Shown: piece after piece, positions 1-64,000 of the stretch | How positions within the stretch are numbered: the stretch's first letter is position 1 | Layout of the letters: the number at the start of each line of letters is the position of its first letter | DNA from: Leucobacter salsicius M1-8 | Lineage (GTDB): Bacteria > Actinomycetota > Actinomycetes > Actinomycetales > Microbacteriaceae | Direction of reading: 5' to 3' | Length of the DNA stretch: 64,000 nt | Assembly: GCF_000350525.1 (NCBI RefSeq) | Contig: NZ_AOCN01000026.1 | Location: 134,770-198,769 of the forward strand | The notes under the pieces: generated by a model | What the model was told of the DNA's origin: nothing | Database searches by the model: none | Seen by the model: the letters and a program-made list of their open reading frames with translations, nothing else | Made by a program: the position numbers and the translations under genes

Positions 1-43
1 TGCGCCCACGCGCTAGCGCTGACCTCAGGCCAGCACGAAATAT

Positions 44-1405
44 CTAGCCCGCCGGGTCCTCATCGCTTCGCGTGCCGAACAGGATGTCATCCCAACTCGG
101 AATCGACGCGCGCCCCTTCTTCGATGAGCGAGGATCCGCGGTCGCATCTGCGGCTCCGCCCGCGGACGGAGTGGCCGCGGGCGCATCGGGAACGGGTGCG
201 ATCGGCGCGACGGGGGCGACCGACGCCGGCGTCGCCTGAGACACCTCTGACGCGGACGCGGGGGTGCTCGGAGCCTGGCCCTGGCCGGATCCGGCATCAC
301 GCTGGCTCGCCGCGGTGACGCCCGATGCCACACCAGCGCCACCCCAGATGCTGCGAGGCTTCTTCAAGCCCCGCACGGGCGCCTCGGGCTCGACCACCGC
401 AGCGGGCGGTGTCGCGACGGGTGGCGCCGCGACCGGCTGCTGCGTGGCGACGGGAGTCGTTGCGGTGTCGTCCGGATCCTGCGCCTCGGCGAGCTGACGC
501 TCGCCCCGGCGACGACGCAGCGCGTCAAGTAGATCTGCCGTCTGGCTGAAGTCCACGGGGCCCGAGTCTTCACTCTTGATGGCGCGCTGATCGATCTCGC
601 GCCGACGCGCGTACTCGGCGTTGACGTCGAGGGGAGGGGACACGGAGTCGGGCCCGGGAGCGCTCTGCGGAGCCGCCGGTGCCGATGGCACCACGGGAGC
701 TACGACCTCGGGTGCTGCCTGCGGGGTCACAGGCTTGCCCGGGGGCCGGCCATTCGATGTCGGCTTCTCCTGGGCGGGCTCCGCCACGGCGGCAAACTGA
801 GACGTGCGTTCGCCATTGTCGACGGCCCTGAGCTTGGGGATGAGGCGGTCGCCCACATCGCCCTGCTTGGAGAGGCTGACGGCGTCGGGGTTCGTGGGGG
901 CGAGGGTTTGCTTACGGTGGTCGAAGCTCCATACCGCCCGGTGCGCAACATCGCGAGAAATGAATTCGAGGCTAATCAGCCACCCGGCTTCCTCATCGCG
1001 CCACGCGGCCCACTCGCTCGCCTCGGCGTCCAGGGCGAGCAGTCGTTCGGCAATGACGCCGCCAAACTTCTGTTCGGCCTCATCGCTGGCCTCGGTGCGC
1101 ACCTCAACCGCGTGGGCTCGTTCGAGAATGTAGCGGCGCTCAGCGAGCACGGGCTCTTCGTAGCGCTCGATGTTGGCTTCATCGAGCCCGGTAAGGCTTG
1201 CAATTTCGGCGCGGCTCTTGCCGGCTCGCACGAGGGACTGAATCTCTCGCGGGCGCACCTTGCCGCCCCCGACGCGCTCCTTACGACTGGCGTGCTTCAG
1301 CTCAGCAATCAACAGGTCGTCGATCACGAGACGAAATTCTTCGTCGCTCTCGTTCGCGAGAATCAGCGATCGCTCTTCGCGTCGCACAAAACGCAGTTCG
1401 TTCAT
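44..1405 (-). CDS. sepH: Septation protein SepH (DUF3071)
   Basis: SepH is an actinobacterial cell-division regulator that, in Streptomyces and Mycobacterium, binds FtsZ and promotes its assembly at the septum. The 453-residue product has the conserved N-terminal DUF3071 region (about 1-165) opening MNELRFVRREERSL. A helix-turn-helix lies at about 50-85 (VRPREIQSLV then RAEIASLTGL). A long Pro/Ala/Val-rich low-complexity tail runs from about 190 to the end. An open frame extends 74 codons upstream, but ATG 1405 is preceded by a GAAGGGAGC ribosome site and matches the family start. It is divergent from the DUF4193 gene. Identification is from the N-terminal domain; the tail is poorly conserved in the family. 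Confidence 0.9.
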   Translation of the reverse strand: MNELRFVRREERSLILANESDEEFRLVIDDLLIAELKHASRKERVGGGKVRPREIQSLVRAGKSRAEIASLTGLDEANIERYEEPVLAERRYILERAHAVEVRTEASDEAEQKFGGVIAERLLALDAEASEWAAWRDEEAGWLISLEFISRDVAHRAVWSFDHRKQTLAPTNPDAVSLSKQGDVGDRLIPKLRAVDNGERTSQFAAVAEPAQEKPTSNGRPPGKPVTPQAAPEVVAPVVPSAPAAPQSAPGPDSVSPPLDVNAEYARRREIDQRAIKSEDSGPVDFSQTADLLDALRRRRGERQLAEAQDPDDTATTPVATQQPVAAPPVATPPAAVVEPEAPVRGLKKPRSIWGGAGVASGVTAASQRDAGSGQGQAPSTPASASEVSQATPASVAPVAPIAPVPDAPAATPSAGGAADATADPRSSKKGRASIPSWDDILFGTRSDEDPAG

Positions 1406-1641
1406 CGGCGCGCTCCCTTCGTGGTCCGCGAATAAGGTTGTCACAGGTCGCAAGGGAAATGGCGCATTGACGCGGCGCGTAACCAACATCAGCCCCGATT
1501 CCCATTGATATCTACACGGCACACAGTACGCGCTCAGTGAACTCACGGCCAGAGGGTTTGCGCTCGGTGCCACAAATAGGGCAGACTGTGGCCGCTCGAG
1601 AGTTGAAGTGCCGAAGACACGGCACAAGATTGCAGGAGATA

Positions 1642-1932
1642 ATGGCCACCGATTACGACGCCCCGCGCAAGACGGAAGAAGACGCCGAGTCCATTGAAGC
1701 GTTGAAGGAGCGCGGCCCCGCCAAGGGTGCCTCGGGTTCGGATACAGAGGACTCAGACAACCCGAGTTTCACGATGGGCGGAACTGACCTGTCCGACGTG
1801 GATCTCGACGTCGTCGTGCTTCCCCAGCAGGATGACGAGTTCACCTGCGTAACCTGCTTCTTGGTTCGCCACCGCTCGCAGCTGGATCACCAATCCAAGC
1901 TCGGGCCTGTGTGTGCTGAGTGCGCAGCGTAA
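1642..1932 (+). CDS. DUF4193 small zinc-ribbon-like protein
   Basis: A 96-residue acidic protein of the DUF4193 family, which is nearly confined to actinobacteria and has no settled function. Four cysteines form two CxxC pairs (C69/C72 in CVTC and C91/C94 in CAEC), which probably bind one zinc ion. The N-terminal 60 residues are acidic and look disordered. ATG 1642 follows CAGGAGAT at good spacing; the longer frame from 1537 has no ribosome site. It is a single gene ending in a strong hairpin terminator. Its place beside sepH and dut matches the conserved order seen in this part of actinobacterial chromosomes. Confidence 0.85.
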   Translation: MATDYDAPRKTEEDAESIEALKERGPAKGASGSDTEDSDNPSFTMGGTDLSDVDLDVVVLPQQDDEFTCVTCFLVRHRSQLDHQSKLGPVCAECAA

Positions 1933-1950
1933 GCTTGCTTTGAGAAACAC

Positions 1951-1988
1951 AGAAGCCCCGCAGCTGAGAAATCAGCTGCGGGGCTTCT
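1951..1988. terminator. Bidirectional hairpin between DUF4193 and DUF3093 genes
   Basis: A perfect 17-bp inverted repeat (1951-1967 with 1972-1988) has a GAAA loop. It lies 18 nt after the DUF4193 stop and 24 nt beyond the end of the convergent DUF3093 gene, so it can serve both. There is only a short run of T after it, as is usual in this genome. Confidence 0.85.
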
Positions 1989-2012
1989 GCTATACCGCCA
2001 ATTGATTCGCGG

Positions 2013-2495
2013 TTACTTCGCAGACCCTTGGCGCGCGGCCTCAATCGAGTCGATCAGCTGCTGCGGGTGCCTGGTCGTAATGATCCAGTACGGCGCCGGA
2101 TCGGCCGGATCAATGTTTTCCAGGCGCACGCCGCGATGAATCCAGCCGCGCACGACGAGGTATGAGCGCGCATCGAGACCGGGCCCGATGGCGGCGCGCA
2201 GTGCGTCCGTGCCCAGAGCCTCTGCCTCTCCAAGCATCGCGACGGGGATGCTGGCGTGCCCCGCAGTGAGCGTGTTGCCCTTCACCGAAACCGTAGCTGC
2301 GAGCAGTAGAAACGTGGCGATCAGGATGACGTAGACGGAGCCACCCACATACCAAGCAATATCGGCGTTAATCGGCGTCAGCACGAGCGCCACGGCGGGC
2401 ACCACGAGCAAGAGCGCAACGAACAGGCCCGGGCCAGGCACCAGCCGTTCGCGATAGGAAGCCTGCTGGGTCGTGGCAGAAGAGTCACTCGTCAT
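2013..2495 (-). CDS. DUF3093 membrane protein
   Basis: A 160-residue DUF3093 protein, an actinobacterial family of unknown function. Two adjacent hydrophobic segments (about 21-42 and 48-70) are followed by a C-terminal cytoplasmic domain with the family-typical region DARSYLVVRGWIHRGVR. Annotation could begin at TTG 2525, but ATG 2495 is better: a GATAAT box ends 6 nt before it on the same strand, so the mRNA probably starts at or next to this ATG (leaderless). It is divergent from dut, 82 nt away, in the order usual for actinobacteria. Confidence 0.8.
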   Translation of the reverse strand: MTSDSSATTQQASYRERLVPGPGLFVALLLVVPAVALVLTPINADIAWYVGGSVYVILIATFLLLAATVSVKGNTLTAGHASIPVAMLGEAEALGTDALRAAIGPGLDARSYLVVRGWIHRGVRLENIDPADPAPYWIITTRHPQQLIDSIEAARQGSAK

Positions 2496-2565
2496 GCTCT
2501 CATTATCTCGTGATTCACCTGACAAAGAGGGCCACGCGGTTCACCTCCCCGCTCGCTCAATCAGA

Positions 2566-2578
2566 TAGCCTGTCTGCG
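2566..2578 (+). promoter_or_regulatory. -10 box of dut (leaderless start)
   Basis: TAGCCT at 2566-2571 ends 6 nt before the GTG start of dut. No Shine-Dalgarno sequence lies upstream of that GTG. The placement predicts transcription starting at the start codon. The -35 region is weak. Confidence 0.55.
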
Positions 2579-3039
2579 TGACTGATGTCGTAACGATTCC
2601 AATTCTTGCCGAGAGTGCGCCGAGCTACGCGCACCACGATGATGCGGGCGCAGACCTGCGCGCCTCCGAGGGGGTCGTGATTGCCCCAGGCGCACGCGCG
2701 CTGGTCGGGACCGGTGTTGCTATTGCCCTCCCCGAGGGGTATGCCGCGTTTGTCGTGCCGCGCAGTGGACTGGCCGCTAAGCACGGCATCACCGTGCTTA
2801 ACTCACCCGGAACCGTGGATGCCGGATACCGCGGCGAGGTCAAGGTGACGCTGCTCAATACTGACCTCGAGCAGGCCTTTACCGTCGAGCCGGGGGACCG
2901 GATCGCCCAGGTCGTCATCATGCCTGTGTCTCGGGCCATCTTCGTGCCGGTCAACGATCTGCCCGATAGCGTGCGCGGCGCGAACGGCTTTGGCTCCACG
3001 GGCGTGAAGGATACTCCCGGCGGGAACAACACCCCGTAG
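2578..3039 (+). CDS. dut: dUTP diphosphatase
   Basis: Trimeric cytosolic dUTPase, hydrolysing dUTP to dUMP and pyrophosphate to keep uracil out of DNA and to supply dTMP synthesis. The 153-residue length fits the family. All five motifs are visible: I DAGADLR (22-28), II PRSGL (61-65), III NSPGTVDAGYRGE (75-87, with the catalytic Asp at 81), IV PGDRIAQVV (105-113), and V GANGFGSTG (134-142, after R133). The arm that closes over the substrate is therefore complete. The GTG start has no ribosome site and is 6 nt after a -10 box, so it is probably read leaderless. The DUF3710 gene follows 78 nt downstream. Confidence 0.96.
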   Translation: MTDVVTIPILAESAPSYAHHDDAGADLRASEGVVIAPGARALVGTGVAIALPEGYAAFVVPRSGLAAKHGITVLNSPGTVDAGYRGEVKVTLLNTDLEQAFTVEPGDRIAQVVIMPVSRAIFVPVNDLPDSVRGANGFGSTGVKDTPGGNNTP

Positions 3040-3117
3040 CCCGACGCCCTTTGGTGGGCGCCCGGGCAATTGAACCACTCCGCCGAAGGCGGAACATGAG
3101 GAAGTGAAGTAGTCAAG

Positions 3118-3795
3118 ATGGCTGAACAACAAGACGCCGCAGCAAACGCGGCGGATGAGATCGAACTGCACGAGGGCGCCGAGAGCGCACCCGAGGTAGA
3201 CGACTCAAAGTCGGCGCCTGCGGACCGCAGTGAAGCGGGTCCGTTCGATGCCGCCGAGGTGCCCACCATGCGCCCATACGTTGATCTGGGTGGCATCAAG
3301 GTTGCACCGCGCGAGGGCCTCCAGCTGCGGCTCGAGGTCGACGAGCGGGCGAATCGCGTCGTCGCGGTCTCCCTCGAATACTCCGAGTCACTGCTGCAGG
3401 TGCAGGCGTTCGCGGCCCCCAAGACGACGGGCCTGTGGCACGGCGTACGCGGCGAACTCGCACAGCAGCTGGCCGCGCAGGGTGCCACCACGACCGAGGA
3501 GCCCGGCGCGCTCGGCATCGAGCTGCTCGCGCAGACGCCTCTGACCGCAGAGCAGGGCGGCGGCACCCGCCCCGTGCGCTTCATCGCGGTCGACGGCCCC
3601 CGCTGGCTGCTGCGCGGCGTGATCATGGGCAAGGCTGCGACCGACAGTGAGGCGCTCGCGAACGTCATCGACCTGTTCCGCGAGATCGTGGTTGTGCGCG
3701 GCGAGAGCCCGATGCCGCCGAGCGAGCTCCTTCCCCTGAAGGTCCCCGCGGGAGTGCAGGCTGCTCAGCAGCCCGGCACGACGCAGCAGGCGTGA
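3118..3795 (+). CDS. DUF3710 protein
   Basis: A 225-residue DUF3710 protein, an actinobacterial family of unknown function found next to dut. The first 45 residues are acidic and probably disordered. The conserved core begins at MRPYVDLGGI and ends near EIVVVRGESPMPP, with the recognisable stretch RFIAVDGPRWLLRGVIMG. It has no signal peptide or membrane span and should be cytosolic. ATG 3118 has an upstream GAGGAAGTG at slightly long spacing. The stop overlaps the GTG start of the DUF3159 gene by four bases, so the two are translationally coupled. Confidence 0.85.
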   Translation: MAEQQDAAANAADEIELHEGAESAPEVDDSKSAPADRSEAGPFDAAEVPTMRPYVDLGGIKVAPREGLQLRLEVDERANRVVAVSLEYSESLLQVQAFAAPKTTGLWHGVRGELAQQLAAQGATTTEEPGALGIELLAQTPLTAEQGGGTRPVRFIAVDGPRWLLRGVIMGKAATDSEALANVIDLFREIVVVRGESPMPPSELLPLKVPAGVQAAQQPGTTQQA

Positions 3796-4595
3796 GCGCG
3801 CCCGAGGAGCCAAACATTGCGCCCGATGCGGGCGCAATGAATGATCCGGATCCCGAGAAGCGCCAGGGCCCCAAGGTCATGGGCGGCATGGGCCACGCGA
3901 TCGGCCGCGTGCAGGACGGCGAGGCACTGTCCTCGCGCGGCGTCCTGGACGCGATCGGCGGCACACGCGGCATCATTGAGGCCGTCGTCCCCGGCTTGTT
4001 GTTTCTCGTCGGGTTCACCATCACCCGCGATCCCCGCCTCTCGTCGATCGCGCCCGCCGCGTTCGTCGTGCTCGCGATCATCGTGAGGCTCGCCCGGCGC
4101 GAGAACATCACCTCCGCCATTTCTGGCGCGCTGGGGGCCGGCGTCGCGGTTGCCGCCACGCTCTTCACGGGGCGCGGCGAAGACTTCTATCTGCCCGGGT
4201 TCATCACGAACGCGGCATGGTCGCTCGGGCTGCTAATTTCGCTCGCCGTGCGCTGGCCATTGTTTGGCATCGTGTACGGCGTCGCTACCGGGCAGGGGAG
4301 TGCGTGGCGCCAGAATCGGCCCGTGCGCCGGGCCGCAGTGTGGCTCACGGTCGTCTGGTTGGGCATGTTTCTCGCCCGCCTGGGCGTGCAGCTGCCGCTG
4401 TATTTTGCGGCCCGATCTGGAGCAGATGCCGGGTTCACCGACGCCCTGGGCGTCGCGCGCCTCGTCATGGGAATGCCGCTGTTTGCACTCGTGGTCGTGG
4501 TGACCTGGGTAGTGCTCAGCGGCGTACACCGTTCATCAGATGATCAGCGGGGCGATATCGTTGGAAATACAGGCGAGAGCACCCCAGCCCCATAG
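3792..4595 (+). CDS. DUF3159 integral membrane protein
   Basis: A 267-residue membrane protein of the DUF3159 family, conserved beside DUF3710 in actinobacteria and of unknown function. About 55 polar N-terminal residues precede five or six hydrophobic segments. Family-like positions include the loop GRGEDFYLPGFITNAAWS and the motif WPLFGIVYG. The GTG start lies inside the preceding stop (GTGA), so it depends on translation of the DUF3710 gene. In many relatives, TrkA-type potassium channel subunits and an RNA methyltransferase lie between this gene and acnA; here acnA follows directly after 63 nt. Confidence 0.85.
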   Translation: MSAPEEPNIAPDAGAMNDPDPEKRQGPKVMGGMGHAIGRVQDGEALSSRGVLDAIGGTRGIIEAVVPGLLFLVGFTITRDPRLSSIAPAAFVVLAIIVRLARRENITSAISGALGAGVAVAATLFTGRGEDFYLPGFITNAAWSLGLLISLAVRWPLFGIVYGVATGQGSAWRQNRPVRRAAVWLTVVWLGMFLARLGVQLPLYFAARSGADAGFTDALGVARLVMGMPLFALVVVVTWVVLSGVHRSSDDQRGDIVGNTGESTPAP

Positions 4596-4619
4596 CGGGC
4601 CGGTGCCGCCGATTCAGTG

Positions 4620-4643
4620 TAGAGTTATCTTGACATCGAGATA
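4620..4643 (+). promoter_or_regulatory. acnA promoter with operator-like palindrome
   Basis: TAGAGT (4620-4625) is a likely -10 box. Directly after it lies the 18-bp imperfect palindrome TATCTTGACATCGAGATA (4626-4643), in which 7 of 9 positions pair. The palindrome covers the predicted transcription start and ends 15 nt before the acnA ATG, just upstream of the GGAGGAG ribosome site. A regulator bound here would block initiation. The regulator is not identified. Confidence 0.6.
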
Positions 4644-4658
4644 TTTTGGAGGAGCCTC

Positions 4659-7328
4659 ATGGGAGCAGTAAACAGCTTCGACGCTAAGAGCACCCTCGCA
4701 GTTGGCGAGAAGGAATACGAGATTTACCGCATTGACCAGGTAGCTGGTCACGAGCGGTTGCCGTACAGCCTGAAGGTGCTTCTCGAGAACCAGTTGCGCA
4801 CTGAGGACGGTGCGAACGTCACGAAGGGCCACATTGAGGCCCTCGGCAACTGGGACCCGAACGCAGAGCCGGACACCGAGATCCAGTTCAGCCCTGCGCG
4901 CGTGATCATGCAGGACTTCACCGGCGTGCCCTGCATCGTGGACCTTGCCACCATGCGCGAGGCCGTTACCGATCTGGGGGGCAACCCCGACTCGATCAAC
5001 CCGTTGGCTCCGGCCGAGCTCGTGATCGACCACTCCGTCATCTCCGACGTGTACGGCCGTGCTGACGCTGCCGCACGCAACGTCGAGAAGGAGTACCAGC
5101 GCAACGGTGAGCGTTACCAGTTCCTCCGTTGGGGCCAGGGCGCGTTCGATGACTTCAAGGTCGTTCCCCCCGGGACCGGCATCGTGCACCAGGTCAACAT
5201 TGAGTACCTGGCGCGCATGACCTTCACGCGCGACGTCAACGGCGTCACGCAGGCGTACCCCGACACCAGCGTCGGCACCGACTCGCACACCACGATGCAG
5301 AACGGCCTGGGCGTGCTCGGCTGGGGCGTCGGTGGCATCGAGGCCGAGGCGGCAATGCTCGGTCAGCCCATCTCCATGCTGATTCCCCGCGTTGTGGGCT
5401 TCAAGCTCAAGGGCCAGATCCCCGCAGGCGTCACCGCCACTGACGTGGTGTTGACCATCACACAGCAGCTGCGCAAGCACGGTGTCGTGGGCAAGTTCGT
5501 CGAGTTCTACGGCGAGGGTGTCACCTCGGTCCCGCTCGCAAACCGCGCCACCATCGGCAACATGAGCCCCGAGTTCGGCTCGACCGCGGCGATCTTCCCG
5601 ATCGACCAGGTCACGCTTGACTACATGCGCCTTACCGGTCGCCCCGAGGAGCAGATCGCTCTCGTCGAGGCGTACTCGAAGGAGCAGGGCATGTGGCACA
5701 ACCCCGCCGTTGAGCCCCAGTTCAGCGAGTACCTTGAGCTCGATCTCAGCACCGTGGTGTCGTCGATCGCCGGCCCGAAGCGCCCGCAGGATCGCATCGA
5801 GCTGACCCGCGCAAAGGACCAGTTCGAGCTCGACCTCAAGAACTACGCCCCCGCGTCAAACCCCGCCGCCGTCACCGACGAGCAGGGTCGCGAGTACACG
5901 ATCGACCACGGCGCAGTGACCCTCGCCTCGATCACCTCGTGCACCAACACGTCGAACCCGTCGGTCATGCTCGCAGCTGGCGTCCTCGCCCGCAACGCGA
6001 ACGCCCGCGGCCTGAAGCCGAAGCCCTGGGTCAAGACCACCCTCGCGCCCGGCTCGAAGGTTGTCACCGACTACTACGAGAAGTCAGGCCTGAACGCCGA
6101 CCTCGATGCCCTCGGTTTCTACACGGTCGGCTACGGCTGCGTGACCTGCATTGGTAACTCTGGCCCGCTGAACGAGGAGATCTCGCAGGCAGTCAACGAC
6201 AACGATCTCGCGGTGACCGCGGTACTTTCGGGTAACCGTAACTTCGAGGGTCGCATCAACCCCGACATCAAGATGAACTACCTCGCGAGCCCCCCGCTCG
6301 TGGTTGCGTACTCGCTTGCGGGCTCGATGGACTTCGACTTCGATGTTGAGCCGCTTGGCCAGGATCCCGACGGTAACGACGTGTTCCTGCGCGACATCTG
6401 GCCCGACCCCACCGAGGTGCAGAAGATCGCCGACGCGTCGATTGACGCCGACATGTTCCGCTCCAAGTACGCCACCGTTTTCGATGGTGACGAGCACTGG
6501 ACCTCGCTGCCGACCCCCGAGGGCAACACCTTCGAGTGGGACGAGAAGTCGACCTATGTGCGCAAGGCTCCCTACTTCGACGGTATGACGCTTGAGACGT
6601 CGCCTGTCACCGACATCGAGGGCGCACGCGTGCTCCTCAAGCTCGGTGATTCGGTCACGACTGACCACATCAGCCCCGCCGGTAGCTTCAAGGCGGAGAC
6701 GCCCGCCGGTCAGTACCTGGTCGAAAACGGCATCGCTCCGAAGGACTTCAACACCTACGGCTCGCGCCGTGGCAACCACGAGGTCATGATTCGCGGCACG
6801 TTCGCGAACATCCGCATCCGCAACCAGCTGCTCGACAACGTCGAGGGTGGCTTCACCCGCGACTTCACCGTCGAGGGCGCGCCGCAGTCGTACGTCTACG
6901 ACGCTGCGAACAACTATGCGGCCGCTGGCGTGCCGCTCGTAGTGCTCGGCGGTAAGGAGTACGGTTCGGGCTCGTCGCGCGACTGGGCAGCCAAGGGCAC
7001 GAGCCTGCTGGGCGTGCGCGCGGTGATCGTCGAGAGCTTCGAGCGTATTCACCGCTCGAACCTGATCGGTATGGGCGTGCTGCCGCTGCAGTTCCCCGCC
7101 GGCCAGAGCGCAGACAGCCTGGGCCTCGACGGCACCGAGACGTTCAACATCTCGGGCATCACGCAGCTCAACGAGGGCTCCACGCCCAAGTCGGTTGCAG
7201 TGACGGCCACGAAGGCTGACGGTTCGGTCGTTGCATTCGACGCGGTCGTGCGCATCGATACCCCGGGCGAGGCGGACTACTACCGCAACGGCGGCATCCT
7301 GCAGTACGTGCTGCGCTCGCTGGTCTAA
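4659..7328 (+). CDS. acnA: Aconitate hydratase A
   Basis: Aconitase converts citrate to isocitrate through cis-aconitate in the TCA cycle, in the cytosol, using a [4Fe-4S] cluster. At 889 residues it matches the AcnA/IRP1 class. The three cluster cysteines are C428 (in SCTN), and C494 and C497 (in [11 protein letters not shown]). The swivel domain with [15 protein letters not shown] lies near the C terminus, so the enzyme looks complete. ATG 4659 follows a strong GGAGGAG site. It is a single gene between its own promoter and a strong terminator. Like IRP1-type enzymes it could respond to iron or oxidative stress, and the palindrome upstream suggests transcriptional control. Confidence 0.97.
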
Positions 7329-7342
7329 CCCGACGCATCCCT

Positions 7343-7383
7343 ACGCCGCCCCCGCTTCGCATCATGCGAAGCGGGGGCGGCGT
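7343..7383 (+). terminator. acnA terminator
   Basis: A perfect 19-bp stem (7343-7361 with 7365-7383) with a TCA loop begins 15 nt after the acnA stop and is followed by TCGTTTC. It separates acnA from the dxs promoter, whose -10 lies 12 nt further on. Confidence 0.88.
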
Positions 7384-7394
7384 TCGTTTCGCGG

Positions 7395-7400
7395 TAGACT
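7395..7400 (+). promoter_or_regulatory. dxs promoter -10 box
   Basis: TAGACT at 7395-7400 is the -10 hexamer form that recurs in front of genes in this window. It gives a leader of about 41 nt before dxs. It lies directly after the acnA terminator, so dxs is transcribed separately. Confidence 0.5.
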
Positions 7401-7448
7401 GGGGGGATGCGTGGGCCCCACAGCCCACGAAGAAACGGAGTGTAACGG

Positions 7449-9362
7449 GTGGCGATTCTGGACCGCATTGAGTCTCCTGCAGACCTCAAGCAGCTCTCGT
7501 ATGACGAGTGCCTGACGCTGGCGGCGGAGATCCGCGAGTTCCTAATCGCCGAGGTGGCGAAGACCGGCGGCCACTTGGGGCCGAATCTGGGCGTGGTCGA
7601 GCTGACCATTGCCCTGCACCGCGTCTTCGATTCGCCGCACGACCCCATCGTGTTCGATACGGGGCATCAGAGCTATGTGCACAAGATCCTCACGGGCCGC
7701 AAGGACTTCAGCGGCCTGCGCCAGCGCGGGGGTCTCGCCGGCTACCCGCAGCGGTCGGAGTCCGAGCACGACATTGTCGAGAGCTCGCACGCTTCCAGCT
7801 CGCTCAGCTGGGCCGATGGCATCTCGCGTGCGTTCACGCGCACGGGTCAGCTTGACCGCAGCGTCGTCGCCGTCGTGGGCGACGGCGCGCTCACGGGCGG
7901 CATGACGTGGGAGGCCCTCAACAACATCACCGACGACAACGACCGCAACCTCGTCATCGTCGTCAACGACAACGGCCGCTCGTACGCGCCCACCATTGGC
8001 GGCATGGCCCGGTTCCTGAACGGCGTGCGGTCGCGGGGGAGCTACCGGGACCTGCAGGAGGGCAGCGAGAAGCTGTTCTCACGCCTCGGCCGCCCGGGCC
8101 GCACTATCTACCGCGGCGCCCGCGGTGCACTGCACGGCTTCCTGAGCCGCGCGAGCAACAACGATCACCTGTACTCGAACCTCGAGATCAAGTATCTGGG
8201 CCCCATCGACGGCCACGATCTCAAGGCAGTCGAGGAGGCGTTCGCGCAGGCGAAGGGCTACGGGCGCCCCACGCTCGTGCACGTCATCACGGAGAAGGGC
8301 TACGGCTACGCCCCGGCCGAGAACGATCTCGCCGACCAGTTTCACGCGATCGGCCGCATCGACCCCGACAGCGGTATTCCCGTGTCGAAGTCCGCGGGAC
8401 TCAGCTGGACGGGCGTGTTTCGCGAGCACATCGTAGAGCTCGCCGAGACTGACGAGCGCATTGTTGCCATCACCGCAGCCATGCTGCAGCCTACGGGGCT
8501 CGACCTGCTCGCGCAGCGGCACCCCGAGCGCGTCTACGACGTGGGCATCGCCGAGCAGCACGCAGTGACGAGCGCCGCCGGCCTCGCCTACGGTGGACTC
8601 CACCCCGTGGTCGCCGTCTACGCCACGTTCATGAATCGCGCGTTCGACCAGCTGCTCATGGATGTCGCGCTGCACCACGCGGGCGTCACATTCGCACTCG
8701 ACCGCTCGGGCATCACCGGCCCCGACGGCGCGAGCCACAACGGCGTCTGGGATCTCGCGACCCTGCAGGTGGTTCCCGGGATCCGGATCGCGGCACCTCG
8801 CGACGCCGGGACGCTGCGGGAGCTGCTCGCCGAGGCTGTCACGATTGATGACGGGCCGACGGTCATTCGGTACCCGAAGGGCGCCGTCCCTGACGACCTC
8901 GAGGTGCTCGAGCGACGCGCCGATGGCGTCGACCTGTTGCTCGCGGACACGCCGGGGGAGGCCACCGATGTATTGTTCGTCACGGTCGGCCCGATGGCGC
9001 AGGTCGCGCTCGAAGCGGCCGAGCTGCTGCGCGAACAGGGGATTACCTGCTCGGTGATCGACCCGCGCTGGGTGGTGCCGGTCGCCGATTCAGTGGTTGA
9101 GATCGCGCGCTCGCATCGCCTCCTCATCAGCATTGAGGACGGTATCCGCGTGGGCGGCGTGGGCACCCGGATCCGGCAGGCACTGCGCGATGCGGGCGTC
9201 GATACCGCCGTGAGCGAATTGGGTACGCCCGATGAGTTTCCGGATCATGCCACGCGAGACGAGCTGCTCGAAGCCGCGGGGCTCACCGCGCCTCAGATTG
9301 CGCAGCAGGTCGCCGAGCAGGTGCGCGGCGTGCGCATTCCGATCGCTCGCCCCGAGCAGTAG
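7449..9362 (+). CDS. dxs: 1-deoxy-D-xylulose-5-phosphate synthase
   Basis: This cytosolic thiamine-diphosphate enzyme condenses pyruvate with glyceraldehyde 3-phosphate to make DXP. It is the entry step of the MEP isoprenoid pathway and a branch to thiamine and pyridoxal. The 637-residue product has conserved His 73 in GHQSY, the ThDP motif from GDGALTGG (144-151) to NDN (173-175), and a transketolase-like pyrimidine domain containing DVGIAEQHAV with the catalytic Glu. Length and motif order are normal. GTG 7449 follows CGGAGTG. It sits alone between terminators. Its position after acnA is common in Micrococcales. Confidence 0.96.
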   Translation: MAILDRIESPADLKQLSYDECLTLAAEIREFLIAEVAKTGGHLGPNLGVVELTIALHRVFDSPHDPIVFDTGHQSYVHKILTGRKDFSGLRQRGGLAGYPQRSESEHDIVESSHASSSLSWADGISRAFTRTGQLDRSVVAVVGDGALTGGMTWEALNNITDDNDRNLVIVVNDNGRSYAPTIGGMARFLNGVRSRGSYRDLQEGSEKLFSRLGRPGRTIYRGARGALHGFLSRASNNDHLYSNLEIKYLGPIDGHDLKAVEEAFAQAKGYGRPTLVHVITEKGYGYAPAENDLADQFHAIGRIDPDSGIPVSKSAGLSWTGVFREHIVELAETDERIVAITAAMLQPTGLDLLAQRHPERVYDVGIAEQHAVTSAAGLAYGGLHPVVAVYATFMNRAFDQLLMDVALHHAGVTFALDRSGITGPDGASHNGVWDLATLQVVPGIRIAAPRDAGTLRELLAEAVTIDDGPTVIRYPKGAVPDDLEVLERRADGVDLLLADTPGEATDVLFVTVGPMAQVALEAAELLREQGITCSVIDPRWVVPVADSVVEIARSHRLLISIEDGIRVGGVGTRIRQALRDAGVDTAVSELGTPDEFPDHATRDELLEAAGLTAPQIAQQVAEQVRGVRIPIARPEQ

Positions 9363-9395
9363 CGGGCACGGGGTCGCTCCCGGCCCAGCACAACG

Positions 9396-9435
9396 AGAAC
9401 AACCTCCGATGCCCAAGGGCTTCGGAGGCTGTTCT
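9396..9435. terminator. Hairpin between convergent dxs and M23 peptidase genes
   Basis: Arms 9396-9409 and 9422-9435 pair at 13 of 14 positions. An inner GCCC/GGGC stem extends the hairpin. It lies between two converging genes and can end both transcripts. Confidence 0.75.
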
Positions 9436-9465
9436 GTGCGCGGAAGTCGCTAGCGCGGCAATCCG

Positions 9466-10326
9466 TTACGACTTGTCGCTGCTGCTCGCTTTGACGGACG
9501 TCGGAATGCGGTCGGGAATGTCTCGCGGGGTCGTGTTGTACTTTGCGAGGAACGGCATCGGATCGACCGGCTCGTCGTTCACGCGAAGCGCGAGATGCAG
9601 ATGCGCTCCGAACGACATGCCCGTTGAACCGACCTCGCCGGCAGGGTCGCCCATCTTAAGCGTGTCGCCCACCTGAATCGTGTGCGAGTTATCGATCATG
9701 TGGCAGTAGCGGCTCGTCACCGTCTGGCCGTCGATCTCGTGCTCGAGCTTCAGCCCGAATCCGCAGCCGTCCGTGGTCTGGCCAGCCTCCAGCACGACGC
9801 CGTCGGCGATCGCCTGGATCGGCGTGCCAGCCGAGGCCGCAAAGTCCTGCGCGTCGTGGAACTGCTCGACCGGGGCCGTGCGGTACCCGAACGGGTCGGT
9901 CAGCATGACGGGGGACGCAAACGGGTAGTTCACGAGCACCTTCGGATTGAAGGTGTACGACGCGGCCGTGATCTCCTCGGATGCGATGCCTTCGACGTCC
10001 GTGAACGAATCGGGCATGTCGGCCGCGGAGAACTCGGAGAACAGCTCCTGCTGTGCGGCAGCGGCCTCGGTGACGTCGGTCTGTGCGGCGATCGGCACGG
10101 CGGCCACCAGGGCGAGCCCGCACACGCTCGTCAGAGCGGCGGCTGCGGCAAACTTTTGACGCTTCGTACGCGGCGCTCGCGGCACCACGGGCTCGGGAGC
10201 CGCGGCCGGGACGTGCGTGCGACGGGGGACCCGAAAGGAGATCTCTTCTCCAGCGTGCCGGAGGGTGGCACGGAGTCCGCGACGCGAGGGGAGATCCCTA
10301 TTCGGTTCTGGCAATTCGTCAGGCAT
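9466..10326 (-). CDS. M23 (LytM) family peptidoglycan endopeptidase, membrane anchored
   Basis: A predicted cell-wall hydrolase that cuts peptide crosslinks in peptidoglycan. Counting from ATG 10326 the product has 286 residues: a polar cytoplasmic start, one hydrophobic segment (about 59-81), a spacer, and a C-terminal LytM domain. Zinc ligands look intact: H157 and D161 in FHDAQDF, H209 in YCHM, and the HLH motif (H242, H244) in SFGAHLHLAL. An upstream ATG at 10368 would add 14 residues but has no ribosome site and nearly abuts the MtrA-like box. I prefer 10326, although its own ribosome site (GAAAG) is also poor. Confidence 0.85.
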   Translation of the reverse strand: MPDELPEPNRDLPSRRGLRATLRHAGEEISFRVPRRTHVPAAAPEPVVPRAPRTKRQKFAAAAALTSVCGLALVAAVPIAAQTDVTEAAAAQQELFSEFSAADMPDSFTDVEGIASEEITAASYTFNPKVLVNYPFASPVMLTDPFGYRTAPVEQFHDAQDFAASAGTPIQAIADGVVLEAGQTTDGCGFGLKLEHEIDGQTVTSRYCHMIDNSHTIQVGDTLKMGDPAGEVGSTGMSFGAHLHLALRVNDEPVDPMPFLAKYNTTPRDIPDRIPTSVKASSSDKS

Positions 10327-10374
10327 GCAAACTTTCGACTCGGCGAATGCGCTCAAATTGACGCGCATGGAAAC

Positions 10375-10390
10375 ATAACGAATAGGTTAC
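10375..10390 (-). promoter_or_regulatory. MtrA-like direct-repeat box upstream of the M23 gene
   Basis: Read on the minus strand this is GTAAC-CTATTC-GTTAT, two similar pentamers six bases apart. It resembles the GTnAC-N6-GTnAC sites described for the actinobacterial response regulator MtrA, which controls cell-wall hydrolases. The last base departs from consensus. It lies 49-64 nt upstream of the preferred start. Confidence 0.45.
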
Positions 10391-10424
10391 AACGCTTTAC
10401 TGAAAAGCACCATAATTAAATGAT

Positions 10425-11084
10425 TTATGGGTGCGGATGTGATACGCCTGTTGCCTCAGCAATGAATCGCGCGATGAGTTCGGGGTCCTTCACGCCGGGG
10501 GACGACTCAACACCGCTCGAGACATCCACGCCCGCGGGGGAGACCTGCTCCACCGCGGCCGCGACGTTTACGGGGGAGAGCCCACCAGCCAGCAGCCAGC
10601 TGTCTCCGAACTCGCTCGGGTCGCGACCCTCGAAGCTCCAGCGAGCCCCGGATCCGGGATCTGCACCGTCGAGTAGCAGTCGTTCCTCACCATATTCCCC
10701 GGGCGTAAGGCCCGGGAAGTGGGTCAGCGAGGCTGCACGCCACACGCGGGGGAGCACGGCCCGGGCGGCAGCGAAGTCCGTCGCCGCGTATCGGCCGTGC
10801 AGTTGCAGCACGTCAAAGCCCAGTGCGAAGGCCCGCTCGGCGGCCTCGCGTGCTGGCATCTTGTTCACCACGAGCACAGTGTCAATGGCGGGATTCTCTG
10901 CGCGCGCGGCCGCGATGACGGCAACAGCCTCGGCATCGCTGGCGTCCCGGGGCGTGCCGGGGCTCATCACGACGCCGATCGCCTGCGCGCCGAGCTGCAC
11001 GGCGAGGCGCGTAAGATTGGGGTCCCGCATGCCGCAGATCTTGACGTAGATCCTGGGGGAGTCTTCAGCTGCGCTTTTGGTCAC
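10425..11084 (-). CDS. trpF: Phosphoribosylanthranilate isomerase
   Basis: TrpF performs the Amadori rearrangement of phosphoribosylanthranilate to CdRP in tryptophan synthesis. The 219-residue (beta/alpha)8 barrel has KICGMRD (from K15; catalytic Cys17), QLHG (94-97), the phosphate-binding LAGGL (165-169) and VDVSSGVE (186-193, general acid Asp187). It stands alone, away from other trp genes. In many actinobacteria trpF is absent and PriA does both the HisA and TrpF reactions, so a dedicated trpF is notable. GTG 11084 has no ribosome site; TAGACT at 11096-11091 ends 6 nt before it, so the mRNA is probably leaderless. Confidence 0.93.
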   Translation of the reverse strand: MTKSAAEDSPRIYVKICGMRDPNLTRLAVQLGAQAIGVVMSPGTPRDASDAEAVAVIAAARAENPAIDTVLVVNKMPAREAAERAFALGFDVLQLHGRYAATDFAAARAVLPRVWRAASLTHFPGLTPGEYGEERLLLDGADPGSGARWSFEGRDPSEFGDSWLLAGGLSPVNVAAAVEQVSPAGVDVSSGVESSPGVKDPELIARFIAEATGVSHPHP

Positions 11085-11090
11085 ACATCC

Positions 11091-11106
11091 AGTCTAGGAC
11101 TAGCCT
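11091..11106. promoter_or_regulatory. Divergent -10 boxes of trpF and the lipoprotein gene
   Basis: On the minus strand TAGACT (11096-11091) serves trpF. On the plus strand TAGCCT (11101-11106) can serve the lipoprotein gene with a leader of about 30 nt. The two boxes are four bases apart, so the promoters probably compete for polymerase. Confidence 0.5.
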
Positions 11107-11145
11107 GAATGAGTACTGCGATCATCGGTGTGAATTGAGGAATTT

Positions 11146-11637
11146 TTGGCTTCTGTGAAGACGCGAGTGGCTGCGGTGGCGGCCGGCCTTGTGATCGCGC
11201 TGACCGCCGGCTGCTCTGGTCCGACGCTCCAGGAGTCACTCAATCCAACTCCGGGCCAGGCGGGTTGCAAACCAGCCTCACCCGCCGCAGGGCCGGATCA
11301 GAACTTCGAGATCCAGGGCACACCGCTCGCCAAGGGCGCCACCGCCTCGGGTCTGTTCTTCGAGGACAACGCGAATCCAGCACAGCGCAATAAGGTCCTG
11401 GAGCGGAAGTTCGTGGTGCGAGTGTCTGGTGAGGGTGAGTTCGGCGCCGAGCTCGTCGGGCCGTCGGGCAAGCCCTCAGCGCTCGCGTGGGGCCCCGAGC
11501 CCCACGAGGGCGGCGACGCGAGCAGCGCCGGTGAGGAATGGGACATGGGTCTCAAGTTTGATGACTTCGGATGCTGGAACCTCACGCTGACACGTGACGA
11601 GGTTCCCACCGCGGCGTTCTGGTTCGAAATCGGGTAG
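11146..11637 (+). CDS. Putative lipoprotein of unknown function
   Basis: I do not recognise the family. The 163-residue product starts with a basic N terminus, a hydrophobic core and the lipobox LTAGC (modified Cys23), so it should be an exported lipoprotein. The mature part is acidic and contains two further cysteines (one near residue 41 and one in FGCWNLTL near the end) that could form a disulfide. Short beta-rich segments such as RKFVVRVSGEGEFGAELVG suggest a small sandwich fold. The TTG start is chosen because TTGAGGAA lies at ideal spacing. The 3' neighbour is a decayed cupin sequence on the opposite strand. Confidence 0.75.
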   Translation: MASVKTRVAAVAAGLVIALTAGCSGPTLQESLNPTPGQAGCKPASPAAGPDQNFEIQGTPLAKGATASGLFFEDNANPAQRNKVLERKFVVRVSGEGEFGAELVGPSGKPSALAWGPEPHEGGDASSAGEEWDMGLKFDDFGCWNLTLTRDEVPTAAFWFEIG

Positions 11638-11684
11638 CTGCAGGCTGGGATTGGCCTTTGTTTCGAGGGCTCAACCCACTTAAG

Positions 11685-11720
11685 CTGACATAATATAGAT
11701 TATCGGTATTATATTCCGAG
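11685..11720. other. AT-rich island with short inverted repeat
   Basis: In this GC-rich window the stretch around 11690-11716 is strikingly AT-rich. It contains the inverted repeat AATATA (11692-11697) / TATATT (11710-11715) with a 12-nt spacer. It may be a former promoter or operator of the neighbouring genes. From 11638 to 12029 I see no intact gene. Confidence 0.4.
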
Positions 11721-11734
11721 GCGAGACCCGAGCC

Positions 11735-11926
11735 AATTATTGGCCCGGCCACTCCGACCCGGGGTGAATGCTTGGTGCCAGCTGGAATGTAAATGGATCT
11801 CGACTGCGCAACCACACGCGTTTCGCCATCGATCGTCACGTGCGCCTTCGGATCGCGCTGCGCCTGCGAGTCCACCAGCTGGCACCCTTCACCCCGGTTG
11901 GGCGGCAGCGGAATGCCGGCGATCAC
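11735..11926 (-). pseudogene. Remnant of a cupin-domain protein
   Basis: The minus-strand frame from GTG 11926 encodes a cupin-like second motif: VTIDGETRVV followed by SIYIPAGTKHSPRV and then GPII. This is the typical end of a small cupin barrel. The first cupin motif (HxH...E) is absent, and beyond about 11735 the frame runs through an AT-rich stretch and then overlaps the end of the lipoprotein gene antisense. I read it as a decayed fragment, not a working gene. There is no ribosome site at the GTG. The similarity is by eye only. Confidence 0.45.
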
Positions 11927-12029
11927 CCAACCCCGCGCTCAACTTCGAACACATGGGGTTAGTTTCTCCCAGTGTAGACGAATATTCTCATATGGGCTAC
12001 ACCCCACCCTCGAGCAACACGCTGGCGAG

Positions 12030-12815
12030 CTACCGGGGCGTACTCAGCAGCAACAGCGTGCGGCTCGCGAGCGCGCTCACACCCAAGCTGCCGAACTCCC
12101 CCGCGCTGAGCATCAACGCCGGGCTGTTGCCCGCCCATGCCGCCAACGCGAGCACACCAGCACCGCCGAGCAGAATCCACCCAACCATCGCGACCCCCAC
12201 CGACACCGTTCTCCCCAGCACCGCCGAGCCGCTGACCGTCACCGGCTTGATCAGGCACGCAAGCGAGAAGGCGACCGCGCCGAGCGCCACTCCCCCAAAA
12301 ACATCGCTCGGTCGGTGCCAGCCGAAGGCCAACAGCTGCCAGCCAGCCGCCCCGAGCAGCGCCGCACAGCCGAGCGTCACGATCGCACGGCCTCGGGCGG
12401 GTACCGCCCAGATCAGCGCCGCAGTGAGCACGGTAAAGACCGTGATGTGGCCGCTCGGAAACGTGTTGGGCAGATCCAGCTCGAAGAGCGCGGGCCGCGT
12501 CAACAGCTGTTGCTTGAGCAGCTGCGAGGCCACGATCGCAAGCGCGGGCACGACCGTCACGACAACCGCCCGGCGAATACCGTGCACCGCGAGCGCAATG
12601 ACACCCACCACCAGGAGTGCCACAGCAACCGACGGAATGGACACCAGGTTGAGTGGCGGCGGTGGGCTCGTCGTAAAGTTCGCCGCATCCAGTGCGCTGT
12701 CCTCGGCGCGCTGCCCGAGCTCGTTGCGCACCCCGAGCACGTACGAACCAACGCCCACCGCCGCCCAGAAGATCACAAACCACAGGGCACGCCTGCGCCC
12801 CGTCACCTGCCTCAC
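12030..12815 (-). CDS. PAP2 superfamily membrane phosphatase
   Basis: A polytopic membrane protein (261 residues, about six hydrophobic segments) of the type 2 phosphatidic acid phosphatase family. Such enzymes act on lipid phosphates such as undecaprenyl pyrophosphate or phosphatidic acid on the outer face of the membrane. Motifs run in order: KQQLLTRP (about 101-108, one residue shorter than the usual K-x6-RP), PSGH (120-123) and HRPSD (167-171), carrying the catalytic histidines. GTG 12815 overlaps the stop of the TrmH gene by 4 nt and has a G-rich ribosome site. It is the last gene of a three-gene operon. The substrate cannot be told from sequence. Confidence 0.85.
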   Translation of the reverse strand: MRQVTGRRRALWFVIFWAAVGVGSYVLGVRNELGQRAEDSALDAANFTTSPPPPLNLVSIPSVAVALLVVGVIALAVHGIRRAVVVTVVPALAIVASQLLKQQLLTRPALFELDLPNTFPSGHITVFTVLTAALIWAVPARGRAIVTLGCAALLGAAGWQLLAFGWHRPSDVFGGVALGAVAFSLACLIKPVTVSGSAVLGRTVSVGVAMVGWILLGGAGVLALAAWAGNSPALMLSAGEFGSLGVSALASRTLLLLSTPR

Positions 12816-13663
12816 GAAGCGGCCCCGACCCCCGCAGTCGCTTTGAGCGCCTGCGCGTCGCCCGTGCGAACGGCCCACAGAGCGAGCGCCGCGGCCGTGG
12901 CCACGTTGAGCGAGTCGACTCCGTGCTCCATGGGAATCACGACCGAGCGTGCCGCCGATGCGAGCGCACGGCGACTGAGTCCCGGCCCCTCGGTGCCAAA
13001 CATCAGCGCGAGGCGATCCGGAATATCAGTTACGAACTCCGCAAGATCTTGCGCGTCATCACGCAGCGCAAATGCCGTGAGCTCATAGCCTTCGTCGCGA
13101 AACAGCGGGCCAGCTTCGCGCCAGTCGGGCAGCCGGGCCCAGGGCACCTGCAGCACGGCGCCCATGCTCACGCGCACCGCGCGCCGATAGAGCGGGTCGG
13201 CACAGCCGGGGCTCAGCAGCACGGCGTCGACGCCCAATGCGGCCGCCGAACGGAACACGGCCCCCACGTTCGTGTGGTCAGCAAGATCCTCGAGCACCAC
13301 GACCCGGCGCGACGACCGCAGCAGCTCGACCGGATCGAGCGGCGCCGGGCGGTGCATGGACGCAAGCGCCCCGCGGTGCATGTTGAACCCGGTGAGCTGC
13401 TCCAGCTGCTCCGAGTCCCCCACGTACACCGGCACGTCGGGATACGCCGCAAACAACGGCTCCATCTGCTCCAACCAAACCTCGGCGAGCAGCACCGCGC
13501 GCGGCCGGTGCCCGACCCGCAGCGCCCGTTCGATTACTTTGGGTGACTCGGCCAGGTAGAGCCCCTCGGCGGGCTCGCGTACGCGCCGCATGGCGACGTC
13601 GGTGAGCCCTGTGAAATCGTGCAGCTCGGGAGCGGAAATATCGGTGATGCGTACGATGTTCAC
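12812..13663 (-). CDS. SpoU/TrmH family RNA 2'-O-methyltransferase
   Basis: A SPOUT-class, knot-fold SAM-dependent methyltransferase of 283 residues acting on rRNA or tRNA ribose. The three SpoU motifs are clear: NVGAVFRSA (132-140, with Asn132 and Arg138), FGTEGPGL (222-229) and DSLNVATA (250-257). The N-terminal 100 residues resemble the substrate-binding domain of TsnR/RlmB-like enzymes. GTG 13663 overlaps the hydrolase stop by 4 nt, and the gene's own stop overlaps the next start by 4 nt, so all three genes are tightly coupled. The exact RNA target is not identifiable. Thiostrepton-resistance-like methylases belong to the same family, but nothing here indicates resistance. Confidence 0.9.
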   Translation of the reverse strand: MNIVRITDISAPELHDFTGLTDVAMRRVREPAEGLYLAESPKVIERALRVGHRPRAVLLAEVWLEQMEPLFAAYPDVPVYVGDSEQLEQLTGFNMHRGALASMHRPAPLDPVELLRSSRRVVVLEDLADHTNVGAVFRSAAALGVDAVLLSPGCADPLYRRAVRVSMGAVLQVPWARLPDWREAGPLFRDEGYELTAFALRDDAQDLAEFVTDIPDRLALMFGTEGPGLSRRALASAARSVVIPMEHGVDSLNVATAAALALWAVRTGDAQALKATAGVGAAS

Positions 13664-14544
13664 GCAGAGACCTCACTCGTCAGGTGGTCGGCGACAAACG
13701 CGACCGCGTCTTCAACTGCTTCGTAGTGCACCAGGTGGCCCGTGCCCGGGATCACGTGCAGCGTGGATCCCGGGATGCGCCGGTGCAGCTCAAGCTGCTT
13801 GGGCAGCGGTGTAATGTCGTCGCGGTCTCCCGCCACGATGAGCGTCGGCATCGTGTACACCGCGGCGTCTTCGATGACGGTGTGCGACACCGATGCGCGA
13901 AACGCGTCGAGCAGCGTGCCTGCGTCGGCGAACCTGCTGAAGTAGGCGTTGTGCTGCCCGTGAATCCAGGCCCGCAGCTCGCTGTCGCGCGTCTTCGCCA
14001 TGACCTCGCTCATACCCCGCACGATCAGCGGGTTGCCGAGGAGCGCCCGGGCCGCACGCTCGGGCAGCATGTCCGCCACCCGGTAGTAGCCGATCGCCAG
14101 CTGCGTCAACACGGCCTGCGGCCCCTCGAGGGCGGGCGCCGAAATGGGATTAATGAGCACGGCGCGCGCCGGATCAAGGCCACCCTTGAGCGCGGCCGTC
14201 ACGACGAGCGAGCCAAAGGAGTGTCCCAGGATCGCAAACTTCTCGGGCGCGACCGCCCGGGTGAACTCGCGCAGCCACTCCCCGTAGAGCGCAATGTCGT
14301 GCGTGCGGCCGGGGATGGCCGGCGTCTCGCCGAACCCTGGCAGGTCGGGCACGATGACACGCGCGTTCGGGCGAATGCGCGCCAACTCTTGGGCCATACC
14401 CTCGAGGCCGTGGTGGTCGCCGCGGAAGCCGTGCACGAAGATGATGGTGGCGCTATCTGGCGACCCCTCAGCGGCGCCATACTGCCACGCCTTCGTGGGT
14501 ACACCCAGCGTGTCTACGGTCAGTGTTTGAGCGGCTTCAGTCAC
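13660..14544 (-). CDS. Alpha/beta hydrolase
   Basis: A 294-residue alpha/beta-fold hydrolase with a likely triad of Ser109 (nucleophile elbow GHSFG, 107-111), Asp243 (in GDRDDITP) and His270 (in GTGHLVHYE). The oxyanion region is HGFRGD (38-43). The cap between about 140 and 220 is helical. It has no signal peptide. Its closest general similarity is to esterase and 2-hydroxymuconate hydrolase-like enzymes, but the substrate is unknown. It is the first gene of the operon with TrmH and PAP2. The GTG start has no ribosome site, and TACGAT ends 7 nt upstream, which suggests a leaderless mRNA. Confidence 0.88.
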   Translation of the reverse strand: MTEAAQTLTVDTLGVPTKAWQYGAAEGSPDSATIIFVHGFRGDHHGLEGMAQELARIRPNARVIVPDLPGFGETPAIPGRTHDIALYGEWLREFTRAVAPEKFAILGHSFGSLVVTAALKGGLDPARAVLINPISAPALEGPQAVLTQLAIGYYRVADMLPERAARALLGNPLIVRGMSEVMAKTRDSELRAWIHGQHNAYFSRFADAGTLLDAFRASVSHTVIEDAAVYTMPTLIVAGDRDDITPLPKQLELHRRIPGSTLHVIPGTGHLVHYEAVEDAVAFVADHLTSEVSA

Positions 14545-14656
14545 TTAAGTCATCGTAGCGATAGGCACTGACAGCGGTCTGGGCTTGCCCGCGGGGCGCA
14601 GGACGCCGGGCGTGTCGGAGGTGCCCGATAACATCGACTTAACGAAAGGATGTGAC

Positions 14657-15358
14657 GTGACCAAACCTCTTCCCCTGTGGGCCACGCACCTTGCCGTGTT
14701 TGACACGGAGACAACCGGAGTCGACACCGCAGAAGCCCGCATTGTGAGCGCGGCGATCGCGCTGCTCGGCCCCGCTGGCGAAGTGCTCGAGCGCTACGAC
14801 TGGCTCCTTGATCCGGGAGTTCCGATTCCCGAGGGCGCCGCGAACGTGCACGGCATTACCACCGAGATCGCTCAGGCCAGCGGCATCGACGCGAGCGTCG
14901 GTGTCGCGCAGATCGCCGCACAACTGCGCGAAATGATCGACCGTGGCTACCCCATCGTCGCCTACAACGCGCCGTTCGACCTCACGCTGATCGCGGCCGA
15001 GGCCGCTCGTCACGGTGTGGCGTGGCCTGCCGAGGTCTCCCCCGTGGTTGACCCGCTGCTGCTCGACAAGCAGTTCGACCGATACCGCAAGGGCAAGCGC
15101 ACGCTCGAGGCCGTCGCCGCACACTACGGGGTCGACCTGGGCAACGCCCACGACGCGGGCGAGGACGCGATTGCTGCCGGGCGCGTGCTGCAGTGCATCG
15201 CGTTGAAGTACGCCGACGTCGCTCCCCCCGAGCTCGACGAGCTGCATCAGGCGCAGATCGGCTGGTCGCAGGCGCAGGCCGAGAATTTCCAGGCCTACAT
15301 GCGTCGTGCTCGCGATCCGCAGTTTGTTGCCGACGGACGGTGGCCCGTGCGCGGCTAG
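14657..15358 (+). CDS. DEDDh exonuclease (DNA polymerase III epsilon-like)
   Basis: A 233-residue 3'-5' exonuclease of the DnaQ/RNase T superfamily. The first metal motif is FDTETTG (Asp16, Glu18), the second is YNAPFDLTLI, and the third is HDAGEDA with the His and Asp of the DEDDh type. Relatives are annotated as 3'-5' exonuclease or the epsilon subunit of Pol III, but actinobacteria proofread mainly through the DnaE PHP domain, so a repair or RNA-processing role is as likely. GTG 14657 is preceded by AAAGGA; an open frame upstream to 14585 has no such site. It is a single gene, convergent with rpmE2. Confidence 0.88.
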   Translation: MTKPLPLWATHLAVFDTETTGVDTAEARIVSAAIALLGPAGEVLERYDWLLDPGVPIPEGAANVHGITTEIAQASGIDASVGVAQIAAQLREMIDRGYPIVAYNAPFDLTLIAAEAARHGVAWPAEVSPVVDPLLLDKQFDRYRKGKRTLEAVAAHYGVDLGNAHDAGEDAIAAGRVLQCIALKYADVAPPELDELHQAQIGWSQAQAENFQAYMRRARDPQFVADGRWPVRG

Positions 15359-15370
15359 CTCCGCGCACAA

Positions 15371-15409
15371 CAAAGCGGGGCCGGATCCATTGGATCCGGC
15401 CCCGCTTTG
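15371..15409. terminator. Shared terminator of exonuclease gene and rpmE2
   Basis: A 19-bp perfect inverted repeat (15371-15389 with 15391-15409) sits between convergent genes, 12 nt after one stop and 15 nt from the other. It contains two GGATCC sites, so it is also one of the many GGATCC/GATCCGG clusters in this window. Confidence 0.88.
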
Positions 15410-15424
15410 TGTTGCAGCAGCTGC

Positions 15425-15673
15425 TTAGGCGCCGAAGCCCTTGAAGCGCTGGTTGAACTTCTCGACGCGGCCAGCCGAGTCCATGATGCGCTGCTTACCC
15501 GTGTAGAAGGGGTGCGAAGCGCTCGAGATCTCAACGTCGAGAACGGGGTACGTGACGCCGTCAAGCTCGATGGTCTTCGCGCTCGTCATCGTCGAACGGG
15601 TGAGGAACGTCTCTCCCGATGCGAGGTCGCGGAAAACGATTGCGTTGTACTCGGGGTGAATGCCGGTCTTCAT
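15425..15673 (-). CDS. rpmE2: 50S ribosomal protein L31 type B
   Basis: An 82-residue L31 of the zinc-independent (C-minus, type B) class. It starts [10 protein letters not shown] and continues [17 protein letters not shown], with the conserved HPFYTGKQ; the CxxC zinc motifs of type A are absent. Type B copies usually replace the zinc form when zinc is scarce and are often repressed by Zur. I find no clear Zur palindrome upstream, so in this organism it may be the main L31. ATG 15673 follows GAAGGA. The gene is single and convergent with the exonuclease gene. Confidence 0.95.
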
Positions 15674-15799
15674 GAGTGTTCCTTCAGTAGTTTGCCTGGA
15701 ATGGGGCGTGTAACAGCACGCTCCGAGGTCTTGGGAAGGTGCGGATGGCCGCACACAGACAATCAGTTTAGCAGACGTGAACGCCTGATCTGGCGAAGC

Positions 15800-16585
15800 T
15801 TACGCTCGCGCCGTCGCCGAGAACCGACCGTTGGCCTCCGTCAGCTCGAACGGCATCCCAAACGTTGCTTCAAGGTTTGCTGCTGTGAGCGTTTCAGTGA
15901 TTGGGCCGGCGGCCTGCACGCGACCCTCATTGAGCATCAACACGTGCGTGAACCCGGGCGGAATTTCCTCGACGTGGTGGGTCACCATGATCATCGCGGG
16001 CGAGTACGGGGACTGCGCGAAGCCCGAAAGCATCTGCAGCAGCCGCTCACGGGCCCCGAGGTCAAGGCTCGCGCTCGGCTCGTCGAGCAGCAGCATCTCG
16101 GGATCGGTCATCACTGCGCGGGCGATCATGGCGCGCTTGCGCTCGCCATCGCTAAGGGTGCCAAACTTGCTATCGGCGAAGCCCTCGAGATTCCACTCGG
16201 CGAGCACGCGCTCGGCCTGCCGCACATCGATCTCGTCGTACTGCTCTCGCCAGCGCCCCTCAACCGAGTAGGCCGCGGTCAGCACGACGTCGCGCACGAG
16301 CTCGCTCGCCGGGATCCGGCGCGCCGAGGCCGAGGACACGAAGCCGATGCGGGTACGCAGCTCGAATACGTCGACCTTGCCCAGCCGCTCGTCGAGCACG
16401 TCTACGGTGCCGCGGGTCGGAAAGTCGGAGGCCGTCGCCAGCTTCATTAGCGTCGTCTTGCCCGCGCCGTTGGGGCCGAGCACGACCCAGCGCTCGGAAT
16501 CCTCAACGGCCCAGTTCAGGCCGTCAAGAATGGGGCGCTGATTTCGCACGTAGGAGACATCGGTGAGGCGCAGCACGTTGGTCAT
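15800..16585 (-). CDS. ABC transporter-type ATPase, YlmA/ModF-like
   Basis: A 261-residue single ABC ATPase: Walker A GPNGAGKT (37-44), a variant signature LSDGERKR, and Walker B MLLLDEPSASLD followed by a switch His (VTHHVEE). No permease or binding protein lies next to it, so it may be an orphan partner of a distant transporter, or a stand-alone regulatory ATPase like the YlmA/ModF group, which it resembles in length and in the LSDGE signature. ATG 16585 (MTNVLRLTDV) is taken as the start; the frame extends far upstream antisense to serB, which is not credible coding. It is divergent from serB by 100 nt. Confidence 0.85.
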   Translation of the reverse strand: MTNVLRLTDVSYVRNQRPILDGLNWAVEDSERWVVLGPNGAGKTTLMKLATASDFPTRGTVDVLDERLGKVDVFELRTRIGFVSSASARRIPASELVRDVVLTAAYSVEGRWREQYDEIDVRQAERVLAEWNLEGFADSKFGTLSDGERKRAMIARAVMTDPEMLLLDEPSASLDLGARERLLQMLSGFAQSPYSPAMIMVTHHVEEIPPGFTHVLMLNEGRVQAAGPITETLTAANLEATFGMPFELTEANGRFSATARA

Positions 16586-16672
16586 GTCCCTCAGCCTAAC
16601 GACTTCACCCGCGCAAGGCCGGTACGGCACGCGGCGCATTCGCAGGCCACAATCTGCGGGCCGCCTGGTGCA

Positions 16673-16678
16673 TAGACT
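16673..16678 (+). promoter_or_regulatory. -10 box of serB (leaderless start)
   Basis: TAGACT at 16673-16678 ends 7 nt before the serB ATG at 16686. This is too close for a normal leader, and GGGAG lies only two bases from the ATG. It predicts a leaderless mRNA. Confidence 0.55.
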
Positions 16679-16685
16679 GGGAGTC

Positions 16686-17324
16686 ATGACCGTATCTCCC
16701 CTTGTTGTGCTTGATTGCGATTCCACGACCATCCAGGATGAGGTGATCGAGTTGATCGCCGAGGCCGCCGGTAGCCGCGAGGCCGTAGCCGAGGTCACCG
16801 AACGCGCAATGCGCGGCGAACTCGACTTCGCCGAGAGCCTGCGCGAGCGCGTCGCCACCCTGGCCGGCACGCCCGAGTCCGTGTTTGCCGAGACCTACGC
16901 CCGCGTGCGCCTCACCCCCGGCATCACCGAGCTCATCGCCGAGGTACACCGCCGCGGCGGCAAGGTCGGCGTCGTGTCCGGCGGCTTCCACGAGGTACTC
17001 GACCCCCTCGCGAAGGATCTAGGCCTGGATTTCTGGCGCGCCAACCGGCTCGAGGTCGTCGACGGCGTGCTCACGGGCCGCACGGTCGGCCCGATCATTC
17101 ACGCCGCCGCAAAGGCTGAGGCCCTGCAGGAGTGGGCGAACGCCAGCGAGATCGCACTCAGCGCGACCGTCGCGATCGGTGACGGCGCCAACGACCTCGA
17201 CATGATGGGCGTCGCCGCGATCGGCGTCTCCTTCAACGGCAAGCCCGTGGTCGTCGAACGCGCCGACGAGGCCATCACCGATGACCTCGCGCGGGCGATC
17301 CCGTTCCTCGACCGCCTGGGCTAG
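16686..17324 (+). CDS. serB: Phosphoserine phosphatase
   Basis: A HAD-family phosphatase for the last step of serine synthesis, O-phosphoserine to serine. The 212-residue catalytic unit has motif I DCDST (nucleophile Asp10 and acid Asp12), motif II SGG (98-100), Lys143 and motif III GDGANDLDM (165-173). It lacks the N-terminal ACT domains that many SerB proteins carry, so allosteric feedback by serine is not expected. The cap region EVTERAMRGELDF matches the phosphoserine phosphatase subgroup. It is a single gene ending in a very strong palindromic terminator shared with fabG. Confidence 0.93.
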   Translation: MTVSPLVVLDCDSTTIQDEVIELIAEAAGSREAVAEVTERAMRGELDFAESLRERVATLAGTPESVFAETYARVRLTPGITELIAEVHRRGGKVGVVSGGFHEVLDPLAKDLGLDFWRANRLEVVDGVLTGRTVGPIIHAAAKAEALQEWANASEIALSATVAIGDGANDLDMMGVAAIGVSFNGKPVVVERADEAITDDLARAIPFLDRLG

Positions 17325-17371
17325 TACCGCCCGGGCCGGCCCGGCCCCTCGGCCATTCGGCCGCATAACGC

Positions 17372-17419
17372 ACAAACGCCGCTGGCCCCCGATCCGGATC
17401 GGGGGCCAGCGGCGTTTGT
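17372..17419. terminator. 48-bp perfect palindromic terminator between serB and fabG
   Basis: Arms 17372-17395 and 17396-17419 are exact reverse complements with no spacer, giving a 24-bp stem. The centre is GATCCGGATC. It lies between convergent serB and fabG and can stop both. Confidence 0.9.
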
Positions 17420-17431
17420 ATGCTGCGGAGG

Positions 17432-18142
17432 TTAGTGGCCCATGCCCAGGCCGCCATCGACCGGGATCACGGCACCCGAAATGTAGGCGGCGTCATCGCC
17501 CGCAAGGAACGATGCGACGCCGGCGATCTCGGAGACCTGCCCAAAACGTGCTGCGGGAATCGAAGACAGGTACTTCTCCTGCTGCGCCTCGGGCAGCGCC
17601 GCAGTCATATCGGTCTCGATGAACCCGGGAGCGATGACATTGGCGGTGATGTTGCGGGAGCCGAGCTCACGCGTGAGTGACCGCGCGAAGCCGACGAGCG
17701 CGGCCTTCGACGAAGAATAGTTGATCTGACCGGGCGAGCCGTAGAGTCCCACGACGCTCGAGAGCAGAATGACACGCCCGAAGCGGCCCTTGAGGAGCCC
17801 CTTTGCGGCGCGCTTGACGACGCGGAAGGTGCCGGTGAGGTTGGTGTCGATGACGCTCGTGAACTCCTCCTCCGTCATACGCAGCAGCAGCGTGTCCTTG
17901 GTGATGCCCGCGTTGGCGACGACCACCTCGACCGGGCCGTACTCGGCCTCGATCTGCGTGAACGCGGCATCGATTGAGGCCGAGTCCCCCATGTCGGCGC
18001 GCACGGTGAGTGAGCCCTCGGGGCCCTCACCTGAACGAGCCGTGACGGCTACGCGGTGGCCGTCGGCGAGCATGCGCTCAGCGATGGCATAGCCAATCCC
18101 CCGATTTCCACCCGTGATGAGTACGATGCGCGATGTGGTCAT
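17432..18142 (-). CDS. fabG: 3-oxoacyl-[ACP] reductase FabG
   Basis: A 236-residue short-chain dehydrogenase that reduces 3-oxoacyl-ACP with NADPH in fatty-acid elongation. The cofactor motif GGNRGIG (11-17), NAG (77-79), and the catalytic Ser129, Tyr142 and Lys146 (NYSSSKAA) are all present, as are the FabG C-terminal features NVIAPGFIETDM and SGAVIPVDGG. Similarity is closest to the actinobacterial FabG1/MabA type. It stands alone here, not in a fab operon. Other SDR activities cannot be excluded from sequence, but the C-terminal motif set favours FabG. Confidence 0.88.
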   Translation of the reverse strand: MTTSRIVLITGGNRGIGYAIAERMLADGHRVAVTARSGEGPEGSLTVRADMGDSASIDAAFTQIEAEYGPVEVVVANAGITKDTLLLRMTEEEFTSVIDTNLTGTFRVVKRAAKGLLKGRFGRVILLSSVVGLYGSPGQINYSSSKAALVGFARSLTRELGSRNITANVIAPGFIETDMTAALPEAQQEKYLSSIPAARFGQVSEIAGVASFLAGDDAAYISGAVIPVDGGLGMGH

Positions 18143-18241
18143 GAAGGTCCTTCCGTCGATACAACCTCGCTCTAGCTTAGGTGACGCCTCGGAGAGGTCT
18201 CAGCCGAAAGAAGTAGGCTGGGGTGGTTGAAGAGGGAGCGC

Positions 18242-18616
18242 ATGAGCAAGGAATATCGCGTGACATCCGCGGGCGTGAGCGCAGCTGAAGACCGCGCGCA
18301 CCGCATGCGGATGTACTTCATTGCCATGGCGCTGCGCGTGGCCTGCGTCGTTTCCCTGTTTTGGGTACACGGCTGGTGGATTATTCTGCCCGCGGTCGGT
18401 ACCGTGGTGCTCCCCTGGTTCGCCGTCATGGTCGGCAACGCCGTGGCGCAGACCGTCGATGAGGAGGTCGACGCGCCCGAGCCGCTCGAGCTGCTCCCTG
18501 CAGAACCCACGGAGACCGTCCAGGAACCCGAGCTGATCGTGCTCGACGTCGAACCCACACGCCGGTCCACCCGCACCGCCGCGACTCCCCCTGATGCCTC
18601 GGACGATGCCTCGTGA
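18242..18616 (+). CDS. DUF3099 membrane protein
   Basis: A 124-residue DUF3099 protein, actinobacterial and of unknown function. A short N-terminal stretch containing YRVTSAGVSAAEDR is typical of the family. Two hydrophobic segments (about 29-46 and 48-70) and an acidic, Pro-rich tail follow. ATG 18242 is chosen over a TTG five codons upstream because AGAGGGAG lies at correct spacing. The stop overlaps the GTG of the next small gene by 4 nt. It heads a three-gene operon ending with SURF1, so a link to respiratory oxidase assembly or membrane homeostasis is plausible but not shown. Confidence 0.85.
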   Translation: MSKEYRVTSAGVSAAEDRAHRMRMYFIAMALRVACVVSLFWVHGWWIILPAVGTVVLPWFAVMVGNAVAQTVDEEVDAPEPLELLPAEPTETVQEPELIVLDVEPTRRSTRTAATPPDASDDAS

Positions 18617-18855
18617 GCGGCGTCATTTCCCCGCTCGGGCTGGGCGGCGAGGCCGCCGAGCGCTTCGAGTGCTCCCGCGCCGGCTGCCGAGACCGCGCCG
18701 ACTTCGCCATTTTGTGGCGCAACCCCAAAATCCACACGGAAGACCGACGTAAGACTTGGCTCGCCTGCGAGCCACACCTGCCCATACTGCGCGATTTTCT
18801 CGCCACGCGGGATTTTCCGCTCGAGGTGCGCACGATCGAGGAGATCGATGACTGA
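18613..18855 (+). CDS. Small Cys/His-containing hypothetical protein
   Basis: An 80-residue protein I cannot assign to a named function. It contains CSRAGC and, about 25 residues on, CEPH; together these give three Cys and one His that could bind a metal, zinc-ribbon fashion. The tail is acidic (EEIDD). It is coupled at both ends: GTG 18613 lies in the stop of the DUF3099 gene, and its stop overlaps the SURF1 start by 8 nt. Strict coupling with SURF1 suggests a role in cytochrome oxidase maturation, possibly metal related; this is inference from position only. Confidence 0.7.
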   Translation: MSGVISPLGLGGEAAERFECSRAGCRDRADFAILWRNPKIHTEDRRKTWLACEPHLPILRDFLATRDFPLEVRTIEEIDD

Positions 18856-19762
18856 CACGCAGACCGCCGCCGAACCGGCTGCCGGCGCTGACTCCGCTAC
18901 AGTTCCGCCCCCCGGATGGAGCTTTCTCCGGTCGCGCCGGTGGTTGGGCTACTTTGCCATGCTGCTCGTGTTCTCCGTTGTCTGCGTGTGGCTGGGCAAC
19001 TGGCAGTTTGATCGCCGCGCCGAGGCGCGCGCCGAGATCGACCGCATCGACAGCAACTACGAGGCGCCCGCCACCGAGCTCGCCTCCGCGCTGAGCGACC
19101 CCGCGGCATTTGATCTCGACGCGCACAAGTGGCTGCCCGTGGTGGTCGAGGGCGAGTACGTCGGCGAGCCCGTGTTCGCCCGCAACCGGCCGGGCCCCGA
19201 CGGCGTCGGGTCCGACCTGATTCAGGCGTTCCAGGCCGACGACGGCCGAGTCTTCTACGTCAACCGCGGCTGGATTCCGGTCAACGGCAACGAAGCTGAG
19301 GCCGGCGATTTTGATCCGGATCTGGTTCCTGCGGCCCCCGAGGGCCCGGTCACCGTCGAGGCGCGGCTTCGCGCCTCCGAGCCCGTCATCTCGGGCCGCA
19401 CGGCGGGCGAGCGGAGCGTCGCCAGCATCAATGTCCCGGTCGTGGCGGAGGTCACGGGGATCGACGCCGAGACCTACACCGGTGCCTACGGCATGCTCAT
19501 CTCGGAGACCCCCTCCGCCGAACACGGCGCGCTCCCCGAAAAGCCCGAGCGCGACGAGGGCCCCCACCTGTCGTACGCCCTCCAGTGGTACGTCTTCATT
19601 CTCATCGCGGGCATCGGCGTCGGCTACGCTGCGCGCCGCGAGTACCGCACGCTCAACGCCGGCAGCGACGTTGTGCGTGAACAGGACCGCCGCACCGCCG
19701 CACGCAAGAAGCGCCGCGGGCCAAGCGACTCTGACGAAGAGGACGCGCTGCTCGACAGCTAG
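18848..19762 (+). CDS. SURF1-family cytochrome oxidase biogenesis protein
   Basis: SURF1/Shy1 proteins help insert heme a into cytochrome c oxidase subunit I. The 304-residue product has the family design: a cytoplasmic N terminus, TM1 (about 31-51, ending LGNWQFDRRAEA), a large extracytoplasmic domain containing VFARNRPG and VFYVNRGWIPV, and TM2 (about 248-266) after SYALQWYVF. The QFDRR and NRGWIP motifs are diagnostic. A charged C-terminal tail follows. The ATG overlaps the upstream gene, so translation is coupled. CtaA and CtaB, which make heme A, are encoded about 11 kb away in this window. Confidence 0.92.
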   Translation: MTDTQTAAEPAAGADSATVPPPGWSFLRSRRWLGYFAMLLVFSVVCVWLGNWQFDRRAEARAEIDRIDSNYEAPATELASALSDPAAFDLDAHKWLPVVVEGEYVGEPVFARNRPGPDGVGSDLIQAFQADDGRVFYVNRGWIPVNGNEAEAGDFDPDLVPAAPEGPVTVEARLRASEPVISGRTAGERSVASINVPVVAEVTGIDAETYTGAYGMLISETPSAEHGALPEKPERDEGPHLSYALQWYVFILIAGIGVGYAARREYRTLNAGSDVVREQDRRTAARKKRRGPSDSDEEDALLDS

Positions 19763-19775
19763 CGCGAGCATGGCC

Positions 19776-19830
19776 GTTACATATGCTCACTGCATGTGCG
19801 CGATGCACATGAGTCGTGAGGGTATGTAAC
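19776..19830. repeat. 55-nt imperfect palindrome after the SURF1 gene
   Basis: Three nested paired blocks surround a GCGAT centre: GTTACATA (19776-19783) with TATGTAAC (19823-19830), CTCAC (19786-19790) with GTGAG (19816-19820), and CATGTGC (19793-19799) with GCACATG (19805-19811). Unpaired bases between blocks are 2-4 nt per side. It is followed by a separate, ordinary terminator, so termination is not its obvious role. It may be an operator array, an RNA processing site or a decayed repeat element. Confidence 0.7.
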
Positions 19831-19853
19831 AAATCAAGTGCAGCCCACCGAAT

Positions 19854-19894
19854 GCAGAAAGCCCCCGCGCAATGATTGCGCGGGGGCTTTCTGC
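19854..19894. terminator. Terminator between SURF1 and ABC-F genes
   Basis: A 20-bp perfect inverted repeat (19854-19873 with 19875-19894) lies 7 nt from the end of the ABC-F gene and 92 nt after the SURF1 stop. It serves the convergent genes. Confidence 0.88.
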
Positions 19895-19901
19895 GTTGAT
19901 A

Positions 19902-21500
19902 CTAGGACAGCTCGATGAGCTCCAGGTAATCCTTCGACCAGTGATCCTCGGTAGCCTCGGGCATGATCAGCACGCGCTCGGGATTGAGCGCCTCGACGGC
20001 ACCGTGGTCGTGCGAGACGAGCACGACAGCGCCGGTGAAGTGCGCGAGCGCGTCGAGGATCTCCTCGCGGCTCGCGGGGTCCAGGTTATTCGTGGGCTCA
20101 TCGAGCAGCAGCACGTTGGCGCTAGAGACCACGAGCATCGCGAGCGCGAGTCGCGTCTTCTCGCCACCCGAGAGTACCCCTGCGGGCTTCAGCACGTCGT
20201 CACCCGTGAAGAGGAACGAGCCGAGCACGCGTCGCGCCTCTGTCTCGGTGAGGTGCGACGACACGGAGACCATGTTCTGCAGCACGCTCGCCTTGACGTC
20301 GAGCGTCTCGTGCTCCTGCGCGTAGTAGCCCACCTTGAGGCCGTGGCCCGCAATGATCTCGCCCGTGTCGGGCTCGTCCACCTGCGCGAGCATGCGCAGC
20401 AGCGTGGTCTTGCCCGCACCGTTGAGCCCCAGCACGACGACCTTCGAACCGCGGTCGATCGCGAGATCGACGCCCGCAAAGATCTCGAGCGAGCCGTACG
20501 ACTTCGACAGGCCCTGCGCCATAAGCGGGGTCTTGCCACACGGCGAGGGATCGGGGAAGCGCAGTTTGGCAACACGCTCGACCTGACGCACGTCGTCGAG
20601 GCCCGAGAGCATCTTCTCGGCGCGGGCCACCATCTGGTGCGAGGCCGCGGCCTTTGAGGCCTTCGCGCCGAACTTGGCAGCCTGATCCTTGAGCGCCGAC
20701 GCCTTCTTCTCGACGTTGGTGCGCTCCTTGCGGCGACGCTCCTCGTCGGCGGCACGCTGGCGCAGGTACAGCTTCCAGTTCATGTTGTACGTGTCGATGA
20801 CCTGGCGGTTCGCGTCCAGGTAGAAGACTCGGTTCACGGTCTCACCCACGAGCTCGATATCGTGCGAGATGACGATGACGCCACCCTTGTAGGTCTTCAG
20901 AAACTCGCGCAGCCAAACGATCGAGTCGGCGTCGAGGTGGTTCGTCGGCTCATCGAGGATCATCGTGTCGGCATCCGAGAAGAGAATCCGAGCGAGCTCG
21001 ATACGGCGTCGCTGACCACCCGAAAGCGTCTTCAGCGGCTGATCCAGAATGCGGTCGGGCAGACCCAGGTTGCTCGAAATCGAGGCAGCCTCCGACTCGG
21101 CGGCGTAGCCACCGAGCGCGTGGAATCGATCGGTCAGGTTGCCGAATCGCTTCATCGCCTTTTCGGCGACGACCGGGTCCTCCGAAGACATGTCCTCGGT
21201 CGCCTTTTCGATGTTCTGCTGGAGCGTGCCGAGGCCGCGAGCATCGAGGATCCGGTGCCGTGCGATCTGCTCGGGGTCGCCGACGCGGGGATCCTGCGGC
21301 AGAAAGCCGAGCTCGCCCGAGATCGTGACCTTGCCCTCTGCGGGCTGCAGCTCCCCCGAGAGGGTGCGCGTGAGCGTCGTCTTGCCGGCGCCATTTCGGC
21401 CGACGAGGCCGATCTTGTCGCCGGGGTTCACGCGGAAGTTGACGCCGCCCATCAGTCGGCGCGCGCCGACGTCGATCGCGAGGTCCTCAACGGTGATCAC
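19902..21500 (-). CDS. ABC-F family ATPase (ribosome-associated type)
   Basis: A 532-residue protein with two ABC ATPase domains and no membrane part, the ABC-F layout. Walker A motifs are GRNGAGKT (34-41) and GLNGAGKT (near 350). Both domains have LSGG signatures (LSGGQRRR and LSGGEKTR) and Walker B LDEPTN. A charged helical linker (about 245-310) between the domains would enter the ribosomal E site. Members act in translation (EttA-like) or protect ribosomes from antibiotics, and sequence alone does not separate these. GTG 21500 is preceded by AAGGAG. The leader carries a small GC hairpin. Confidence 0.9.
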   Translation of the reverse strand: MITVEDLAIDVGARRLMGGVNFRVNPGDKIGLVGRNGAGKTTLTRTLSGELQPAEGKVTISGELGFLPQDPRVGDPEQIARHRILDARGLGTLQQNIEKATEDMSSEDPVVAEKAMKRFGNLTDRFHALGGYAAESEAASISSNLGLPDRILDQPLKTLSGGQRRRIELARILFSDADTMILDEPTNHLDADSIVWLREFLKTYKGGVIVISHDIELVGETVNRVFYLDANRQVIDTYNMNWKLYLRQRAADEERRRKERTNVEKKASALKDQAAKFGAKASKAAASHQMVARAEKMLSGLDDVRQVERVAKLRFPDPSPCGKTPLMAQGLSKSYGSLEIFAGVDLAIDRGSKVVVLGLNGAGKTTLLRMLAQVDEPDTGEIIAGHGLKVGYYAQEHETLDVKASVLQNMVSVSSHLTETEARRVLGSFLFTGDDVLKPAGVLSGGEKTRLALAMLVVSSANVLLLDEPTNNLDPASREEILDALAHFTGAVVLVSHDHGAVEALNPERVLIMPEATEDHWSKDYLELIELS

Positions 21501-21531
21501 GAATGAAGCTCCTTATGCAGGTGTGTAGGCC

Positions 21532-21564
21532 CCCACCCGGTGGGTGGGCAACCTCACTAGTCTA
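21532..21564 (-). promoter_or_regulatory. ABC-F gene promoter and leader hairpin
   Basis: TAGACT (21564-21559, minus strand) predicts transcription from about 21552. The leader then contains a 7-bp CCCACCC/GGGTGGG hairpin (21532-21548) before the AAGGAG ribosome site. Leader hairpins are used for antibiotic-dependent attenuation in some ABC-F genes, but this one is short. Confidence 0.4.
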
Positions 21565-21627
21565 CCCGCATTCCCTGCAGGGGCGATGCTGAGGCTCCCG
21601 AGGTCGCCCTAGTCTCGCCCTACCGCG

Positions 21628-22398
21628 CTAGCCTGCCGACCCCAGCGCGGCCGCGTCAGCCCAGAGCACCGTCGCTTGCTGCCCGGCCACCCGGGCAGCG
21701 GGCACGAGCGGCTCGCGTCGCGCGCGCAGGTCTGCGACCGCCTCGGCTTTGCCCGCACCACAGGCGAGCAGCCACACCCGCTCGGCGTGACGCAGCGCGG
21801 GGAGCGTGAGTGACACGCGCTCGGCCGGCGGCTTCGGCGAATCACGCACGGCGATCGCGAACGGTGTACCGGGGCCCTCCATGAGCAAATCGTCGCGGCC
21901 AGGGAAGAGCGAAGCGACGTGGGCATCCTCCCCGACCCCGCACAGCACGATGTCGAGTCGCCCCAGGGCCGCTACGATCGACGAATAGGTTGACGCAGCG
22001 GCGTCGAGATCGATACCGGTCTCGCTCGAGACGACGCGGTGTACATGCGACGCCGTCACCGGGACCACCTGAAACAGTGTGCTGTCGGCGAGGAGATCGT
22101 TGCGCTCGACGTCACCCGCGGGCAGCCACCGCTCGTCCCCCCATGCGAACCTCACACGGCGCCAGTCGACCCCCGCGGCTACACCGTCGGCTCCCGGATC
22201 AGCCTGCGCACGCGCGCCAAGCGCCGCGAGCACCGCGGCGCCAGCGCGCCCGCCCGTGAGCGCGATCGAAGGCACGTCGCCCGCCGCCTGGCGCTCCCGA
22301 AACACGCGAAGAATTTCGTCGGCGCAGGCAAGTCCCAGCTCGCTGAGTCCGGCGACTTCACGAATTGAAAGCGGTGCTCCCGCGGTCTGCTGCTCCAC
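21628..22398 (-). CDS. pgl: 6-phosphogluconolactonase
   Basis: Pgl hydrolyses 6-phosphogluconolactone to 6-phosphogluconate in the oxidative pentose phosphate pathway. The 256-residue product has the SugarP isomerase-like fold with SIALTGGRAG, RFAWGDERWLPAGDVERND and the signature CGVGEDAHVASLFPG. GTG 22398 is chosen because GGAGGCATAG lies just upstream; a longer frame would run into gnd. It is the last gene of the zwf-opcA-gnd-pgl run, 2 nt after the gnd stop. A deamidase-like relative is unlikely given the GDER motif and the context. Confidence 0.94.
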   Translation of the reverse strand: MEQQTAGAPLSIREVAGLSELGLACADEILRVFRERQAAGDVPSIALTGGRAGAAVLAALGARAQADPGADGVAAGVDWRRVRFAWGDERWLPAGDVERNDLLADSTLFQVVPVTASHVHRVVSSETGIDLDAAASTYSSIVAALGRLDIVLCGVGEDAHVASLFPGRDDLLMEGPGTPFAIAVRDSPKPPAERVSLTLPALRHAERVWLLACGAGKAEAVADLRARREPLVPAARVAGQQATVLWADAAALGSAG

Positions 22399-22400
22399 GG

Positions 22401-23849
22401 CTATGCCTCCACCTCGCTGCGGTCTCCCGACCACAGCGTATGGAACGACCCGTCGCGGTCGGTGCGCCGGTAGGTGTGCGCGCCGAAGAAGTCCCGCTGT
22501 CCCTGGATGAGCGCAGCTGGCAGGCGGTCTGCGCGCAGCCCGTCGTAGTAGGCCAGCGATGAGGAGAACGCTGGGGCTGGGATCCCGGCCTGTGCGGCCG
22601 CAGCCACCACGCGCCGCCAGGCACCCTGGCCGCGCGCGAGTGCGTCGGCGAAGTAGGGCGCAGCCATCAGAAGCGTGAGCTGCTCATTCGCTGCGAACGC
22701 GTCGGCAATGCGGTTCAGAAACTGGGCGCGAATGATGCAGCCGGCTCGCCACAGGCGCGACACCGCGCCCAGATCGATACTCCAGTTGTACTCGGCCGCC
22801 CCGGCCCGAATCTCGTCGAATCCCTGCGAGTAGGCGACGATCTTTGAGGCGTACAGCGCCTGGCGAACGTCTTCGATAAATGCCGCCTCATCGGCGACCG
22901 CAAACGTCTCATCGGGCCCAGGGAGCGCCGTGGCGGCGGCCCGCTGAGCGGCCTGGGCTGACAGCGAGCGCGCAAACGTTGCCTCGGCGATTCCCGACAC
23001 CGGCACACCGAGCGACAACGCCGTCTGCACGGTCCACGCCCCGGTGCCCTTCGCCCCGGCCTGGTCAAGAATCACGTCGACGAGCGGCGCCCCGGTGGTG
23101 GCATCTACCTGGCGCAGCACCTCGGCGGTGATCTCGACGAGGTAGGACTCCAGCTCCCCCGTGTTCCACTCCGCAAAGATGTCGGCGATCTCGGCGGGTG
23201 ACTTGCCGGTGCCGCGCCGGATCAGGTCGTAGGCCTCCGCGATGAGCTGCATGTCGGCGTACTCAATGCCGTTGTGCACCATTTTGACGAAGTGACCAGC
23301 CCCATCGTGGCCGACGTGGGAGACGCACGGCTCCCCCTCGGCGACGGCGGCGATGCTCGTGAGGATCGGGCCGAGGGTGGCCCACGCCTCGTCAGAACCA
23401 CCCGGCATGATGCTCGGGCCGTTCAGCGCCCCCTCCTCGCCGCCCGAGATGCCGACGCCCACAAAGTTGATGCCGCGCTCGCGCAGCGCCCGCTCACGGC
23501 GAATCGTGTCGGGAAAGTAGGCGTTGCCGCCGTCGACGATGATGTCGCCCGGCTCGAACACGGCGGTCAGTGCCTCGATCGTGGCATCGGTGGCGGCCCC
23601 GGCCTGCACCATCAGAATCGCGGTGCGCGGCTTCGTGAGGCTCGCGGCAAACGCCTCGTAGGAGGCCGCGGGCACAAAGCCTGCCTCGGGGAACTCAGCA
23701 ACGAGGGCCTCGGTGCGCGAGTGGCTGCGGTTGAACACGGCGACCGTGTTGCCCGCGCGGCTCGCAAGGTTGCGCGCCAGGTTGGCGCCCATGACCGCGA
23801 GACCGACGACGCCAATGTTGGCTGGACCGTGTGATGCGCCTACGCTCAT
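22401..23849 (-). CDS. gnd: 6-phosphogluconate dehydrogenase (decarboxylating)
   Basis: Gnd oxidatively decarboxylates 6-phosphogluconate to ribulose 5-phosphate with NADP. At 482 residues it is the long, homodimeric GndA type, not the short YqeC-like form. The N-terminal Rossmann motif is GLAVMGANLARN (16-27). The substrate site includes GISGGEEGA and GHFVKMVHNGIEY with the catalytic Lys, and the C-terminal part carries DQAGAKGTGAWT. Its ATG overlaps the opcA stop by 4 nt. In Corynebacterium gnd lies apart from zwf-opcA-pgl; here it is inserted between opcA and pgl, placing the whole oxidative branch in one transcript. Confidence 0.96.
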   Translation of the reverse strand: MSVGASHGPANIGVVGLAVMGANLARNLASRAGNTVAVFNRSHSRTEALVAEFPEAGFVPAASYEAFAASLTKPRTAILMVQAGAATDATIEALTAVFEPGDIIVDGGNAYFPDTIRRERALRERGINFVGVGISGGEEGALNGPSIMPGGSDEAWATLGPILTSIAAVAEGEPCVSHVGHDGAGHFVKMVHNGIEYADMQLIAEAYDLIRRGTGKSPAEIADIFAEWNTGELESYLVEITAEVLRQVDATTGAPLVDVILDQAGAKGTGAWTVQTALSLGVPVSGIAEATFARSLSAQAAQRAAATALPGPDETFAVADEAAFIEDVRQALYASKIVAYSQGFDEIRAGAAEYNWSIDLGAVSRLWRAGCIIRAQFLNRIADAFAANEQLTLLMAAPYFADALARGQGAWRRVVAAAAQAGIPAPAFSSSLAYYDGLRADRLPAALIQGQRDFFGAHTYRRTDRDGSFHTLWSGDRSEVEA

Positions 23850-24778
23850 GCGGGCTGCTCCGTTCGTGTGTCTAATTCAAGTTGCCCAACAACGCGACCG
23901 TAGGTGACGTCCTCGTCGAGGATACGCAGCTCTTCTGCGATGCACTCCCGCAGTGTTCGCCGCGGCAGCACGATCTCGTGATCCGGTTGACCCGGTTGGC
24001 TGAGCACGGCCCGATCCGGAGCCACGCGCGCAAGTCGCGCCGCGCCGTTCGCGCTGTGCAGCGTGACCGATCGCACCCCGCCAAGCGGTGAGTCGTCGCG
24101 TACAATCTGAAACTCGGTGGGCACCTCGAGCGCGAGCTTTAGCCAGGCGGCCAGCACGCGAGTCGAGGGCGAATCGAGGCCGCCCACCACGTCTACCGAG
24201 GTGACCGGGCCAAACCCAGCCTGATCCAGGATCGCGGCGAGGTATTCCCGCCAGCGGGTGAGGCGCGTCCACGCGAGGTCCGTGTCGCCCGGCGTGTAGG
24301 CGAGCACGCGATCGGTAAAAGCGTCCGCGTCAACGGCCGCGCTGTCGGTAATGCGGCGCTGGGCGATGCGGCCCAGCGGGTCCGCCCCGGGAAGCTCGGG
24401 GGCTTCGCCCGGCCACCACACGACCACCGGGGCGTCGGGCAGCAGCAGGCCATTCACGAGGCTCTCGAGCCCGCTGGACACCTCGCCGTACGCGCGCAAA
24501 ATGATCACGTCGCTCGCCCCGGCATCGGCGCCGACGCGAATCTCCGCGTCGAGCCGCGACTCGGAGGCCTCGGGCAATGCCACCAACACGATCACGCGCA
24601 TCGGGTGCTCGCTCGACGCGTGGTTGGCGGCCTCGACGGCCGCTTCGTCCACCGGATCAGTCGCAGAAATCACGAGGGTGAGCACGCGCCCCAGAGCCGA
24701 GACGCCGCCCTCGAGACGCAGCGACACGAGTCGATTGGCGATCTTGCTAACGGTCGTGTTGGGGAGCTGTTCGATCAC
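23846..24778 (-). CDS. opcA: OpcA, glucose-6-phosphate dehydrogenase assembly protein
   Basis: OpcA is needed for active glucose-6-phosphate dehydrogenase in actinobacteria and cyanobacteria. The 310-residue product matches the family: MIEQLPNTTVSKIANRL-like start, the central APVVVWWPGEAP with the PLGRIAQRRITDS region, and the C-terminal HEIVLPRRTLRECIAEELR. GTG 24778 overlaps the zwf stop by 4 nt and has GGAGACGG upstream. The order zwf-opcA is conserved. It is cytosolic, with no membrane segments. Confidence 0.93.
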   Translation of the reverse strand: MIEQLPNTTVSKIANRLVSLRLEGGVSALGRVLTLVISATDPVDEAAVEAANHASSEHPMRVIVLVALPEASESRLDAEIRVGADAGASDVIILRAYGEVSSGLESLVNGLLLPDAPVVVWWPGEAPELPGADPLGRIAQRRITDSAAVDADAFTDRVLAYTPGDTDLAWTRLTRWREYLAAILDQAGFGPVTSVDVVGGLDSPSTRVLAAWLKLALEVPTEFQIVRDDSPLGGVRSVTLHSANGAARLARVAPDRAVLSQPGQPDHEIVLPRRTLRECIAEELRILDEDVTYGRVVGQLELDTRTEQPA

Positions 24779-26304
24779 GGCCGTCTCCAGCTTCTGCCGT
24801 CCCGCGCGATGAGCGCGTGGGCCGATTCGGGGCCCCATGAACCGGGCGCGTACTGCTCGGGAGGCTCGTGTTGGGATTCCCAGAACCGCTCGATCGGGTC
24901 AAGAATCTTCCAGGACAGTTCCACCTCAGCCTGCCGCGGGAACAGCGGCGCATCGCCGAGCAGCACGTCGAGGATGAGGCGCTCGTAGGCCTCGGGGCTG
25001 GCCTCAGTGAAGGCGTGACCGTACCCAAAGTCCATCGTGACGTCGCGCACGCGGGTCCCGGTTCCCGGCACCTTGGCGTCGAACCGCATCGTGATGCCCT
25101 CATCGGGCTGCACGCGAATCACGAGGGCGTTGGCCCCCATGTCGGTGCCGTGCGTCTTGGCAAACAGCTCGCCGGCCTCGCGACGGAATACGACGGCGAT
25201 TTCGGTGACCCTGCGCCCGAGACGCTTGCCGGTGCGCAGGTAGAAGGGTACGTCGGCCCACCGTCTGGTGTTCACAACCAGCTTGAGTGCGGCGTACGTC
25301 TCGGTGTGCGACTGCGGGTTCATGCCGTCTTCGGCGAGGAACCCGCGCACGAGTTCGCCACCCTGCCAGCCGCCACCGTACTGGCCGCGCGCAGTAGCTT
25401 CAGCGAGGTTGTCCGGGAGCCGAACTGCCTCGAGCACCTTTTCCTTTTCGGCGCGCAAATGATCGGCGCTGAGCGAGATCGGCTCTTCCATCGCGGTCAG
25501 CGCAAGCAGCTGCAGCAGGTGATTCTGGATCACGTCGCGGGCTGCCCCGACGCCGTCGTAGTACCCCGCACGACCGCCGACACCGATGTCTTCGGCCATC
25601 GTGATCTGCACGTGGTCGACATAATTGCGGTTCCAGATCGGCTCGTACATCGAGTTCGCGAACCTGAGCGACAGGATGTTCTGAACTGTCTCTTTGCCGA
25701 GGTAGTGGTCGATCCGAAAGATCGAATCTGCGGGGAAGGCGTGTTCGAGCGTCGCGTTCAGCGCCTGTGCTGATTCGAGGTCTTCGCCAAAGGGCTTCTC
25801 GATGATGACGCGACGCCAACGCTGGTCGTCGGTCTTACGGTCAACAAGGCCCGAACTTGACAGGTGGTGGGCCACCTCGGGGAAAGATTTGGGGGGAATC
25901 GAGAGGTAAAAGGCGTGGTTGCCCATGGTGCCGCGCTCACGATCCAGCGCGTCAACGGTCTCACGCAAACGGACGTAGGCGTCGGGGTCATCGAAACGGC
26001 CCTGCACGAACCGGATTCCCTCGACGAGTTGCCGCCAGGTGGACTCCCGAAATGGGGTGCGAGCGTACTTACGCACGGCATCGTGCACGATCTCCGCGAA
26101 GTCGCGGTCCGCCCAGTCCCGTCGGCTAAAGCCGACGAGCGCGAAACCCGGGGGCAGAAGCCCCCGGTTCGCGAGGTCGTACACCGCTGGCATCAGTTTC
26201 TTGCGAGACAGATCCCCCGTCACCCCAAAGATGACGAGGGAGCTCGGCCCGGCGATCCGGTTAAGACGCGGATCGCCGGGCGAACGGAGCGGGTTCGGGC
26301 TCAC
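24775..26304 (-). CDS. zwf: Glucose-6-phosphate 1-dehydrogenase
   Basis: Zwf oxidises glucose 6-phosphate to 6-phosphogluconolactone, making NADPH. The 509-residue product has the nucleotide motif GVTGDLSRKK (27-36), EKPFG (169-173) and the active-site RIDHYLGKE (197-205, His200). The length is normal. GTG 26304 starts 4 nt after the sufT stop and has no good ribosome site, so translation is probably coupled to sufT. This ties zwf to the suf operon; its usual neighbours in actinobacteria are tkt-tal, here 7 kb away on the other strand. Confidence 0.96.
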   Translation of the reverse strand: MSPNPLRSPGDPRLNRIAGPSSLVIFGVTGDLSRKKLMPAVYDLANRGLLPPGFALVGFSRRDWADRDFAEIVHDAVRKYARTPFRESTWRQLVEGIRFVQGRFDDPDAYVRLRETVDALDRERGTMGNHAFYLSIPPKSFPEVAHHLSSSGLVDRKTDDQRWRRVIIEKPFGEDLESAQALNATLEHAFPADSIFRIDHYLGKETVQNILSLRFANSMYEPIWNRNYVDHVQITMAEDIGVGGRAGYYDGVGAARDVIQNHLLQLLALTAMEEPISLSADHLRAEKEKVLEAVRLPDNLAEATARGQYGGGWQGGELVRGFLAEDGMNPQSHTETYAALKLVVNTRRWADVPFYLRTGKRLGRRVTEIAVVFRREAGELFAKTHGTDMGANALVIRVQPDEGITMRFDAKVPGTGTRVRDVTMDFGYGHAFTEASPEAYERLILDVLLGDAPLFPRQAEVELSWKILDPIERFWESQHEPPEQYAPGSWGPESAHALIARDGRSWRRP

Positions 26305-26308
26305 CGGA

Positions 26309-26659
26309 TCAGATCGAGAAGCCCAGAGCGCGCATCATGTCGCGCCCATCGTCGGTGATCCGTGCCGGGGTCCACGGCGGCATCCATACCCAGTTGATAC
26401 GGAACGCCGTCACGAGCCCATCAAGGCACTCAGCGATGTCGTTCTCGATGACGTCGGTGAGCGGGCAACCCGCGCTCGTGAGCGTCATGCTGATAACGAG
26501 CGCATCGTGCTCTTCGTCGAAGGCTAGATCGTAGATCAAGCCCAGGTCGTAGATGTTCACGCCCAGCTCAGGGTCGGAGACGTTCTTCAACGCCTCGATC
26601 GCTTGTTCCCGAAAGTCGGGATCAATCGACATAGGTGAAACTACCGCTTCGTCAGCCAT
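26309..26659 (-). CDS. sufT: SufT-like MIP18/DUF59 Fe-S assembly factor
   Basis: A 116-residue DUF59 (MIP18) protein. Such proteins are auxiliary carriers or scaffolds in Fe-S cluster maturation and usually close suf operons. Family motifs are VSDPELGVNIYDLGLIYDL (27-45) and MTLTSAGCPLTD, with the conserved, functionally important Cys65. The C terminus WMPPWTPARITDDGR is typical. It starts at ATG 26659, 9 nt after sufC, and its stop is 4 nt from the zwf start, so it bridges the Fe-S and pentose phosphate genes. Confidence 0.9.
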   Translation of the reverse strand: MADEAVVSPMSIDPDFREQAIEALKNVSDPELGVNIYDLGLIYDLAFDEEHDALVISMTLTSAGCPLTDVIENDIAECLDGLVTAFRINWVWMPPWTPARITDDGRDMMRALGFSI

Positions 26660-26668
26660 AGGAGTAGC

Positions 26669-27427
<759 letters not shown>

Positions 27428-27431
27428 AGCT

Positions 27432-27758
27432 TTAAATCTCTTTCGTGATGGTGGGGTCAATGTACACGTCGTCGTCTTCGATCTCGACGACATAAACGGG
27501 AACCGGCTCGTACGCCGGAAGGTTCTGCGGCACACCCGTGGTGAGCGAGAACTGGGAGCCGTGCGCCCAGCACTCAAGGGTGTCGTCCTCAACAAAACCC
27601 TCGGACAGGCTGATCTGACCGTGGGTGCAGGTGTCGCCAATTGCGTGCACTACACCGCTCGAGTCGAGCACGAGAGCGATCGGCACCCCGTCAACATCGA
27701 CCTTGACCGCTTGATCCTGGGTCAGGTCTGCGAGGGCAATCGCTTTCTGGCGAGCCAT
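27432..27758 (-). CDS. Rieske-type [2Fe-2S] ferredoxin of the suf operon
   Basis: A 108-residue small Rieske protein, the non-heme iron oxygenase ferredoxin type. Cluster ligands are C44 and H46 in CTHG, and C63 and H66 in CWAHG. Homologues lie between sufD and sufC in many actinobacteria; they may supply electrons for cluster assembly or for an unidentified oxygenase. The ATG overlaps the sufD stop (TAATG) and the gene ends 4 nt before sufC. The canonical Rieske disulfide cysteines of bc1 complexes are absent, as expected for this type. Confidence 0.92.
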   Translation of the reverse strand: MARQKAIALADLTQDQAVKVDVDGVPIALVLDSSGVVHAIGDTCTHGQISLSEGFVEDDTLECWAHGSQFSLTTGVPQNLPAYEPVPVYVVEIEDDDVYIDPTITKEI

Positions 27759-28936
27759 TACGCGAGCACGCTCTGCTCGAGCTCCGCATCGATAGCGCGC
27801 TGCAGGCGCTCTTCGATCTGCTCGTTGCCGATGCGCTGGATCACCTCGACGAGGAAGCCGCGCACAACCAGCTTGCGAGCCTCGTCCTCGGAGATGCCAC
27901 GGCTCTGCAGGTAGAAGATGTGCTCTTCGTCAAAGCGACCCGTGGTAGACGCGTGCCCGGCACCGGCGATGTCGCCGGTCTCGATCTCCAGGTTTGGGAT
28001 CGAGTCGGTGCGCGTGCCCTCGGTCAGCGTGAGGTTGCGGTTCTCCTCGTAGCTGTCGGTGCCCGCCGCGACACGTCGAATCAGCACGTCGCCAATCCAA
28101 ACAGCGTGTGCGCCCTCGCCCTGCAGTGCGCCCTTGTAGGCGACGCGGCTGCGGGTGCGGGGAGCATTGTGATCCATGTAGACCTGGTGCTCGAGGTGCT
28201 GGCCAGCATCGGCGAAGTACGCGCCGTAGCATTCGCCGTTTGCGCCCTGCTCGTCGAGGTGAATCGACGGGTTGAGGCGCACGACCTTGCCACCGAGCGA
28301 AACCACGATGTGCTGCAGGTTCGCATCGCGGCCGACCGTGACGTTGTGGCTTGCCAGGTGGATCGCGTCTGCGTCCCACTCCTGAATCGACACGACGGTG
28401 AGGTTTGCGCCCGCACCGACAACGATCTCGACGTTCTCGGTCAGGTTTGCGCTGCCCGAGTTCTCGATGATCACGAGCGCCTCGGCCTGCGGAGCTGCCT
28501 CGATGATGGTGTGAGCGGCGGTCGCGTCACTGCCCAGTGCCGAGCGCTGGATCGTGACGGTCTGACGCTCGGGGCTCGTCAGCAGAATGTGCTGAGCGAC
28601 CTGGGCCTGACCCCATGCGTTTGCGGCGGCCTGGTCCTCGGGAAGACCCGCACGGCCAACGAGCTCGGAGTCCATTGGAATGAAGCTGATCTTGAGGCCG
28701 TCGGCCTCGCTGATCGTGCTCGGCAGTTCGCCACCGCGCAGCTCGCCTGAGAGCAGGCCCTTCAGCTGTGCGACGGGCGTGTACTTCCAATTGACCTCGC
28801 GACCGGTGACCTCGGGGAAATCAGCGATGTTGGTGGACTTGAAGCGCTGTGAGCGCGTCTGGATCGGTGCCCGGTTGTCCCAGTCTCCGTCAGAGTGGGC
28901 TTTGAACCCGTGCTGTTCTGTCTGAAGCGTTGACAT
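27758..28936 (-). CDS. sufD: SufD, Fe-S cluster assembly scaffold subunit
   Basis: SufD pairs with SufB and SufC in the SufBC2D scaffold. The 392-residue product shows the SufBD beta-helix core with SVVNIHLDEQGANGECYG-like spacing, DHNAPRTRSRVAYKG and the C-terminal FDEEHIFYLQSRGIS. The shorter N-terminal region distinguishes it from SufB. ATG 28936 is 2 nt after the sufB stop. No sufS or sufU gene follows in this operon, which differs from the classic actinobacterial set. Confidence 0.95.
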   Translation of the reverse strand: MSTLQTEQHGFKAHSDGDWDNRAPIQTRSQRFKSTNIADFPEVTGREVNWKYTPVAQLKGLLSGELRGGELPSTISEADGLKISFIPMDSELVGRAGLPEDQAAANAWGQAQVAQHILLTSPERQTVTIQRSALGSDATAAHTIIEAAPQAEALVIIENSGSANLTENVEIVVGAGANLTVVSIQEWDADAIHLASHNVTVGRDANLQHIVVSLGGKVVRLNPSIHLDEQGANGECYGAYFADAGQHLEHQVYMDHNAPRTRSRVAYKGALQGEGAHAVWIGDVLIRRVAAGTDSYEENRNLTLTEGTRTDSIPNLEIETGDIAGAGHASTTGRFDEEHIFYLQSRGISEDEARKLVVRGFLVEVIQRIGNEQIEERLQRAIDAELEQSVLA

Positions 28937-28938
28937 CG

Positions 28939-30357
28939 TTAACCGACGGATCCTTCCATGCTCATCTCAATGAGCTTGTTCAGTTCGAGCGCGTACTCCA
29001 TGGGCAGCTCGCGGGCAATCGGCTCAATAAAGCCGCGCACGATCATTGCCATGGACTCCTCTTCGGAGAGACCGCGGCTCATGAGGTAAAAGAGCTGCTC
29101 TTCGCTCACGCGCGTCACGGTGGCCTCGTGTGCCAGCGTCGCGTCGTCAGTGCGAATGTCGATCGCCGGGTAGGTGTCGCTTCGCGAGATCGTGTCTACG
29201 AGCAGCGCGTCACACACCACCGAGTTGGCAGCATGGTGAGCATTGGCTTCAACGCGCACCTCGCCGCGGTAGCCGGTGCGTCCGCCACCACGAGCGATCG
29301 ACTTCGACAGGATCGAAGACTTCGTGTGGGGAGCGAGGTGCACCATCTTGGCGCCCGCATCCTGGTGCTGGCCGGGGCCGGCAAATGCGACCGAAAGGGT
29401 TTCGCCCTTTGCGTGCTCGCCCACGAGGTACACCGAAGGGTACTTCATGGTGACCTTGGAGCCAATGTTGCCATCGACCCACTCCATGGTCGCGCCCTCT
29501 TCAGCGATCGTGCGCTTCGTGACGAGGTTGTAGACGTTGTTCGACCAGTTCTGGATCGTCGTGTATCGAACGCGGGCGTTCTTCTTCACGATGATCTCGA
29601 CGACGGCCGAGTGCAGCGAGTCCGACTTGTAGATCGGAGCCGTGCAGCCCTCAATGTAGTGAACGTAGCTGCCCTCATCGGCGATGATCAGCGTGCGCTC
29701 AAACTGGCCCATGTTCTCCGTGTTGATACGGAAGTAAGCCTGAAGCGGGATCTCGACGTGCACACCCTTTGGCACGTACACGAACGAGCCACCTGACCAC
29801 ACGGCGGTGTTCAGCGCGGCGAACTTGTTGTCACCCGACGGGATGACCGTGCCGAAGTACTGCTCGAAGATCTCGGGGTGCTCGCGGAGCGCGGTGTCGG
29901 TGTCCAGGAACAGAACGCCCTGCTGCTCCAGATCCTCGCGGATCTGGTGGTAGACAACCTCGGACTCGTACTGAGCGGCGACACCGGCGACGAGGCGCTG
30001 GCGCTCGGCCTCGGGGATACCGAGGCGCTCGTACGTTTCCTTGATTTCCTCGGGAAGCTCTTCCCAGCTGGTCGCTTGCTTTTCGGTCGACCGCACGAAG
30101 TACTTGATGTTGTCGAAGTCGATGCCCGACAGGTCGGCACCCCACGTGGGCATGGGCTTGCGTTCGAAGATCTTAAGGGCCTTTAGGCGTCGCTCAAGCA
30201 TCCACTCTGGCTCATTCTTCAGAGCAGAGATTTCACGCACGACCTGCTCGCTAAGGCCACGCTTTGCTAGCGCACCGGCCTTATCGGTGTCGTGCCAGCC
30301 GAACTCGTACTGGCCCAAGCCTTCAAGCTCGGGCCGGTCGATCAATACCTCTGGCAT
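28939..30357 (-). CDS. sufB: SufB, Fe-S cluster assembly scaffold subunit
   Basis: SufB is the main cluster-building subunit of the Suf system. The 472-residue product opens with the N-terminal helical domain ([20 protein letters not shown]) and has [13 protein letters not shown], where the Cys is the likely sulfur acceptor or cluster ligand, and the C-terminal [20 protein letters not shown]. There is no intein, although SufB is a common intein host in actinobacteria. ATG 30357 has GGGAGGG upstream. It is the first gene of the long minus-strand run. A SufR repressor gene, usual upstream of sufB, is not present. Confidence 0.96.
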
Positions 30358-30385
30358 GATCCCTCCCTATAGTTAGTTCAGTCCG

Positions 30386-30395
30386 TCTCGCGAGA
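30386..30395. promoter_or_regulatory. Perfect 10-bp palindrome in the sufB-ctaA intergenic region
   Basis: TCTCGCGAGA lies 29-38 nt upstream of the sufB ATG, next to a possible -10 (TAACTATAG on the minus strand). It may be an operator for the suf run or for ctaA. The 267-nt divergent region holds no gene; further A/T-rich promoter-like sequence lies at 30540-30565 on the ctaA side. Confidence 0.4.
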
Positions 30396-30624
30396 AACCC
30401 CATGCCGCGCCGAATTAGTGGCCCGGCGGCCAAGGCCGCACTCATCGGGTTCCCTGCCACGGTGCAGTAGTCTGGGCCGCAACCGATGGCGATCCGAGAG
30501 CGAGAAATTGCCAATCGGATCGACGATCACAACCACAGCTTCCTATTCTACAGTTTTTTGTCTGAAAACGGGAGGGGCACGCCAACTGCCCTGGTGTATA
30601 GGAAGCGGCTTGAGAGGAGCCCCG

Positions 30625-31575
30625 TTGTCTCGCGCGACCGCTAGCAAATCCCCCGCGAGGGAAACCCTCGCCCCTGGCGCCGTCACCTCGCGGTGGTTGC
30701 GCTTCAGCGCGTGGGCCTCATTTGCACTCAACACGCTGATTATCGCGACCGGCGGCGCGGTGCGCCTCACGGGTTCGGGCCTCGGTTGCCCCGAGTGGCC
30801 GCTCTGCGCTCCCGGTTCGCTGGTCCCCACCCAGGAGCTGACGTACCACTCCCTCATCGAGTTCGGGAACCGCACAATCTCTGGCCCGCTCCTCATTGCC
30901 GGTCTGCTCGTCGTCATCTTCAGCTGGCGCATTCGCGCAGAGCGGCGAGACCTCTTCTCGCTCTCCTGCGTCATCCTGGGCCTTGTCGCGCTGCAGGCCT
31001 TCGTGGGCGGCGTGATCGTCTGGATGCACCTGAACGCCAACCTCGTGGCCTTCCACTACGTTGTCTCACTCGTGCTGGTGTGCCTCACCGCGGCGTATCT
31101 GGCACGCATGAATGAGGCTCGCGGCAAGCGGGTCTCGGTCGTCCCGAAGCCCTTCGGCATCGCCACACACGTGTCGACGCTGGTCATGGCCGTCACCGTG
31201 CTCTTCGGAGTGATTACCACCGCTTCGGGCCCACACTCGGGCGACGCCACGATTCAGCGCGACGGTGTCGACGCGACGTTCATGAGCCATGTGCACTCGT
31301 GGCCCGGATACGCGGCCCTCGCGTGCACCGTAGCGCTCGTGGTGTGGGCTGCAGCGAAGAAGCTGCGGCCGCTCCCCTGGCTCGTGACGCTTCTCGCGGT
31401 GCTCGTCGTACAGATTCTGGTGGGCGTCTACCAGGCCCGCGAGGGTCTGCCCCCGTTTGCGGTGGGCGTGCACATGGTGCTGGCGACGCTCACGACCGCG
31501 ACGATGACCGTCGCGGTGCTGCGTCTTAAGCGCCCGGTGGCCGAGGTTGAGGCCGCAACGGCCACTGCGAAGTAA
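30625..31575 (+). CDS. ctaA: Heme A synthase (COX15/CtaA)
   Basis: CtaA oxidises the C8 methyl of heme O to give heme A for aa3-type cytochrome oxidase. The 316-residue membrane protein has eight hydrophobic segments and the conserved histidines in SLIEFGNR context (H in YHSLIEFGNR), in MHLNANLVAFHYVVS, in FMSHVHSWPGY and in VGVHMVLA. The pair GLGCPEWPLC carries two cysteines typical of this class. TTG 30625 is chosen because GAGAGGAG lies at good spacing; the frame upstream lacks coding character. It is divergent from sufB. CtaB, which makes heme O, lies 0.8 kb further on. Confidence 0.93.
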   Translation: MSRATASKSPARETLAPGAVTSRWLRFSAWASFALNTLIIATGGAVRLTGSGLGCPEWPLCAPGSLVPTQELTYHSLIEFGNRTISGPLLIAGLLVVIFSWRIRAERRDLFSLSCVILGLVALQAFVGGVIVWMHLNANLVAFHYVVSLVLVCLTAAYLARMNEARGKRVSVVPKPFGIATHVSTLVMAVTVLFGVITTASGPHSGDATIQRDGVDATFMSHVHSWPGYAALACTVALVVWAAAKKLRPLPWLVTLLAVLVVQILVGVYQAREGLPPFAVGVHMVLATLTTATMTVAVLRLKRPVAEVEAATATAK

Positions 31576-31585
31576 CGAAGCAGCG

Positions 31586-32386
31586 CTACACAGCGGCGAG
31601 GATCTCGGCGTGCGGCATCAACAGCCAGCCGTCGGGATCCTCTGCCCACCGCCGCCAGCCCGCTGAGATCCGTTCCAGCGCGACGCGGTCGGCGAGCCCG
31701 AGCCGCAGCGCGTTGTCGGCGAACGCCGATTCGAGGGCACGCTCGGCCCACATGCCACCCCACCACGCCCGGTCTTCGTCGGTTTCAAACAGCCACAGCG
31801 AGGCCGTACACGCGACCGACGTAAACCCGGCCTCACGCGCCCAGCTCTTGAGATAGCGGCCGGCAGCCGGCTCTCCGCTCACACCGCGGTGCACGCGCAG
31901 GTACAGCGCGAGCCACTCATCGAGCTCGGGAAACCGCGGCGACCAGATGACGCCCTCGTAGTCAACATCGCGCACGGCAACGGTGCCGCCCGGGGCCGTG
32001 ACGCGACGCATCTCGCGCAGCATGGCGACCGGGTCGCCGACGTGCTGCAGCACCTGATGGGCGTGCACCACGTCAAACGAGTCATCCGCGTACTCGAGCG
32101 CGTAGGCGTCCCCGGTCTCAAACCGCAGGTTCGGCTGCGCGGACGAGACAAAATCGGCGGCGGCCTTCGCGATCACTTCGGCCGAGGCGTCGAGCCCGAC
32201 CGTGAGCCCGGGGGCCACGATCCGGGCGAGATCTGCCGTGATCGTGCCTGGGCCCGAGCCCACGTCGAGCACGCGCTGCCCGGCAGCAAGCCGGGGCAGC
32301 AGGTATGCCGCGGAGTTCTCGGCGGTACGCCAGGTGTGTGAGCGCAGCACGCTCGCGTGGTGCCCATGTGCGTAATCGTCAGCCAT
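31586..32386 (-). CDS. Class I SAM-dependent methyltransferase
   Basis: A 266-residue Rossmann-fold methyltransferase. The SAM motif I is VLDVGSGPGTIT (about 40-51), the acidic loop is GLDAS, and the later motif is DSFDVVHAHQVLQHVGDPVAMLREMRRV, typical of the UbiE/Methyltransf_11 group. The substrate is unknown; relatives act on small molecules or quinone precursors. Placement between ctaA and ctaB is suggestive of respiratory cofactors but not more. ATG 32386 (MADDYAHGHH) has no ribosome site; TACATT ends 7 nt upstream, so it may be leaderless. It is convergent with ctaA, 10 nt apart. Confidence 0.88.
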   Translation of the reverse strand: MADDYAHGHHASVLRSHTWRTAENSAAYLLPRLAAGQRVLDVGSGPGTITADLARIVAPGLTVGLDASAEVIAKAAADFVSSAQPNLRFETGDAYALEYADDSFDVVHAHQVLQHVGDPVAMLREMRRVTAPGGTVAVRDVDYEGVIWSPRFPELDEWLALYLRVHRGVSGEPAAGRYLKSWAREAGFTSVACTASLWLFETDEDRAWWGGMWAERALESAFADNALRLGLADRVALERISAGWRRWAEDPDGWLLMPHAEILAAV

Positions 32387-32423
32387 GGCCCACAATGTAG
32401 CAGCCGGGCGGGCGACGAATCGG

Positions 32424-33350
32424 CTAGAACGGAAGCAGCGGGTCCACTGCAATCGCGATCGACAGCACCGAGAGGTACGTGATCGAGCTGTGGAACACGC
32501 GCATGGGCTTGCCCTCGTGGCCGCGAATCGCGCTGCCATAGAGCCGGTGCGCCTCGACCAGGAAGTACACGCCGGCGGCGACGGCGACGACCGTGTACGT
32601 CCAGCCCATCGGCCCGAACGGGATCAGCAGCAGGCTTGATGCGACGGTGGCCCACGTGTACAGAATGATCTGCAGACCGACGGTGACTCGCCCACGCACC
32701 ACGCCGAGCATCGGCACTCCGGCGGCGGCGTAGTCCTCGCGGTAGCGCATCGACAGCGGCCAGTAGTGGGCCGGGGTCCAGAGGAAGATGATGAGGAAGA
32801 ACACCCAGGCGGCCCAGTCGAGTGAACCGGTCACGGCTGCCCACCCGATGAGCACCGGGAAGCAGCCTGCGATGCCACCCCAGATGATGTTCTGTTCGCT
32901 GTGACGCTTGAGCAGCAGGGTGTAGATCACGACGTAGAAGAAGATCGCGCCAGCACCGAGGGCAGCCGCGAGCCAGTTCGTCGTGAGCGCGAGCCATGCG
33001 ACAGAGAGCACGCCGAGCACCCAGGAGAAAATGAGCGCGTTGCGGTCGGAGATCTCTCCCGTGACGAGCGGCCGGCTCTTCGTACGCTTCATCTTGCGAT
33101 CCATGTCGCGGTCGATGTAGCAGTTAAACGCGCCCGCCGAGCCGGCGCTCATCGCGCCGCCGATGAGGGTTGCGAGCACGAGCCACAGGTTCGGCAGCCC
33201 ACCCTCCGCGAGAATCATGGCGGGCACGGTGACAACGAGCAACAGCTCCATAACGCGCGGCTTCGTGAGCGCGACGTAGTTCTTGATCGTGCGCCCCACC
33301 GACCGACGGGTCGCGGGAGCCTGAACCGGAGCTTCATTCTGGGTGGACAT
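32424..33350 (-). CDS. ctaB: Protoheme IX farnesyltransferase
   Basis: CtaB transfers a farnesyl group to heme B to give heme O, the precursor used by CtaA. The 308-residue UbiA-superfamily membrane protein has about eight hydrophobic segments and the first Asp-rich motif [20 protein letters not shown] second conserved region is [23 protein letters not shown] 33350 is preferred over the GTG one codon upstream. TATCAT ends 8 nt before it, so the leader is very short or absent. It is divergent from tkt, as in many actinobacteria. Confidence 0.95.
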
Positions 33351-33371
33351 CACACCCCATGATACCTATTC

Positions 33372-33385
33372 GAGTCTGTAGACTC
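33372..33385. promoter_or_regulatory. tkt promoter with overlapping palindrome
   Basis: TAGACT at 33379-33384 is the likely -10 of tkt. It lies inside the perfect inverted repeat GAGTCT-GT-AGACTC (33372-33385). The divergent ctaB -10 (TATCAT, 33364-33359) is 8 nt away, so a protein bound to the palindrome could affect both genes. Confidence 0.5.
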
Positions 33386-33430
33386 TCGGAGGGTGCGCAT
33401 TCACGCGCACGTAACGAGGAAAGGTGTGCC

Positions 33431-35497
33431 TTGGGTAACGAACTGCAGTGGGAAGAGCTCGACAACAAAGCGGTAGATACCGCGCGCGTGTTGGCGGCGG
33501 ACGCTGTCGAGAAGGTGGGCAACGGCCACCCGGGTACGGCAATTAGCCTGGCACCGGTGTCGTACCTGCTGCATCAGAAGGTCATGAACCACGACCCGGC
33601 AGACCACAAGTGGGCGGGTCGCGACCGGTTCATTCTCTCGATCGGGCACTCGTCCCTCACGCAGTATGTGCAGCTGTACCTCGGTGGCTACGGCCTCGAG
33701 CTTGAGGACATCAAGGCCCTGCGCACCTGGGGTTCGAAGACCCCCGGTCACCCCGAGTACGGCGACACCGACGGCGTCGAGATCACGACCGGCCCGCTCG
33801 GCCAGGGCCTCGCCTCCGCCGTGGGTTTCGCGTATGCCGCGCGCTACGAGCGCGGGCTGTTTGATCCCGAGGCCGCCCCCGGCACGAGCCCCTTCGACCA
33901 CAACATCTACGTGATCGCGGGCGACGGCGACCTGCAGGAGGGCGTCACGAGCGAGGCTTCGTCGCTCGCAGGCCACCAGGAGCTCGGCAACCTGATCGCG
34001 ATCTACGATTCGAACCAGATCTCGATCGAGGACGACACTGACATCTCCTTCTCGGAGGACGTGGCGAAGCGCTACGAGTCCTACGGCTGGCAGGTCATCG
34101 AGGTCGACTGGAAGAAGACCGGCGCGTATGTCGAGGACATCGCCGAGCTCAACAGTGCGATCGAAGCGGCCAAGGCCGAGACCGGCAAGCCAAGCCTCAT
34201 CATCCTCAAGACCGTCATTGGCTGGCCCTCGCCCGGTAAGCAGAACACGGGCGGCATCCACGGTTCGAAGCTGGGTGCTGACGAACTCGCTGGCCTGAAG
34301 ACCGCTCTGGGATTTGATCCGGATCAGCACTTCGCCGTAGCCCCCGAGGTCATTGAGCACACTCGCCTCGCGGTCGACCGCGGTGCGGCTCGCCGCGCTG
34401 AGTGGCAGGCGCGTTTTGACGCGTGGGCCGCCGCGAACCCCGAGCGCAAGGCGCTCTTCGATCGGCTCGAGGCGCGCGAGTTGCCCGCGGGCGCACTCGA
34501 GGCGCTGCCCGAGTTCGAGACGGGCGCGAGCATCGCAACCCGCGCGGCCAGCGGCAAGACGCTTGCCGCCCTCGGCCCGATCATGCCCGAGCTGTGGGGC
34601 GGCTCTGCCGACCTCGCCGGTTCGAACAACACCACGATTCCCGGCGCCGCATCCTTCGTGCCCGCGAACCACTCGACGTCCTCCTGGACGGGTAACGAGT
34701 ACGGCCGCGTGCTGCACTTCGGTATTCGCGAGCACGCCATGGGCGCGATCCTCAACGGCATTCAGCTGCACGGCAACACGCGCAGCTACGGCGGCACGTT
34801 CCTGCAGTTCGCTGATTACATGCGCCCCGCCGTGCGTCTCGCGGCCCTCATGAACGTGCCCAGCATCTTCGTGTGGACCCATGACTCGATCGCCCTCGGT
34901 GAGGACGGCCCGACGCACCAGCCGGTCGAGCACATTGCCGCACTGCGTGCGATCCCCAACCTCGCGATGGTGCGCCCCGCCGACGCCAACGAGACCGCTA
35001 TTGCGTGGCACGAGGTGCTGAGCCGTCACGCGGGCCCCACCGGCCTCGCGCTGACGCGCCAGAACGTGCCCGTGCTCGAGGGCACCGCGAACGAGGGTGT
35101 GCGCCGCGGCGCATACGTGCTCGCCGACTCCCCCACTGGTAACCTCGACGTCATCCTCATTGGCACGGGCTCCGAGGTGCAGCTCGCCGTGGAGGCGCGC
35201 GAGCGTCTCGCGGCCGAGGGCATTGGCGCGCGCGTCGTGTCGGCCCCCTGTCTCGAGTGGTTTGCCGAGCAGACCCCCGATTACCGCGCAGAGGTGCTGC
35301 CCGCCAATGTGAAGGCACGCGTGAGCGTCGAGGCCGGCATTTCGCTCGGCTGGGAGCGCTACGTGGGCGACGCTGGCCGCTCAGTTTCGATTGAAACCTT
35401 TGGCGCATCAGCCGACTATGAGACGCTGTTCAAGAAGTTCGGCATCACCACCGACGCCGTTGTGGCGGCGGCGCACGACAGCTTGGCTCAGGCCTAG
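33431..35497 (+). CDS. tkt: Transketolase
   Basis: Thiamine-diphosphate enzyme of the non-oxidative pentose phosphate pathway, moving two-carbon units between sugar phosphates. The 688-residue product has the N-terminal [14 protein letters not shown], the ThDP motif [13 protein letters not shown] ending near [11 protein letters not shown], the pyrimidine domain with [15 protein letters not shown] (catalytic Glu) and the C-terminal domain. TTG 33431 follows GAGGAAAGG and matches the family start. It is followed by tal after 35 nt and pgi, forming a three-gene operon. Confidence 0.96.
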
Positions 35498-35532
35498 TTA
35501 CTCATTTTCTACCCCTGAAGGAGGCGCGTTCC

Positions 35533-36648
35533 ATGACGAACTCACGCACCCGGGCGCTCAGCGACGCTGGCGTTAGCATCTGGCTCGATGACCTCTCACG
35601 AGAGCGCATTGAATCGGGTAGCCTCGCCGCCGCCGTTGAGACGCTCAGCGTCGTCGGTGTCACCACGAACCCGACGATCTTTCAAAAGGCAATCGGAGCG
35701 GGCGTGGGCTACGGCCCCCGCATCGCCGAGTGCGCGAGTCGCGGGTTCGACGCAGAGGCGACGATTACGGAGCTCACGAGCACCGACGTCGCCGACGCGT
35801 GTGACGTGCTGCGGGGCGTCTACGACGCCACCGGCGGCCGTGATGGGCGCGTCTCCATCGAGGTAGAACCACACCTAGCCCGCGACACGGCGGGCACCGC
35901 CGCGCGCGCGCTGGAGTTGTGGTCCAAGGTCAACCGCGAGAACGCGATGATCAAGATCCCGGCCACCGTCGAGGGACTCGCCGCGATCACCGCGGCAACC
36001 GCGGCGGGTGTCAGCGTCAACATCACGCTGATCTTCAGCCTCGAGCGATACCGTCAGGTCATTAACGCCTACCTCACGGGCCTCGAGCAGGCGCGTGCGG
36101 CGGGGCTCGACCTGTCCAAGATTCACTCGGTCGCCTCGTTCTTCGTATCGCGCGTGGACACCGAGGTGGATGCCCGCCTCGAACGGATCGGTACCGCCGA
36201 GGCCCTCGAGCTCAAGGGCAAGGCGGGGCTCGCTAACGCCCGCCTCGCCTACGAGGTCTACGAGGAATCCTTCGCGAGCGAGCGCGCGCGCCACCTCGCT
36301 TCCCTCGGCGCGAATCGCCAGCGACCCCTCTGGGCCTCGACCGGGGTGAAGGATCCGGCGCTCCCGGACACCCTGTACGTCGCTGGTCTGGTCGCGCCGA
36401 ACGTGGTGAACACCATGCCCGAGGCCACGCTGCAGGCGGTCGCCGACCACGGCGACTTCGCAGATGCCACTGCGGCCGTCACCGGCGCGTACGCCGAATC
36501 AAACCAGGTGCTTAACGCCCTCGATGCGCTCGGCATTGATTACGCCGTGGTCACCGAGCTGCTCGAGATCGAGGGTCTGTCGAAGTTCGATGTCTCCTGG
36601 GACGAGCTCACCGCCACGGTTGAGGCGGCGCTGGAGGACCAAGCGTGA
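35533..36648 (+). CDS. tal: Transaldolase
   Basis: Transaldolase transfers a dihydroxyacetone unit between sedoheptulose 7-phosphate and glyceraldehyde 3-phosphate. The 371-residue product is the longer actinobacterial type. The Schiff-base lysine is Lys141 in MIKIPAT; other signatures are [14 protein letters not shown] (41-54), [11 protein letters not shown] and [16 protein letters not shown] 35533 has GAAGGAGG upstream. The stop overlaps the pgi GTG by 4 nt, so the two are coupled. Confidence 0.96.
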
Positions 36649-38300
36649 CCCACCTGAGGATTCACCTCTCCGACGGGGTGCTCGAGTCCTTCGCGTTCCG
36701 CGACGCCCTCGGCCGGTTGGTGAACGATGGCGTGGCAGGCCAGATCTTCGCCCAAAATCCCACGCTGTGGGGGCCCGCCGCCGAACCCGAGGCGCGGATG
36801 CGCCTGGGGTGGACCGACAGCGCGCCGGGTGCCCGGGCGCTGCTCCCCCAGATTGAGGCGCTCCGGCAAGCGTTTCTTGCGCGGGGCATCGACCGCTTCG
36901 TGCTGTGCGGCATGGGCGGTTCGAGCCTCGGCCCGGCCGTGATCGCACGCTGGGCGGGGGTCGAACTCACGATGCTCGATACGACCGACCCCGTCGCCGT
37001 ACAGCGGGCCACCGCCAGCGACCTCACCCGCACCGCAGTCGTCGTCAGCTCAAAGTCGGGCAGCACGATTGAGACGCGCAGCCACCTCGACACGTTCGAG
37101 CAGGCCTTCGAGGCGGCTGGTATCGCCCCCGAAGCACGAATCGTCATCGTCACCGACCCTGGCTCGCCGTTTGAGCAGGAGTCGCGAGACGCGGGCCGCC
37201 ACGTATTTCTCGCGGACCCCAACGTCGGGGGCAGGTTTTCAGTGCTCACCGCGTTTGGTCTCGTGCCCGCCGGGCTCGCCGGCGCCGATGTCGCGAGCCT
37301 CGTCGAGGCGGGCGACGCCGCCCGCGCCGAACTCGTCCCCGATGCCCCATCAAACCCGGCACTTCGGCTTGCCGCCGCGCTCTTCGCTGGCCTCCCCGAT
37401 CGGTTTGTGCTCGCCCTCGACGAGGCCCCCTCTGCACGCTGGGACCTCGGCCGTTGGGCTGAACAGCTCGTAGCCGAGTCGACGGGCAAGGAGGGCCTCG
37501 GTATCCTGCCGATCGCGCTCCCGTCAGACGCTCCCGAGTTCTCGCGGGTTCCCGTCGCAGCCATCACGGCGCGCGTCGCCGGGCCCGGGGCCGACCTGGG
37601 CATTGACCCAGGTGACTCCGAGGGATCCGGATCCGGATCCGGATCGCGCGACATCACGGTCGCGGGCTCCCTGGGCGCGCAGTTTCTCGCGTGGGAGGTC
37701 GCCACCGCCGCGCTCGGGCGACTGATGGGCATTGACCCCTTCGATCAGCCCGACGTCGAATCCGCCAAGGTCGCCGCTCGCGCGGCGCTCGCCGAGTTGC
37801 AGGGGGCACCCGCGACACACGAGGGCCCCCGCACCGGCGCGGTCACTGTCGTCGAACAGCCCGCAGGCGCCACCGTCGAATCCGCCTCGGACATCGCGCG
37901 CACGCTGCGCGCCATGACGCCCGCGGCCGGTTATCTCGCGATCCAGGCCTATGTCGACCCCCAGGGGGCACTGCGCGCACCGCTTGAGCGCTTGCGGGCG
38001 AGCCTCGCCACGGCGCTGCAGGTGCCCGTATCTCTCGGCTACGGCCCGAGCTACCTCCACTCGGTGGGGCAGCTCCACAAGGGCGGACCAGCGCTCGGCG
38101 CCTTTCTCCAGATCACGAGCCCCGGTGATGCCGACCTCGCGATCGCGAAATCGGAGAGCAGCTTCGCCACGCTCATCGACGCTCAGGCCCGGGGCGATCG
38201 CGGGGTGCTCGTACAGCGCGGCAGGCCCGTCCTCGCGCTCGAGCTTGCGTCACAGGACGCGAGTGTAATCGAACAGCTGACTGCTGCGCTCACGGCGTAG
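36645..38300 (+). CDS. pgi: Glucose-6-phosphate isomerase
   Basis: Pgi interconverts glucose 6-phosphate and fructose 6-phosphate, joining glycolysis to the pentose phosphate pathway. The 551-residue product has the sugar-isomerase (SIS) features [10 protein letters not shown] and [12 protein letters not shown], and a C-terminal [19 protein letters not shown]. It resembles the type found in tal-pgi operons and tal-pgi fusions. An unusual flexible insert, four Gly-Ser repeats, is encoded by GGATCC units at 37623-37646. GTG 36645 is coupled to tal. A hairpin terminator follows. Confidence 0.94.
37623..37646 (+). repeat. Tandem hexamer (GGATCC)3-GGATCG inside pgi
   Basis: Four in-frame six-base units encode Gly-Ser four times in a predicted surface loop of glucose-6-phosphate isomerase. 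Three overlapping copies of the decamer GATCCGGATC result. A direct repeat of this kind can expand or contract by slippage without changing frame. Confidence 0.9.
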
Positions 38301-38315
38301 CATCTGGACACAGCA

Positions 38316-38346
38316 AAGCGGGCGAGACCAATGGTCTCGCCCGCTT
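38316..38346. terminator. Shared terminator of pgi and rbpA
   Basis: A 15-bp perfect inverted repeat (38316-38330 with 38332-38346) is followed on the plus strand by CGTTGTTT. It lies between the convergent pgi and rbpA genes. Confidence 0.88.
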
Positions 38347-38366
38347 CGTTGTTTCGGTGTGTCCCG

Positions 38367-38732
38367 TTACGCCTTGCTGCGTGCGGTGCCGCGGCGGGCA
38401 CGAAGCTTGTCGAGGGCCGCGTCGAGGAGCTCGACGGCTTCCTCTTCGGTGCGACGCTCCTTGACGTACGCCAGGTGCGTCTTGAACGGCTCGTTCTTGA
38501 GCACCTGCGGCGGGTTCGCCTGGTCTCGCCCAGCGGGGAGACCCGAAGTCGGGCTATCGATCTGCTCGGGGATGTCCTCAACGGCCACATCAGCCGCGAA
38601 GTATCGCACCGTCTCGTTACCGAGGGCGTCCCAATACGAAATCTGCGTACGCTCAGCGCGTGCGCCGTGATCCTGTTCGCCCATGGGGCCTGATCCGACG
38701 CGTGCGCCGCGAATGGCGTTACTGCCTGCCAC
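38367..38732 (-). CDS. rbpA: RNA polymerase-binding protein RbpA
   Basis: RbpA is an essential actinobacterial transcription activator that binds the principal sigma factor and RNA polymerase and stabilises the open complex. The 121-residue product contains the family region QISYWDALGNETVRYFAADV, then an acidic linker and the sigma-interacting C-terminal helix region (EEEAVELLDAALDKLRARR). The zinc-like cysteines of Streptomyces RbpA are absent, as in the mycobacterial form. GTG 38732 follows AAAGAAAGG; an internal ATG 16 codons later is less likely. It is convergent with pgi. Confidence 0.93.
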   Translation of the reverse strand: MAGSNAIRGARVGSGPMGEQDHGARAERTQISYWDALGNETVRYFAADVAVEDIPEQIDSPTSGLPAGRDQANPPQVLKNEPFKTHLAYVKERRTEEEAVELLDAALDKLRARRGTARSKA

Positions 38733-38756
38733 TTGAAACCTTTCTTTCGAGTGCGA

Positions 38757-38795
38757 ACGTGTGCTCCGCCGCCGAGTCGGCAGCGGAGCACACGT
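38757..38795 (-). terminator. secG terminator
   Basis: Outer 13-bp arms (38757-38769 with 38783-38795) and an inner 5-bp stem GCCGA/TCGGC form a long hairpin with one C-A mismatch. It begins 8 nt beyond the secG stop, and separates secG from rbpA. Confidence 0.85.
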
Positions 38796-38803
38796 GATGA
38801 CGC

Positions 38804-39052
38804 TTAAACGACCGAGAACCGATCGAGCAATCCAAGGCCCACAATCGACGTGACCCATACGATGGAGACGACGACCGTGATCCGGTTCAGGTTGCGCTCG
38901 GCAACACCTGAGGAGCCGAGGCTCGAGGTGACACCGCCGCCGAACATATCGGACATGCCGCCGCCCTTACCCTTGTGGAGCAGGATAAACAGCGTCAACA
39001 GAAGACTCGTCAGCACGAGGATGACGATCAGAGCGATCTTTAGAATGAGCAC
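38804..39052 (-). CDS. secG: SecG protein-export membrane subunit
   Basis: SecG is the small accessory subunit of the SecYEG translocon. The 82-residue product has two hydrophobic segments (about 2-22 and 55-75) joined by a Gly-rich cytoplasmic loop HKGKGGGMSDMFGGG, the standard SecG signature. GTG 39052 is preceded by AAAGG. It follows tpiA in the order usual for actinobacteria but has its own promoter (TATACT at 39103-39098), so it can be made without the glycolytic genes. Confidence 0.93.
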   Translation of the reverse strand: MLILKIALIVILVLTSLLLTLFILLHKGKGGGMSDMFGGGVTSSLGSSGVAERNLNRITVVVSIVWVTSIVGLGLLDRFSVV

Positions 39053-39097
39053 GCGAGTGACCTTTCACGGGTTGCGGGCGTGGAAAACCTACGCCCC

Positions 39098-39103
39098 AGT
39101 ATA
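39098..39103 (-). promoter_or_regulatory. secG promoter -10 box
   Basis: TATACT read on the minus strand (39103-39098) is a near-consensus -10, leaving a leader of about 38 nt before secG. It lies just after the tpiA stop. Confidence 0.55.
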
Positions 39104-39113
39104 GTCGGGCTAG

Positions 39114-39959
39114 TTAGGCGCCCGTGACGTGCTTACGAAATTGGATAATCCGCGAGAATTCGTCGGATTTGAGGCTTGCCCCACCGACGAGCGCGCCGTC
39201 GACGTTGGGCTGCGACATGAAGCCAGCAATGTTCTGGCTCGACACCGATCCGCCATAGAGGATGCGGGTCGCCGCGGCACGATCGTCACCCACGACGTCG
39301 CGCAGCGCCTCGCGCAGGCTCGCTGCGACGGCTTCGGCCTGTTCGGCCGATGCAGCCTGACCGCTGCCAATCGCCCAGACCGGCTCGTAGGCAACAACGA
39401 ACTCGGCGCCCTCGGGTAGCTGCGCAACCGCCGCGAGCATTTGCGCGAGCGGGATCGCGGCGGGGCCGTGCTCCTCAAGATCAGCCGCGGTTTCACCCAC
39501 GCAAATCATCGGCACGATACCGGCACCGTGAGCCGCAGCCGCCTTCGCTCCGACCAGCTCGTCGCCCTCGGCGTGACCCTGGCGGCGCTCGGAGTGGCCC
39601 ACCAGCGCGTACTGCACGCCCAGCTTGGCGAGCATGGCCGCCGAGATGTCACCCGTGAACGCACCAGCGGCCTCGGGTGACAGATCCTGAGCGCCGAGCA
39701 CGATCGGTAGCTTGTCTGCGGTCAGCAGTGTCTGCACCGAACGCAGATCGGTGAAGGGGGGAAAGACTGCGACTTCGACGTCGGTGTAGTCGTGACGAGC
39801 GTCCTTCAACGACCACGAAAGCTTCTGCACGAGCGCGATGGCCTGCAGATGGTCGAGATTCATCTTCCAGTTGCCCGCGATCAGCGGGGTCCGCTGCACG
39901 AAGGGCAGCGGTGCGCGCCCGGCAGCGGCCGTCTCTACGGTGTTCTGTGCGTCGTTCAT
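39114..39959 (-). CDS. tpiA: Triosephosphate isomerase
   Basis: TpiA interconverts dihydroxyacetone phosphate and glyceraldehyde 3-phosphate. The 281-residue (beta/alpha)8 barrel carries Asn30 and Lys32 in AGNWKMN, His122 in VGHSERR, and the catalytic Glu192 in YEPVWAIG; the phosphate loop GGSVSSQN is present. An N-terminal extension of about 23 residues precedes the core. ATG 39959 overlaps the pgk stop by 4 nt. The active site is complete. Confidence 0.96.
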
Positions 39960-41158
39960 ACGAGCACCTCCAATCCTGGCAGCTGCTTGCCCTCGAGGAA
40001 TTCGAGGCTGGCGCCGCCGCCGGTAGAAATGTGGCCGAAGTCGGTGTCGGCAAATCCGAGCGCGCGCACCGCGGCGGCCGAATCTCCGCCGCCCACCACG
40101 GTGAACCCTGCGGTGTCAGTGAGCGCCTGGGCGACCGTGCGGGTGCCCTCGGCGAAGGCGGCCATCTCGAACACGCCCATGGGCCCGTTCCAGAAGACCG
40201 TGGCCGATTCGCGGATCACGCGGGCAAACTCTGCGGCCGAGTCGGGTCCAATGTCGAGCCCTATGGCGGCCGCACCGAAGCTGCTGCGGCCAATGGCGTC
40301 TGCCGCCACGGTCTCGTGTGCCGCGTCCGCGGCGAAAGCCTCGGCAACGATGACGTCGGTCGGCAGCACGATGCGCACTCCGCGGCGCTCAGCCTCGGCG
40401 AGGTAACCACGCACCGTGTCCAGCTGATCCTTCTCGAGCAGGCTCGAGGCAACGTCGTGCCCCTGCGCCGCGAGAAAAGTGAACAGCATGCCGCCACCGA
40501 TGAGCAGCGTATCCACGCGCTCGATCAGGTGTGAGATCACGCCGAGCTTGTCCGAGACCTTCGATCCCCCGAGCACGACCGCGTACGGACGCTCGGCGCG
40601 ATCGGTGAGGCGCTCAAGGACCTCTAGCTCCGCCGCGACCAGCCGGCCGGCCGCGCTGGGCAACACGCCCGCGAGTTCAGTAACGCTCGCCTGCCGGCGG
40701 TGCACCACGCCGAAGCCGTCAGAGACAAACGCGTCAGCGTGCGCGGCCAACTGCTGCGCAAACGCGAGCCGCTCGCCCGCATCCTTGCTGGTCTCGCCCG
40801 GGTTAAATCGCAGGTTCTCCAGCAGCACGATGTCGCCGTCACCCAGACCGGTCACGGCTGCATCTGCGTCGGCACCCACGGTCTGCGCAACAAATGCGAC
40901 CGGGGTTTCCAGCAGCTCCGCCATGCGCGCCGCTACGGGGCGCAACGAGAAACGCTCCTCGGGTTCGCCCTTGGGGCGTCCCAGGTGGCTGATCAGGACC
41001 ACGCGGGCACCGGCGTCACGCAGTTCCCGGATCGTGGTGAGCGAGGCGCGAATGCGGCCATCGTCGGTGATGACGCCTTCGGAAAGCGGGACGTTGAGAT
41101 CGCAGCGGACGATAACGGTCCGTGAACGAAGCGAGCCCAGTGATTCAATAGTGCGCAT
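39956..41158 (-). CDS. pgk: Phosphoglycerate kinase
   Basis: Pgk makes ATP from 1,3-bisphosphoglycerate. The 400-residue product has the N-domain [14 protein letters not shown] and [11 protein letters not shown], the hinge region with [10 protein letters not shown], and the C-domain nucleotide motif GGGDSAAAV. The length is normal. ATG 41158 starts a pgk-tpiA operon. The gene usually found directly upstream in actinobacteria, gap, is missing; sodA lies there instead, behind its own terminator. Confidence 0.96.
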
Positions 41159-41196
41159 GCGGTGCGTGGTTCCTTCAGGTTGCCAGAATGAAAGCG

Positions 41197-41227
41197 CCCC
41201 GTGGCCCGCGAATCGCGGGCCACGGGG
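41197..41227 (-). terminator. sodA terminator
   Basis: A 15-bp perfect stem (41197-41211 with 41213-41227) is followed on the minus strand by CGCTTTCATT. It starts 13 nt after the sodA stop and ends 39 nt before the pgk start, so pgk needs its own promoter in that short gap. Confidence 0.88.
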
Positions 41228-41239
41228 TGATTGGTCGAG

Positions 41240-41857
41240 TTAGATCAGACCCGGGGTCTGGGTGCGGGCCGCCTCGAAACGCTTGGCAACGTCCTGCCAG
41301 TTCGCCAGGTTCCAGAACGCCTTCACGTAGTCAGCGCGCACGTTGAGGTAGTCGAGGTAGTACGCGTGCTCCCACACGTCGAGCATGAGCAACGGCACGG
41401 TGCCAGCCGGCAGGTTGCCCTGCTGATCGAAGAGCTGCACAACGTTGGCGCGCTGTCCCAGTGCGTCCCATGCGAGCACCGACCAGCCGGAGCCCTGAAC
41501 GCCCATGGCGGTAGCCGTGAACTGTGCCTGGAACTTCTCAAACGAGCCAAAGTACTCGTCGATCGCTGCCGCGAGCTCACCTTCGGGGCGGTCGCCACCC
41601 TCGGGCGACATGTTGTTCCAGAAGATCGTGTGGTTGACGTGACCGCCAACGTTGAAGGCGAGATCCTTCTCCAGCTTGTTGACGTTCGCCAGGTTGCCCG
41701 AATCGCGGGCCTCGGCGAGCGACTCGAGCGCAGCGTTTGCGCCCGTCACGTATGCCTGGTGGTGCTTGCTGTGGTGCAGCTCCATGATCTTGCCGCTAAT
41801 GTGCGGCTCGAGTGCCGAGTAATCGTAGGGAAGCTCAGGAAGTGAGTAGGCAGCCAT
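41240..41857 (-). CDS. sodA: Superoxide dismutase, Fe/Mn family
   Basis: A cytosolic superoxide dismutase, 205 residues. The four metal ligands are His28 (in MELHHSKHH), His76 (NHTIFW), Asp160 and His164 (DVWEHAYY). The region [11 protein letters not shown] and the His/Gln pattern favour manganese or cambialistic use, but the metal cannot be settled by eye. ATG 41857 ([18 protein letters not shown]) follows TTGGAGGG. TAGACT at 41903-41898 is the probable -10. It is a single-gene unit lying where gap would be expected between whiA and pgk. Confidence 0.95.
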
Positions 41858-41897
41858 GTGGGCCCTCCAATTCGAGTGGCGAACGGTTATCATCCCT

Positions 41898-41903
41898 AGT
41901 CTA
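41898..41903 (-). promoter_or_regulatory. sodA promoter -10 box
   Basis: TAGACT on the minus strand (41903-41898), within the palindrome CCTAGTCTAGG (41895-41905), gives a leader of about 35 nt before sodA. Confidence 0.5.
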
Positions 41904-41920
41904 GGCCCCCAACGACACGA

Positions 41921-41967
41921 ACGCCGGGGGCCCGCCGTCGATTTCTCGAAGGGCGGACCCCCGGCGT
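41921..41967 (-). terminator. whiA terminator
   Basis: Arms of 10 and 5 bp pair around one mismatch (41921-41936 with 41952-41967) and a 15-nt loop. It lies 25 nt after the whiA stop and upstream of the sodA promoter. Confidence 0.8.
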
Positions 41968-41992
41968 ACGGGGTACTGCTGAATTAACCGAA

Positions 41993-42967
41993 TTAATCGA
42001 TCATGTCGGGCAGGCTGGCTTCTGTCCCGGGGAGGCCGCGAGTCTCGGCTTCCTTGTCTGCCATCGCCAGCAGACGCCGGATCCGGCCCGCAATTGCGTC
42101 CTTCGTGAGCGGCGGTTCAGCGCGTGCACCGAGGTCATCGAGGCTTGATTCGCGGTGCGCAAGGCGCAGGGTGCCGGCGTACTTCAGGTGCTCGGGCACA
42201 CCATCGCCCAGAATCTCGAGGGCGCGCTCGACCCGAGCACACGCGGCGACCGAAGCCTGCGCCGAGCGGCGCAGGTTGGCGTCATCAAAGTTCACGAGGC
42301 GGTTGGCGGTCGCACGAGTCTCGCGGGCGCGCTTGAGCTCCTCCCAGCGGGCGCGAGCATCCTCGGCCCCCATGACGCCGAGCATCAGCCCGATCGCGTC
42401 AGTGTCGCGCACGATCACGCGGTTCTGACCACGGATCTCACGGCTCTTCGCATCGACACCCAGGCGGCTAGCGGCGCCCACGAGGGCCATCGCGACCTCG
42501 CTCGTCGGGCACGCGAGCTCGAGGCTCGCCGAGCGGCCAGGAGCGGTGAGGCTGCCGCGGGCGAGAAACGCGCCGCGCAGAATGGCAGCAAGCTCGGGCT
42601 GAGCGCCCGTAGTGAGGCGGTTCGGCAAACCGCGGATCTGACGACGACGCTGGTCGAGCAGACCAAGCTGGCGGGCGAGCGTCTCGCCATCGATCACGCG
42701 TACGAGGAACTGCGGGGCACCGGGACGAGTCGTCGAGGGCGGCAACTGCTTTGCATCAGAGCGAACGCCATAGAGCTCTGCGAGGTCCTTGCGCACGCGC
42801 TGAACGATCTGAGGCGTGTGGAGCTCGACCTCAAGGGCAATGCGGCCCGAGATCGAGTGCAGACCGCCCGCTACCCGCAATACGGTCGCAACCTCGGCCA
42901 TGCGCTCTGCGGTGCGCTGCACCGGAACACGAACGAGTTCGTTCTTAACCTCGGGGGTAGACAGCAC
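41993..42967 (-). CDS. whiA: WhiA, sporulation/cell-division regulator
   Basis: WhiA combines a degenerate LAGLIDADG homing-endonuclease fold with a C-terminal helix-turn-helix. In Streptomyces it activates division genes with WhiB, and in non-sporulating Gram-positives it affects division. The 324-residue product has the N-terminal TPEVKNELVRV, central ILRGAFLARGSLTAPG (degenerate LAGLIDADG) and the C-terminal HTH ending GRIRRLLAMADKEAE. GTG 42967 follows GAGAGGA. It lies 59 nt after rapZ. The yvcK-like gene usually placed between them is absent. Confidence 0.94.
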   Translation of the reverse strand: MLSTPEVKNELVRVPVQRTAERMAEVATVLRVAGGLHSISGRIALEVELHTPQIVQRVRKDLAELYGVRSDAKQLPPSTTRPGAPQFLVRVIDGETLARQLGLLDQRRRQIRGLPNRLTTGAQPELAAILRGAFLARGSLTAPGRSASLELACPTSEVAMALVGAASRLGVDAKSREIRGQNRVIVRDTDAIGLMLGVMGAEDARARWEELKRARETRATANRLVNFDDANLRRSAQASVAACARVERALEILGDGVPEHLKYAGTLRLAHRESSLDDLGARAEPPLTKDAIAGRIRRLLAMADKEAETRGLPGTEASLPDMID

Positions 42968-43026
42968 GAATAGGGATCCTCTCAAACAGGAAGGCGAAAA
43001 AGAAACGGCGCGGGCGTGAGCGCGTC

Positions 43027-43905
43027 TTATTCGCGACCGAGGTCGCGATGGCGCAGACTCACACTGACGCCCGGAAGCCCGGCGAGGCGATCCGCGAGTT
43101 CGCGGGCCGTCGCCACCGAACGGTGCTTACCGCCGGTACAGCCGACTGCGAGCGACGCATGCCTCTTGTTCTCGCGCTGAAATCCCGCGAGGACAGGCGT
43201 GAGCGCCGCGACGTAGTGGTCGAGGAACTCTGCCGCGCCATCGCGACTGAGTACATAGTCTTTTACCTCGGCATCAACGCCGGTTAGGGCCCGAAGGTCG
43301 GGCTCCCAGAAAGGATTGGGAAGGAAACGCATGTCCACCATCAGATCGACATCCGTGGGGGTGCCGTACTTAAAGCCAAAGCTCACAATCGAGAGCTGCA
43401 GCCCGGGCGTATCTGCGTCTGAGAAGAGCTCGCGCGTCGCGGTCGACAGGTCGTGCACGTTGTAGCGCGAGGTGTCGATGACCACGTCGCTCGAGGCGCG
43501 CAGCTCTTGCAGCCGCTCGCGCTCGAGGCGGATTCCCTCGAGGAGGCTGCCCGACTCGCCTTGCAGCGGGTGGGGCCTGCGCACCGCTTCATAGCGGCGC
43601 ACAAGGATTTCGTCGGTGGCGTCGAGGAACACGACACGAACCGTAGCCGATTCCCGCAGCTGCGAGACCGTCTCTTGAATATCAGCGAAGAGGTCACGGC
43701 CACGCACGTCAACGACCGCGACGATACGAGGCAGGGCACCGCCCGACCGGTCCGCCATGTCGGCGAGGGTCTTGAGCATGGCGAGTGGCAGGTTATCGAC
43801 CACGTACCAGCCGAGGTCTTCAAGGGTGTTGGCGACGGTACTGCGACCGGCACCAGACATGCCGGTGACAATGAGAATCTCCTGTTTTGAGACCGACTCG
43901 TTCAC
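43027..43905 (-). CDS. rapZ: RapZ-family nucleotide-binding protein
   Basis: A 292-residue RapZ/YvcJ P-loop protein that binds nucleotides. In E. coli RapZ adapts small-RNA decay for cell-wall precursor control; in Gram-positives the role is less clear. It has Walker A GMSGAGRS (15-22), the central VVDVRGRDLF, the RERLQELRASSDVVIDTS region and the C-terminal AVGCTGGKHRSVATARELA. GTG 43905 overlaps the uvrC stop by 4 nt. The uvrA-uvrC-rapZ-whiA order is conserved in actinobacteria. Confidence 0.94.
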   Translation of the reverse strand: MNESVSKQEILIVTGMSGAGRSTVANTLEDLGWYVVDNLPLAMLKTLADMADRSGGALPRIVAVVDVRGRDLFADIQETVSQLRESATVRVVFLDATDEILVRRYEAVRRPHPLQGESGSLLEGIRLERERLQELRASSDVVIDTSRYNVHDLSTATRELFSDADTPGLQLSIVSFGFKYGTPTDVDLMVDMRFLPNPFWEPDLRALTGVDAEVKDYVLSRDGAAEFLDHYVAALTPVLAGFQRENKRHASLAVGCTGGKHRSVATARELADRLAGLPGVSVSLRHRDLGRE

Positions 43906-45875
43906 ACAGCACCTCCCTCGTTCGTTTCGCTTGATTCATCAATCTTAGCGTCAGCCGCGCCCTCGTGTGGGCCGCTCGCACTCAGGTGGCTAAGAACTGC
44001 ATCTGCAAGCGCTCCGCCCAGCCCCGGAACGGAGCCCAATTCTTCGCGCGAAGCAGCGCGCAACCGAGCCACGGAGCCAAAGTGCTTGAGCAGGGCTGTG
44101 ACGCGCTTCGGGCCCAGGCCGGGAACCTCCGAGAGCTGACTGGTGATCGCGGTGCTGCGCCGCTGACGCTGAAACGTGATCGCGAACCTGTGAGCTTCGT
44201 CGCGCACGCGCTGCACCAGAAACAGCGCCTCGCTGGTGCGCGGCAAGATCACCGGGAAGTCGTCGTCGGGCAACCACACCTCTTCAAGGCGCTTGGCGAT
44301 GCCGCACAGCGCCACATCATCGATGCCCGCCTCGGCCAGCGCCCGTGCCGCGGCCTTCACCTGCGGCTCACCGCCGTCAACGATCAGCAGCTGCGGTCGA
44401 TCGCGGTAAATACCGGTGGGGGCCTCCCCCGCCGCCTGTGCCTGGTTCAGCTGCGCGGCCCGTCGCGAGACCACCTGGTAAATCGAGTCGGTATCGTCGG
44501 TCGTTTCTTCGATGCGATATTTGCGGTAGGCGCCCTTAGCAGGCAGCCCGTCCTCAAACACGACCAGCGACGCAACCACACCGGTGCCCTGCAGGTGCGA
44601 CACGTCAATACACTCAATGCGCAACGGCGGCTCGGGCATATCGAGCGCCTGCTGCAGCTCAGCGAGCGCATCAGTGCGGGCCGTTATGTCGGCCGCGCGC
44701 TTGAGCTTGTACCGGAGCAGGTGCTCCCCGGCGTTCAGCACGGCGCGCTGGAGCAGCTGCGCCTTATCGCCGCGCTCAGGAACGTGCACACTCACCTTGC
44801 CGCCGCGGGGCCGCTGCTCACTAAGTGCGGCCTCGAGCGCCGCATGGTTTTCGGGTTCCATCGGCACCATGATCTGGGCCGGGGGGACGCGATCGCCGTC
44901 ATAGGCCGACTGAATCACCTGCTCGAGCAACGAGGCGGGCGAATCATCGAGCTCAACATCGACGATCCAACTGCGTTCGCCCCGGATCCGGCCCCCGCGC
45001 ACAATAAACTGATGCGCGGCCGCCGCGAGTTCGTCAGATCGGAGCCCAAACACGTCAATGTTCACGTCATGCGCCAGCACGATCGCATTCTTCTCGAGGA
45101 CGTGTTCCACGGCGCTCGCCTGGTCGCGCAGCTTCGCCGCGTCCTCGTAGCGCTGCTCGGCGGCCGCATCGCGCATGCTGCGCTGCAGGGCGCGCAGGTG
45201 GCGCTGGTCACCGCCGTTGAGAAATTCGACCAGATCATTGACGCGAGCGCGATGCTCCTCGATGGTGGTCAGCTGCGAGCACGGCCCCGCACACCGGCCG
45301 ATCTGGCCGGCGAGGCAGGGCTTGCCCGAACGCATCGCACGCTTGTAGTCAGCGTCGTTGCAGGTGCGAATCGGAAACGCTTCCTGCAGCAGCGTGGTCG
45401 TTTCCTTGAGCGCCCACACTTTGGGGTACGGGCCGAAGTACCGCGCACCGCGAATCTTCTCATTGCGGGTAATAATCAGCCGGGGCGCGTCCTCGCGCAG
45501 GGTCACCGCGAGGTACGGGTAGGTCTTGTCGTCCTTGAACTGGACGTTAAAGGGCGGCTTGAACTCCGTGATCCAGGTGTGCTCGAGCACGAGCGACTCG
45601 GTGTCGGTCGCGACGACGGTCCAGTCGACGCGAGCCGCGAGCGCCAGCATGCGCTGCGTGCGCGGTTGCAGCGCATGCAGCGGCTGAAAGTAGTTCGACA
45701 GCCGGGCCCGCAGATTCTTAGCCTTACCGATGTACAGAACCCTGCCGTGCCGGTCGCTGAAGCGGTAGACGCCGGGGCTTACCGGAATCTCACCCTTGTC
45801 TGGGCGAAATTCGTGCCGTCGGTCGATCTGGCCGAACACCCCGGTGCTGGGCTCGGTGACTGCATCGGAGCTCAC
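43902..45875 (-). CDS. uvrC: UvrC, excinuclease ABC subunit C
   Basis: UvrC makes both incisions in nucleotide excision repair. The 657-residue product has the N-terminal GIY-YIG domain (about 30-110: PGVYRFSD then [18 protein letters not shown]), a Cys cluster [20 protein letters not shown]-type, the UVR helical hairpin, the RNase H-like endonuclease domain ([30 protein letters not shown]) and a C-terminal (HhH)2 region ([18 protein letters not shown]). It is coupled to uvrA and rapZ by 4-nt overlaps on both sides. Confidence 0.96.
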
Positions 45876-48790
45876 GCCGAGACTTTCGCCCGCCCGTGCA
45901 GCACCTCGGCCAGGAACTGACCGGTGTGGCTCTCGGGGTGCTTCGCGAGCTGCTCCGGCGTGCCCTCAGCGATGATCATGCCGCCGCCCGAGCCGCCCTC
46001 GGGGCCCAGGTCGATAACCCAGTCGGCGCTGCGAATCACGTCGAGATTGTGCTCGATCGTAATCACCGTGTTGCCCTTGTCGACGAGGCCGTTCAGCACG
46101 AGCAAGAGCTTGCGCACGTCCTCGAAGTGCAGACCGGTGGTGGGTTCGTCGAGCACGTAGATGCTGCGGCCATTAGATCGCTTCTGCAGCTCGGTGGCCA
46201 GCTTCACGCGCTGGGCCTCGCCACCCGAGAGTGTCGTGGCGCTCTGACCGAGGCGGACGTACCCCAGCCCCACGTCGACGAGGGTCTTCATGAATCGGTG
46301 GATCGACGAGATGGGCTCAAAGAACTGCTCGGCCTCAGCGATCGGCATGTCGAGCACCTCGGAGATGTTCTTTCCCTTGTAACGAACCTGCAGCGTCTCG
46401 CGGTTGTAGCGTTTGCCGCCGCATGATTCGCACGCCACGTACACGTCAGGCAGGAAGTTCATTTCGATCTTCAGTGTGCCGTCGCCCGAGCAGGCCTCGC
46501 AGCGGCCACCCTTGACGTTAAAGCTGAAGCGGCCGGGCAGGTAGCCTCGAGTCTTCGCCTCGGGCGTCTCCGCGAACAGGGTGCGGATCTTGTCGAAGAC
46601 GCCCGTGTACGTGGCCGGGTTCGAGCGCGGGGTGCGCCCAATGGGCGCCTGGTCGACGTGCACGACCTTGTCGAGGTGCTCGAGCCCGGTTACGCGAGTG
46701 TGCTTGCCGGGCACGAGCCGGGCACCGTTGAGCTGGTTGGCGAGCACCCGGTACAGGATGTCATTGACGAGGGTCGACTTACCCGAACCGGAGACGCCGG
46801 TCACAGCCGTCATGATGCCGAGCGGGAACACCGCGTCGACGCCCTGGAGGTTGTTGGAGCGGGCCCCGACGACCTGCAGCGCGCGCTGCTTGTCGCGCTT
46901 ACGTCGCTTCTTGGGCGTCTCGATCTCGCGGCGCCCCGAAAGGTAGTCGGCGGTAATCGAGTCGGTGTTGCGCAACAGCTCGGCGTACTCCCCCGAGTGC
47001 ACGACTGTGCCGCCCTCGACGCCGGCGCCCGGGCCGATATCGACGATCCAGTCGGCGGCCTCGATGGTCTCCTCGTCGTGCTCGACGACGATCAGGGTAT
47101 TGCCGAGGTCGCGCAGCTTGATGAGCGTTTCAATGAGGCGTCGGTTGTCGCGCTGGTGCAGCCCAATGGAGGGCTCGTCAAGCACATAGAGCACGCCGGT
47201 CAGCCCCGAGCCGATCTGGGTCGCCAGTCGAATTCGCTGGGCTTCGCCCCCCGAGAGGGTGCCGGCGCCGCGTGCAAGGGTCAGGTATCCCAACCCCACC
47301 TCAATCAAGAAGTCGAAGCGCAGCCGGATCTCGCGCAGCACCTGCGCCGCGATCTTGGCCTCACGCTCGGTGAGCGTAACCTCGTCAAAGAAGCGCTTGG
47401 CATTCTCGAGACTGAACTCGCCCACCTGCGCAATGGACTCGTCGTTGACCGTGACGGCCAACACCTCGGGCTTGAGCCGCTGTCCGTTACACGCGTGGCA
47501 CGGAACCTCGCGCAGAAACTCACGCCACCGGTCGCGCTTCGTATCACTCTCGGCCTCGGCGTACTGCCGCTCGATGAACGGGATGACGCCCTCAAAGCCT
47601 GAGCTGTACTTTACCTCTCGACCAAAGCGGTTCTTCCAGCGCACGTTGACCTTGAAGTTATTTCCGTATACGACGGCCTGCGTCACTTCTTCAGGCAGCT
47701 CACCCCAGGGGGTGTCGAGCGAAAACTCGAGATCGGCTGCGAGACCCTTCAGCAGCTTCTCGTAGTACTGGTACAGGCTCTTCCCCTGGCTGGTCCAGGG
47801 CACGATGACGCCCTCGGAGATCGACAGCACCGGGTCACCCAGCACCAGGTCCTCGTCGACCGACATGCTCGTGCCCAGGCCCGAGCACGTGCCGCAGGCA
47901 CCAAACGGGGCATTGAACGAGAACGTGCGCGGCTCAATTTCGGTGAGTTGCACGGGGTGCTGATTGGGGCACGACAGGTGCTCGGAGTACTGCTGCGTGC
48001 GACCCGGATCCTTCGCATCGAGATCGACATAGTCGATCGTGACGATGCCACCGGCGAGCTTGAGCGCCGTTTCCAGCGAGTCGGTGAGGCGCCCGAGCAC
48101 CTCGGGCCCCGCGACGAGCCGGTCGATGACGACCGAGATGTCGTGCTTAATCTGCTTCTTCAGTTTGGGCGGATCAGACAGCTGCGAGACTTCCCCGTCG
48201 ATGATCGCGCGCGAGTAGCCGCTCGCCGCCAGCTCCTGGAAGAGGTCGACGAACTCGCCCTTCTTCTTGACCACGATGGGGGCCAGCACCTGGAAGCGGG
48301 TGCGCTCGGGGAGCTCCATGAGCTGATCGGCGATCTGCTGCACCGTCTGCGACGCGATCTTCTCGCCGCACTTCGCGCAGTGGGGCACGCCGATCCGTGC
48401 CCAGAGCAGGCGCATGTAATCGTAGATCTCAGTGATCGTACCGACCGTTGAACGCGGGTTGCGGTTCGTCGACTTCTGGTCGATGGAGACGGCCGGGCTG
48501 AGGCCCTCGATGAAGTCGACGTCGGGGCGGTCGACCTGCCCGAGGAACTGGCGGGCATACGCGCTCAGCGACTCGACGTAGCGACGCTGACCTTCGGCGA
48601 AGATCGTGTCGAACGCGAGGCTCGATTTACCGCTTCCCGAGAGCCCGGTAAACACAACCATGGAGTCGCGCGGAATCTTCAGATCCACGTTTTGAAGGTT
48701 GTGGACCCGCGCCCCCTGCACGCTAATCTGCGCGTGAGCAGCAGAGGATCGAATGGGAGTTGGGCTGGCTTGAGTGCTTCGCGAGGTCAC
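45872..48790 (-). CDS. uvrA: UvrA, excinuclease ABC subunit A
   Basis: UvrA is the damage-sensing ABC ATPase of nucleotide excision repair. The 972-residue product has two ATPase modules: Walker [15 protein letters not shown] near the start and [13 protein letters not shown] in the second half, [12 protein letters not shown] and [12 protein letters not shown] signatures, and three zinc CxxC pairs ([23 protein letters not shown] with CESCGG). GTG 48790 is the start. It heads uvrA-uvrC-rapZ-whiA. A LexA-like box lies 32-47 nt upstream. Confidence 0.97.
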
Positions 48791-48821
48791 TGCTCCATCT
48801 TATGCCGCGACACCTGAATGG

Positions 48822-48837
48822 TCGAACATATCTACGA
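48822..48837. promoter_or_regulatory. LexA-like (SOS) box upstream of uvrA
   Basis: TCGAACATATCTACGA has a perfect left half TCGAAC and a right half CTACGA that matches GTTCGA at 4 of 6 positions, with the standard N4 spacer. It lies 32-47 nt upstream of the uvrA start, in promoter position. A small CGAAAA/TTTTCG repeat overlaps its edge (48835-48848). Confidence 0.6.
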
Positions 48838-48884
48838 AAAAATTTTCGCTCCCCACAAAGCCCCCTGCGTAAGCGTGTTGCTCG

Positions 48885-50975
<2,091 letters not shown>

Positions 50976-51019
50976 GCCCTCGAGCCTACTCCTGGGCACC
51001 GACAAATACACGCGGCGCG

Positions 51020-51035
51020 TCGAATAGACTTTCGA
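51020..51035. promoter_or_regulatory. LexA (SOS) box shared by uvrB and the divergent hydrolase gene
   Basis: TCGAATAGACTTTCGA matches the actinobacterial LexA consensus TCGAAC-N4-GTTCGA at 10 of 12 fixed positions; its outer five bases on each side are perfectly symmetric. It overlaps the plus-strand -10 TAGACT (51025-51030) and ends one base before the ATG at 51036, so LexA bound here would fully block the hydrolase gene. Confidence 0.85.
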
Positions 51036-51827
51036 ATGGAACCCAGAGCAGACTGCATCAACATGATGGGTTACAACCACGCGCTGACTGGCGCGGCCGC
51101 TTGGGTGGCCGTGGCCACCACATCCGCAAACGTTCCGAGCCTCGGTCTCATCCACGTGGAGCCCTGGCAGCTACTGACGGGCACCCTCGTGTGCGCGGGC
51201 GCCGCGCTCCTCCCGGATCTTGACCACCACAGCGCCACCATTGCCCGCTCCGTCCCGGTCGCGGGCCGGATGGCGGCGGGCATCGTCAACACGGCCTCGG
51301 GCGGGCACCGCAAGGGTATGCATTCGCTGCTCGCGATCGTGGCCTGCTGGTTCGTGACCGGCTGGGTCGGCACCCTCACCTGGTCGCCCAACTGGTGGCA
51401 CCAGGCACTCCCGGCCGCCGGGGTGTTCATGATCATGGCCCTGTTCGCATTTGCGACGCGCGCGCTCAAGATCGCAAAATCTTGGCCGCTCGCCTGGCAG
51501 CTGGGCACCATCGGATCGGCAGCGATGTTTCTATTCCTCCCGGATCAACTCGGCTGGTTTCAGCTCTGCGTCACCGTCGGGTTCGCCACCCACATCCTCG
51601 GCGACTTCCTCACGGTAGGCGGGATCAATTGGCTCTGGCCCCTCACAATCAAGGCACCCAAGTTCACCCACAAGATCCACGGGCTCAATCGCCTGTGGAA
51701 GCGAAATGGCTACGTTTCGCTTCCCATTGTCGGCAGGACCGGTTCCTTGGCCGAGCGCGTGCTCGGCGCCGGGTGTGCGCTCTATGCCATGGCTGGCCTC
51801 GCAGCGAGCGCTCTCGCCGCCGCATGA
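51036..51827 (+). CDS. YdjM-like membrane-bound metal-dependent hydrolase (DUF457)
   Basis: A 263-residue inner-membrane protein of the YdjM/LexA-inducible hydrolase family (DUF457). Metal-binding candidates are NHALTG near the start, [21 protein letters not shown] and [10 protein letters not shown]; the spacing of these His/Asp motifs is the family hallmark. Four or five hydrophobic segments lie between them. In E. coli ydjM is itself an SOS gene. ATG 51036 is at the 3' edge of a LexA box and 5 nt after a TAGACT -10, implying a leaderless transcript; ATG 51063 or 51066 would give a protein 9 or 10 residues shorter. Confidence 0.88.
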
Positions 51828-51879
51828 CCCGCGAGCACCGCCCGGGAAGCATCACACTTTAGATCCACACTGTAACTAA

Positions 51880-51892
51880 GTGATACTGTCAC
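51880..51892. promoter_or_regulatory. Short inverted repeat at the marR promoter
   Basis: GTGA-TACTG-TCAC (51880-51892) overlaps the likely -10 GATACT (51882-51887) and lies 4 nt before the marR ATG. MarR proteins often repress their own gene through such sites. The arms are only four bases. Confidence 0.35.
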
Positions 51893-51896
51893 CAAC

Positions 51897-52340
51897 ATGG
51901 AGCCCACGATTCTCGACCGCATTCTCGCGGTTGAGACAATGTTTGACCGCGAGACTCAACTAGTGTTTGCCGACACCGGCCTCACCGAAACCCGCGTGCA
52001 CGCGCTGCGCGTGCTCCACTACGGCGGAGCGTCGACCCAGCAACAGCTCGCCAAGGTGCTCGGAACAACCCCGCGCAGCGTTTCGGCCCTTGTCGACGGG
52101 CTCGAAGCGGCCGGGTTTGCGCGCCGAAACCCACACCCCACCGACCGCCGTGCTGTGCTCGTGACCCTCACCGAACAGGCCGAGCGCGCCATGCTGCAGG
52201 TGCAGGCGAGCCGTGAGTGGCTTGCTCGCGAACTCCTCAACTCGGTTGCCCCCGACGACCGGGAGGCCTTCGAACGCGGGCTCAACGCAGTTTTCTGGCA
52301 CATGAACGAGCGGGCCCAGGGACTGCACGAACCGCAGTAA
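51897..52340 (+). CDS. MarR family transcriptional regulator
   Basis: A 147-residue winged-helix regulator. The recognition region is STQQQLAKVLGTTPRSVSALVDGLEAAGFARR (about 46-77), followed by the wing NPHPTDRRAVLVTLTE, both typical of MarR. The flanking helices would form the dimer. The ligand and targets are unknown; the serine hydrolase lipoprotein gene 65 nt downstream on the same strand is a natural candidate target. The ATG has no good ribosome site. An inverted repeat overlaps its promoter. Confidence 0.9.
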   Translation: MEPTILDRILAVETMFDRETQLVFADTGLTETRVHALRVLHYGGASTQQQLAKVLGTTPRSVSALVDGLEAAGFARRNPHPTDRRAVLVTLTEQAERAMLQVQASREWLARELLNSVAPDDREAFERGLNAVFWHMNERAQGLHEPQ

Positions 52341-52405
52341 CCCGCTCAGGCAATATCGTGAGATTGCCTCTGGTGCTGGTCCGACCCGCGTGCTTTGATG
52401 ACAAC

Positions 52406-53560
52406 ATGAGACGCATCGCCCTCGTCGCGGGTCTCGCCGCGGCATTGCTCACGCTTTCCGCCTGCTCAGACACGGGCCCGGTGGCTCCTGATACCCCGAC
52501 GGCGGGGCTGCCGACCGGCGCGGCGAAGGTCACGAGTGACGCTCTCGACGCAGTCTTCATGCCCGCGCTCCTGGAGGCCGGTATGCCGGGCGGCGAGGTC
52601 CTCGTGATCAACGGCGACGGTTCATCGGAGAGCCGCGGCTGGAGCGAAGATGCTAAGGAGGCCACGGACTCCACGATTGATACCGAAAGCGTGCTTGCGT
52701 ACCGCAGCATCACCAAATCTTTCATCGGTACTGTCGTGCTGCAGCTCGCCGACGAGGGCGCACTGCGTCTCTCAGACACCGTCGACCGCTACGTGCCCGG
52801 GGTACCCGGCGGCGACGAGATCACGATCGACGACCTGGGGCGGATGCGGTCGGGGCTTGCCAACTACTCGGCACTTCCCGCCATGAATGAGGCCATGCAG
52901 ACCCGGCTCGATGATCCCCCGGACACCTCGACGCTGCTTGAGTGGGCCTACGCCGCGTCGCCCGAGTTCGCGCCCGGCAGCGAGTATGAGTATTCGAACA
53001 CCAATACGCTCCTGTTGGGCGAGATCATCGAGGCCGTCACCGGAGAATCCTGGTACGCGCAGGTCGAGAAGCGTATCGTGCAGCCCCTGCAGTTGCACAG
53101 CGTGGGCGAAGGTTTCTCGGGCGGCCCCCTAGATGTCACGGGGTTCAGCGTGTCCGCCGACGCGGCGCCCGAGCCGCTGCCGAAGGTCGCACCCGAGTGG
53201 TTCGGCGCCGCTGGCGCACTCACCGGCAATATTCAAGACCTGGCGGTCTGGGGCGAGGCACTGGGCAGCGGCTCGCTCGTCGAGGACAGCACCCAGTTGG
53301 AGCGCGTCGAGTCGCTGGGGCCCACCACCGACGACACTGCGAGCCCCGAGTATGACCGCTACGGCTTCGCCCTCGGCGAGATCGAGGGCTGGGTCGGCCA
53401 CACGGGTAACGGGCTTGGGTACCAGTCGCTCGTGATGCACGATCCGGCGACGGACCGTACGGTCGCGATCCTCGTGAATGGCACCGGCGCCGGTGCCGAC
53501 GTGCCCGCACACATCTTTAAGGAGTTGCTTCCCGCCCTTGACAGCGAGCAACTCCCCTAG
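52406..53560 (+). CDS. Serine hydrolase lipoprotein, beta-lactamase/DD-carboxypeptidase fold
   Basis: A 384-residue exported lipoprotein: signal peptide, then lipobox LSAC. The class C beta-lactamase/DD-peptidase triad motifs are present: SITK (SxxK, with the Ser nucleophile, in YRSITKSF), YSN (in EYEYSNTNT) and HTG (in VGHTGNGLGY). Homologues include R61-type D-Ala-D-Ala carboxypeptidases and esterases (EstB). True beta-lactam resistance cannot be assumed. ATG 52406 is the only start that gives the signal peptide; TTTGAT ends 6 nt before it. It follows marR. Confidence 0.9.
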   Translation: MRRIALVAGLAAALLTLSACSDTGPVAPDTPTAGLPTGAAKVTSDALDAVFMPALLEAGMPGGEVLVINGDGSSESRGWSEDAKEATDSTIDTESVLAYRSITKSFIGTVVLQLADEGALRLSDTVDRYVPGVPGGDEITIDDLGRMRSGLANYSALPAMNEAMQTRLDDPPDTSTLLEWAYAASPEFAPGSEYEYSNTNTLLLGEIIEAVTGESWYAQVEKRIVQPLQLHSVGEGFSGGPLDVTGFSVSADAAPEPLPKVAPEWFGAAGALTGNIQDLAVWGEALGSGSLVEDSTQLERVESLGPTTDDTASPEYDRYGFALGEIEGWVGHTGNGLGYQSLVMHDPATDRTVAILVNGTGAGADVPAHIFKELLPALDSEQLP

Positions 53561-53579
53561 TCACGGATGAACGCGTGAG

Positions 53580-54737
53580 TTACCCCGAGTCAGCCGGAAA
53601 CCCGGCGGGCAGCGGCAGATTGCCGACCCCCGTCACGCGCATCGATTCGAGCCCCTGCCACGCGGCCGCACGCGCCAGCAGGGACGTAGCGGCCTCGACG
53701 GTCCGCGCGGGGGCGCCCGGCTCCCGCCAGGCGGCCTGCACCAGCAGCGCGCGACCTGCCCGGTCGGCCTTCAGATCGATGCGGCCCGCAATGCGGCCAC
53801 CCACCATGAGCGGAAGGCAATAGTAGCCGTACTTGCGCTTCGCCTGCGGGTTGTAAATCTCGATGCGGTAGTGAAAATCGAACATCCGCTCGGTGCGCGG
53901 ACGAAACCACACGAGCGGATCGAACGGTGTGAGCAGCGCGTCGGGGGCGAGCCGCGCGGGCAGGCGCGTCTCGCGATGCATCCAGGCTTGCTCTGGCGCC
54001 CCTCGAGTACTCACCCAGCCAGCCACGCTCACGGGCACGAGATCCCCCGCATCCTCGAGGTCGCGCACGGCACTCCGCGCATCGGCGACCTGGATCCGGT
54101 GGTAGTCCGCCAGATCAGCGAGTGTCGCCACCCCCAACGACCGCGCGGCCCGCTCAATCAGCGCCCGCTGGGCCTCGGTTCGCGAACGGTCCTCGAGGGC
54201 GCGACTGGGCAGCGCCTGCTCGGCGAGGGCGTAGCGGCGCTGAAACCCTTCGCGTCCCGCCGCGACGACCTCACCGCGGGCGAAGAGTAGCTCGACGGCC
54301 TGCTTGGTCTCGCTCCAGTCCCACCAAGGGCCGCGCGCCTCTCGCGGGCCCTCCTCGAGTTCGCGTACGAACTGCGGGCCAGCATCGGCGAGCTGGGCGC
54401 GCACGCGCGCAATTTCTGGCGCAAGCGCGGTGGCCCGGTCTGCGTGCCGGTCGCGAAACTCACGCATGCGCCACTGAAAGAGGGGCCTGTCCGCCGCCGG
54501 AATGAACGCGGCCTCGTGCGCCCAGTACTCGGTGTACTCGCCGCTCGACCAGAGGTGCGAGTCAAGCGCCGCAGTGGAATAGCCCCCGTGGCGGGAGAAC
54601 ACGGGCAGGTAGTGGCTGCGCGCAAACACGTTGACCGAGTCGATCTGCAATACGTGCAACCGCTCGAGTGCCGGGTCAAACTGACGCCGCAGACGCAAAC
54701 GGGGCACAGCGGAAAACCCCTGTGCCCCGAGTGCCAC
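53580..54737 (-). CDS. YcaQ-like winged-helix DNA-binding protein (HTH_42), 5' end uncertain
   Basis: A protein of about 385-393 residues in the winged-helix YcaQ/HTH_42 family. Bacterial relatives are DNA glycosylases that unhook interstrand crosslinks (AlkX/YcaQ, AZL). Family motifs include LHVLQIDSVNVFARSHYLPVFSR, WAHEAAFIP, and the C-terminal FDPLVWFR and KRKYGYYCLPLM. The normal N terminus (LSPAEARR before VALGAQGF) is encoded upstream of GTG 54737, but the only ATG in that frame (54785) is followed two codons later by TGA. Translation may start at CTG 54761, at GTG 54737, or the gene may be damaged. It follows ndk closely. Confidence 0.75.
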   Translation of the reverse strand: MALGAQGFSAVPRLRLRRQFDPALERLHVLQIDSVNVFARSHYLPVFSRHGGYSTAALDSHLWSSGEYTEYWAHEAAFIPAADRPLFQWRMREFRDRHADRATALAPEIARVRAQLADAGPQFVRELEEGPREARGPWWDWSETKQAVELLFARGEVVAAGREGFQRRYALAEQALPSRALEDRSRTEAQRALIERAARSLGVATLADLADYHRIQVADARSAVRDLEDAGDLVPVSVAGWVSTRGAPEQAWMHRETRLPARLAPDALLTPFDPLVWFRPRTERMFDFHYRIEIYNPQAKRKYGYYCLPLMVGGRIAGRIDLKADRAGRALLVQAAWREPGAPARTVEAATSLLARAAAWQGLESMRVTGVGNLPLPAGFPADSG

Positions 54738-54789
54738 ACGGCGCGCTTCGGCGGGGCTCAGTGAAACTGCGCCTCACTTCGTCATGCGT

Positions 54790-55206
54790 TTAGGCGAACC
54801 AGAGCTCGAGCTCGCGCTCCGCCGACAGCGTCGAGTCCGAGCCGTGCACGAGGTTCTGCTGTACGGCAACGCCCCAGTCGCGGCCCAGGTCACCGCGGAT
54901 GGTGCCGGGAGCTGCGGTCGTGGGATCGGTTGCGCCCGCGAGCGAGCGGAAGCCCTCGATCACGCGGTTGCCCGAGGCGCGCACGGCGACCACGGGACCC
55001 GATGACATGAACTCGAGCAGCGGCTCGAAGAATGGCTTGCCCTCGTGCTCGGCGTAGTGCTCGGCGAGCAGTTCGCGGCTGGGCGTCACCATGCGCAGGT
55101 CGACGAGCTGGTAGCCCTTCGCCTCGATGCGGCGCAGGATCTCGCCGGTCAGGCCCCGGGCGACGCCATCGGGCTTCACCAGGATCAGGGTTTCTTCTGC
55201 AGACAT
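54790..55206 (-). CDS. ndk: Nucleoside-diphosphate kinase
   Basis: Ndk transfers the gamma phosphate between nucleoside triphosphates and diphosphates. The 138-residue product is full length. The phosphorylated histidine lies in NLVHGSDS, and the N-terminal TLILVKPDGVARG and EFMSSGPVVAVRASG are standard. ATG 55206 has AAAGGAG at ideal spacing. The order folC-DUF4233-ndk is conserved in actinobacteria. The YcaQ-like gene begins immediately downstream. Confidence 0.96.
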   Translation of the reverse strand: MSAEETLILVKPDGVARGLTGEILRRIEAKGYQLVDLRMVTPSRELLAEHYAEHEGKPFFEPLLEFMSSGPVVAVRASGNRVIEGFRSLAGATDPTTAAPGTIRGDLGRDWGVAVQQNLVHGSDSTLSAERELELWFA

Positions 55207-55257
55207 GCATACTCCTTTATCAATACAAGAGGTCGGGTTAATACTACTGAGGCTCGG

Positions 55258-55731
55258 CTACTGGCCCGACAGCCAGGCAACGCGATCGCGATCGATCTTC
55301 GCTCCCTTGACCATGCAGTAGATCCACAGCGCGGTGAAAATGCCCCCCACGAAAAAGGCCATGGGGACCAGGAATCCGGTCGCAAGCATGAGTACGTGCA
55401 GCACCCACCCGGTGATGATGCCCGCGCGTCCGACGCGCATCAGCGCGAGCCCTACGATGGTGACGAGCGCGAGCGCCCCACCGATGTAAAGCCCGAGCTC
55501 GCGCGGCTCGAGCGCGCTGAGACCAAACAGGGTGAGTCCGATCAGCACAACGATGATGAGCTCGAATCCCAGCACGATCGACGCAAGCGCCTTCTGCGTG
55601 CGCATCACACCGTTGCCCGCAATCCGCGTGGCGGAGTCGTGGGCTGCGGCCTCGGAGGGCGACAGCACGAGCTCCTCGGGCTCCGGATCGCCGGCTGCGC
55701 CGGCAGGGTGCTTCCTCACTTCTCGTTCCAT
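55258..55731 (-). CDS. DUF4233 membrane protein
   Basis: A 157-residue DUF4233 protein, actinobacterial and found between folC and ndk. A polar N terminus of about 45 residues is followed by four hydrophobic segments, with the conserved end GGIFTALWIYCMVKGAKIDRDR. Function is unknown. ATG 55731 overlaps the end of folC by 16 nt, so the two are translationally coupled. Confidence 0.87.
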   Translation of the reverse strand: MEREVRKHPAGAAGDPEPEELVLSPSEAAAHDSATRIAGNGVMRTQKALASIVLGFELIIVVLIGLTLFGLSALEPRELGLYIGGALALVTIVGLALMRVGRAGIITGWVLHVLMLATGFLVPMAFFVGGIFTALWIYCMVKGAKIDRDRVAWLSGQ

Positions 55732-57056
55732 CCTTCGTCACGGGCGATCGCAATGGCTTCGCCGGCGAGCACCACTGAGCCCACCACGAGCACCGCGCGG
55801 CCGCTGTTTTCAGCCGCCCAGTTGCGGGCGTCCTCGAGCGCTTCGGGCAGCGAGTGCGCGACCTCGAGCGGGGTATCGGGGATCTCGGTCTCGGCGAGGG
55901 CGTAGAGCGCCTCGACATCGCTCGAGCGGGGCGAGGAGACGGGGGTCAGGGTGACCCGGTGCGCGATCGGCGCGAGCTCACGCAGGAGCCCCGAGGCGTC
56001 CTTCTCCTCGAGCACACCGACGACGAGCGCGAGCTCGTCAAACGCGAACGACTCCTCGACCGCGCGCGCGAGCGCCCGGGCGCCGTGCGGGTTGTGCGCG
56101 GCATCGACGTAGATGATGGGATCGGTGCCGATGAGCTGCAGCCGGCCCGGTGCGGTGAGCTGTCCCAGCCCCTCCTCGAGCACCTCGCCCGGCAGGGGGC
56201 GGTCGGTGCCGAAGAACGCCTCGACCGCAGCAATCGCGAGCGTCACGTTCTCGGCCTGGTGCCCGCCGTGCAGCGGCACGAACGAGGGAGGATAGCTGAC
56301 GCCCGAGGTGCCGCGCACGTCGATCTGTCGGCCGCCGACCGCGAGGCGGTCGTCGACAAGCGCAAAGTCGCGCCCGTACACGTGCAGCGGAGCGCCATGC
56401 GCTTCGGCAGCCGCGGTGATGGCCGCGAGGGCCTCATCTTCCTGCTGCGCAGAAACGACCGTCGCCCCGGCCTTCACGATGCCGGCCTTGGTGCGGGCGA
56501 TCGCAGCGAGGGTGTCGCCGAGAATCGACGTGTGGTCGAGCCCGATCGGCGTGAACACGGCGACCTGAGCGTCGACGATGTTGGTCGCGTCCCATTCGCC
56601 GCCCATGCCGACCTCGATGATGCCGACCTCGACGGGCGCGTCAGCGAACGCGCCGAACGCGAGCACCGCGAGCGCCTCAAAGAAGGTGATGGGACCGTGG
56701 CCGGCCGCCGCGAGCTCGGCGTCGACGACCTCGAGCGGCAACTGCAGTTCCTGCCACGCCGAGGCGAGCAGGTCCTCGGCGATCGGCTCGCCGTCGATCA
56801 TGAATCGCTCCGTGAAGTCAACCAGGTGCGGGCTCGTGAAGAGCCCCGTGCGCAGCCCGTGAGCGCGCAGCAGCGACTCGATCGCGCGGCTCGTCGACGT
56901 CTTGCCGTTCGTACCCGCCACCTGAATCACGGGGAAGTCGAGCTGCGGGGAGCCGGCGAGCTCGGCCAGCCGGCGCACCGGCTCGATCCGGGGCCGCGGG
57001 TTCGCCTCGCCGACGCGCTCGAGGAGCGCGTCGAAGACCAGTTCGGCGGCGCTCAT
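55716..57056 (-). CDS. folC: Folylpolyglutamate synthase / dihydrofolate synthase
   Basis: FolC adds glutamate to dihydropteroate or folates; many bacterial forms do both reactions. The 446-residue Mur-ligase-type protein has the P-loop [16 protein letters not shown], the FTSPHL motif, [12 protein letters not shown] and, later, [16 protein letters not shown] 57056 lies within 4 nt of the ileS stop (overlap of ATGA type), so it is transcribed after ileS. The C-terminal region is complete. Confidence 0.95.
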
Positions 57057-60000
57057 CGTGCGCCCCCAGCCTGGCTAGCGGCGCCGGTCGCGTCGATGGT
57101 GATGATGAACGGAGCCTTGTCGGTGCCGAGCGCCTTAGCGCCGGTGATGAACACGCCGTTGCCGGGGGACGCGATGTCGTCGACGATCGCGTCGATCCCG
57201 ATTGCCTCCTGCACCGCGATGCCCTCGGCGAGCGTCTCGGCCGCGATGAGCGCGCTGTGCGCCATCAGTGCCTCCACGTGAGCCGGTTCAGCGTTCAGCG
57301 CGAGCACGATGCGGTCGCTCACGTCGAGACCCGCGTTCTTGCGCGCCTCCTGCACGGCTCGGATCGCGTCGCGTGCGATGCCCTCGGCTTCAAGCTCGGG
57401 GGTCATCTCGGTGTCGAGCAGCACGAAGCCGCCGCCCGCGATGAGCGTGAGGGCCGTGTCACCGTCGTCGCCCGCGCGCAGCGTGAGCTCGTACTCGTGC
57501 GGCTCGAGGTCGATGTCGCCCGCGGTCACGACGCCGTTGGTCTCAGACCAGTCGCCCGATTTCGCGGCCTTGATGGCCTGCTGCACCTGCTTGCCCAGGC
57601 GGGGGCCTGCGGCGCGCGCGTTGACGGCGAGCTGCTGCACGATGCCGTGCTCGGCCGCGCTCTGCTCGGTCTGCTGCATGAGGGTCACCTGCTTGACGTT
57701 GAGCTCTTCACGGAGAATGCCAGCGAAGGGCTCGAGCGCGGCGGGGCGCTGCGTCACGACGGTGAGCTCCGCGAGCGGCAGACGTACGCGCAGCTTGCGC
57801 GCCTTGCGCAGGGCGAGGGCCTGCGAGGTGATCTGACGCACCTCGTCCATCGCGGCGACGAGTTCGTCGTCGACGGGGAACTCGCCGGCGTCGGGCCATT
57901 CGGTGAGGTGCACCGATCGACCGCCGGTGAGGCCGCGCCACAACTCCTCGGTGACGAGCGGGGCCATCGGGGCTGCCACGCGGGCGACCGTCTCGAGCAC
58001 GGTGAAGAGGGTGTCGAAGGCCTGCTGGTTGGTGGCCTTGCCGTTCTCGCCGTGCACGCCCTCCCAGAACCGGTCACGCGAGCGGCGTACGAACCAGTTC
58101 GTGAGCACCTCGGCGTAGTTGCGCAGCGCCTCGGCGGCACTCGTGGTGTCGAGGCCCTCCAGGTGGTCGCCCACCTCGCGCACGAGCTGGCCCGTCTTCG
58201 CGAGAATGTAGCGGTCGAGCGGATCCGTGGAATCGGTGCGACGCTCGGCCGTCAGGCCATCGGCATTCGCGTACAGGCTGAAGAAGTACCAGGTGCTCCA
58301 CAGCGGCAGGATGAACTGGCGCACACCCTCGCGGATACCCTCTTCGGTGACGACGAGGTTGCCGCCGCGCACGACGGGCGAGGCCATGAGGAACCAGCGC
58401 ATCGCGTCCGAGCCGTCACGGTTGAACACCTCGTTGACATCGGGGTAGTTCTGCAGCGACTTCGACATCTTGTTGCCGTCTGAGCCGAGCACAATGCCGT
58501 GGCTGATCACGTTCTTGAACGCGGGCCGGTCAAACAGCGCCGTGGCCAGCACGTGCTGCACGTAGAACCAACCGCGCGTCTGCCCAATGTACTCAACGAT
58601 GAAGTCGGCGGGCTGGTTGGTATCGAACCACTCCTGGTTCTCGAACGGGTAGTGGGCCTGCGCAAACGGCATGGAGGCCGAGTCGAACCAGACGTCGAGC
58701 ACGTCCTCGATGCGGCGCATCGTCGACTGCCCCGTGGGGTCGTTCGGGTTGGGGCGCGTCAGCGAATCAATGTAGGGGCGGTGCAGATCGATCTCGCCCT
58801 CGCCGTTGCGCGGCAGCTCACCGAAGTCGGCCTCAAGCTCGGAGATCGAACCGTACACGTCGACGCGCGGGTACTCGGGGTCGTCGCTCTTCCACACGGG
58901 AATCGGGCTACCCCAGTAGCGGTTGCGGCTGATCGACCAGTCGCGTGCGCCCTCAAGCCACTTGCCAAACTGGCCGTGCTTGACGTTCTCGGGCACCCAG
59001 TTGATCTGCTCGTTCGTCTCAAGCATGCGGCCCTTGATGTCGGTGACGCGCACGAACCAGCTCGACACCGCCTTGTAGATCAACGGGTTGCGGCAGCGCC
59101 AGCAGTGCGGGTACGAGTGCTCGTAGCTTGCTTCGCGCAGCAGTCGGCCCGCAGCCTTCACGATCCGGATCAGGGGGCGGTTAGCTTCCATCCACAGCTC
59201 ACCCGCGACGTCGCTGACGGTGCTGAGGAAGCGTCCGCCCTCATCGAGGCTCAGGATCGTCGGGATCCCCGCGGCCTGTGCGAGGCGCTGATCGTCCTCA
59301 CCGTAGGCAGGGGCCTGGTGCACGATGCCGGTGCCGTCGGTCGTGAGCACATAGTCGTCGACGAGGATCTGCCAGGCGGCACCCGTGTTCCACTCCTCAA
59401 CGTCGGAGTAGTAGTCGAACAGCGGCTCGTAGCGCACGCCGCCGAGCTCTGCACCCGTGATGGTGCGGGTGATGGCCTCGGCCGCCTCCGCAGCGTTCTC
59501 GTAGCCCAGCTCCTTGACGTGGTTGGCGACGAGATCCGAAGCGAGCAGGTAGCTGGCCACACCGGTTTCGCCGCCGTCTGCAGCACCCGCGGGGCCCGCG
59601 GGCACAATGGCGTACGCGATGGCGGGGCCGACCGCGAGAGCGAGGTTCGTGGGCAGGGTCCAGGGAGTCGTCGTCCACGCGAGTGCGCGGGTGCCGACGA
59701 GGCCGAGCGCCTCGGCCTGCTCGCCCACGAGCGGGAACGTCACCGTAACCGAGGGGTCCTGACGCATCTGGTAGACGTCATCATCCATGCGTAGCTCGTG
59801 GTTCGACAGCGGGGTCTCGTCACGCCAGCAGTAGGGCAGGATCCGCGAGCCCTCGTACGCGAGGCCCTGATCATAGAGCCGCTTGAACGCCCACAGCACG
59901 CTCTCCATGTAAGAGAGGTCGAGGGTCTTGTAGCCGCCCTCGAAGTCCACCCAGCGCGCCTGGCGGGTGACGTACTCTTCCCATTCCTTGGTGTACTGCA

Positions 60001-60424
60001 GCACCGATTCGCGCGCCTTCGCGTTGAACGCGGCGACGCCCATCTCTTCGATCTCAGACTTCTCGGTGATGCCGAGCTGCTTCATCGCCTCGAGCTCGGC
60101 GGGGAGTCCGTGGGTATCCCACCCGAACTTGCGGTCGACGTGGCGACCACGCATGGTCTGGAACCGGGGAAAGACGTCCTTCGCGTAGCCCGTCAGCAGG
60201 TGGCCGTAGTGCGGCAGGCCGTTGGCGAACGGCGGGCCATCGTTGAAGACCCATTTCGGCTGGCCCTCACGCTGGCGCAGCGACTCGGCGAACGTGTCAT
60301 CCTTCGCCCAGAAGTCGAGCACGCCGGTTTCAATGGCGGGCAATGACGGTGACGGGGTCACTCCGAAAGCTGCGCCCGCGCTGTGCTGCGCTGCGTCGCC
60401 CGTTGGCTGCTGGGGGTAGGGCAT
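57053..60424 (-). CDS. ileS: Isoleucyl-tRNA synthetase
   Basis: IleRS charges tRNA-Ile and edits misactivated valine. The 1123-residue class Ia enzyme has the HIGH-type motif as HYGH (72-75, in GLPHYGHLL), a following WDTHGLP, the CP1 editing domain, and KMSKS (652-656). The GLPHYGH form and large size point to the eukaryote-like type 2 IleRS that is naturally insensitive to mupirocin; this is a family inference. ATG 60424 has GTGAGGACC upstream; a GTG four codons earlier is less likely. It is under T-box control and followed by folC. Confidence 0.96.
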
Positions 60425-60704
60425 GTTGGTCCTCACTCGGTGCTACTGGTGCTGTTGTTCACACGCGCAGTGCGCGCGCGATCATTTCGCGCCGGGACGA
60501 GCTGGGGCCTTCAACCCCACCCGCGGTACCACCCCGCTTGCCGCCCCACGCACCCATCGGGTGACGTGAAGTGAGCCACTTCATTCGGCGATAACGGGCC
60601 GTACCCGTCTGGATCTACTGGGCGGGTTCATCTCGCGATATGCCCGCTGTTCTGCCAGAAACTCCCCGGTGATAGCCGGATCAAAGTCGTATGCGCTCAG
60701 TCTA
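60425..60704 (-). ncRNA. T-box riboswitch leader of ileS (Ile specifier)
   Basis: Read on the minus strand, a TAGACT -10 (60704-60699) starts a leader of about 268 nt. The T-box core GGGTGGTACCGCG (60534-60522) is an exact family match with the UGGU that pairs with a tRNA ending ACCA after discriminator A. Further 5' lies CTATCACCGGGGAG, in which AUC (60673-60671) is the likely isoleucine specifier, followed by GGCAGAACAGC, as in actinobacterial translational T-boxes. No terminator is seen, so control is probably by hiding the GTGAGGA ribosome site. Confidence 0.93.
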
Positions 60705-61079
60705 GCAGGGCCCCAAGATAACGACGGCGTAACGATCAGCGAACATTAGAATCCCTGATCAGAGGCGTAAGCGGATGTGCTACGCGCGCCCGTGGCGCGC
60801 TCGAAGCCTTGCGCTTTGGCTACGGACGTTGTTAGCGTCAATGACAGCGTTGTGTGCGAAAGAGCGTGATCGTTGCGCCACTTGTCCGCGGGCCCAATCG
60901 TCGAGAGCCGGCGACCCGCGTGAGACTCAAGCGGGTGCAGTGGCCCCTTTCGCCCCGCAATACAGGTTCTTAACGGCTTCAGCGAGAAGCCGCCATAGTG
61001 GGATGCCCGTGCGACCTCGAACCCGCTCGGTTTGGCATACCCACACAACACCGCGGATCGTTCCGTGTAGGAGTTAAGC
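60705..61079. other. Intergenic region between ileS leader and proV
   Basis: About 375 nt with no convincing gene; a 100-codon open frame (60775-61077) has no ribosome site or homology I recognise. It should contain the proV promoter and perhaps a long leader. A hairpin CGGCTTC-agcga-GAAGCCG lies at 60974-60992. The proV ribosome site TAGGAG ends the region. Confidence 0.5.
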
Positions 61080-62444
61080 GTGACCAACACAGCAACACCG
61101 GGCGGGCCTGAAACGCCCACCGCCCCGGCGATCGAGGTGACCGGCGCAACCAAGGTTTTCGGTCGCCGCTCGAAGGAGGCCGCCAAACGGCTGCGCGCGG
61201 GTGCCTCGCGTGATGACATTAAGCAGCTCGGCACCGCCGCAGTTATTGATGCGAACTTTAATGTGCACCCCGGCGAGATCTTCGTCGTCATGGGCCTGTC
61301 GGGCTCGGGTAAGTCGACTTTGATTCGCATGCTCAACGGACTGGGCGAGACTACCGAGGGCTCGATCTCGGTGTTTGGCCACGAGATCGTGGGCATGAGC
61401 AGTGCAGAGCTGCGGGCTATTCGCCGCGACCGCATGTCGATGGTGTTTCAGCACTTCGCGCTGCTCCCCCACCGCACCGTGCTCGACAATGCCGCCTACG
61501 GCCTTGAGATCCAAGGGGTCGCGTCAGTCGAACGACGCGAGCGCGCACAGCATTGGCTCGAGCGGGTCGGGCTGACCGGTTGGGAAGACCACTTTCCAGG
61601 CGAGCTCTCGGGCGGCATGCAGCAGCGCGTGGGCCTGGCCCGCGCGTTCGCAGCTGACACCGACATCTTGCTCATGGACGAGGCGTTCTCGGCACTCGAC
61701 CCACTGATCCGGCGCGAAATGCAAGAACAGCTCGTCGAGCTGCAGCAGGAGCTGGGCAAGACCATCGTGTTCATCACGCACGACCTCAATGAGGCCATGT
61801 TCCTTGGCGACCGGATCGCGGTCATGCGCGACGGCCGAATCGTGCAGGTGGGCACGCCCAATGACATCTTGACCGACCCGGCGAACGACTACGTCGCCCA
61901 GTTCGTGCAAGACGTCGACCGTGCCCGCGTGCTGACCGCGGGCGACGTCATGGAGCCGCCGCGCGCCGTCGTGCCCGCGTCGGCCGGCCCGCGTGCCGCG
62001 CTGCGCATGATGCGCGATCTGCAGACCTCCGCCTGCTTCGTCACGACGAACGGCCGCAAGCTGCTCGGCGTGGTGCGCGACAAGGACATGCTGCGTGAAG
62101 TGCGAGAGGGCGGCACGAATCTCACCGACAAGGTGCGCCCCACGCCCTCCATCGTGGGCCGCGACCAGTACATCGCCGACCTCTTCGAGCTCGCAGTCGA
62201 GAGCCCGCTGCCCGTAGCCGTGGTCGACGATCAGGATCGCCTCATCGGCGTGGTCCCCCGCGTCACGCTGCTCGCATCACTCACCAACGTGCCCGCAGTC
62301 ACGACGGAGATCCCGATCATCGAGCCCACCCCCGACGTCCCCAAGGCCGTCATCACGGAGACGCTCGCGCAAACCCACCCCGGCTTCCCGATGGGTGAAC
62401 CCGCGCCCGAATCACCGGCCTCAACCCAGGGAGCACAAGCATGA
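61080..62444 (+). CDS. proV: Glycine betaine/proline ABC transporter ATP-binding protein ProV
   Basis: ProV energises uptake of osmoprotectants such as glycine betaine. The 454-residue protein has Walker [10 protein letters not shown]-loop FQHFALLPH, signature LSGGMQQRVGLA (the GMQQR form typical of ProV/OpuA), Walker B LLMDEAFSALDP, and two C-terminal CBS domains (about 285-410: AGDVMEPPRAV and VVRDKDML) that can sense ionic strength or c-di-AMP in this family. GTG 61080 follows TAGGAG. The stop overlaps the proW ATG by 4 nt. Confidence 0.93.
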   Translation: MTNTATPGGPETPTAPAIEVTGATKVFGRRSKEAAKRLRAGASRDDIKQLGTAAVIDANFNVHPGEIFVVMGLSGSGKSTLIRMLNGLGETTEGSISVFGHEIVGMSSAELRAIRRDRMSMVFQHFALLPHRTVLDNAAYGLEIQGVASVERRERAQHWLERVGLTGWEDHFPGELSGGMQQRVGLARAFAADTDILLMDEAFSALDPLIRREMQEQLVELQQELGKTIVFITHDLNEAMFLGDRIAVMRDGRIVQVGTPNDILTDPANDYVAQFVQDVDRARVLTAGDVMEPPRAVVPASAGPRAALRMMRDLQTSACFVTTNGRKLLGVVRDKDMLREVREGGTNLTDKVRPTPSIVGRDQYIADLFELAVESPLPVAVVDDQDRLIGVVPRVTLLASLTNVPAVTTEIPIIEPTPDVPKAVITETLAQTHPGFPMGEPAPESPASTQGAQA

Positions 62445-63340
62445 ACGACTTCAGACTCCCCCTCGGTGATGGCGCAAAGGCCGTCGTCGACTGGCTCACC
62501 ACCTCGGCCGAGGGACTTTTCTCGGTCATCAAGTTGATCCTCAACGGCGCATTTGAGAGCCTCAACTTTGTGCTCGCGGAGCCGCCCTTCTGGGCGATCA
62601 TCATTGTGCTGGCCGCCGCAGCGTGGCTCGCCAAGGGATGGAAGCTCGCTGTCGGCACCATCATTGGCCTGCTCATCATCGTGGGCGTCGATCAGTGGGA
62701 AGCGGCAATGAACACGCTTGCCCTGGTGCTGGTCGCGAGCATCATCGCGCTCGCGCTCGCGATTCCGCTGGGCATTCTGGCGGCACGAAACGACACGGCA
62801 TCGAAGGTCATTCGACCGATTCTCGACTTCTTGCAGACCATGCCCGCGTTCGTCTACCTGATTCCCGCCCTCATGTTCTTCAGTGTGGGCGCGGTGCCCG
62901 GCATTGTCGCAACCATAGTGTTCGCGCTCGCCCCCGGCGTTCGCCTCACGGAGCTCGGCATTCGCGGAGTCGACTCGGAGGTGGTCGAGGCCGGCTACGC
63001 ATTCGGATCCACTCCCGGCCGCATTCTGCGCCAGATCCAGCTCCCCCTCGCGATGCCGTCCATCATGGCCGGCGTGAACCAGGTCATCATGCTGTCGCTC
63101 TCGATGGTCGTCATCGCGGGCATGGTCGGTGCCGGTGGGCTCGGCGGCGAGGTCGTCAAGGCCCTAAACCGCATCGACGTCGGGCTCGGCTTTGAGGCGG
63201 GCGTATCCGTAGTGATTCTCGCCATGATTCTCGATCGCACCACCGGCGCACTCGGCACCCGCACCAAGAAGCGCAAACCGGCCGCCGCCGCGGTGGTGGC
63301 CAAGGCCGAGCCCGAGACCGCAGCACCCGTGGCCGCGTAG
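62441..63340 (+). CDS. proW: Glycine betaine/proline ABC transporter permease ProW
   Basis: The membrane permease of the transporter. The 299-residue product has about six hydrophobic segments and the family-typical IRPILDFLQTMPAFVYLIPALMFF and EAGYAFGSTPGRILRQIQLPLAMPSI (the EAA loop that contacts ProV). The C-terminal tail is Lys/Ala-rich. ATG 62441 overlaps proV. It is followed by proX after an intercistronic region with hairpins. Confidence 0.93.
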   Translation: MNDFRLPLGDGAKAVVDWLTTSAEGLFSVIKLILNGAFESLNFVLAEPPFWAIIIVLAAAAWLAKGWKLAVGTIIGLLIIVGVDQWEAAMNTLALVLVASIIALALAIPLGILAARNDTASKVIRPILDFLQTMPAFVYLIPALMFFSVGAVPGIVATIVFALAPGVRLTELGIRGVDSEVVEAGYAFGSTPGRILRQIQLPLAMPSIMAGVNQVIMLSLSMVVIAGMVGAGGLGGEVVKALNRIDVGLGFEAGVSVVILAMILDRTTGALGTRTKKRKPAAAAVVAKAEPETAAPVAA

Positions 63341-63367
63341 GCACGCGATCCGGATCAATAAATTTGG

Positions 63368-63413
63368 CGGGCTCAGCCCGTCGCACCCCCGCGCGCTACG
63401 TGCGGGGATCCCC
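63368..63413 (+). other. Hairpins between proW and proX
   Basis: A 5-bp CGGGC/GCCCG stem (63368-63380), a 6-bp CCCCGC/GCGGGG stem (63387-63407) and the palindrome GGGGATCCCC (63404-63413, overlapping the second) lie in the 108-nt gap. Such structures often protect a transcript end or reduce read-through, which would let binding protein and permease be made in different amounts. Confidence 0.5.
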
Positions 63414-63448
63414 AACAACCGCGCCTGGCGCGGAAGGAAAGGAACATC

Positions 63449-64000
63449 ATGAAGAAGCGTTTTATCACCGGAGCGGTCGCGCTTGGCGCCGCTGCAGCGC
63501 TTGCCCTCACGGGTTGCTCGAGCAGCGGTACGGACAATGCCGACGGCGGCGACGGCAAGGGCACCGTCACCATTGGCATGTTCAACTGGGACGAAGACAT
63601 CGCCGTCACCCACCTGTGGAAGGCAATCCTCGAGGAGCAGGGTTACGAGGTCGACATCGAGTCCGCTGACCCGGGTCCCGTGTTTAAGGGGCTGGCTGAC
63701 GGCGCCTACGACACAGTGCTCGATGTATGGCTGCCGCTCACGCACGCCACCTACCTCGAAGAGTACGGCGACAAGATCGTCGAGCTGGGCGCCTGGAACG
63801 ACGAGGCCCTGCTCACCATCGCGGTGAACGCAGACGCCCCCATCGACTCGCTCGATGAGCTCGCCGCCAATGCTGACCTGTTCGACAACAAGCTGGTGGG
63901 CATTGAGGCTGGCGCGGGGCTCACCGAGACCACCGAGAATGCGGTCATCCCCGGTTACGGCCTCGAGAAGATGGACTACATCGTCTCATCGACGCCCGCG
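63449..64000 (+). CDS. proX: Glycine betaine-binding lipoprotein ProX (partial)
   Basis: The substrate-binding protein of the transporter, cut by the window end after 184 residues. The signal peptide ends in lipobox LTGC (Cys23), so it is membrane anchored as expected for a Gram-positive. The OpuAC-type core begins VTIGMFNWDEDIAVTHLW and includes TVLDVWLPLTHATYL; the tryptophans in FNWDE and DVWLP are the usual parts of the aromatic box that holds the quaternary ammonium. ATG 63449 has GGAAAGGA upstream. The C-terminal part lies beyond the window. Confidence 0.93.
   Translation, partial: MKKRFITGAVALGAAAALALTGCSSSGTDNADGGDGKGTVTIGMFNWDEDIAVTHLWKAILEEQGYEVDIESADPGPVFKGLADGAYDTVLDVWLPLTHATYLEEYGDKIVELGAWNDEALLTIAVNADAPIDSLDELAANADLFDNKLVGIEAGAGLTETTENAVIPGYGLEKMDYIVSSTPA

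Follow-up and report, generated by a model that had tools for sequence, protein, structure and literature searches.

A complete oxidative pentose-phosphate cassette, zwf-opcA-gnd-pgl, lies directly behind the suf genes for Fe-S cluster assembly in Leucobacter salsicius M1-8, between sufT and an ABC-F family gene. Taken as a whole, the account that it is probable to apply here is that this cassette was acquired from the Microbacterium lineage and is expressed through a sufT promoter together with read-through from suf. The analysis was centred on a stretch of 64,000 nucleotides of contig NZ_AOCN01000026.1, hereafter the window, and was extended to related genomes.

The nine genes sufB-sufD-Rieske-sufC-sufT-zwf-opcA-gnd-pgl form a contiguous run on the minus strand (table), and the genes, order, strand and spacings given by the first-pass annotation (2, -1, 4, 9, 4, -4, -4 and 2 nt) were all reproduced, its observation as a whole being partly confirmed. 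NCBIfam cut-offs were passed by SufB, SufD, SufC, Zwf, Gnd and Pgl, and not by OpcA, the SufT/DUF59-like protein and the Rieske-type ferredoxin. opcA and the stop of zwf share a 4-nt overlap, and the G+C content of zwf (0.63) resembles that of the suf genes (0.62-0.64), with values of 0.68-0.69 for opcA-gnd-pgl, a contrast given no evidential weight. As in actinobacterial suf operons, sufB, sufD and sufC stand together in one run. The sufS/sufU cysteine desulfurase pair is expected within an actinobacterial suf cluster; sufS, sufU and sufR are absent from the nine genes of this run. The opposite strand carries tkt, tal and pgi some 3 kb past the sufB 5' end, a group that the first-pass annotation overlooked.

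Table. Features of the suf-pentose phosphate region (window coordinates)
Feature	Position	Strand	Remarks
ABC-F family gene	19902..21500	-	Right flank of cassette
P_ABCF, TAGACT box of ABC-F gene	21559..21564	-	Right border of unit
pgl, 6-phosphogluconolactonase	21628..22398	-	Last cassette gene; TIGR01198, 149 bits (cut-off 124)
gnd, 6-phosphogluconate dehydrogenase	22401..23849	-	Cassette; PRK09287, 709 bits
opcA, G6PDH assembly protein	23846..24781	-	TIGR00534, 192 bits, below cut-off 256; sole family match
zwf, glucose-6-phosphate dehydrogenase	24775..26304	-	First cassette gene; TIGR00871, 634 bits
sufT (DUF59/MIP18-type)	26309..26659	-	TIGR02945, 77 bits, below cut-off 143
P_sufT, leaderless-type TAAGCT-N6	26660..26671	-	Putative; abuts sufT ATG (26659), overlaps sufC stop codon
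sufC	26669..27427	-	TIGR01978, 349 bits (cut-off 213)
Rieske-type [2Fe-2S] ferredoxin	27432..27758	-	Best matches dioxygenase ferredoxin models, below cut-off
sufD	27758..28936	-	TIGR01981, 231 bits (cut-off 222)
sufB	28939..30357	-	TIGR01980, 722 bits (cut-off 346)
P_sufB, -10 box TAGAAT preceded by TG	30545..30550	-	Presumed main suf promoter; ~190 nt upstream of sufB
tkt, tal, pgi	33359..38300	+	The family's usual zwf neighbours, here without zwf-opcA-pgl

Relative to the actinobacterial tkt-tal-(pgi)-zwf-opcA-pgl cluster, which is the arrangement of the 75 named non-Leucobacter loci among the best 80 of 589 matches (a few of them partial) and of five Leucobacter, the window retains the order zwf, opcA, pgl on a single strand, but its run is devoid of tkt-tal-pgi, carries gnd between opcA and pgl, and sits behind sufT. 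Outside Leucobacter, gnd was found beside zwf in none of these 75 best-matching named loci; the two genes are widely separated in each of three Microbacterium genomes examined, among the matches listed, and unlinked in the five native-zwf Leucobacter genomes. The suf part follows the family order sufB-sufD-Rieske-sufC-sufT, shared by all 47 Leucobacter loci read, in each of which sufT comes after sufC, and the order sufD-Rieske-sufC-sufT is common to the 19 readable loci of other genera (19/19). The difference arises after sufT, where cassette-less Leucobacter have the ABC-F gene, often preceded by a hairpin, other genera have various genes, and the window has the four pentose-phosphate genes.

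The 47 suf loci were read from 54 Leucobacter genomes, 45 of them of high quality. The cassette occupies the sufT-ABC-F interval in 16 loci, five have a native zwf beside tkt-tal-pgi, and 26 have neither. In the 31 cassette-less loci sufT is without exception directly followed by the ABC-F gene, the interval ranging from -4 to 453 nt; an empty site between these flanks is hence present in relatives (31/47 loci). Candidate cassette remnants in that gap amounted to matches of 13-33 aa with E values of 0.002 or weaker, and were taken as chance. None of the 54 genomes carries two zwf genes, the two matches in G023 being pieces of one gene. Both zwf and gnd are missing in 24 of the 45 high-quality genomes, the presence or absence of gnd coinciding with that of zwf across this same set, and a false absence of zwf was discarded, as a protein search and the profile G6PD_C place the gene in the same 21/45 of them. 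A transhydrogenase does not account for these losses either, since PNTB is rare (one of the 45 high-quality genomes, G027, and four of 54 overall). Across the family, zwf appears, among the matches listed, in 208 of the 219 genomes surveyed, these being a draw from a larger family with weaker matches outside the list. As the arrangement recurs in 16 genomes, five of which match named species, it is not the quirk of one assembly. Leucobacter chironomi DSM 19883 and L. zeae are among its carriers. The conservation in several genera that the first-pass annotation had set as its test was, however, not encountered: the arrangement was seen in Leucobacter alone, with no instance among the 75 named loci of other genera (best 80 of 589 matches) or in 28 genomes from other genera that carry zwf.

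The zwf, opcA and gnd of the cassette group with Microbacterium and not with the native Leucobacter copies, and a single Leucobacter clade is rejected by AU tests for each gene (p 4.6e-5 for zwf, 4.1e-4 for gnd and 6.1e-8 for opcA). SH-aLRT values for cassette plus Microbacterium reach 99 for zwf and 100 for gnd, and those joining the native copies to genus g47 are 100 and 99, respectively; the joint clade obtains 92 in the 49-row opcA tree and, with 74 Microbacterium rows, 100 for zwf and 99 for opcA. The sufB+sufD tree unites cassette, native and empty Leucobacter (99). The trees of the three cassette genes thus conflict with host relatives and agree mutually, zwf and gnd giving one and the same signal despite their distance from each other in the three Microbacterium genomes. 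Regarding the donor, the cassette copy of zwf branches as sister to Microbacterium (support 73) and that of opcA is nested within it (99), even though Microbacterium as one clade for opcA is not rejected (AU, p 0.66); the source would be either the lineage of Microbacterium itself or a closely related one that has not been sampled. A family scan of 20 proteins, three of them without a match, named no mobility gene, and flanking repeats in the window are limited to weak matches.

Two vertical readings bear on these trees. That the native zwf-opcA-pgl moved within the genome from tkt-tal-pgi to suf, with gnd joining it, is scarcely credible: tkt-tal-pgi are indeed a few kb off on the other strand, and some Leucobacter strains do have the native zwf, but the zwf, opcA and gnd trees part the cassette from the native copies and the AU tests disfavour this move. 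Very unlikely too is an artefact in which all copies are vertical and the fast-evolving native ones (five Leucobacter and g47) push the slower cassette copies toward Microbacterium. Three genes concur under a mixture model, cassette rows and Microbacterium hold together at 99-100 for zwf and gnd, and the pattern of filled and empty sites is independent of trees, despite the long stem of the native group (0.56 in zwf), the risk of long branches meeting that the opcA tree displays, and the position of genus g24, which adjoins Leucobacter in sufB+sufD and falls, on a long branch, outside the native group in zwf and gnd.

Acquisition from the Microbacterium lineage is preferred. The cassette strains were located on an rpoB tree rooted by choice on G039 and G048. 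Their 16 rows (15 complete cassettes and the draft G043, whose suf contig holds just a fragment of zwf) need four changes, three of them forced by well-supported branches, and their union in one clade is rejected (p 1.3e-7); seven of the 54 genomes are outside this tree, G010 and G035 having no rpoB match and G031, G038, G041, G045 and G046 a partial one. The zwf tree places G000 and G015 with G006, G023 and G049, a clade that rpoB rejects (p 3.6e-50), and zwf rejects G000 and G015 with G002, G009, G010 and G024 (p 0.0045). Many losses and within-genus transfer are both possible, some transfer being favoured. The native zwf-opcA-pgl at tkt-tal-pgi would have gone from cassette strains, with many relatives left devoid of zwf or gnd. 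A fuller history, in which Leucobacter largely lost the branch and a subset regained it whole as one horizontally acquired, promoter-less cassette of four genes, with the suf operon as its promoter and that operon's terminator displaced, and with later spread between species or renewed loss via recombination in the conserved suf and ABC-F flanks, has about an even chance of being correct. Both the probable foreign origin and the relatives lacking the oxidative branch had escaped the first-pass annotation.

The cassette occupies a conserved sufT-ABC-F junction that often bears a hairpin. Hairpins of at least 11 bp follow sufT in 17 of the 30 cassette-less Leucobacter loci scanned, compared with 16 of 600 windows taken at random and 11 of 600 shuffles that kept mononucleotide composition; most have no T-run, and their action as terminators is assumed. 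The window has just 4 nt between the sufT stop and the zwf GTG (26304), which, as the first-pass annotation noted, has no Shine-Dalgarno sequence before it by eye; no other in-frame start was found back to the preceding in-frame stop or within the first ten codons. The gap is 0-14 nt in nine of the 16 cassette genomes, too short to accommodate the hairpin that commonly follows sufT. Insertion or later trimming may have removed that hairpin and left zwf 4 nt behind sufT, and zwf, having no ribosome site, would be translated by coupling to sufT. In the other seven cassettes, the only ones in which the gap could be scanned for hairpins, 46-170 nt separate sufT from the position aligned with the window's zwf start, and four of these gaps hold a hairpin of 11 bp or more, so that read-through may be weak there. 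Unrelated genes also closely follow sufT, by eye, in other genera (G157, G131 and G101), and tight spacing there is therefore not special in itself.

The first-pass claim that neither terminator nor promoter fits inside the run held for its first half, no terminator-like site being found on the minus strand of 21628-30357 in a scan whose totals are at chance level. Its second half is doubtful. A search with an E. coli-type consensus gave no sigma-70-type site on the minus strand of 19000-34000, again with totals at chance level, but a box is present at sufT. A leaderless-type TAnnnT-N6-ATG signal directly precedes sufT in 45/47 Leucobacter loci and in 12/19 loci of other genera, the background for TA(G/A)nnT-N5-8 being 132 of 8919 ATGs (suf strand of the 47 Leucobacter loci, sufT included). 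As a sequence pattern, the signal of those 45 Leucobacter loci fits the definition of leaderless actinobacterial promoters, described in PMC3160421 as TAnnnT lying ~12 bp before the start codon. A single TAGAAT, TAGACT or TAGAGT box also lies 148-209 nt upstream of sufB in all 47 loci, and each of the 16 cassette genomes has a -10-like box ahead of the ABC-F gene, at a distance of 42-91 nt. The ABC-F promoter string was considered as the footprint of a lost cassette, an idea dropped because G103 and G125, from other genera, have the same string.

None of the 16 cassette genomes has a recognised promoter-like box ahead of zwf, opcA, gnd or pgl. Zwf may nonetheless have its own unrecognised promoter inside sufT, the cassette then being independent of suf and the site just a safe landing place. 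The TAnnnT motif is degenerate and was searched for narrowly, and in G002, G009 and G010 zwf is preceded by 105-170 nt in which a purine-rich ribosome site can be made out by eye; against this, the narrow search gave no box within 200 nt upstream of zwf in 16/16 genomes, while recovering those of ABC-F in 16/16, sufT in 13/16 and, within 200 nt, sufB in 12/16. Since this search, which 184 of 4000 random windows match, misses some boxes, including the window's own at sufT, the absence before zwf is not proof, and an independent zwf promoter is regarded as unlikely. The absence of recognised boxes before the cassette genes, together with the proximity of zwf to sufT, makes transcription linked to sufT likely. 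The first-pass assignment of the oxidative branch to the suf transcript consequently stands as regards this linkage, and not as regards a whole-suf unit: because sufT has a promoter-like box that is conserved, the unit may instead comprise sufT-zwf-opcA-gnd-pgl. Most likely, as judged from sequence, the cassette, with no recognised promoter of its own, would be read from the leaderless-type sufT promoter plus read-through from the sufB promoter.

The earlier interpretation, partly supported as a whole, went further and proposed a redox circuit, that is, a nine-gene transcript selected to boost NADPH supply alongside Fe-S repair during iron or oxidative stress. Such a stress-responsive circuit is possible, though it is considered rather doubtful. 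Against it, (i) the arrangement was seen in Leucobacter alone, (ii) a promoter-like box lies inside the run, at sufT, (iii) seven of the 16 cassettes have sequence between sufT and zwf, and (iv) sufR is absent from the nine genes; in its favour stand the spacings of the run and the lack of a recognised box at zwf. Precedents come from SigH co-regulation in Corynebacterium glutamicum, which likewise ties Fe-S assembly genes to zwf/opcA: overexpressing sigH increases sufB, tal, zwf and opcA expression and brings a threefold rise in G6PDH activity (PMC4510997), and an rshA mutant raises sufR and zwf, most suf-cluster genes remaining below threshold (PMC3489674). The precedent, however, concerns another family and works through a shared sigma factor without a shared transcript, whereas the link in the window is physical.

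Among the titles and abstract openings listed from open-licence PubMed Central, no report of zwf loss or of its linkage to suf in Leucobacter was found. Within this genus, a pathway that is central family-wide behaves as an all-or-none accessory cassette, close relatives differing in whether it is native, acquired or absent. This makes it testable how cells manage without G6PDH and 6PGDH, and how a promoter-less metabolic cassette may be captured by a housekeeping operon. If the fuller history of loss and regain outlined above is true, NADPH supply would be hard-wired to the expression of Fe-S assembly in cassette strains only, and whether this tie alters stress tolerance becomes testable as well.

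The first-pass annotation had described a continuous run of suf and oxidative pentose phosphate genes, and coordinates together with family searches bear out its nine genes, their order, minus strand and spacings (2, -1, 4, 9, 4, -4, -4 and 2 nt from sufB to pgl), that observation being largely right. The zwf-opcA-gnd-pgl segment between sufT and the ABC-F gene is here termed the cassette. The UbiE-like methyltransferase gene upstream of sufB is present in 9 of 47 Leucobacter loci, and its homologues directly 3' of sufT in three genomes of other genera (G115, G131 and G077) indicate that this neighbour too moves around the suf locus.

Features of the nine-gene run and its surroundings in the window
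Feature	Coordinates	Strand	Remark
tkt, tal, pgi		plus	beyond ctaB
ctaB			5' of sufB
Methyltransferase, UbiE-like	31586-32392	minus	between ctaA and ctaB
ctaA			5' of sufB; weak match, named mainly by position
P_sufB (putative promoter), -10-like box	30550-30545	minus	TAGAAT
sufB	30357-28939	minus	passes NCBIfam cut-off
sufD		minus	passes NCBIfam cut-off
Rieske-type ferredoxin		minus	between sufD and sufC; best match below NCBIfam cut-off
sufC		minus	passes NCBIfam cut-off
sufT		minus	between sufC and zwf; best match below NCBIfam cut-off
zwf	26304-24775	minus	passes NCBIfam cut-off
opcA		minus	after zwf; best match below NCBIfam cut-off
gnd		minus	after opcA; passes NCBIfam cut-off
pgl	end at 21628	minus	last of run; passes NCBIfam cut-off
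ABC-F promoter region	21549-21564	minus	TAGACTNGNNAGGTTG
ABC-F gene		minus	next after pgl

The sufB region was examined in 47 of 54 Leucobacter genomes, the remaining seven being drafts with at least 150 contigs. Sixteen of these loci carry the cassette, five show the native order tkt-tal-pgi-zwf-opcA-pgl and have gnd at another site, and the other 26 lack both arrangements; the ABC-F gene is the next one found 3' of sufT in all 31 cassette-less loci. G043, a draft outside the 47 loci, has a fragment of zwf on the contig that carries suf. Across the 54 genomes zwf was detected in 22 by protein (the G043 fragment included) and in 21 by profile, and gnd in 23, two of them partial (G043 and G046). 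Within the 45 genomes with completeness of at least 90% and contamination of no more than 5%, both genes are present in 21 and both absent in 24. Transhydrogenase as a substitute for the missing pathway was ruled out, PNTB occurring in one of these 45 genomes. Both zwf and gnd are also missing from some members of genera g6, g30 and g51; two such g51 genomes measure 2.8-2.9 Mb and have a sufB 95% identical to that of the window. Among the open-licence PubMed Central papers listed by literature searches, no title or abstract opening reports zwf loss or suf linkage in Leucobacter, and the main text of a comparative genomics study of the genus (PMC6868719) does not contain pentose, glucose, glycolysis, central metabolism or 6-phosphate.

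Comparison of gene order across Microbacteriaceae, proposed by the first-pass annotation, indicates that the arrangement is no peculiarity of one assembly, since it recurs in 16 of 47 Leucobacter loci, but that it does not extend to other genera among the best 80 of 589 named-genome zwf loci (flanks of up to 10 kb): sufT-zwf-opcA-gnd-pgl-ABCF was found in all five Leucobacter loci and in none of the other 75 (mostly Microbacterium, plus Agromyces, Microterricola and a few other labels), where zwf follows tal or pgi and gnd is never within those flanks. In 28 of 28 zwf-bearing genomes of other genera, selected by us from 219 surveyed and compared by hand, zwf and sufB lie on opposite strands, 6.7-12.8 kb apart. 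The 3' neighbour of sufT varies in other genera, some neighbours following closely.

In the 49-row zwf and gnd trees, the 16 cassette copies form one clade (support 100 and 99, respectively) that joins Microbacterium (99 and 100), and those of the five native-zwf Leucobacter genomes cluster with genus g47 (100 and 99). The data for zwf (p 4.6e-5), gnd (4.1e-4) and opcA (6.1e-8) each reject a single all-Leucobacter clade. The 49-row opcA tree supports the grouping with Microbacterium at only 92; with 74 Microbacterium rows and a simpler model, support stands at 100 (zwf) and 99 (opcA), the cassette lying inside or beside Microbacterium. Genus g85 is taken as Microbacterium because zwf of its member G214 is identical to that of M. 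suaedae; as zwf is hundreds of kb away from gnd, or on another contig, in three g85 genomes, one donor signal is carried by two loci. In the sufB+sufD tree, cassette, native and empty Leucobacter fall into one clade (99), with g47 and g51 also within. The cassette behind sufT in Leucobacter is of foreign origin. Against a fully tidy picture counts genus g24, which adjoins Leucobacter by sufB+sufD (93), yet stands on a long branch outside the native group in zwf and gnd.

The rpoB tree of 47 genomes, rooted by our choice on G039 and G048, contains a 39-row clade (97/96) with all 16 cassette rows (15 complete, plus G043) and 23 empty ones, the native-zwf strains and three empty ones lying outside. 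On it the cassette state needs four changes, and cassette strains as one clade are rejected (p 1.3e-7). On the same tree the window's genome and G015 fall within a set of 14 empty strains; by zwf they group with G006, G023 and G049, a grouping that rpoB rejects (p 3.6e-50). These results are compatible with a single early acquisition followed by repeated losses, with later interspecies transfer, or with a combination of the two. In G023 (locus L104) zwf, at 12262-13780, comprises two overlapping frames near a C run, due either to an error in sequencing or to disruption of the gene, and in G009 and G010 (L091 and L092) pgl and ABC-F are 1.1 and 2.0 kb apart, versus the usual 49-221 nt.

Junctions between sufT and zwf are also diverse. 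The zwf start lies 0-14 nt 3' of sufT in 9 of 16 cassettes, including the window; in the other seven, 46-170 nt separate sufT from the position aligned with the window's zwf start, some of them having nearer in-frame starts. The window is thus one tight form among several, not the sole one. Stems of at least 11 bp follow sufT in 17 of 30 scanned cassette-less loci (one of the 31 lacking a gap), versus 16/600 random windows and 11/600 mononucleotide shuffles, and in four of the seven wide-gap cassettes (G001, G002, G009 and G033); the tight spacing leaves no space for such a hairpin. Since few end in T-runs (e.g., G003, G012 and G051), terminator function is an assumption. By eye, a second copy of the sufT 3' end lies between sufT and zwf in G002 and G010 (L084 and L092), which may be a relic of recombination there.

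Regarding expression, a -10-like box lies 148-209 nt 5' of sufB in 47 of 47 Leucobacter loci. The clause that no promoter lies inside the run is probably wrong, for a leaderless-type box, TA[G/A]nnT-N6/7-ATG, directly precedes sufT in 45 of the 47 (a similar signal in 12 of 19 other-genus loci); TAnnnT ~12 bp 5' of the start is described in PMC3160421 and PMC3890552 as a hallmark of leaderless genes, which are common among Actinobacteria. In the window it reads TAAGCT-ACTCCT-ATG, its TAA doubling as the sufC stop; in many relatives box and stop are separate, so the stop codon is not enough to account for the signal. Of 8919 ATGs on that strand, 132 (those of sufT included) have the pattern in front of them; at the starts of sufB, sufD, Rieske, sufC, zwf, opcA, gnd and pgl it was found in 0 of 16 for each gene. 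A search for common -10 hexamers within 200 nt upstream (184/4000 random windows match) found them in the 16 cassette loci before ABC-F (16), sufB (12) and sufT (13), and before zwf, opcA, gnd and pgl in none; as the set missed the window's own TAAGCT, the absence before zwf is suggestive rather than proof. The ABC-F promoter sequence is common to many Leucobacter loci and to G103 and G125 of other genera; such a -10 box is absent before ABC-F in 22 of 31 cassette-less Leucobacter loci, including the five native-zwf ones.

The proposed single transcript is partly supported, by the lack of recognised boxes within the cassette, and weakened by the one at sufT. Judging from anatomy, the cassette would be transcribed from this putative sufT promoter and by read-through from P_sufB, with zwf translation coupled to sufT. 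The putative stress circuit co-regulating suf and oxidative pentose phosphate genes, as first suggested, has a precedent in C. glutamicum, where, according to PMC4510997, overexpressing sigH increases expression of sufB, tal, zwf and opcA, and G6PDH activity threefold; in an rshA mutant, according to PMC3489674, zwf and sufR are up, but most suf-cluster genes are under threshold. Read more simply, the suf operon may have been a landing site that already offered a promoter. Of greater interest is that, in Leucobacter, the oxidative pentose-phosphate branch is all-or-none and its copies behind sufT are foreign.
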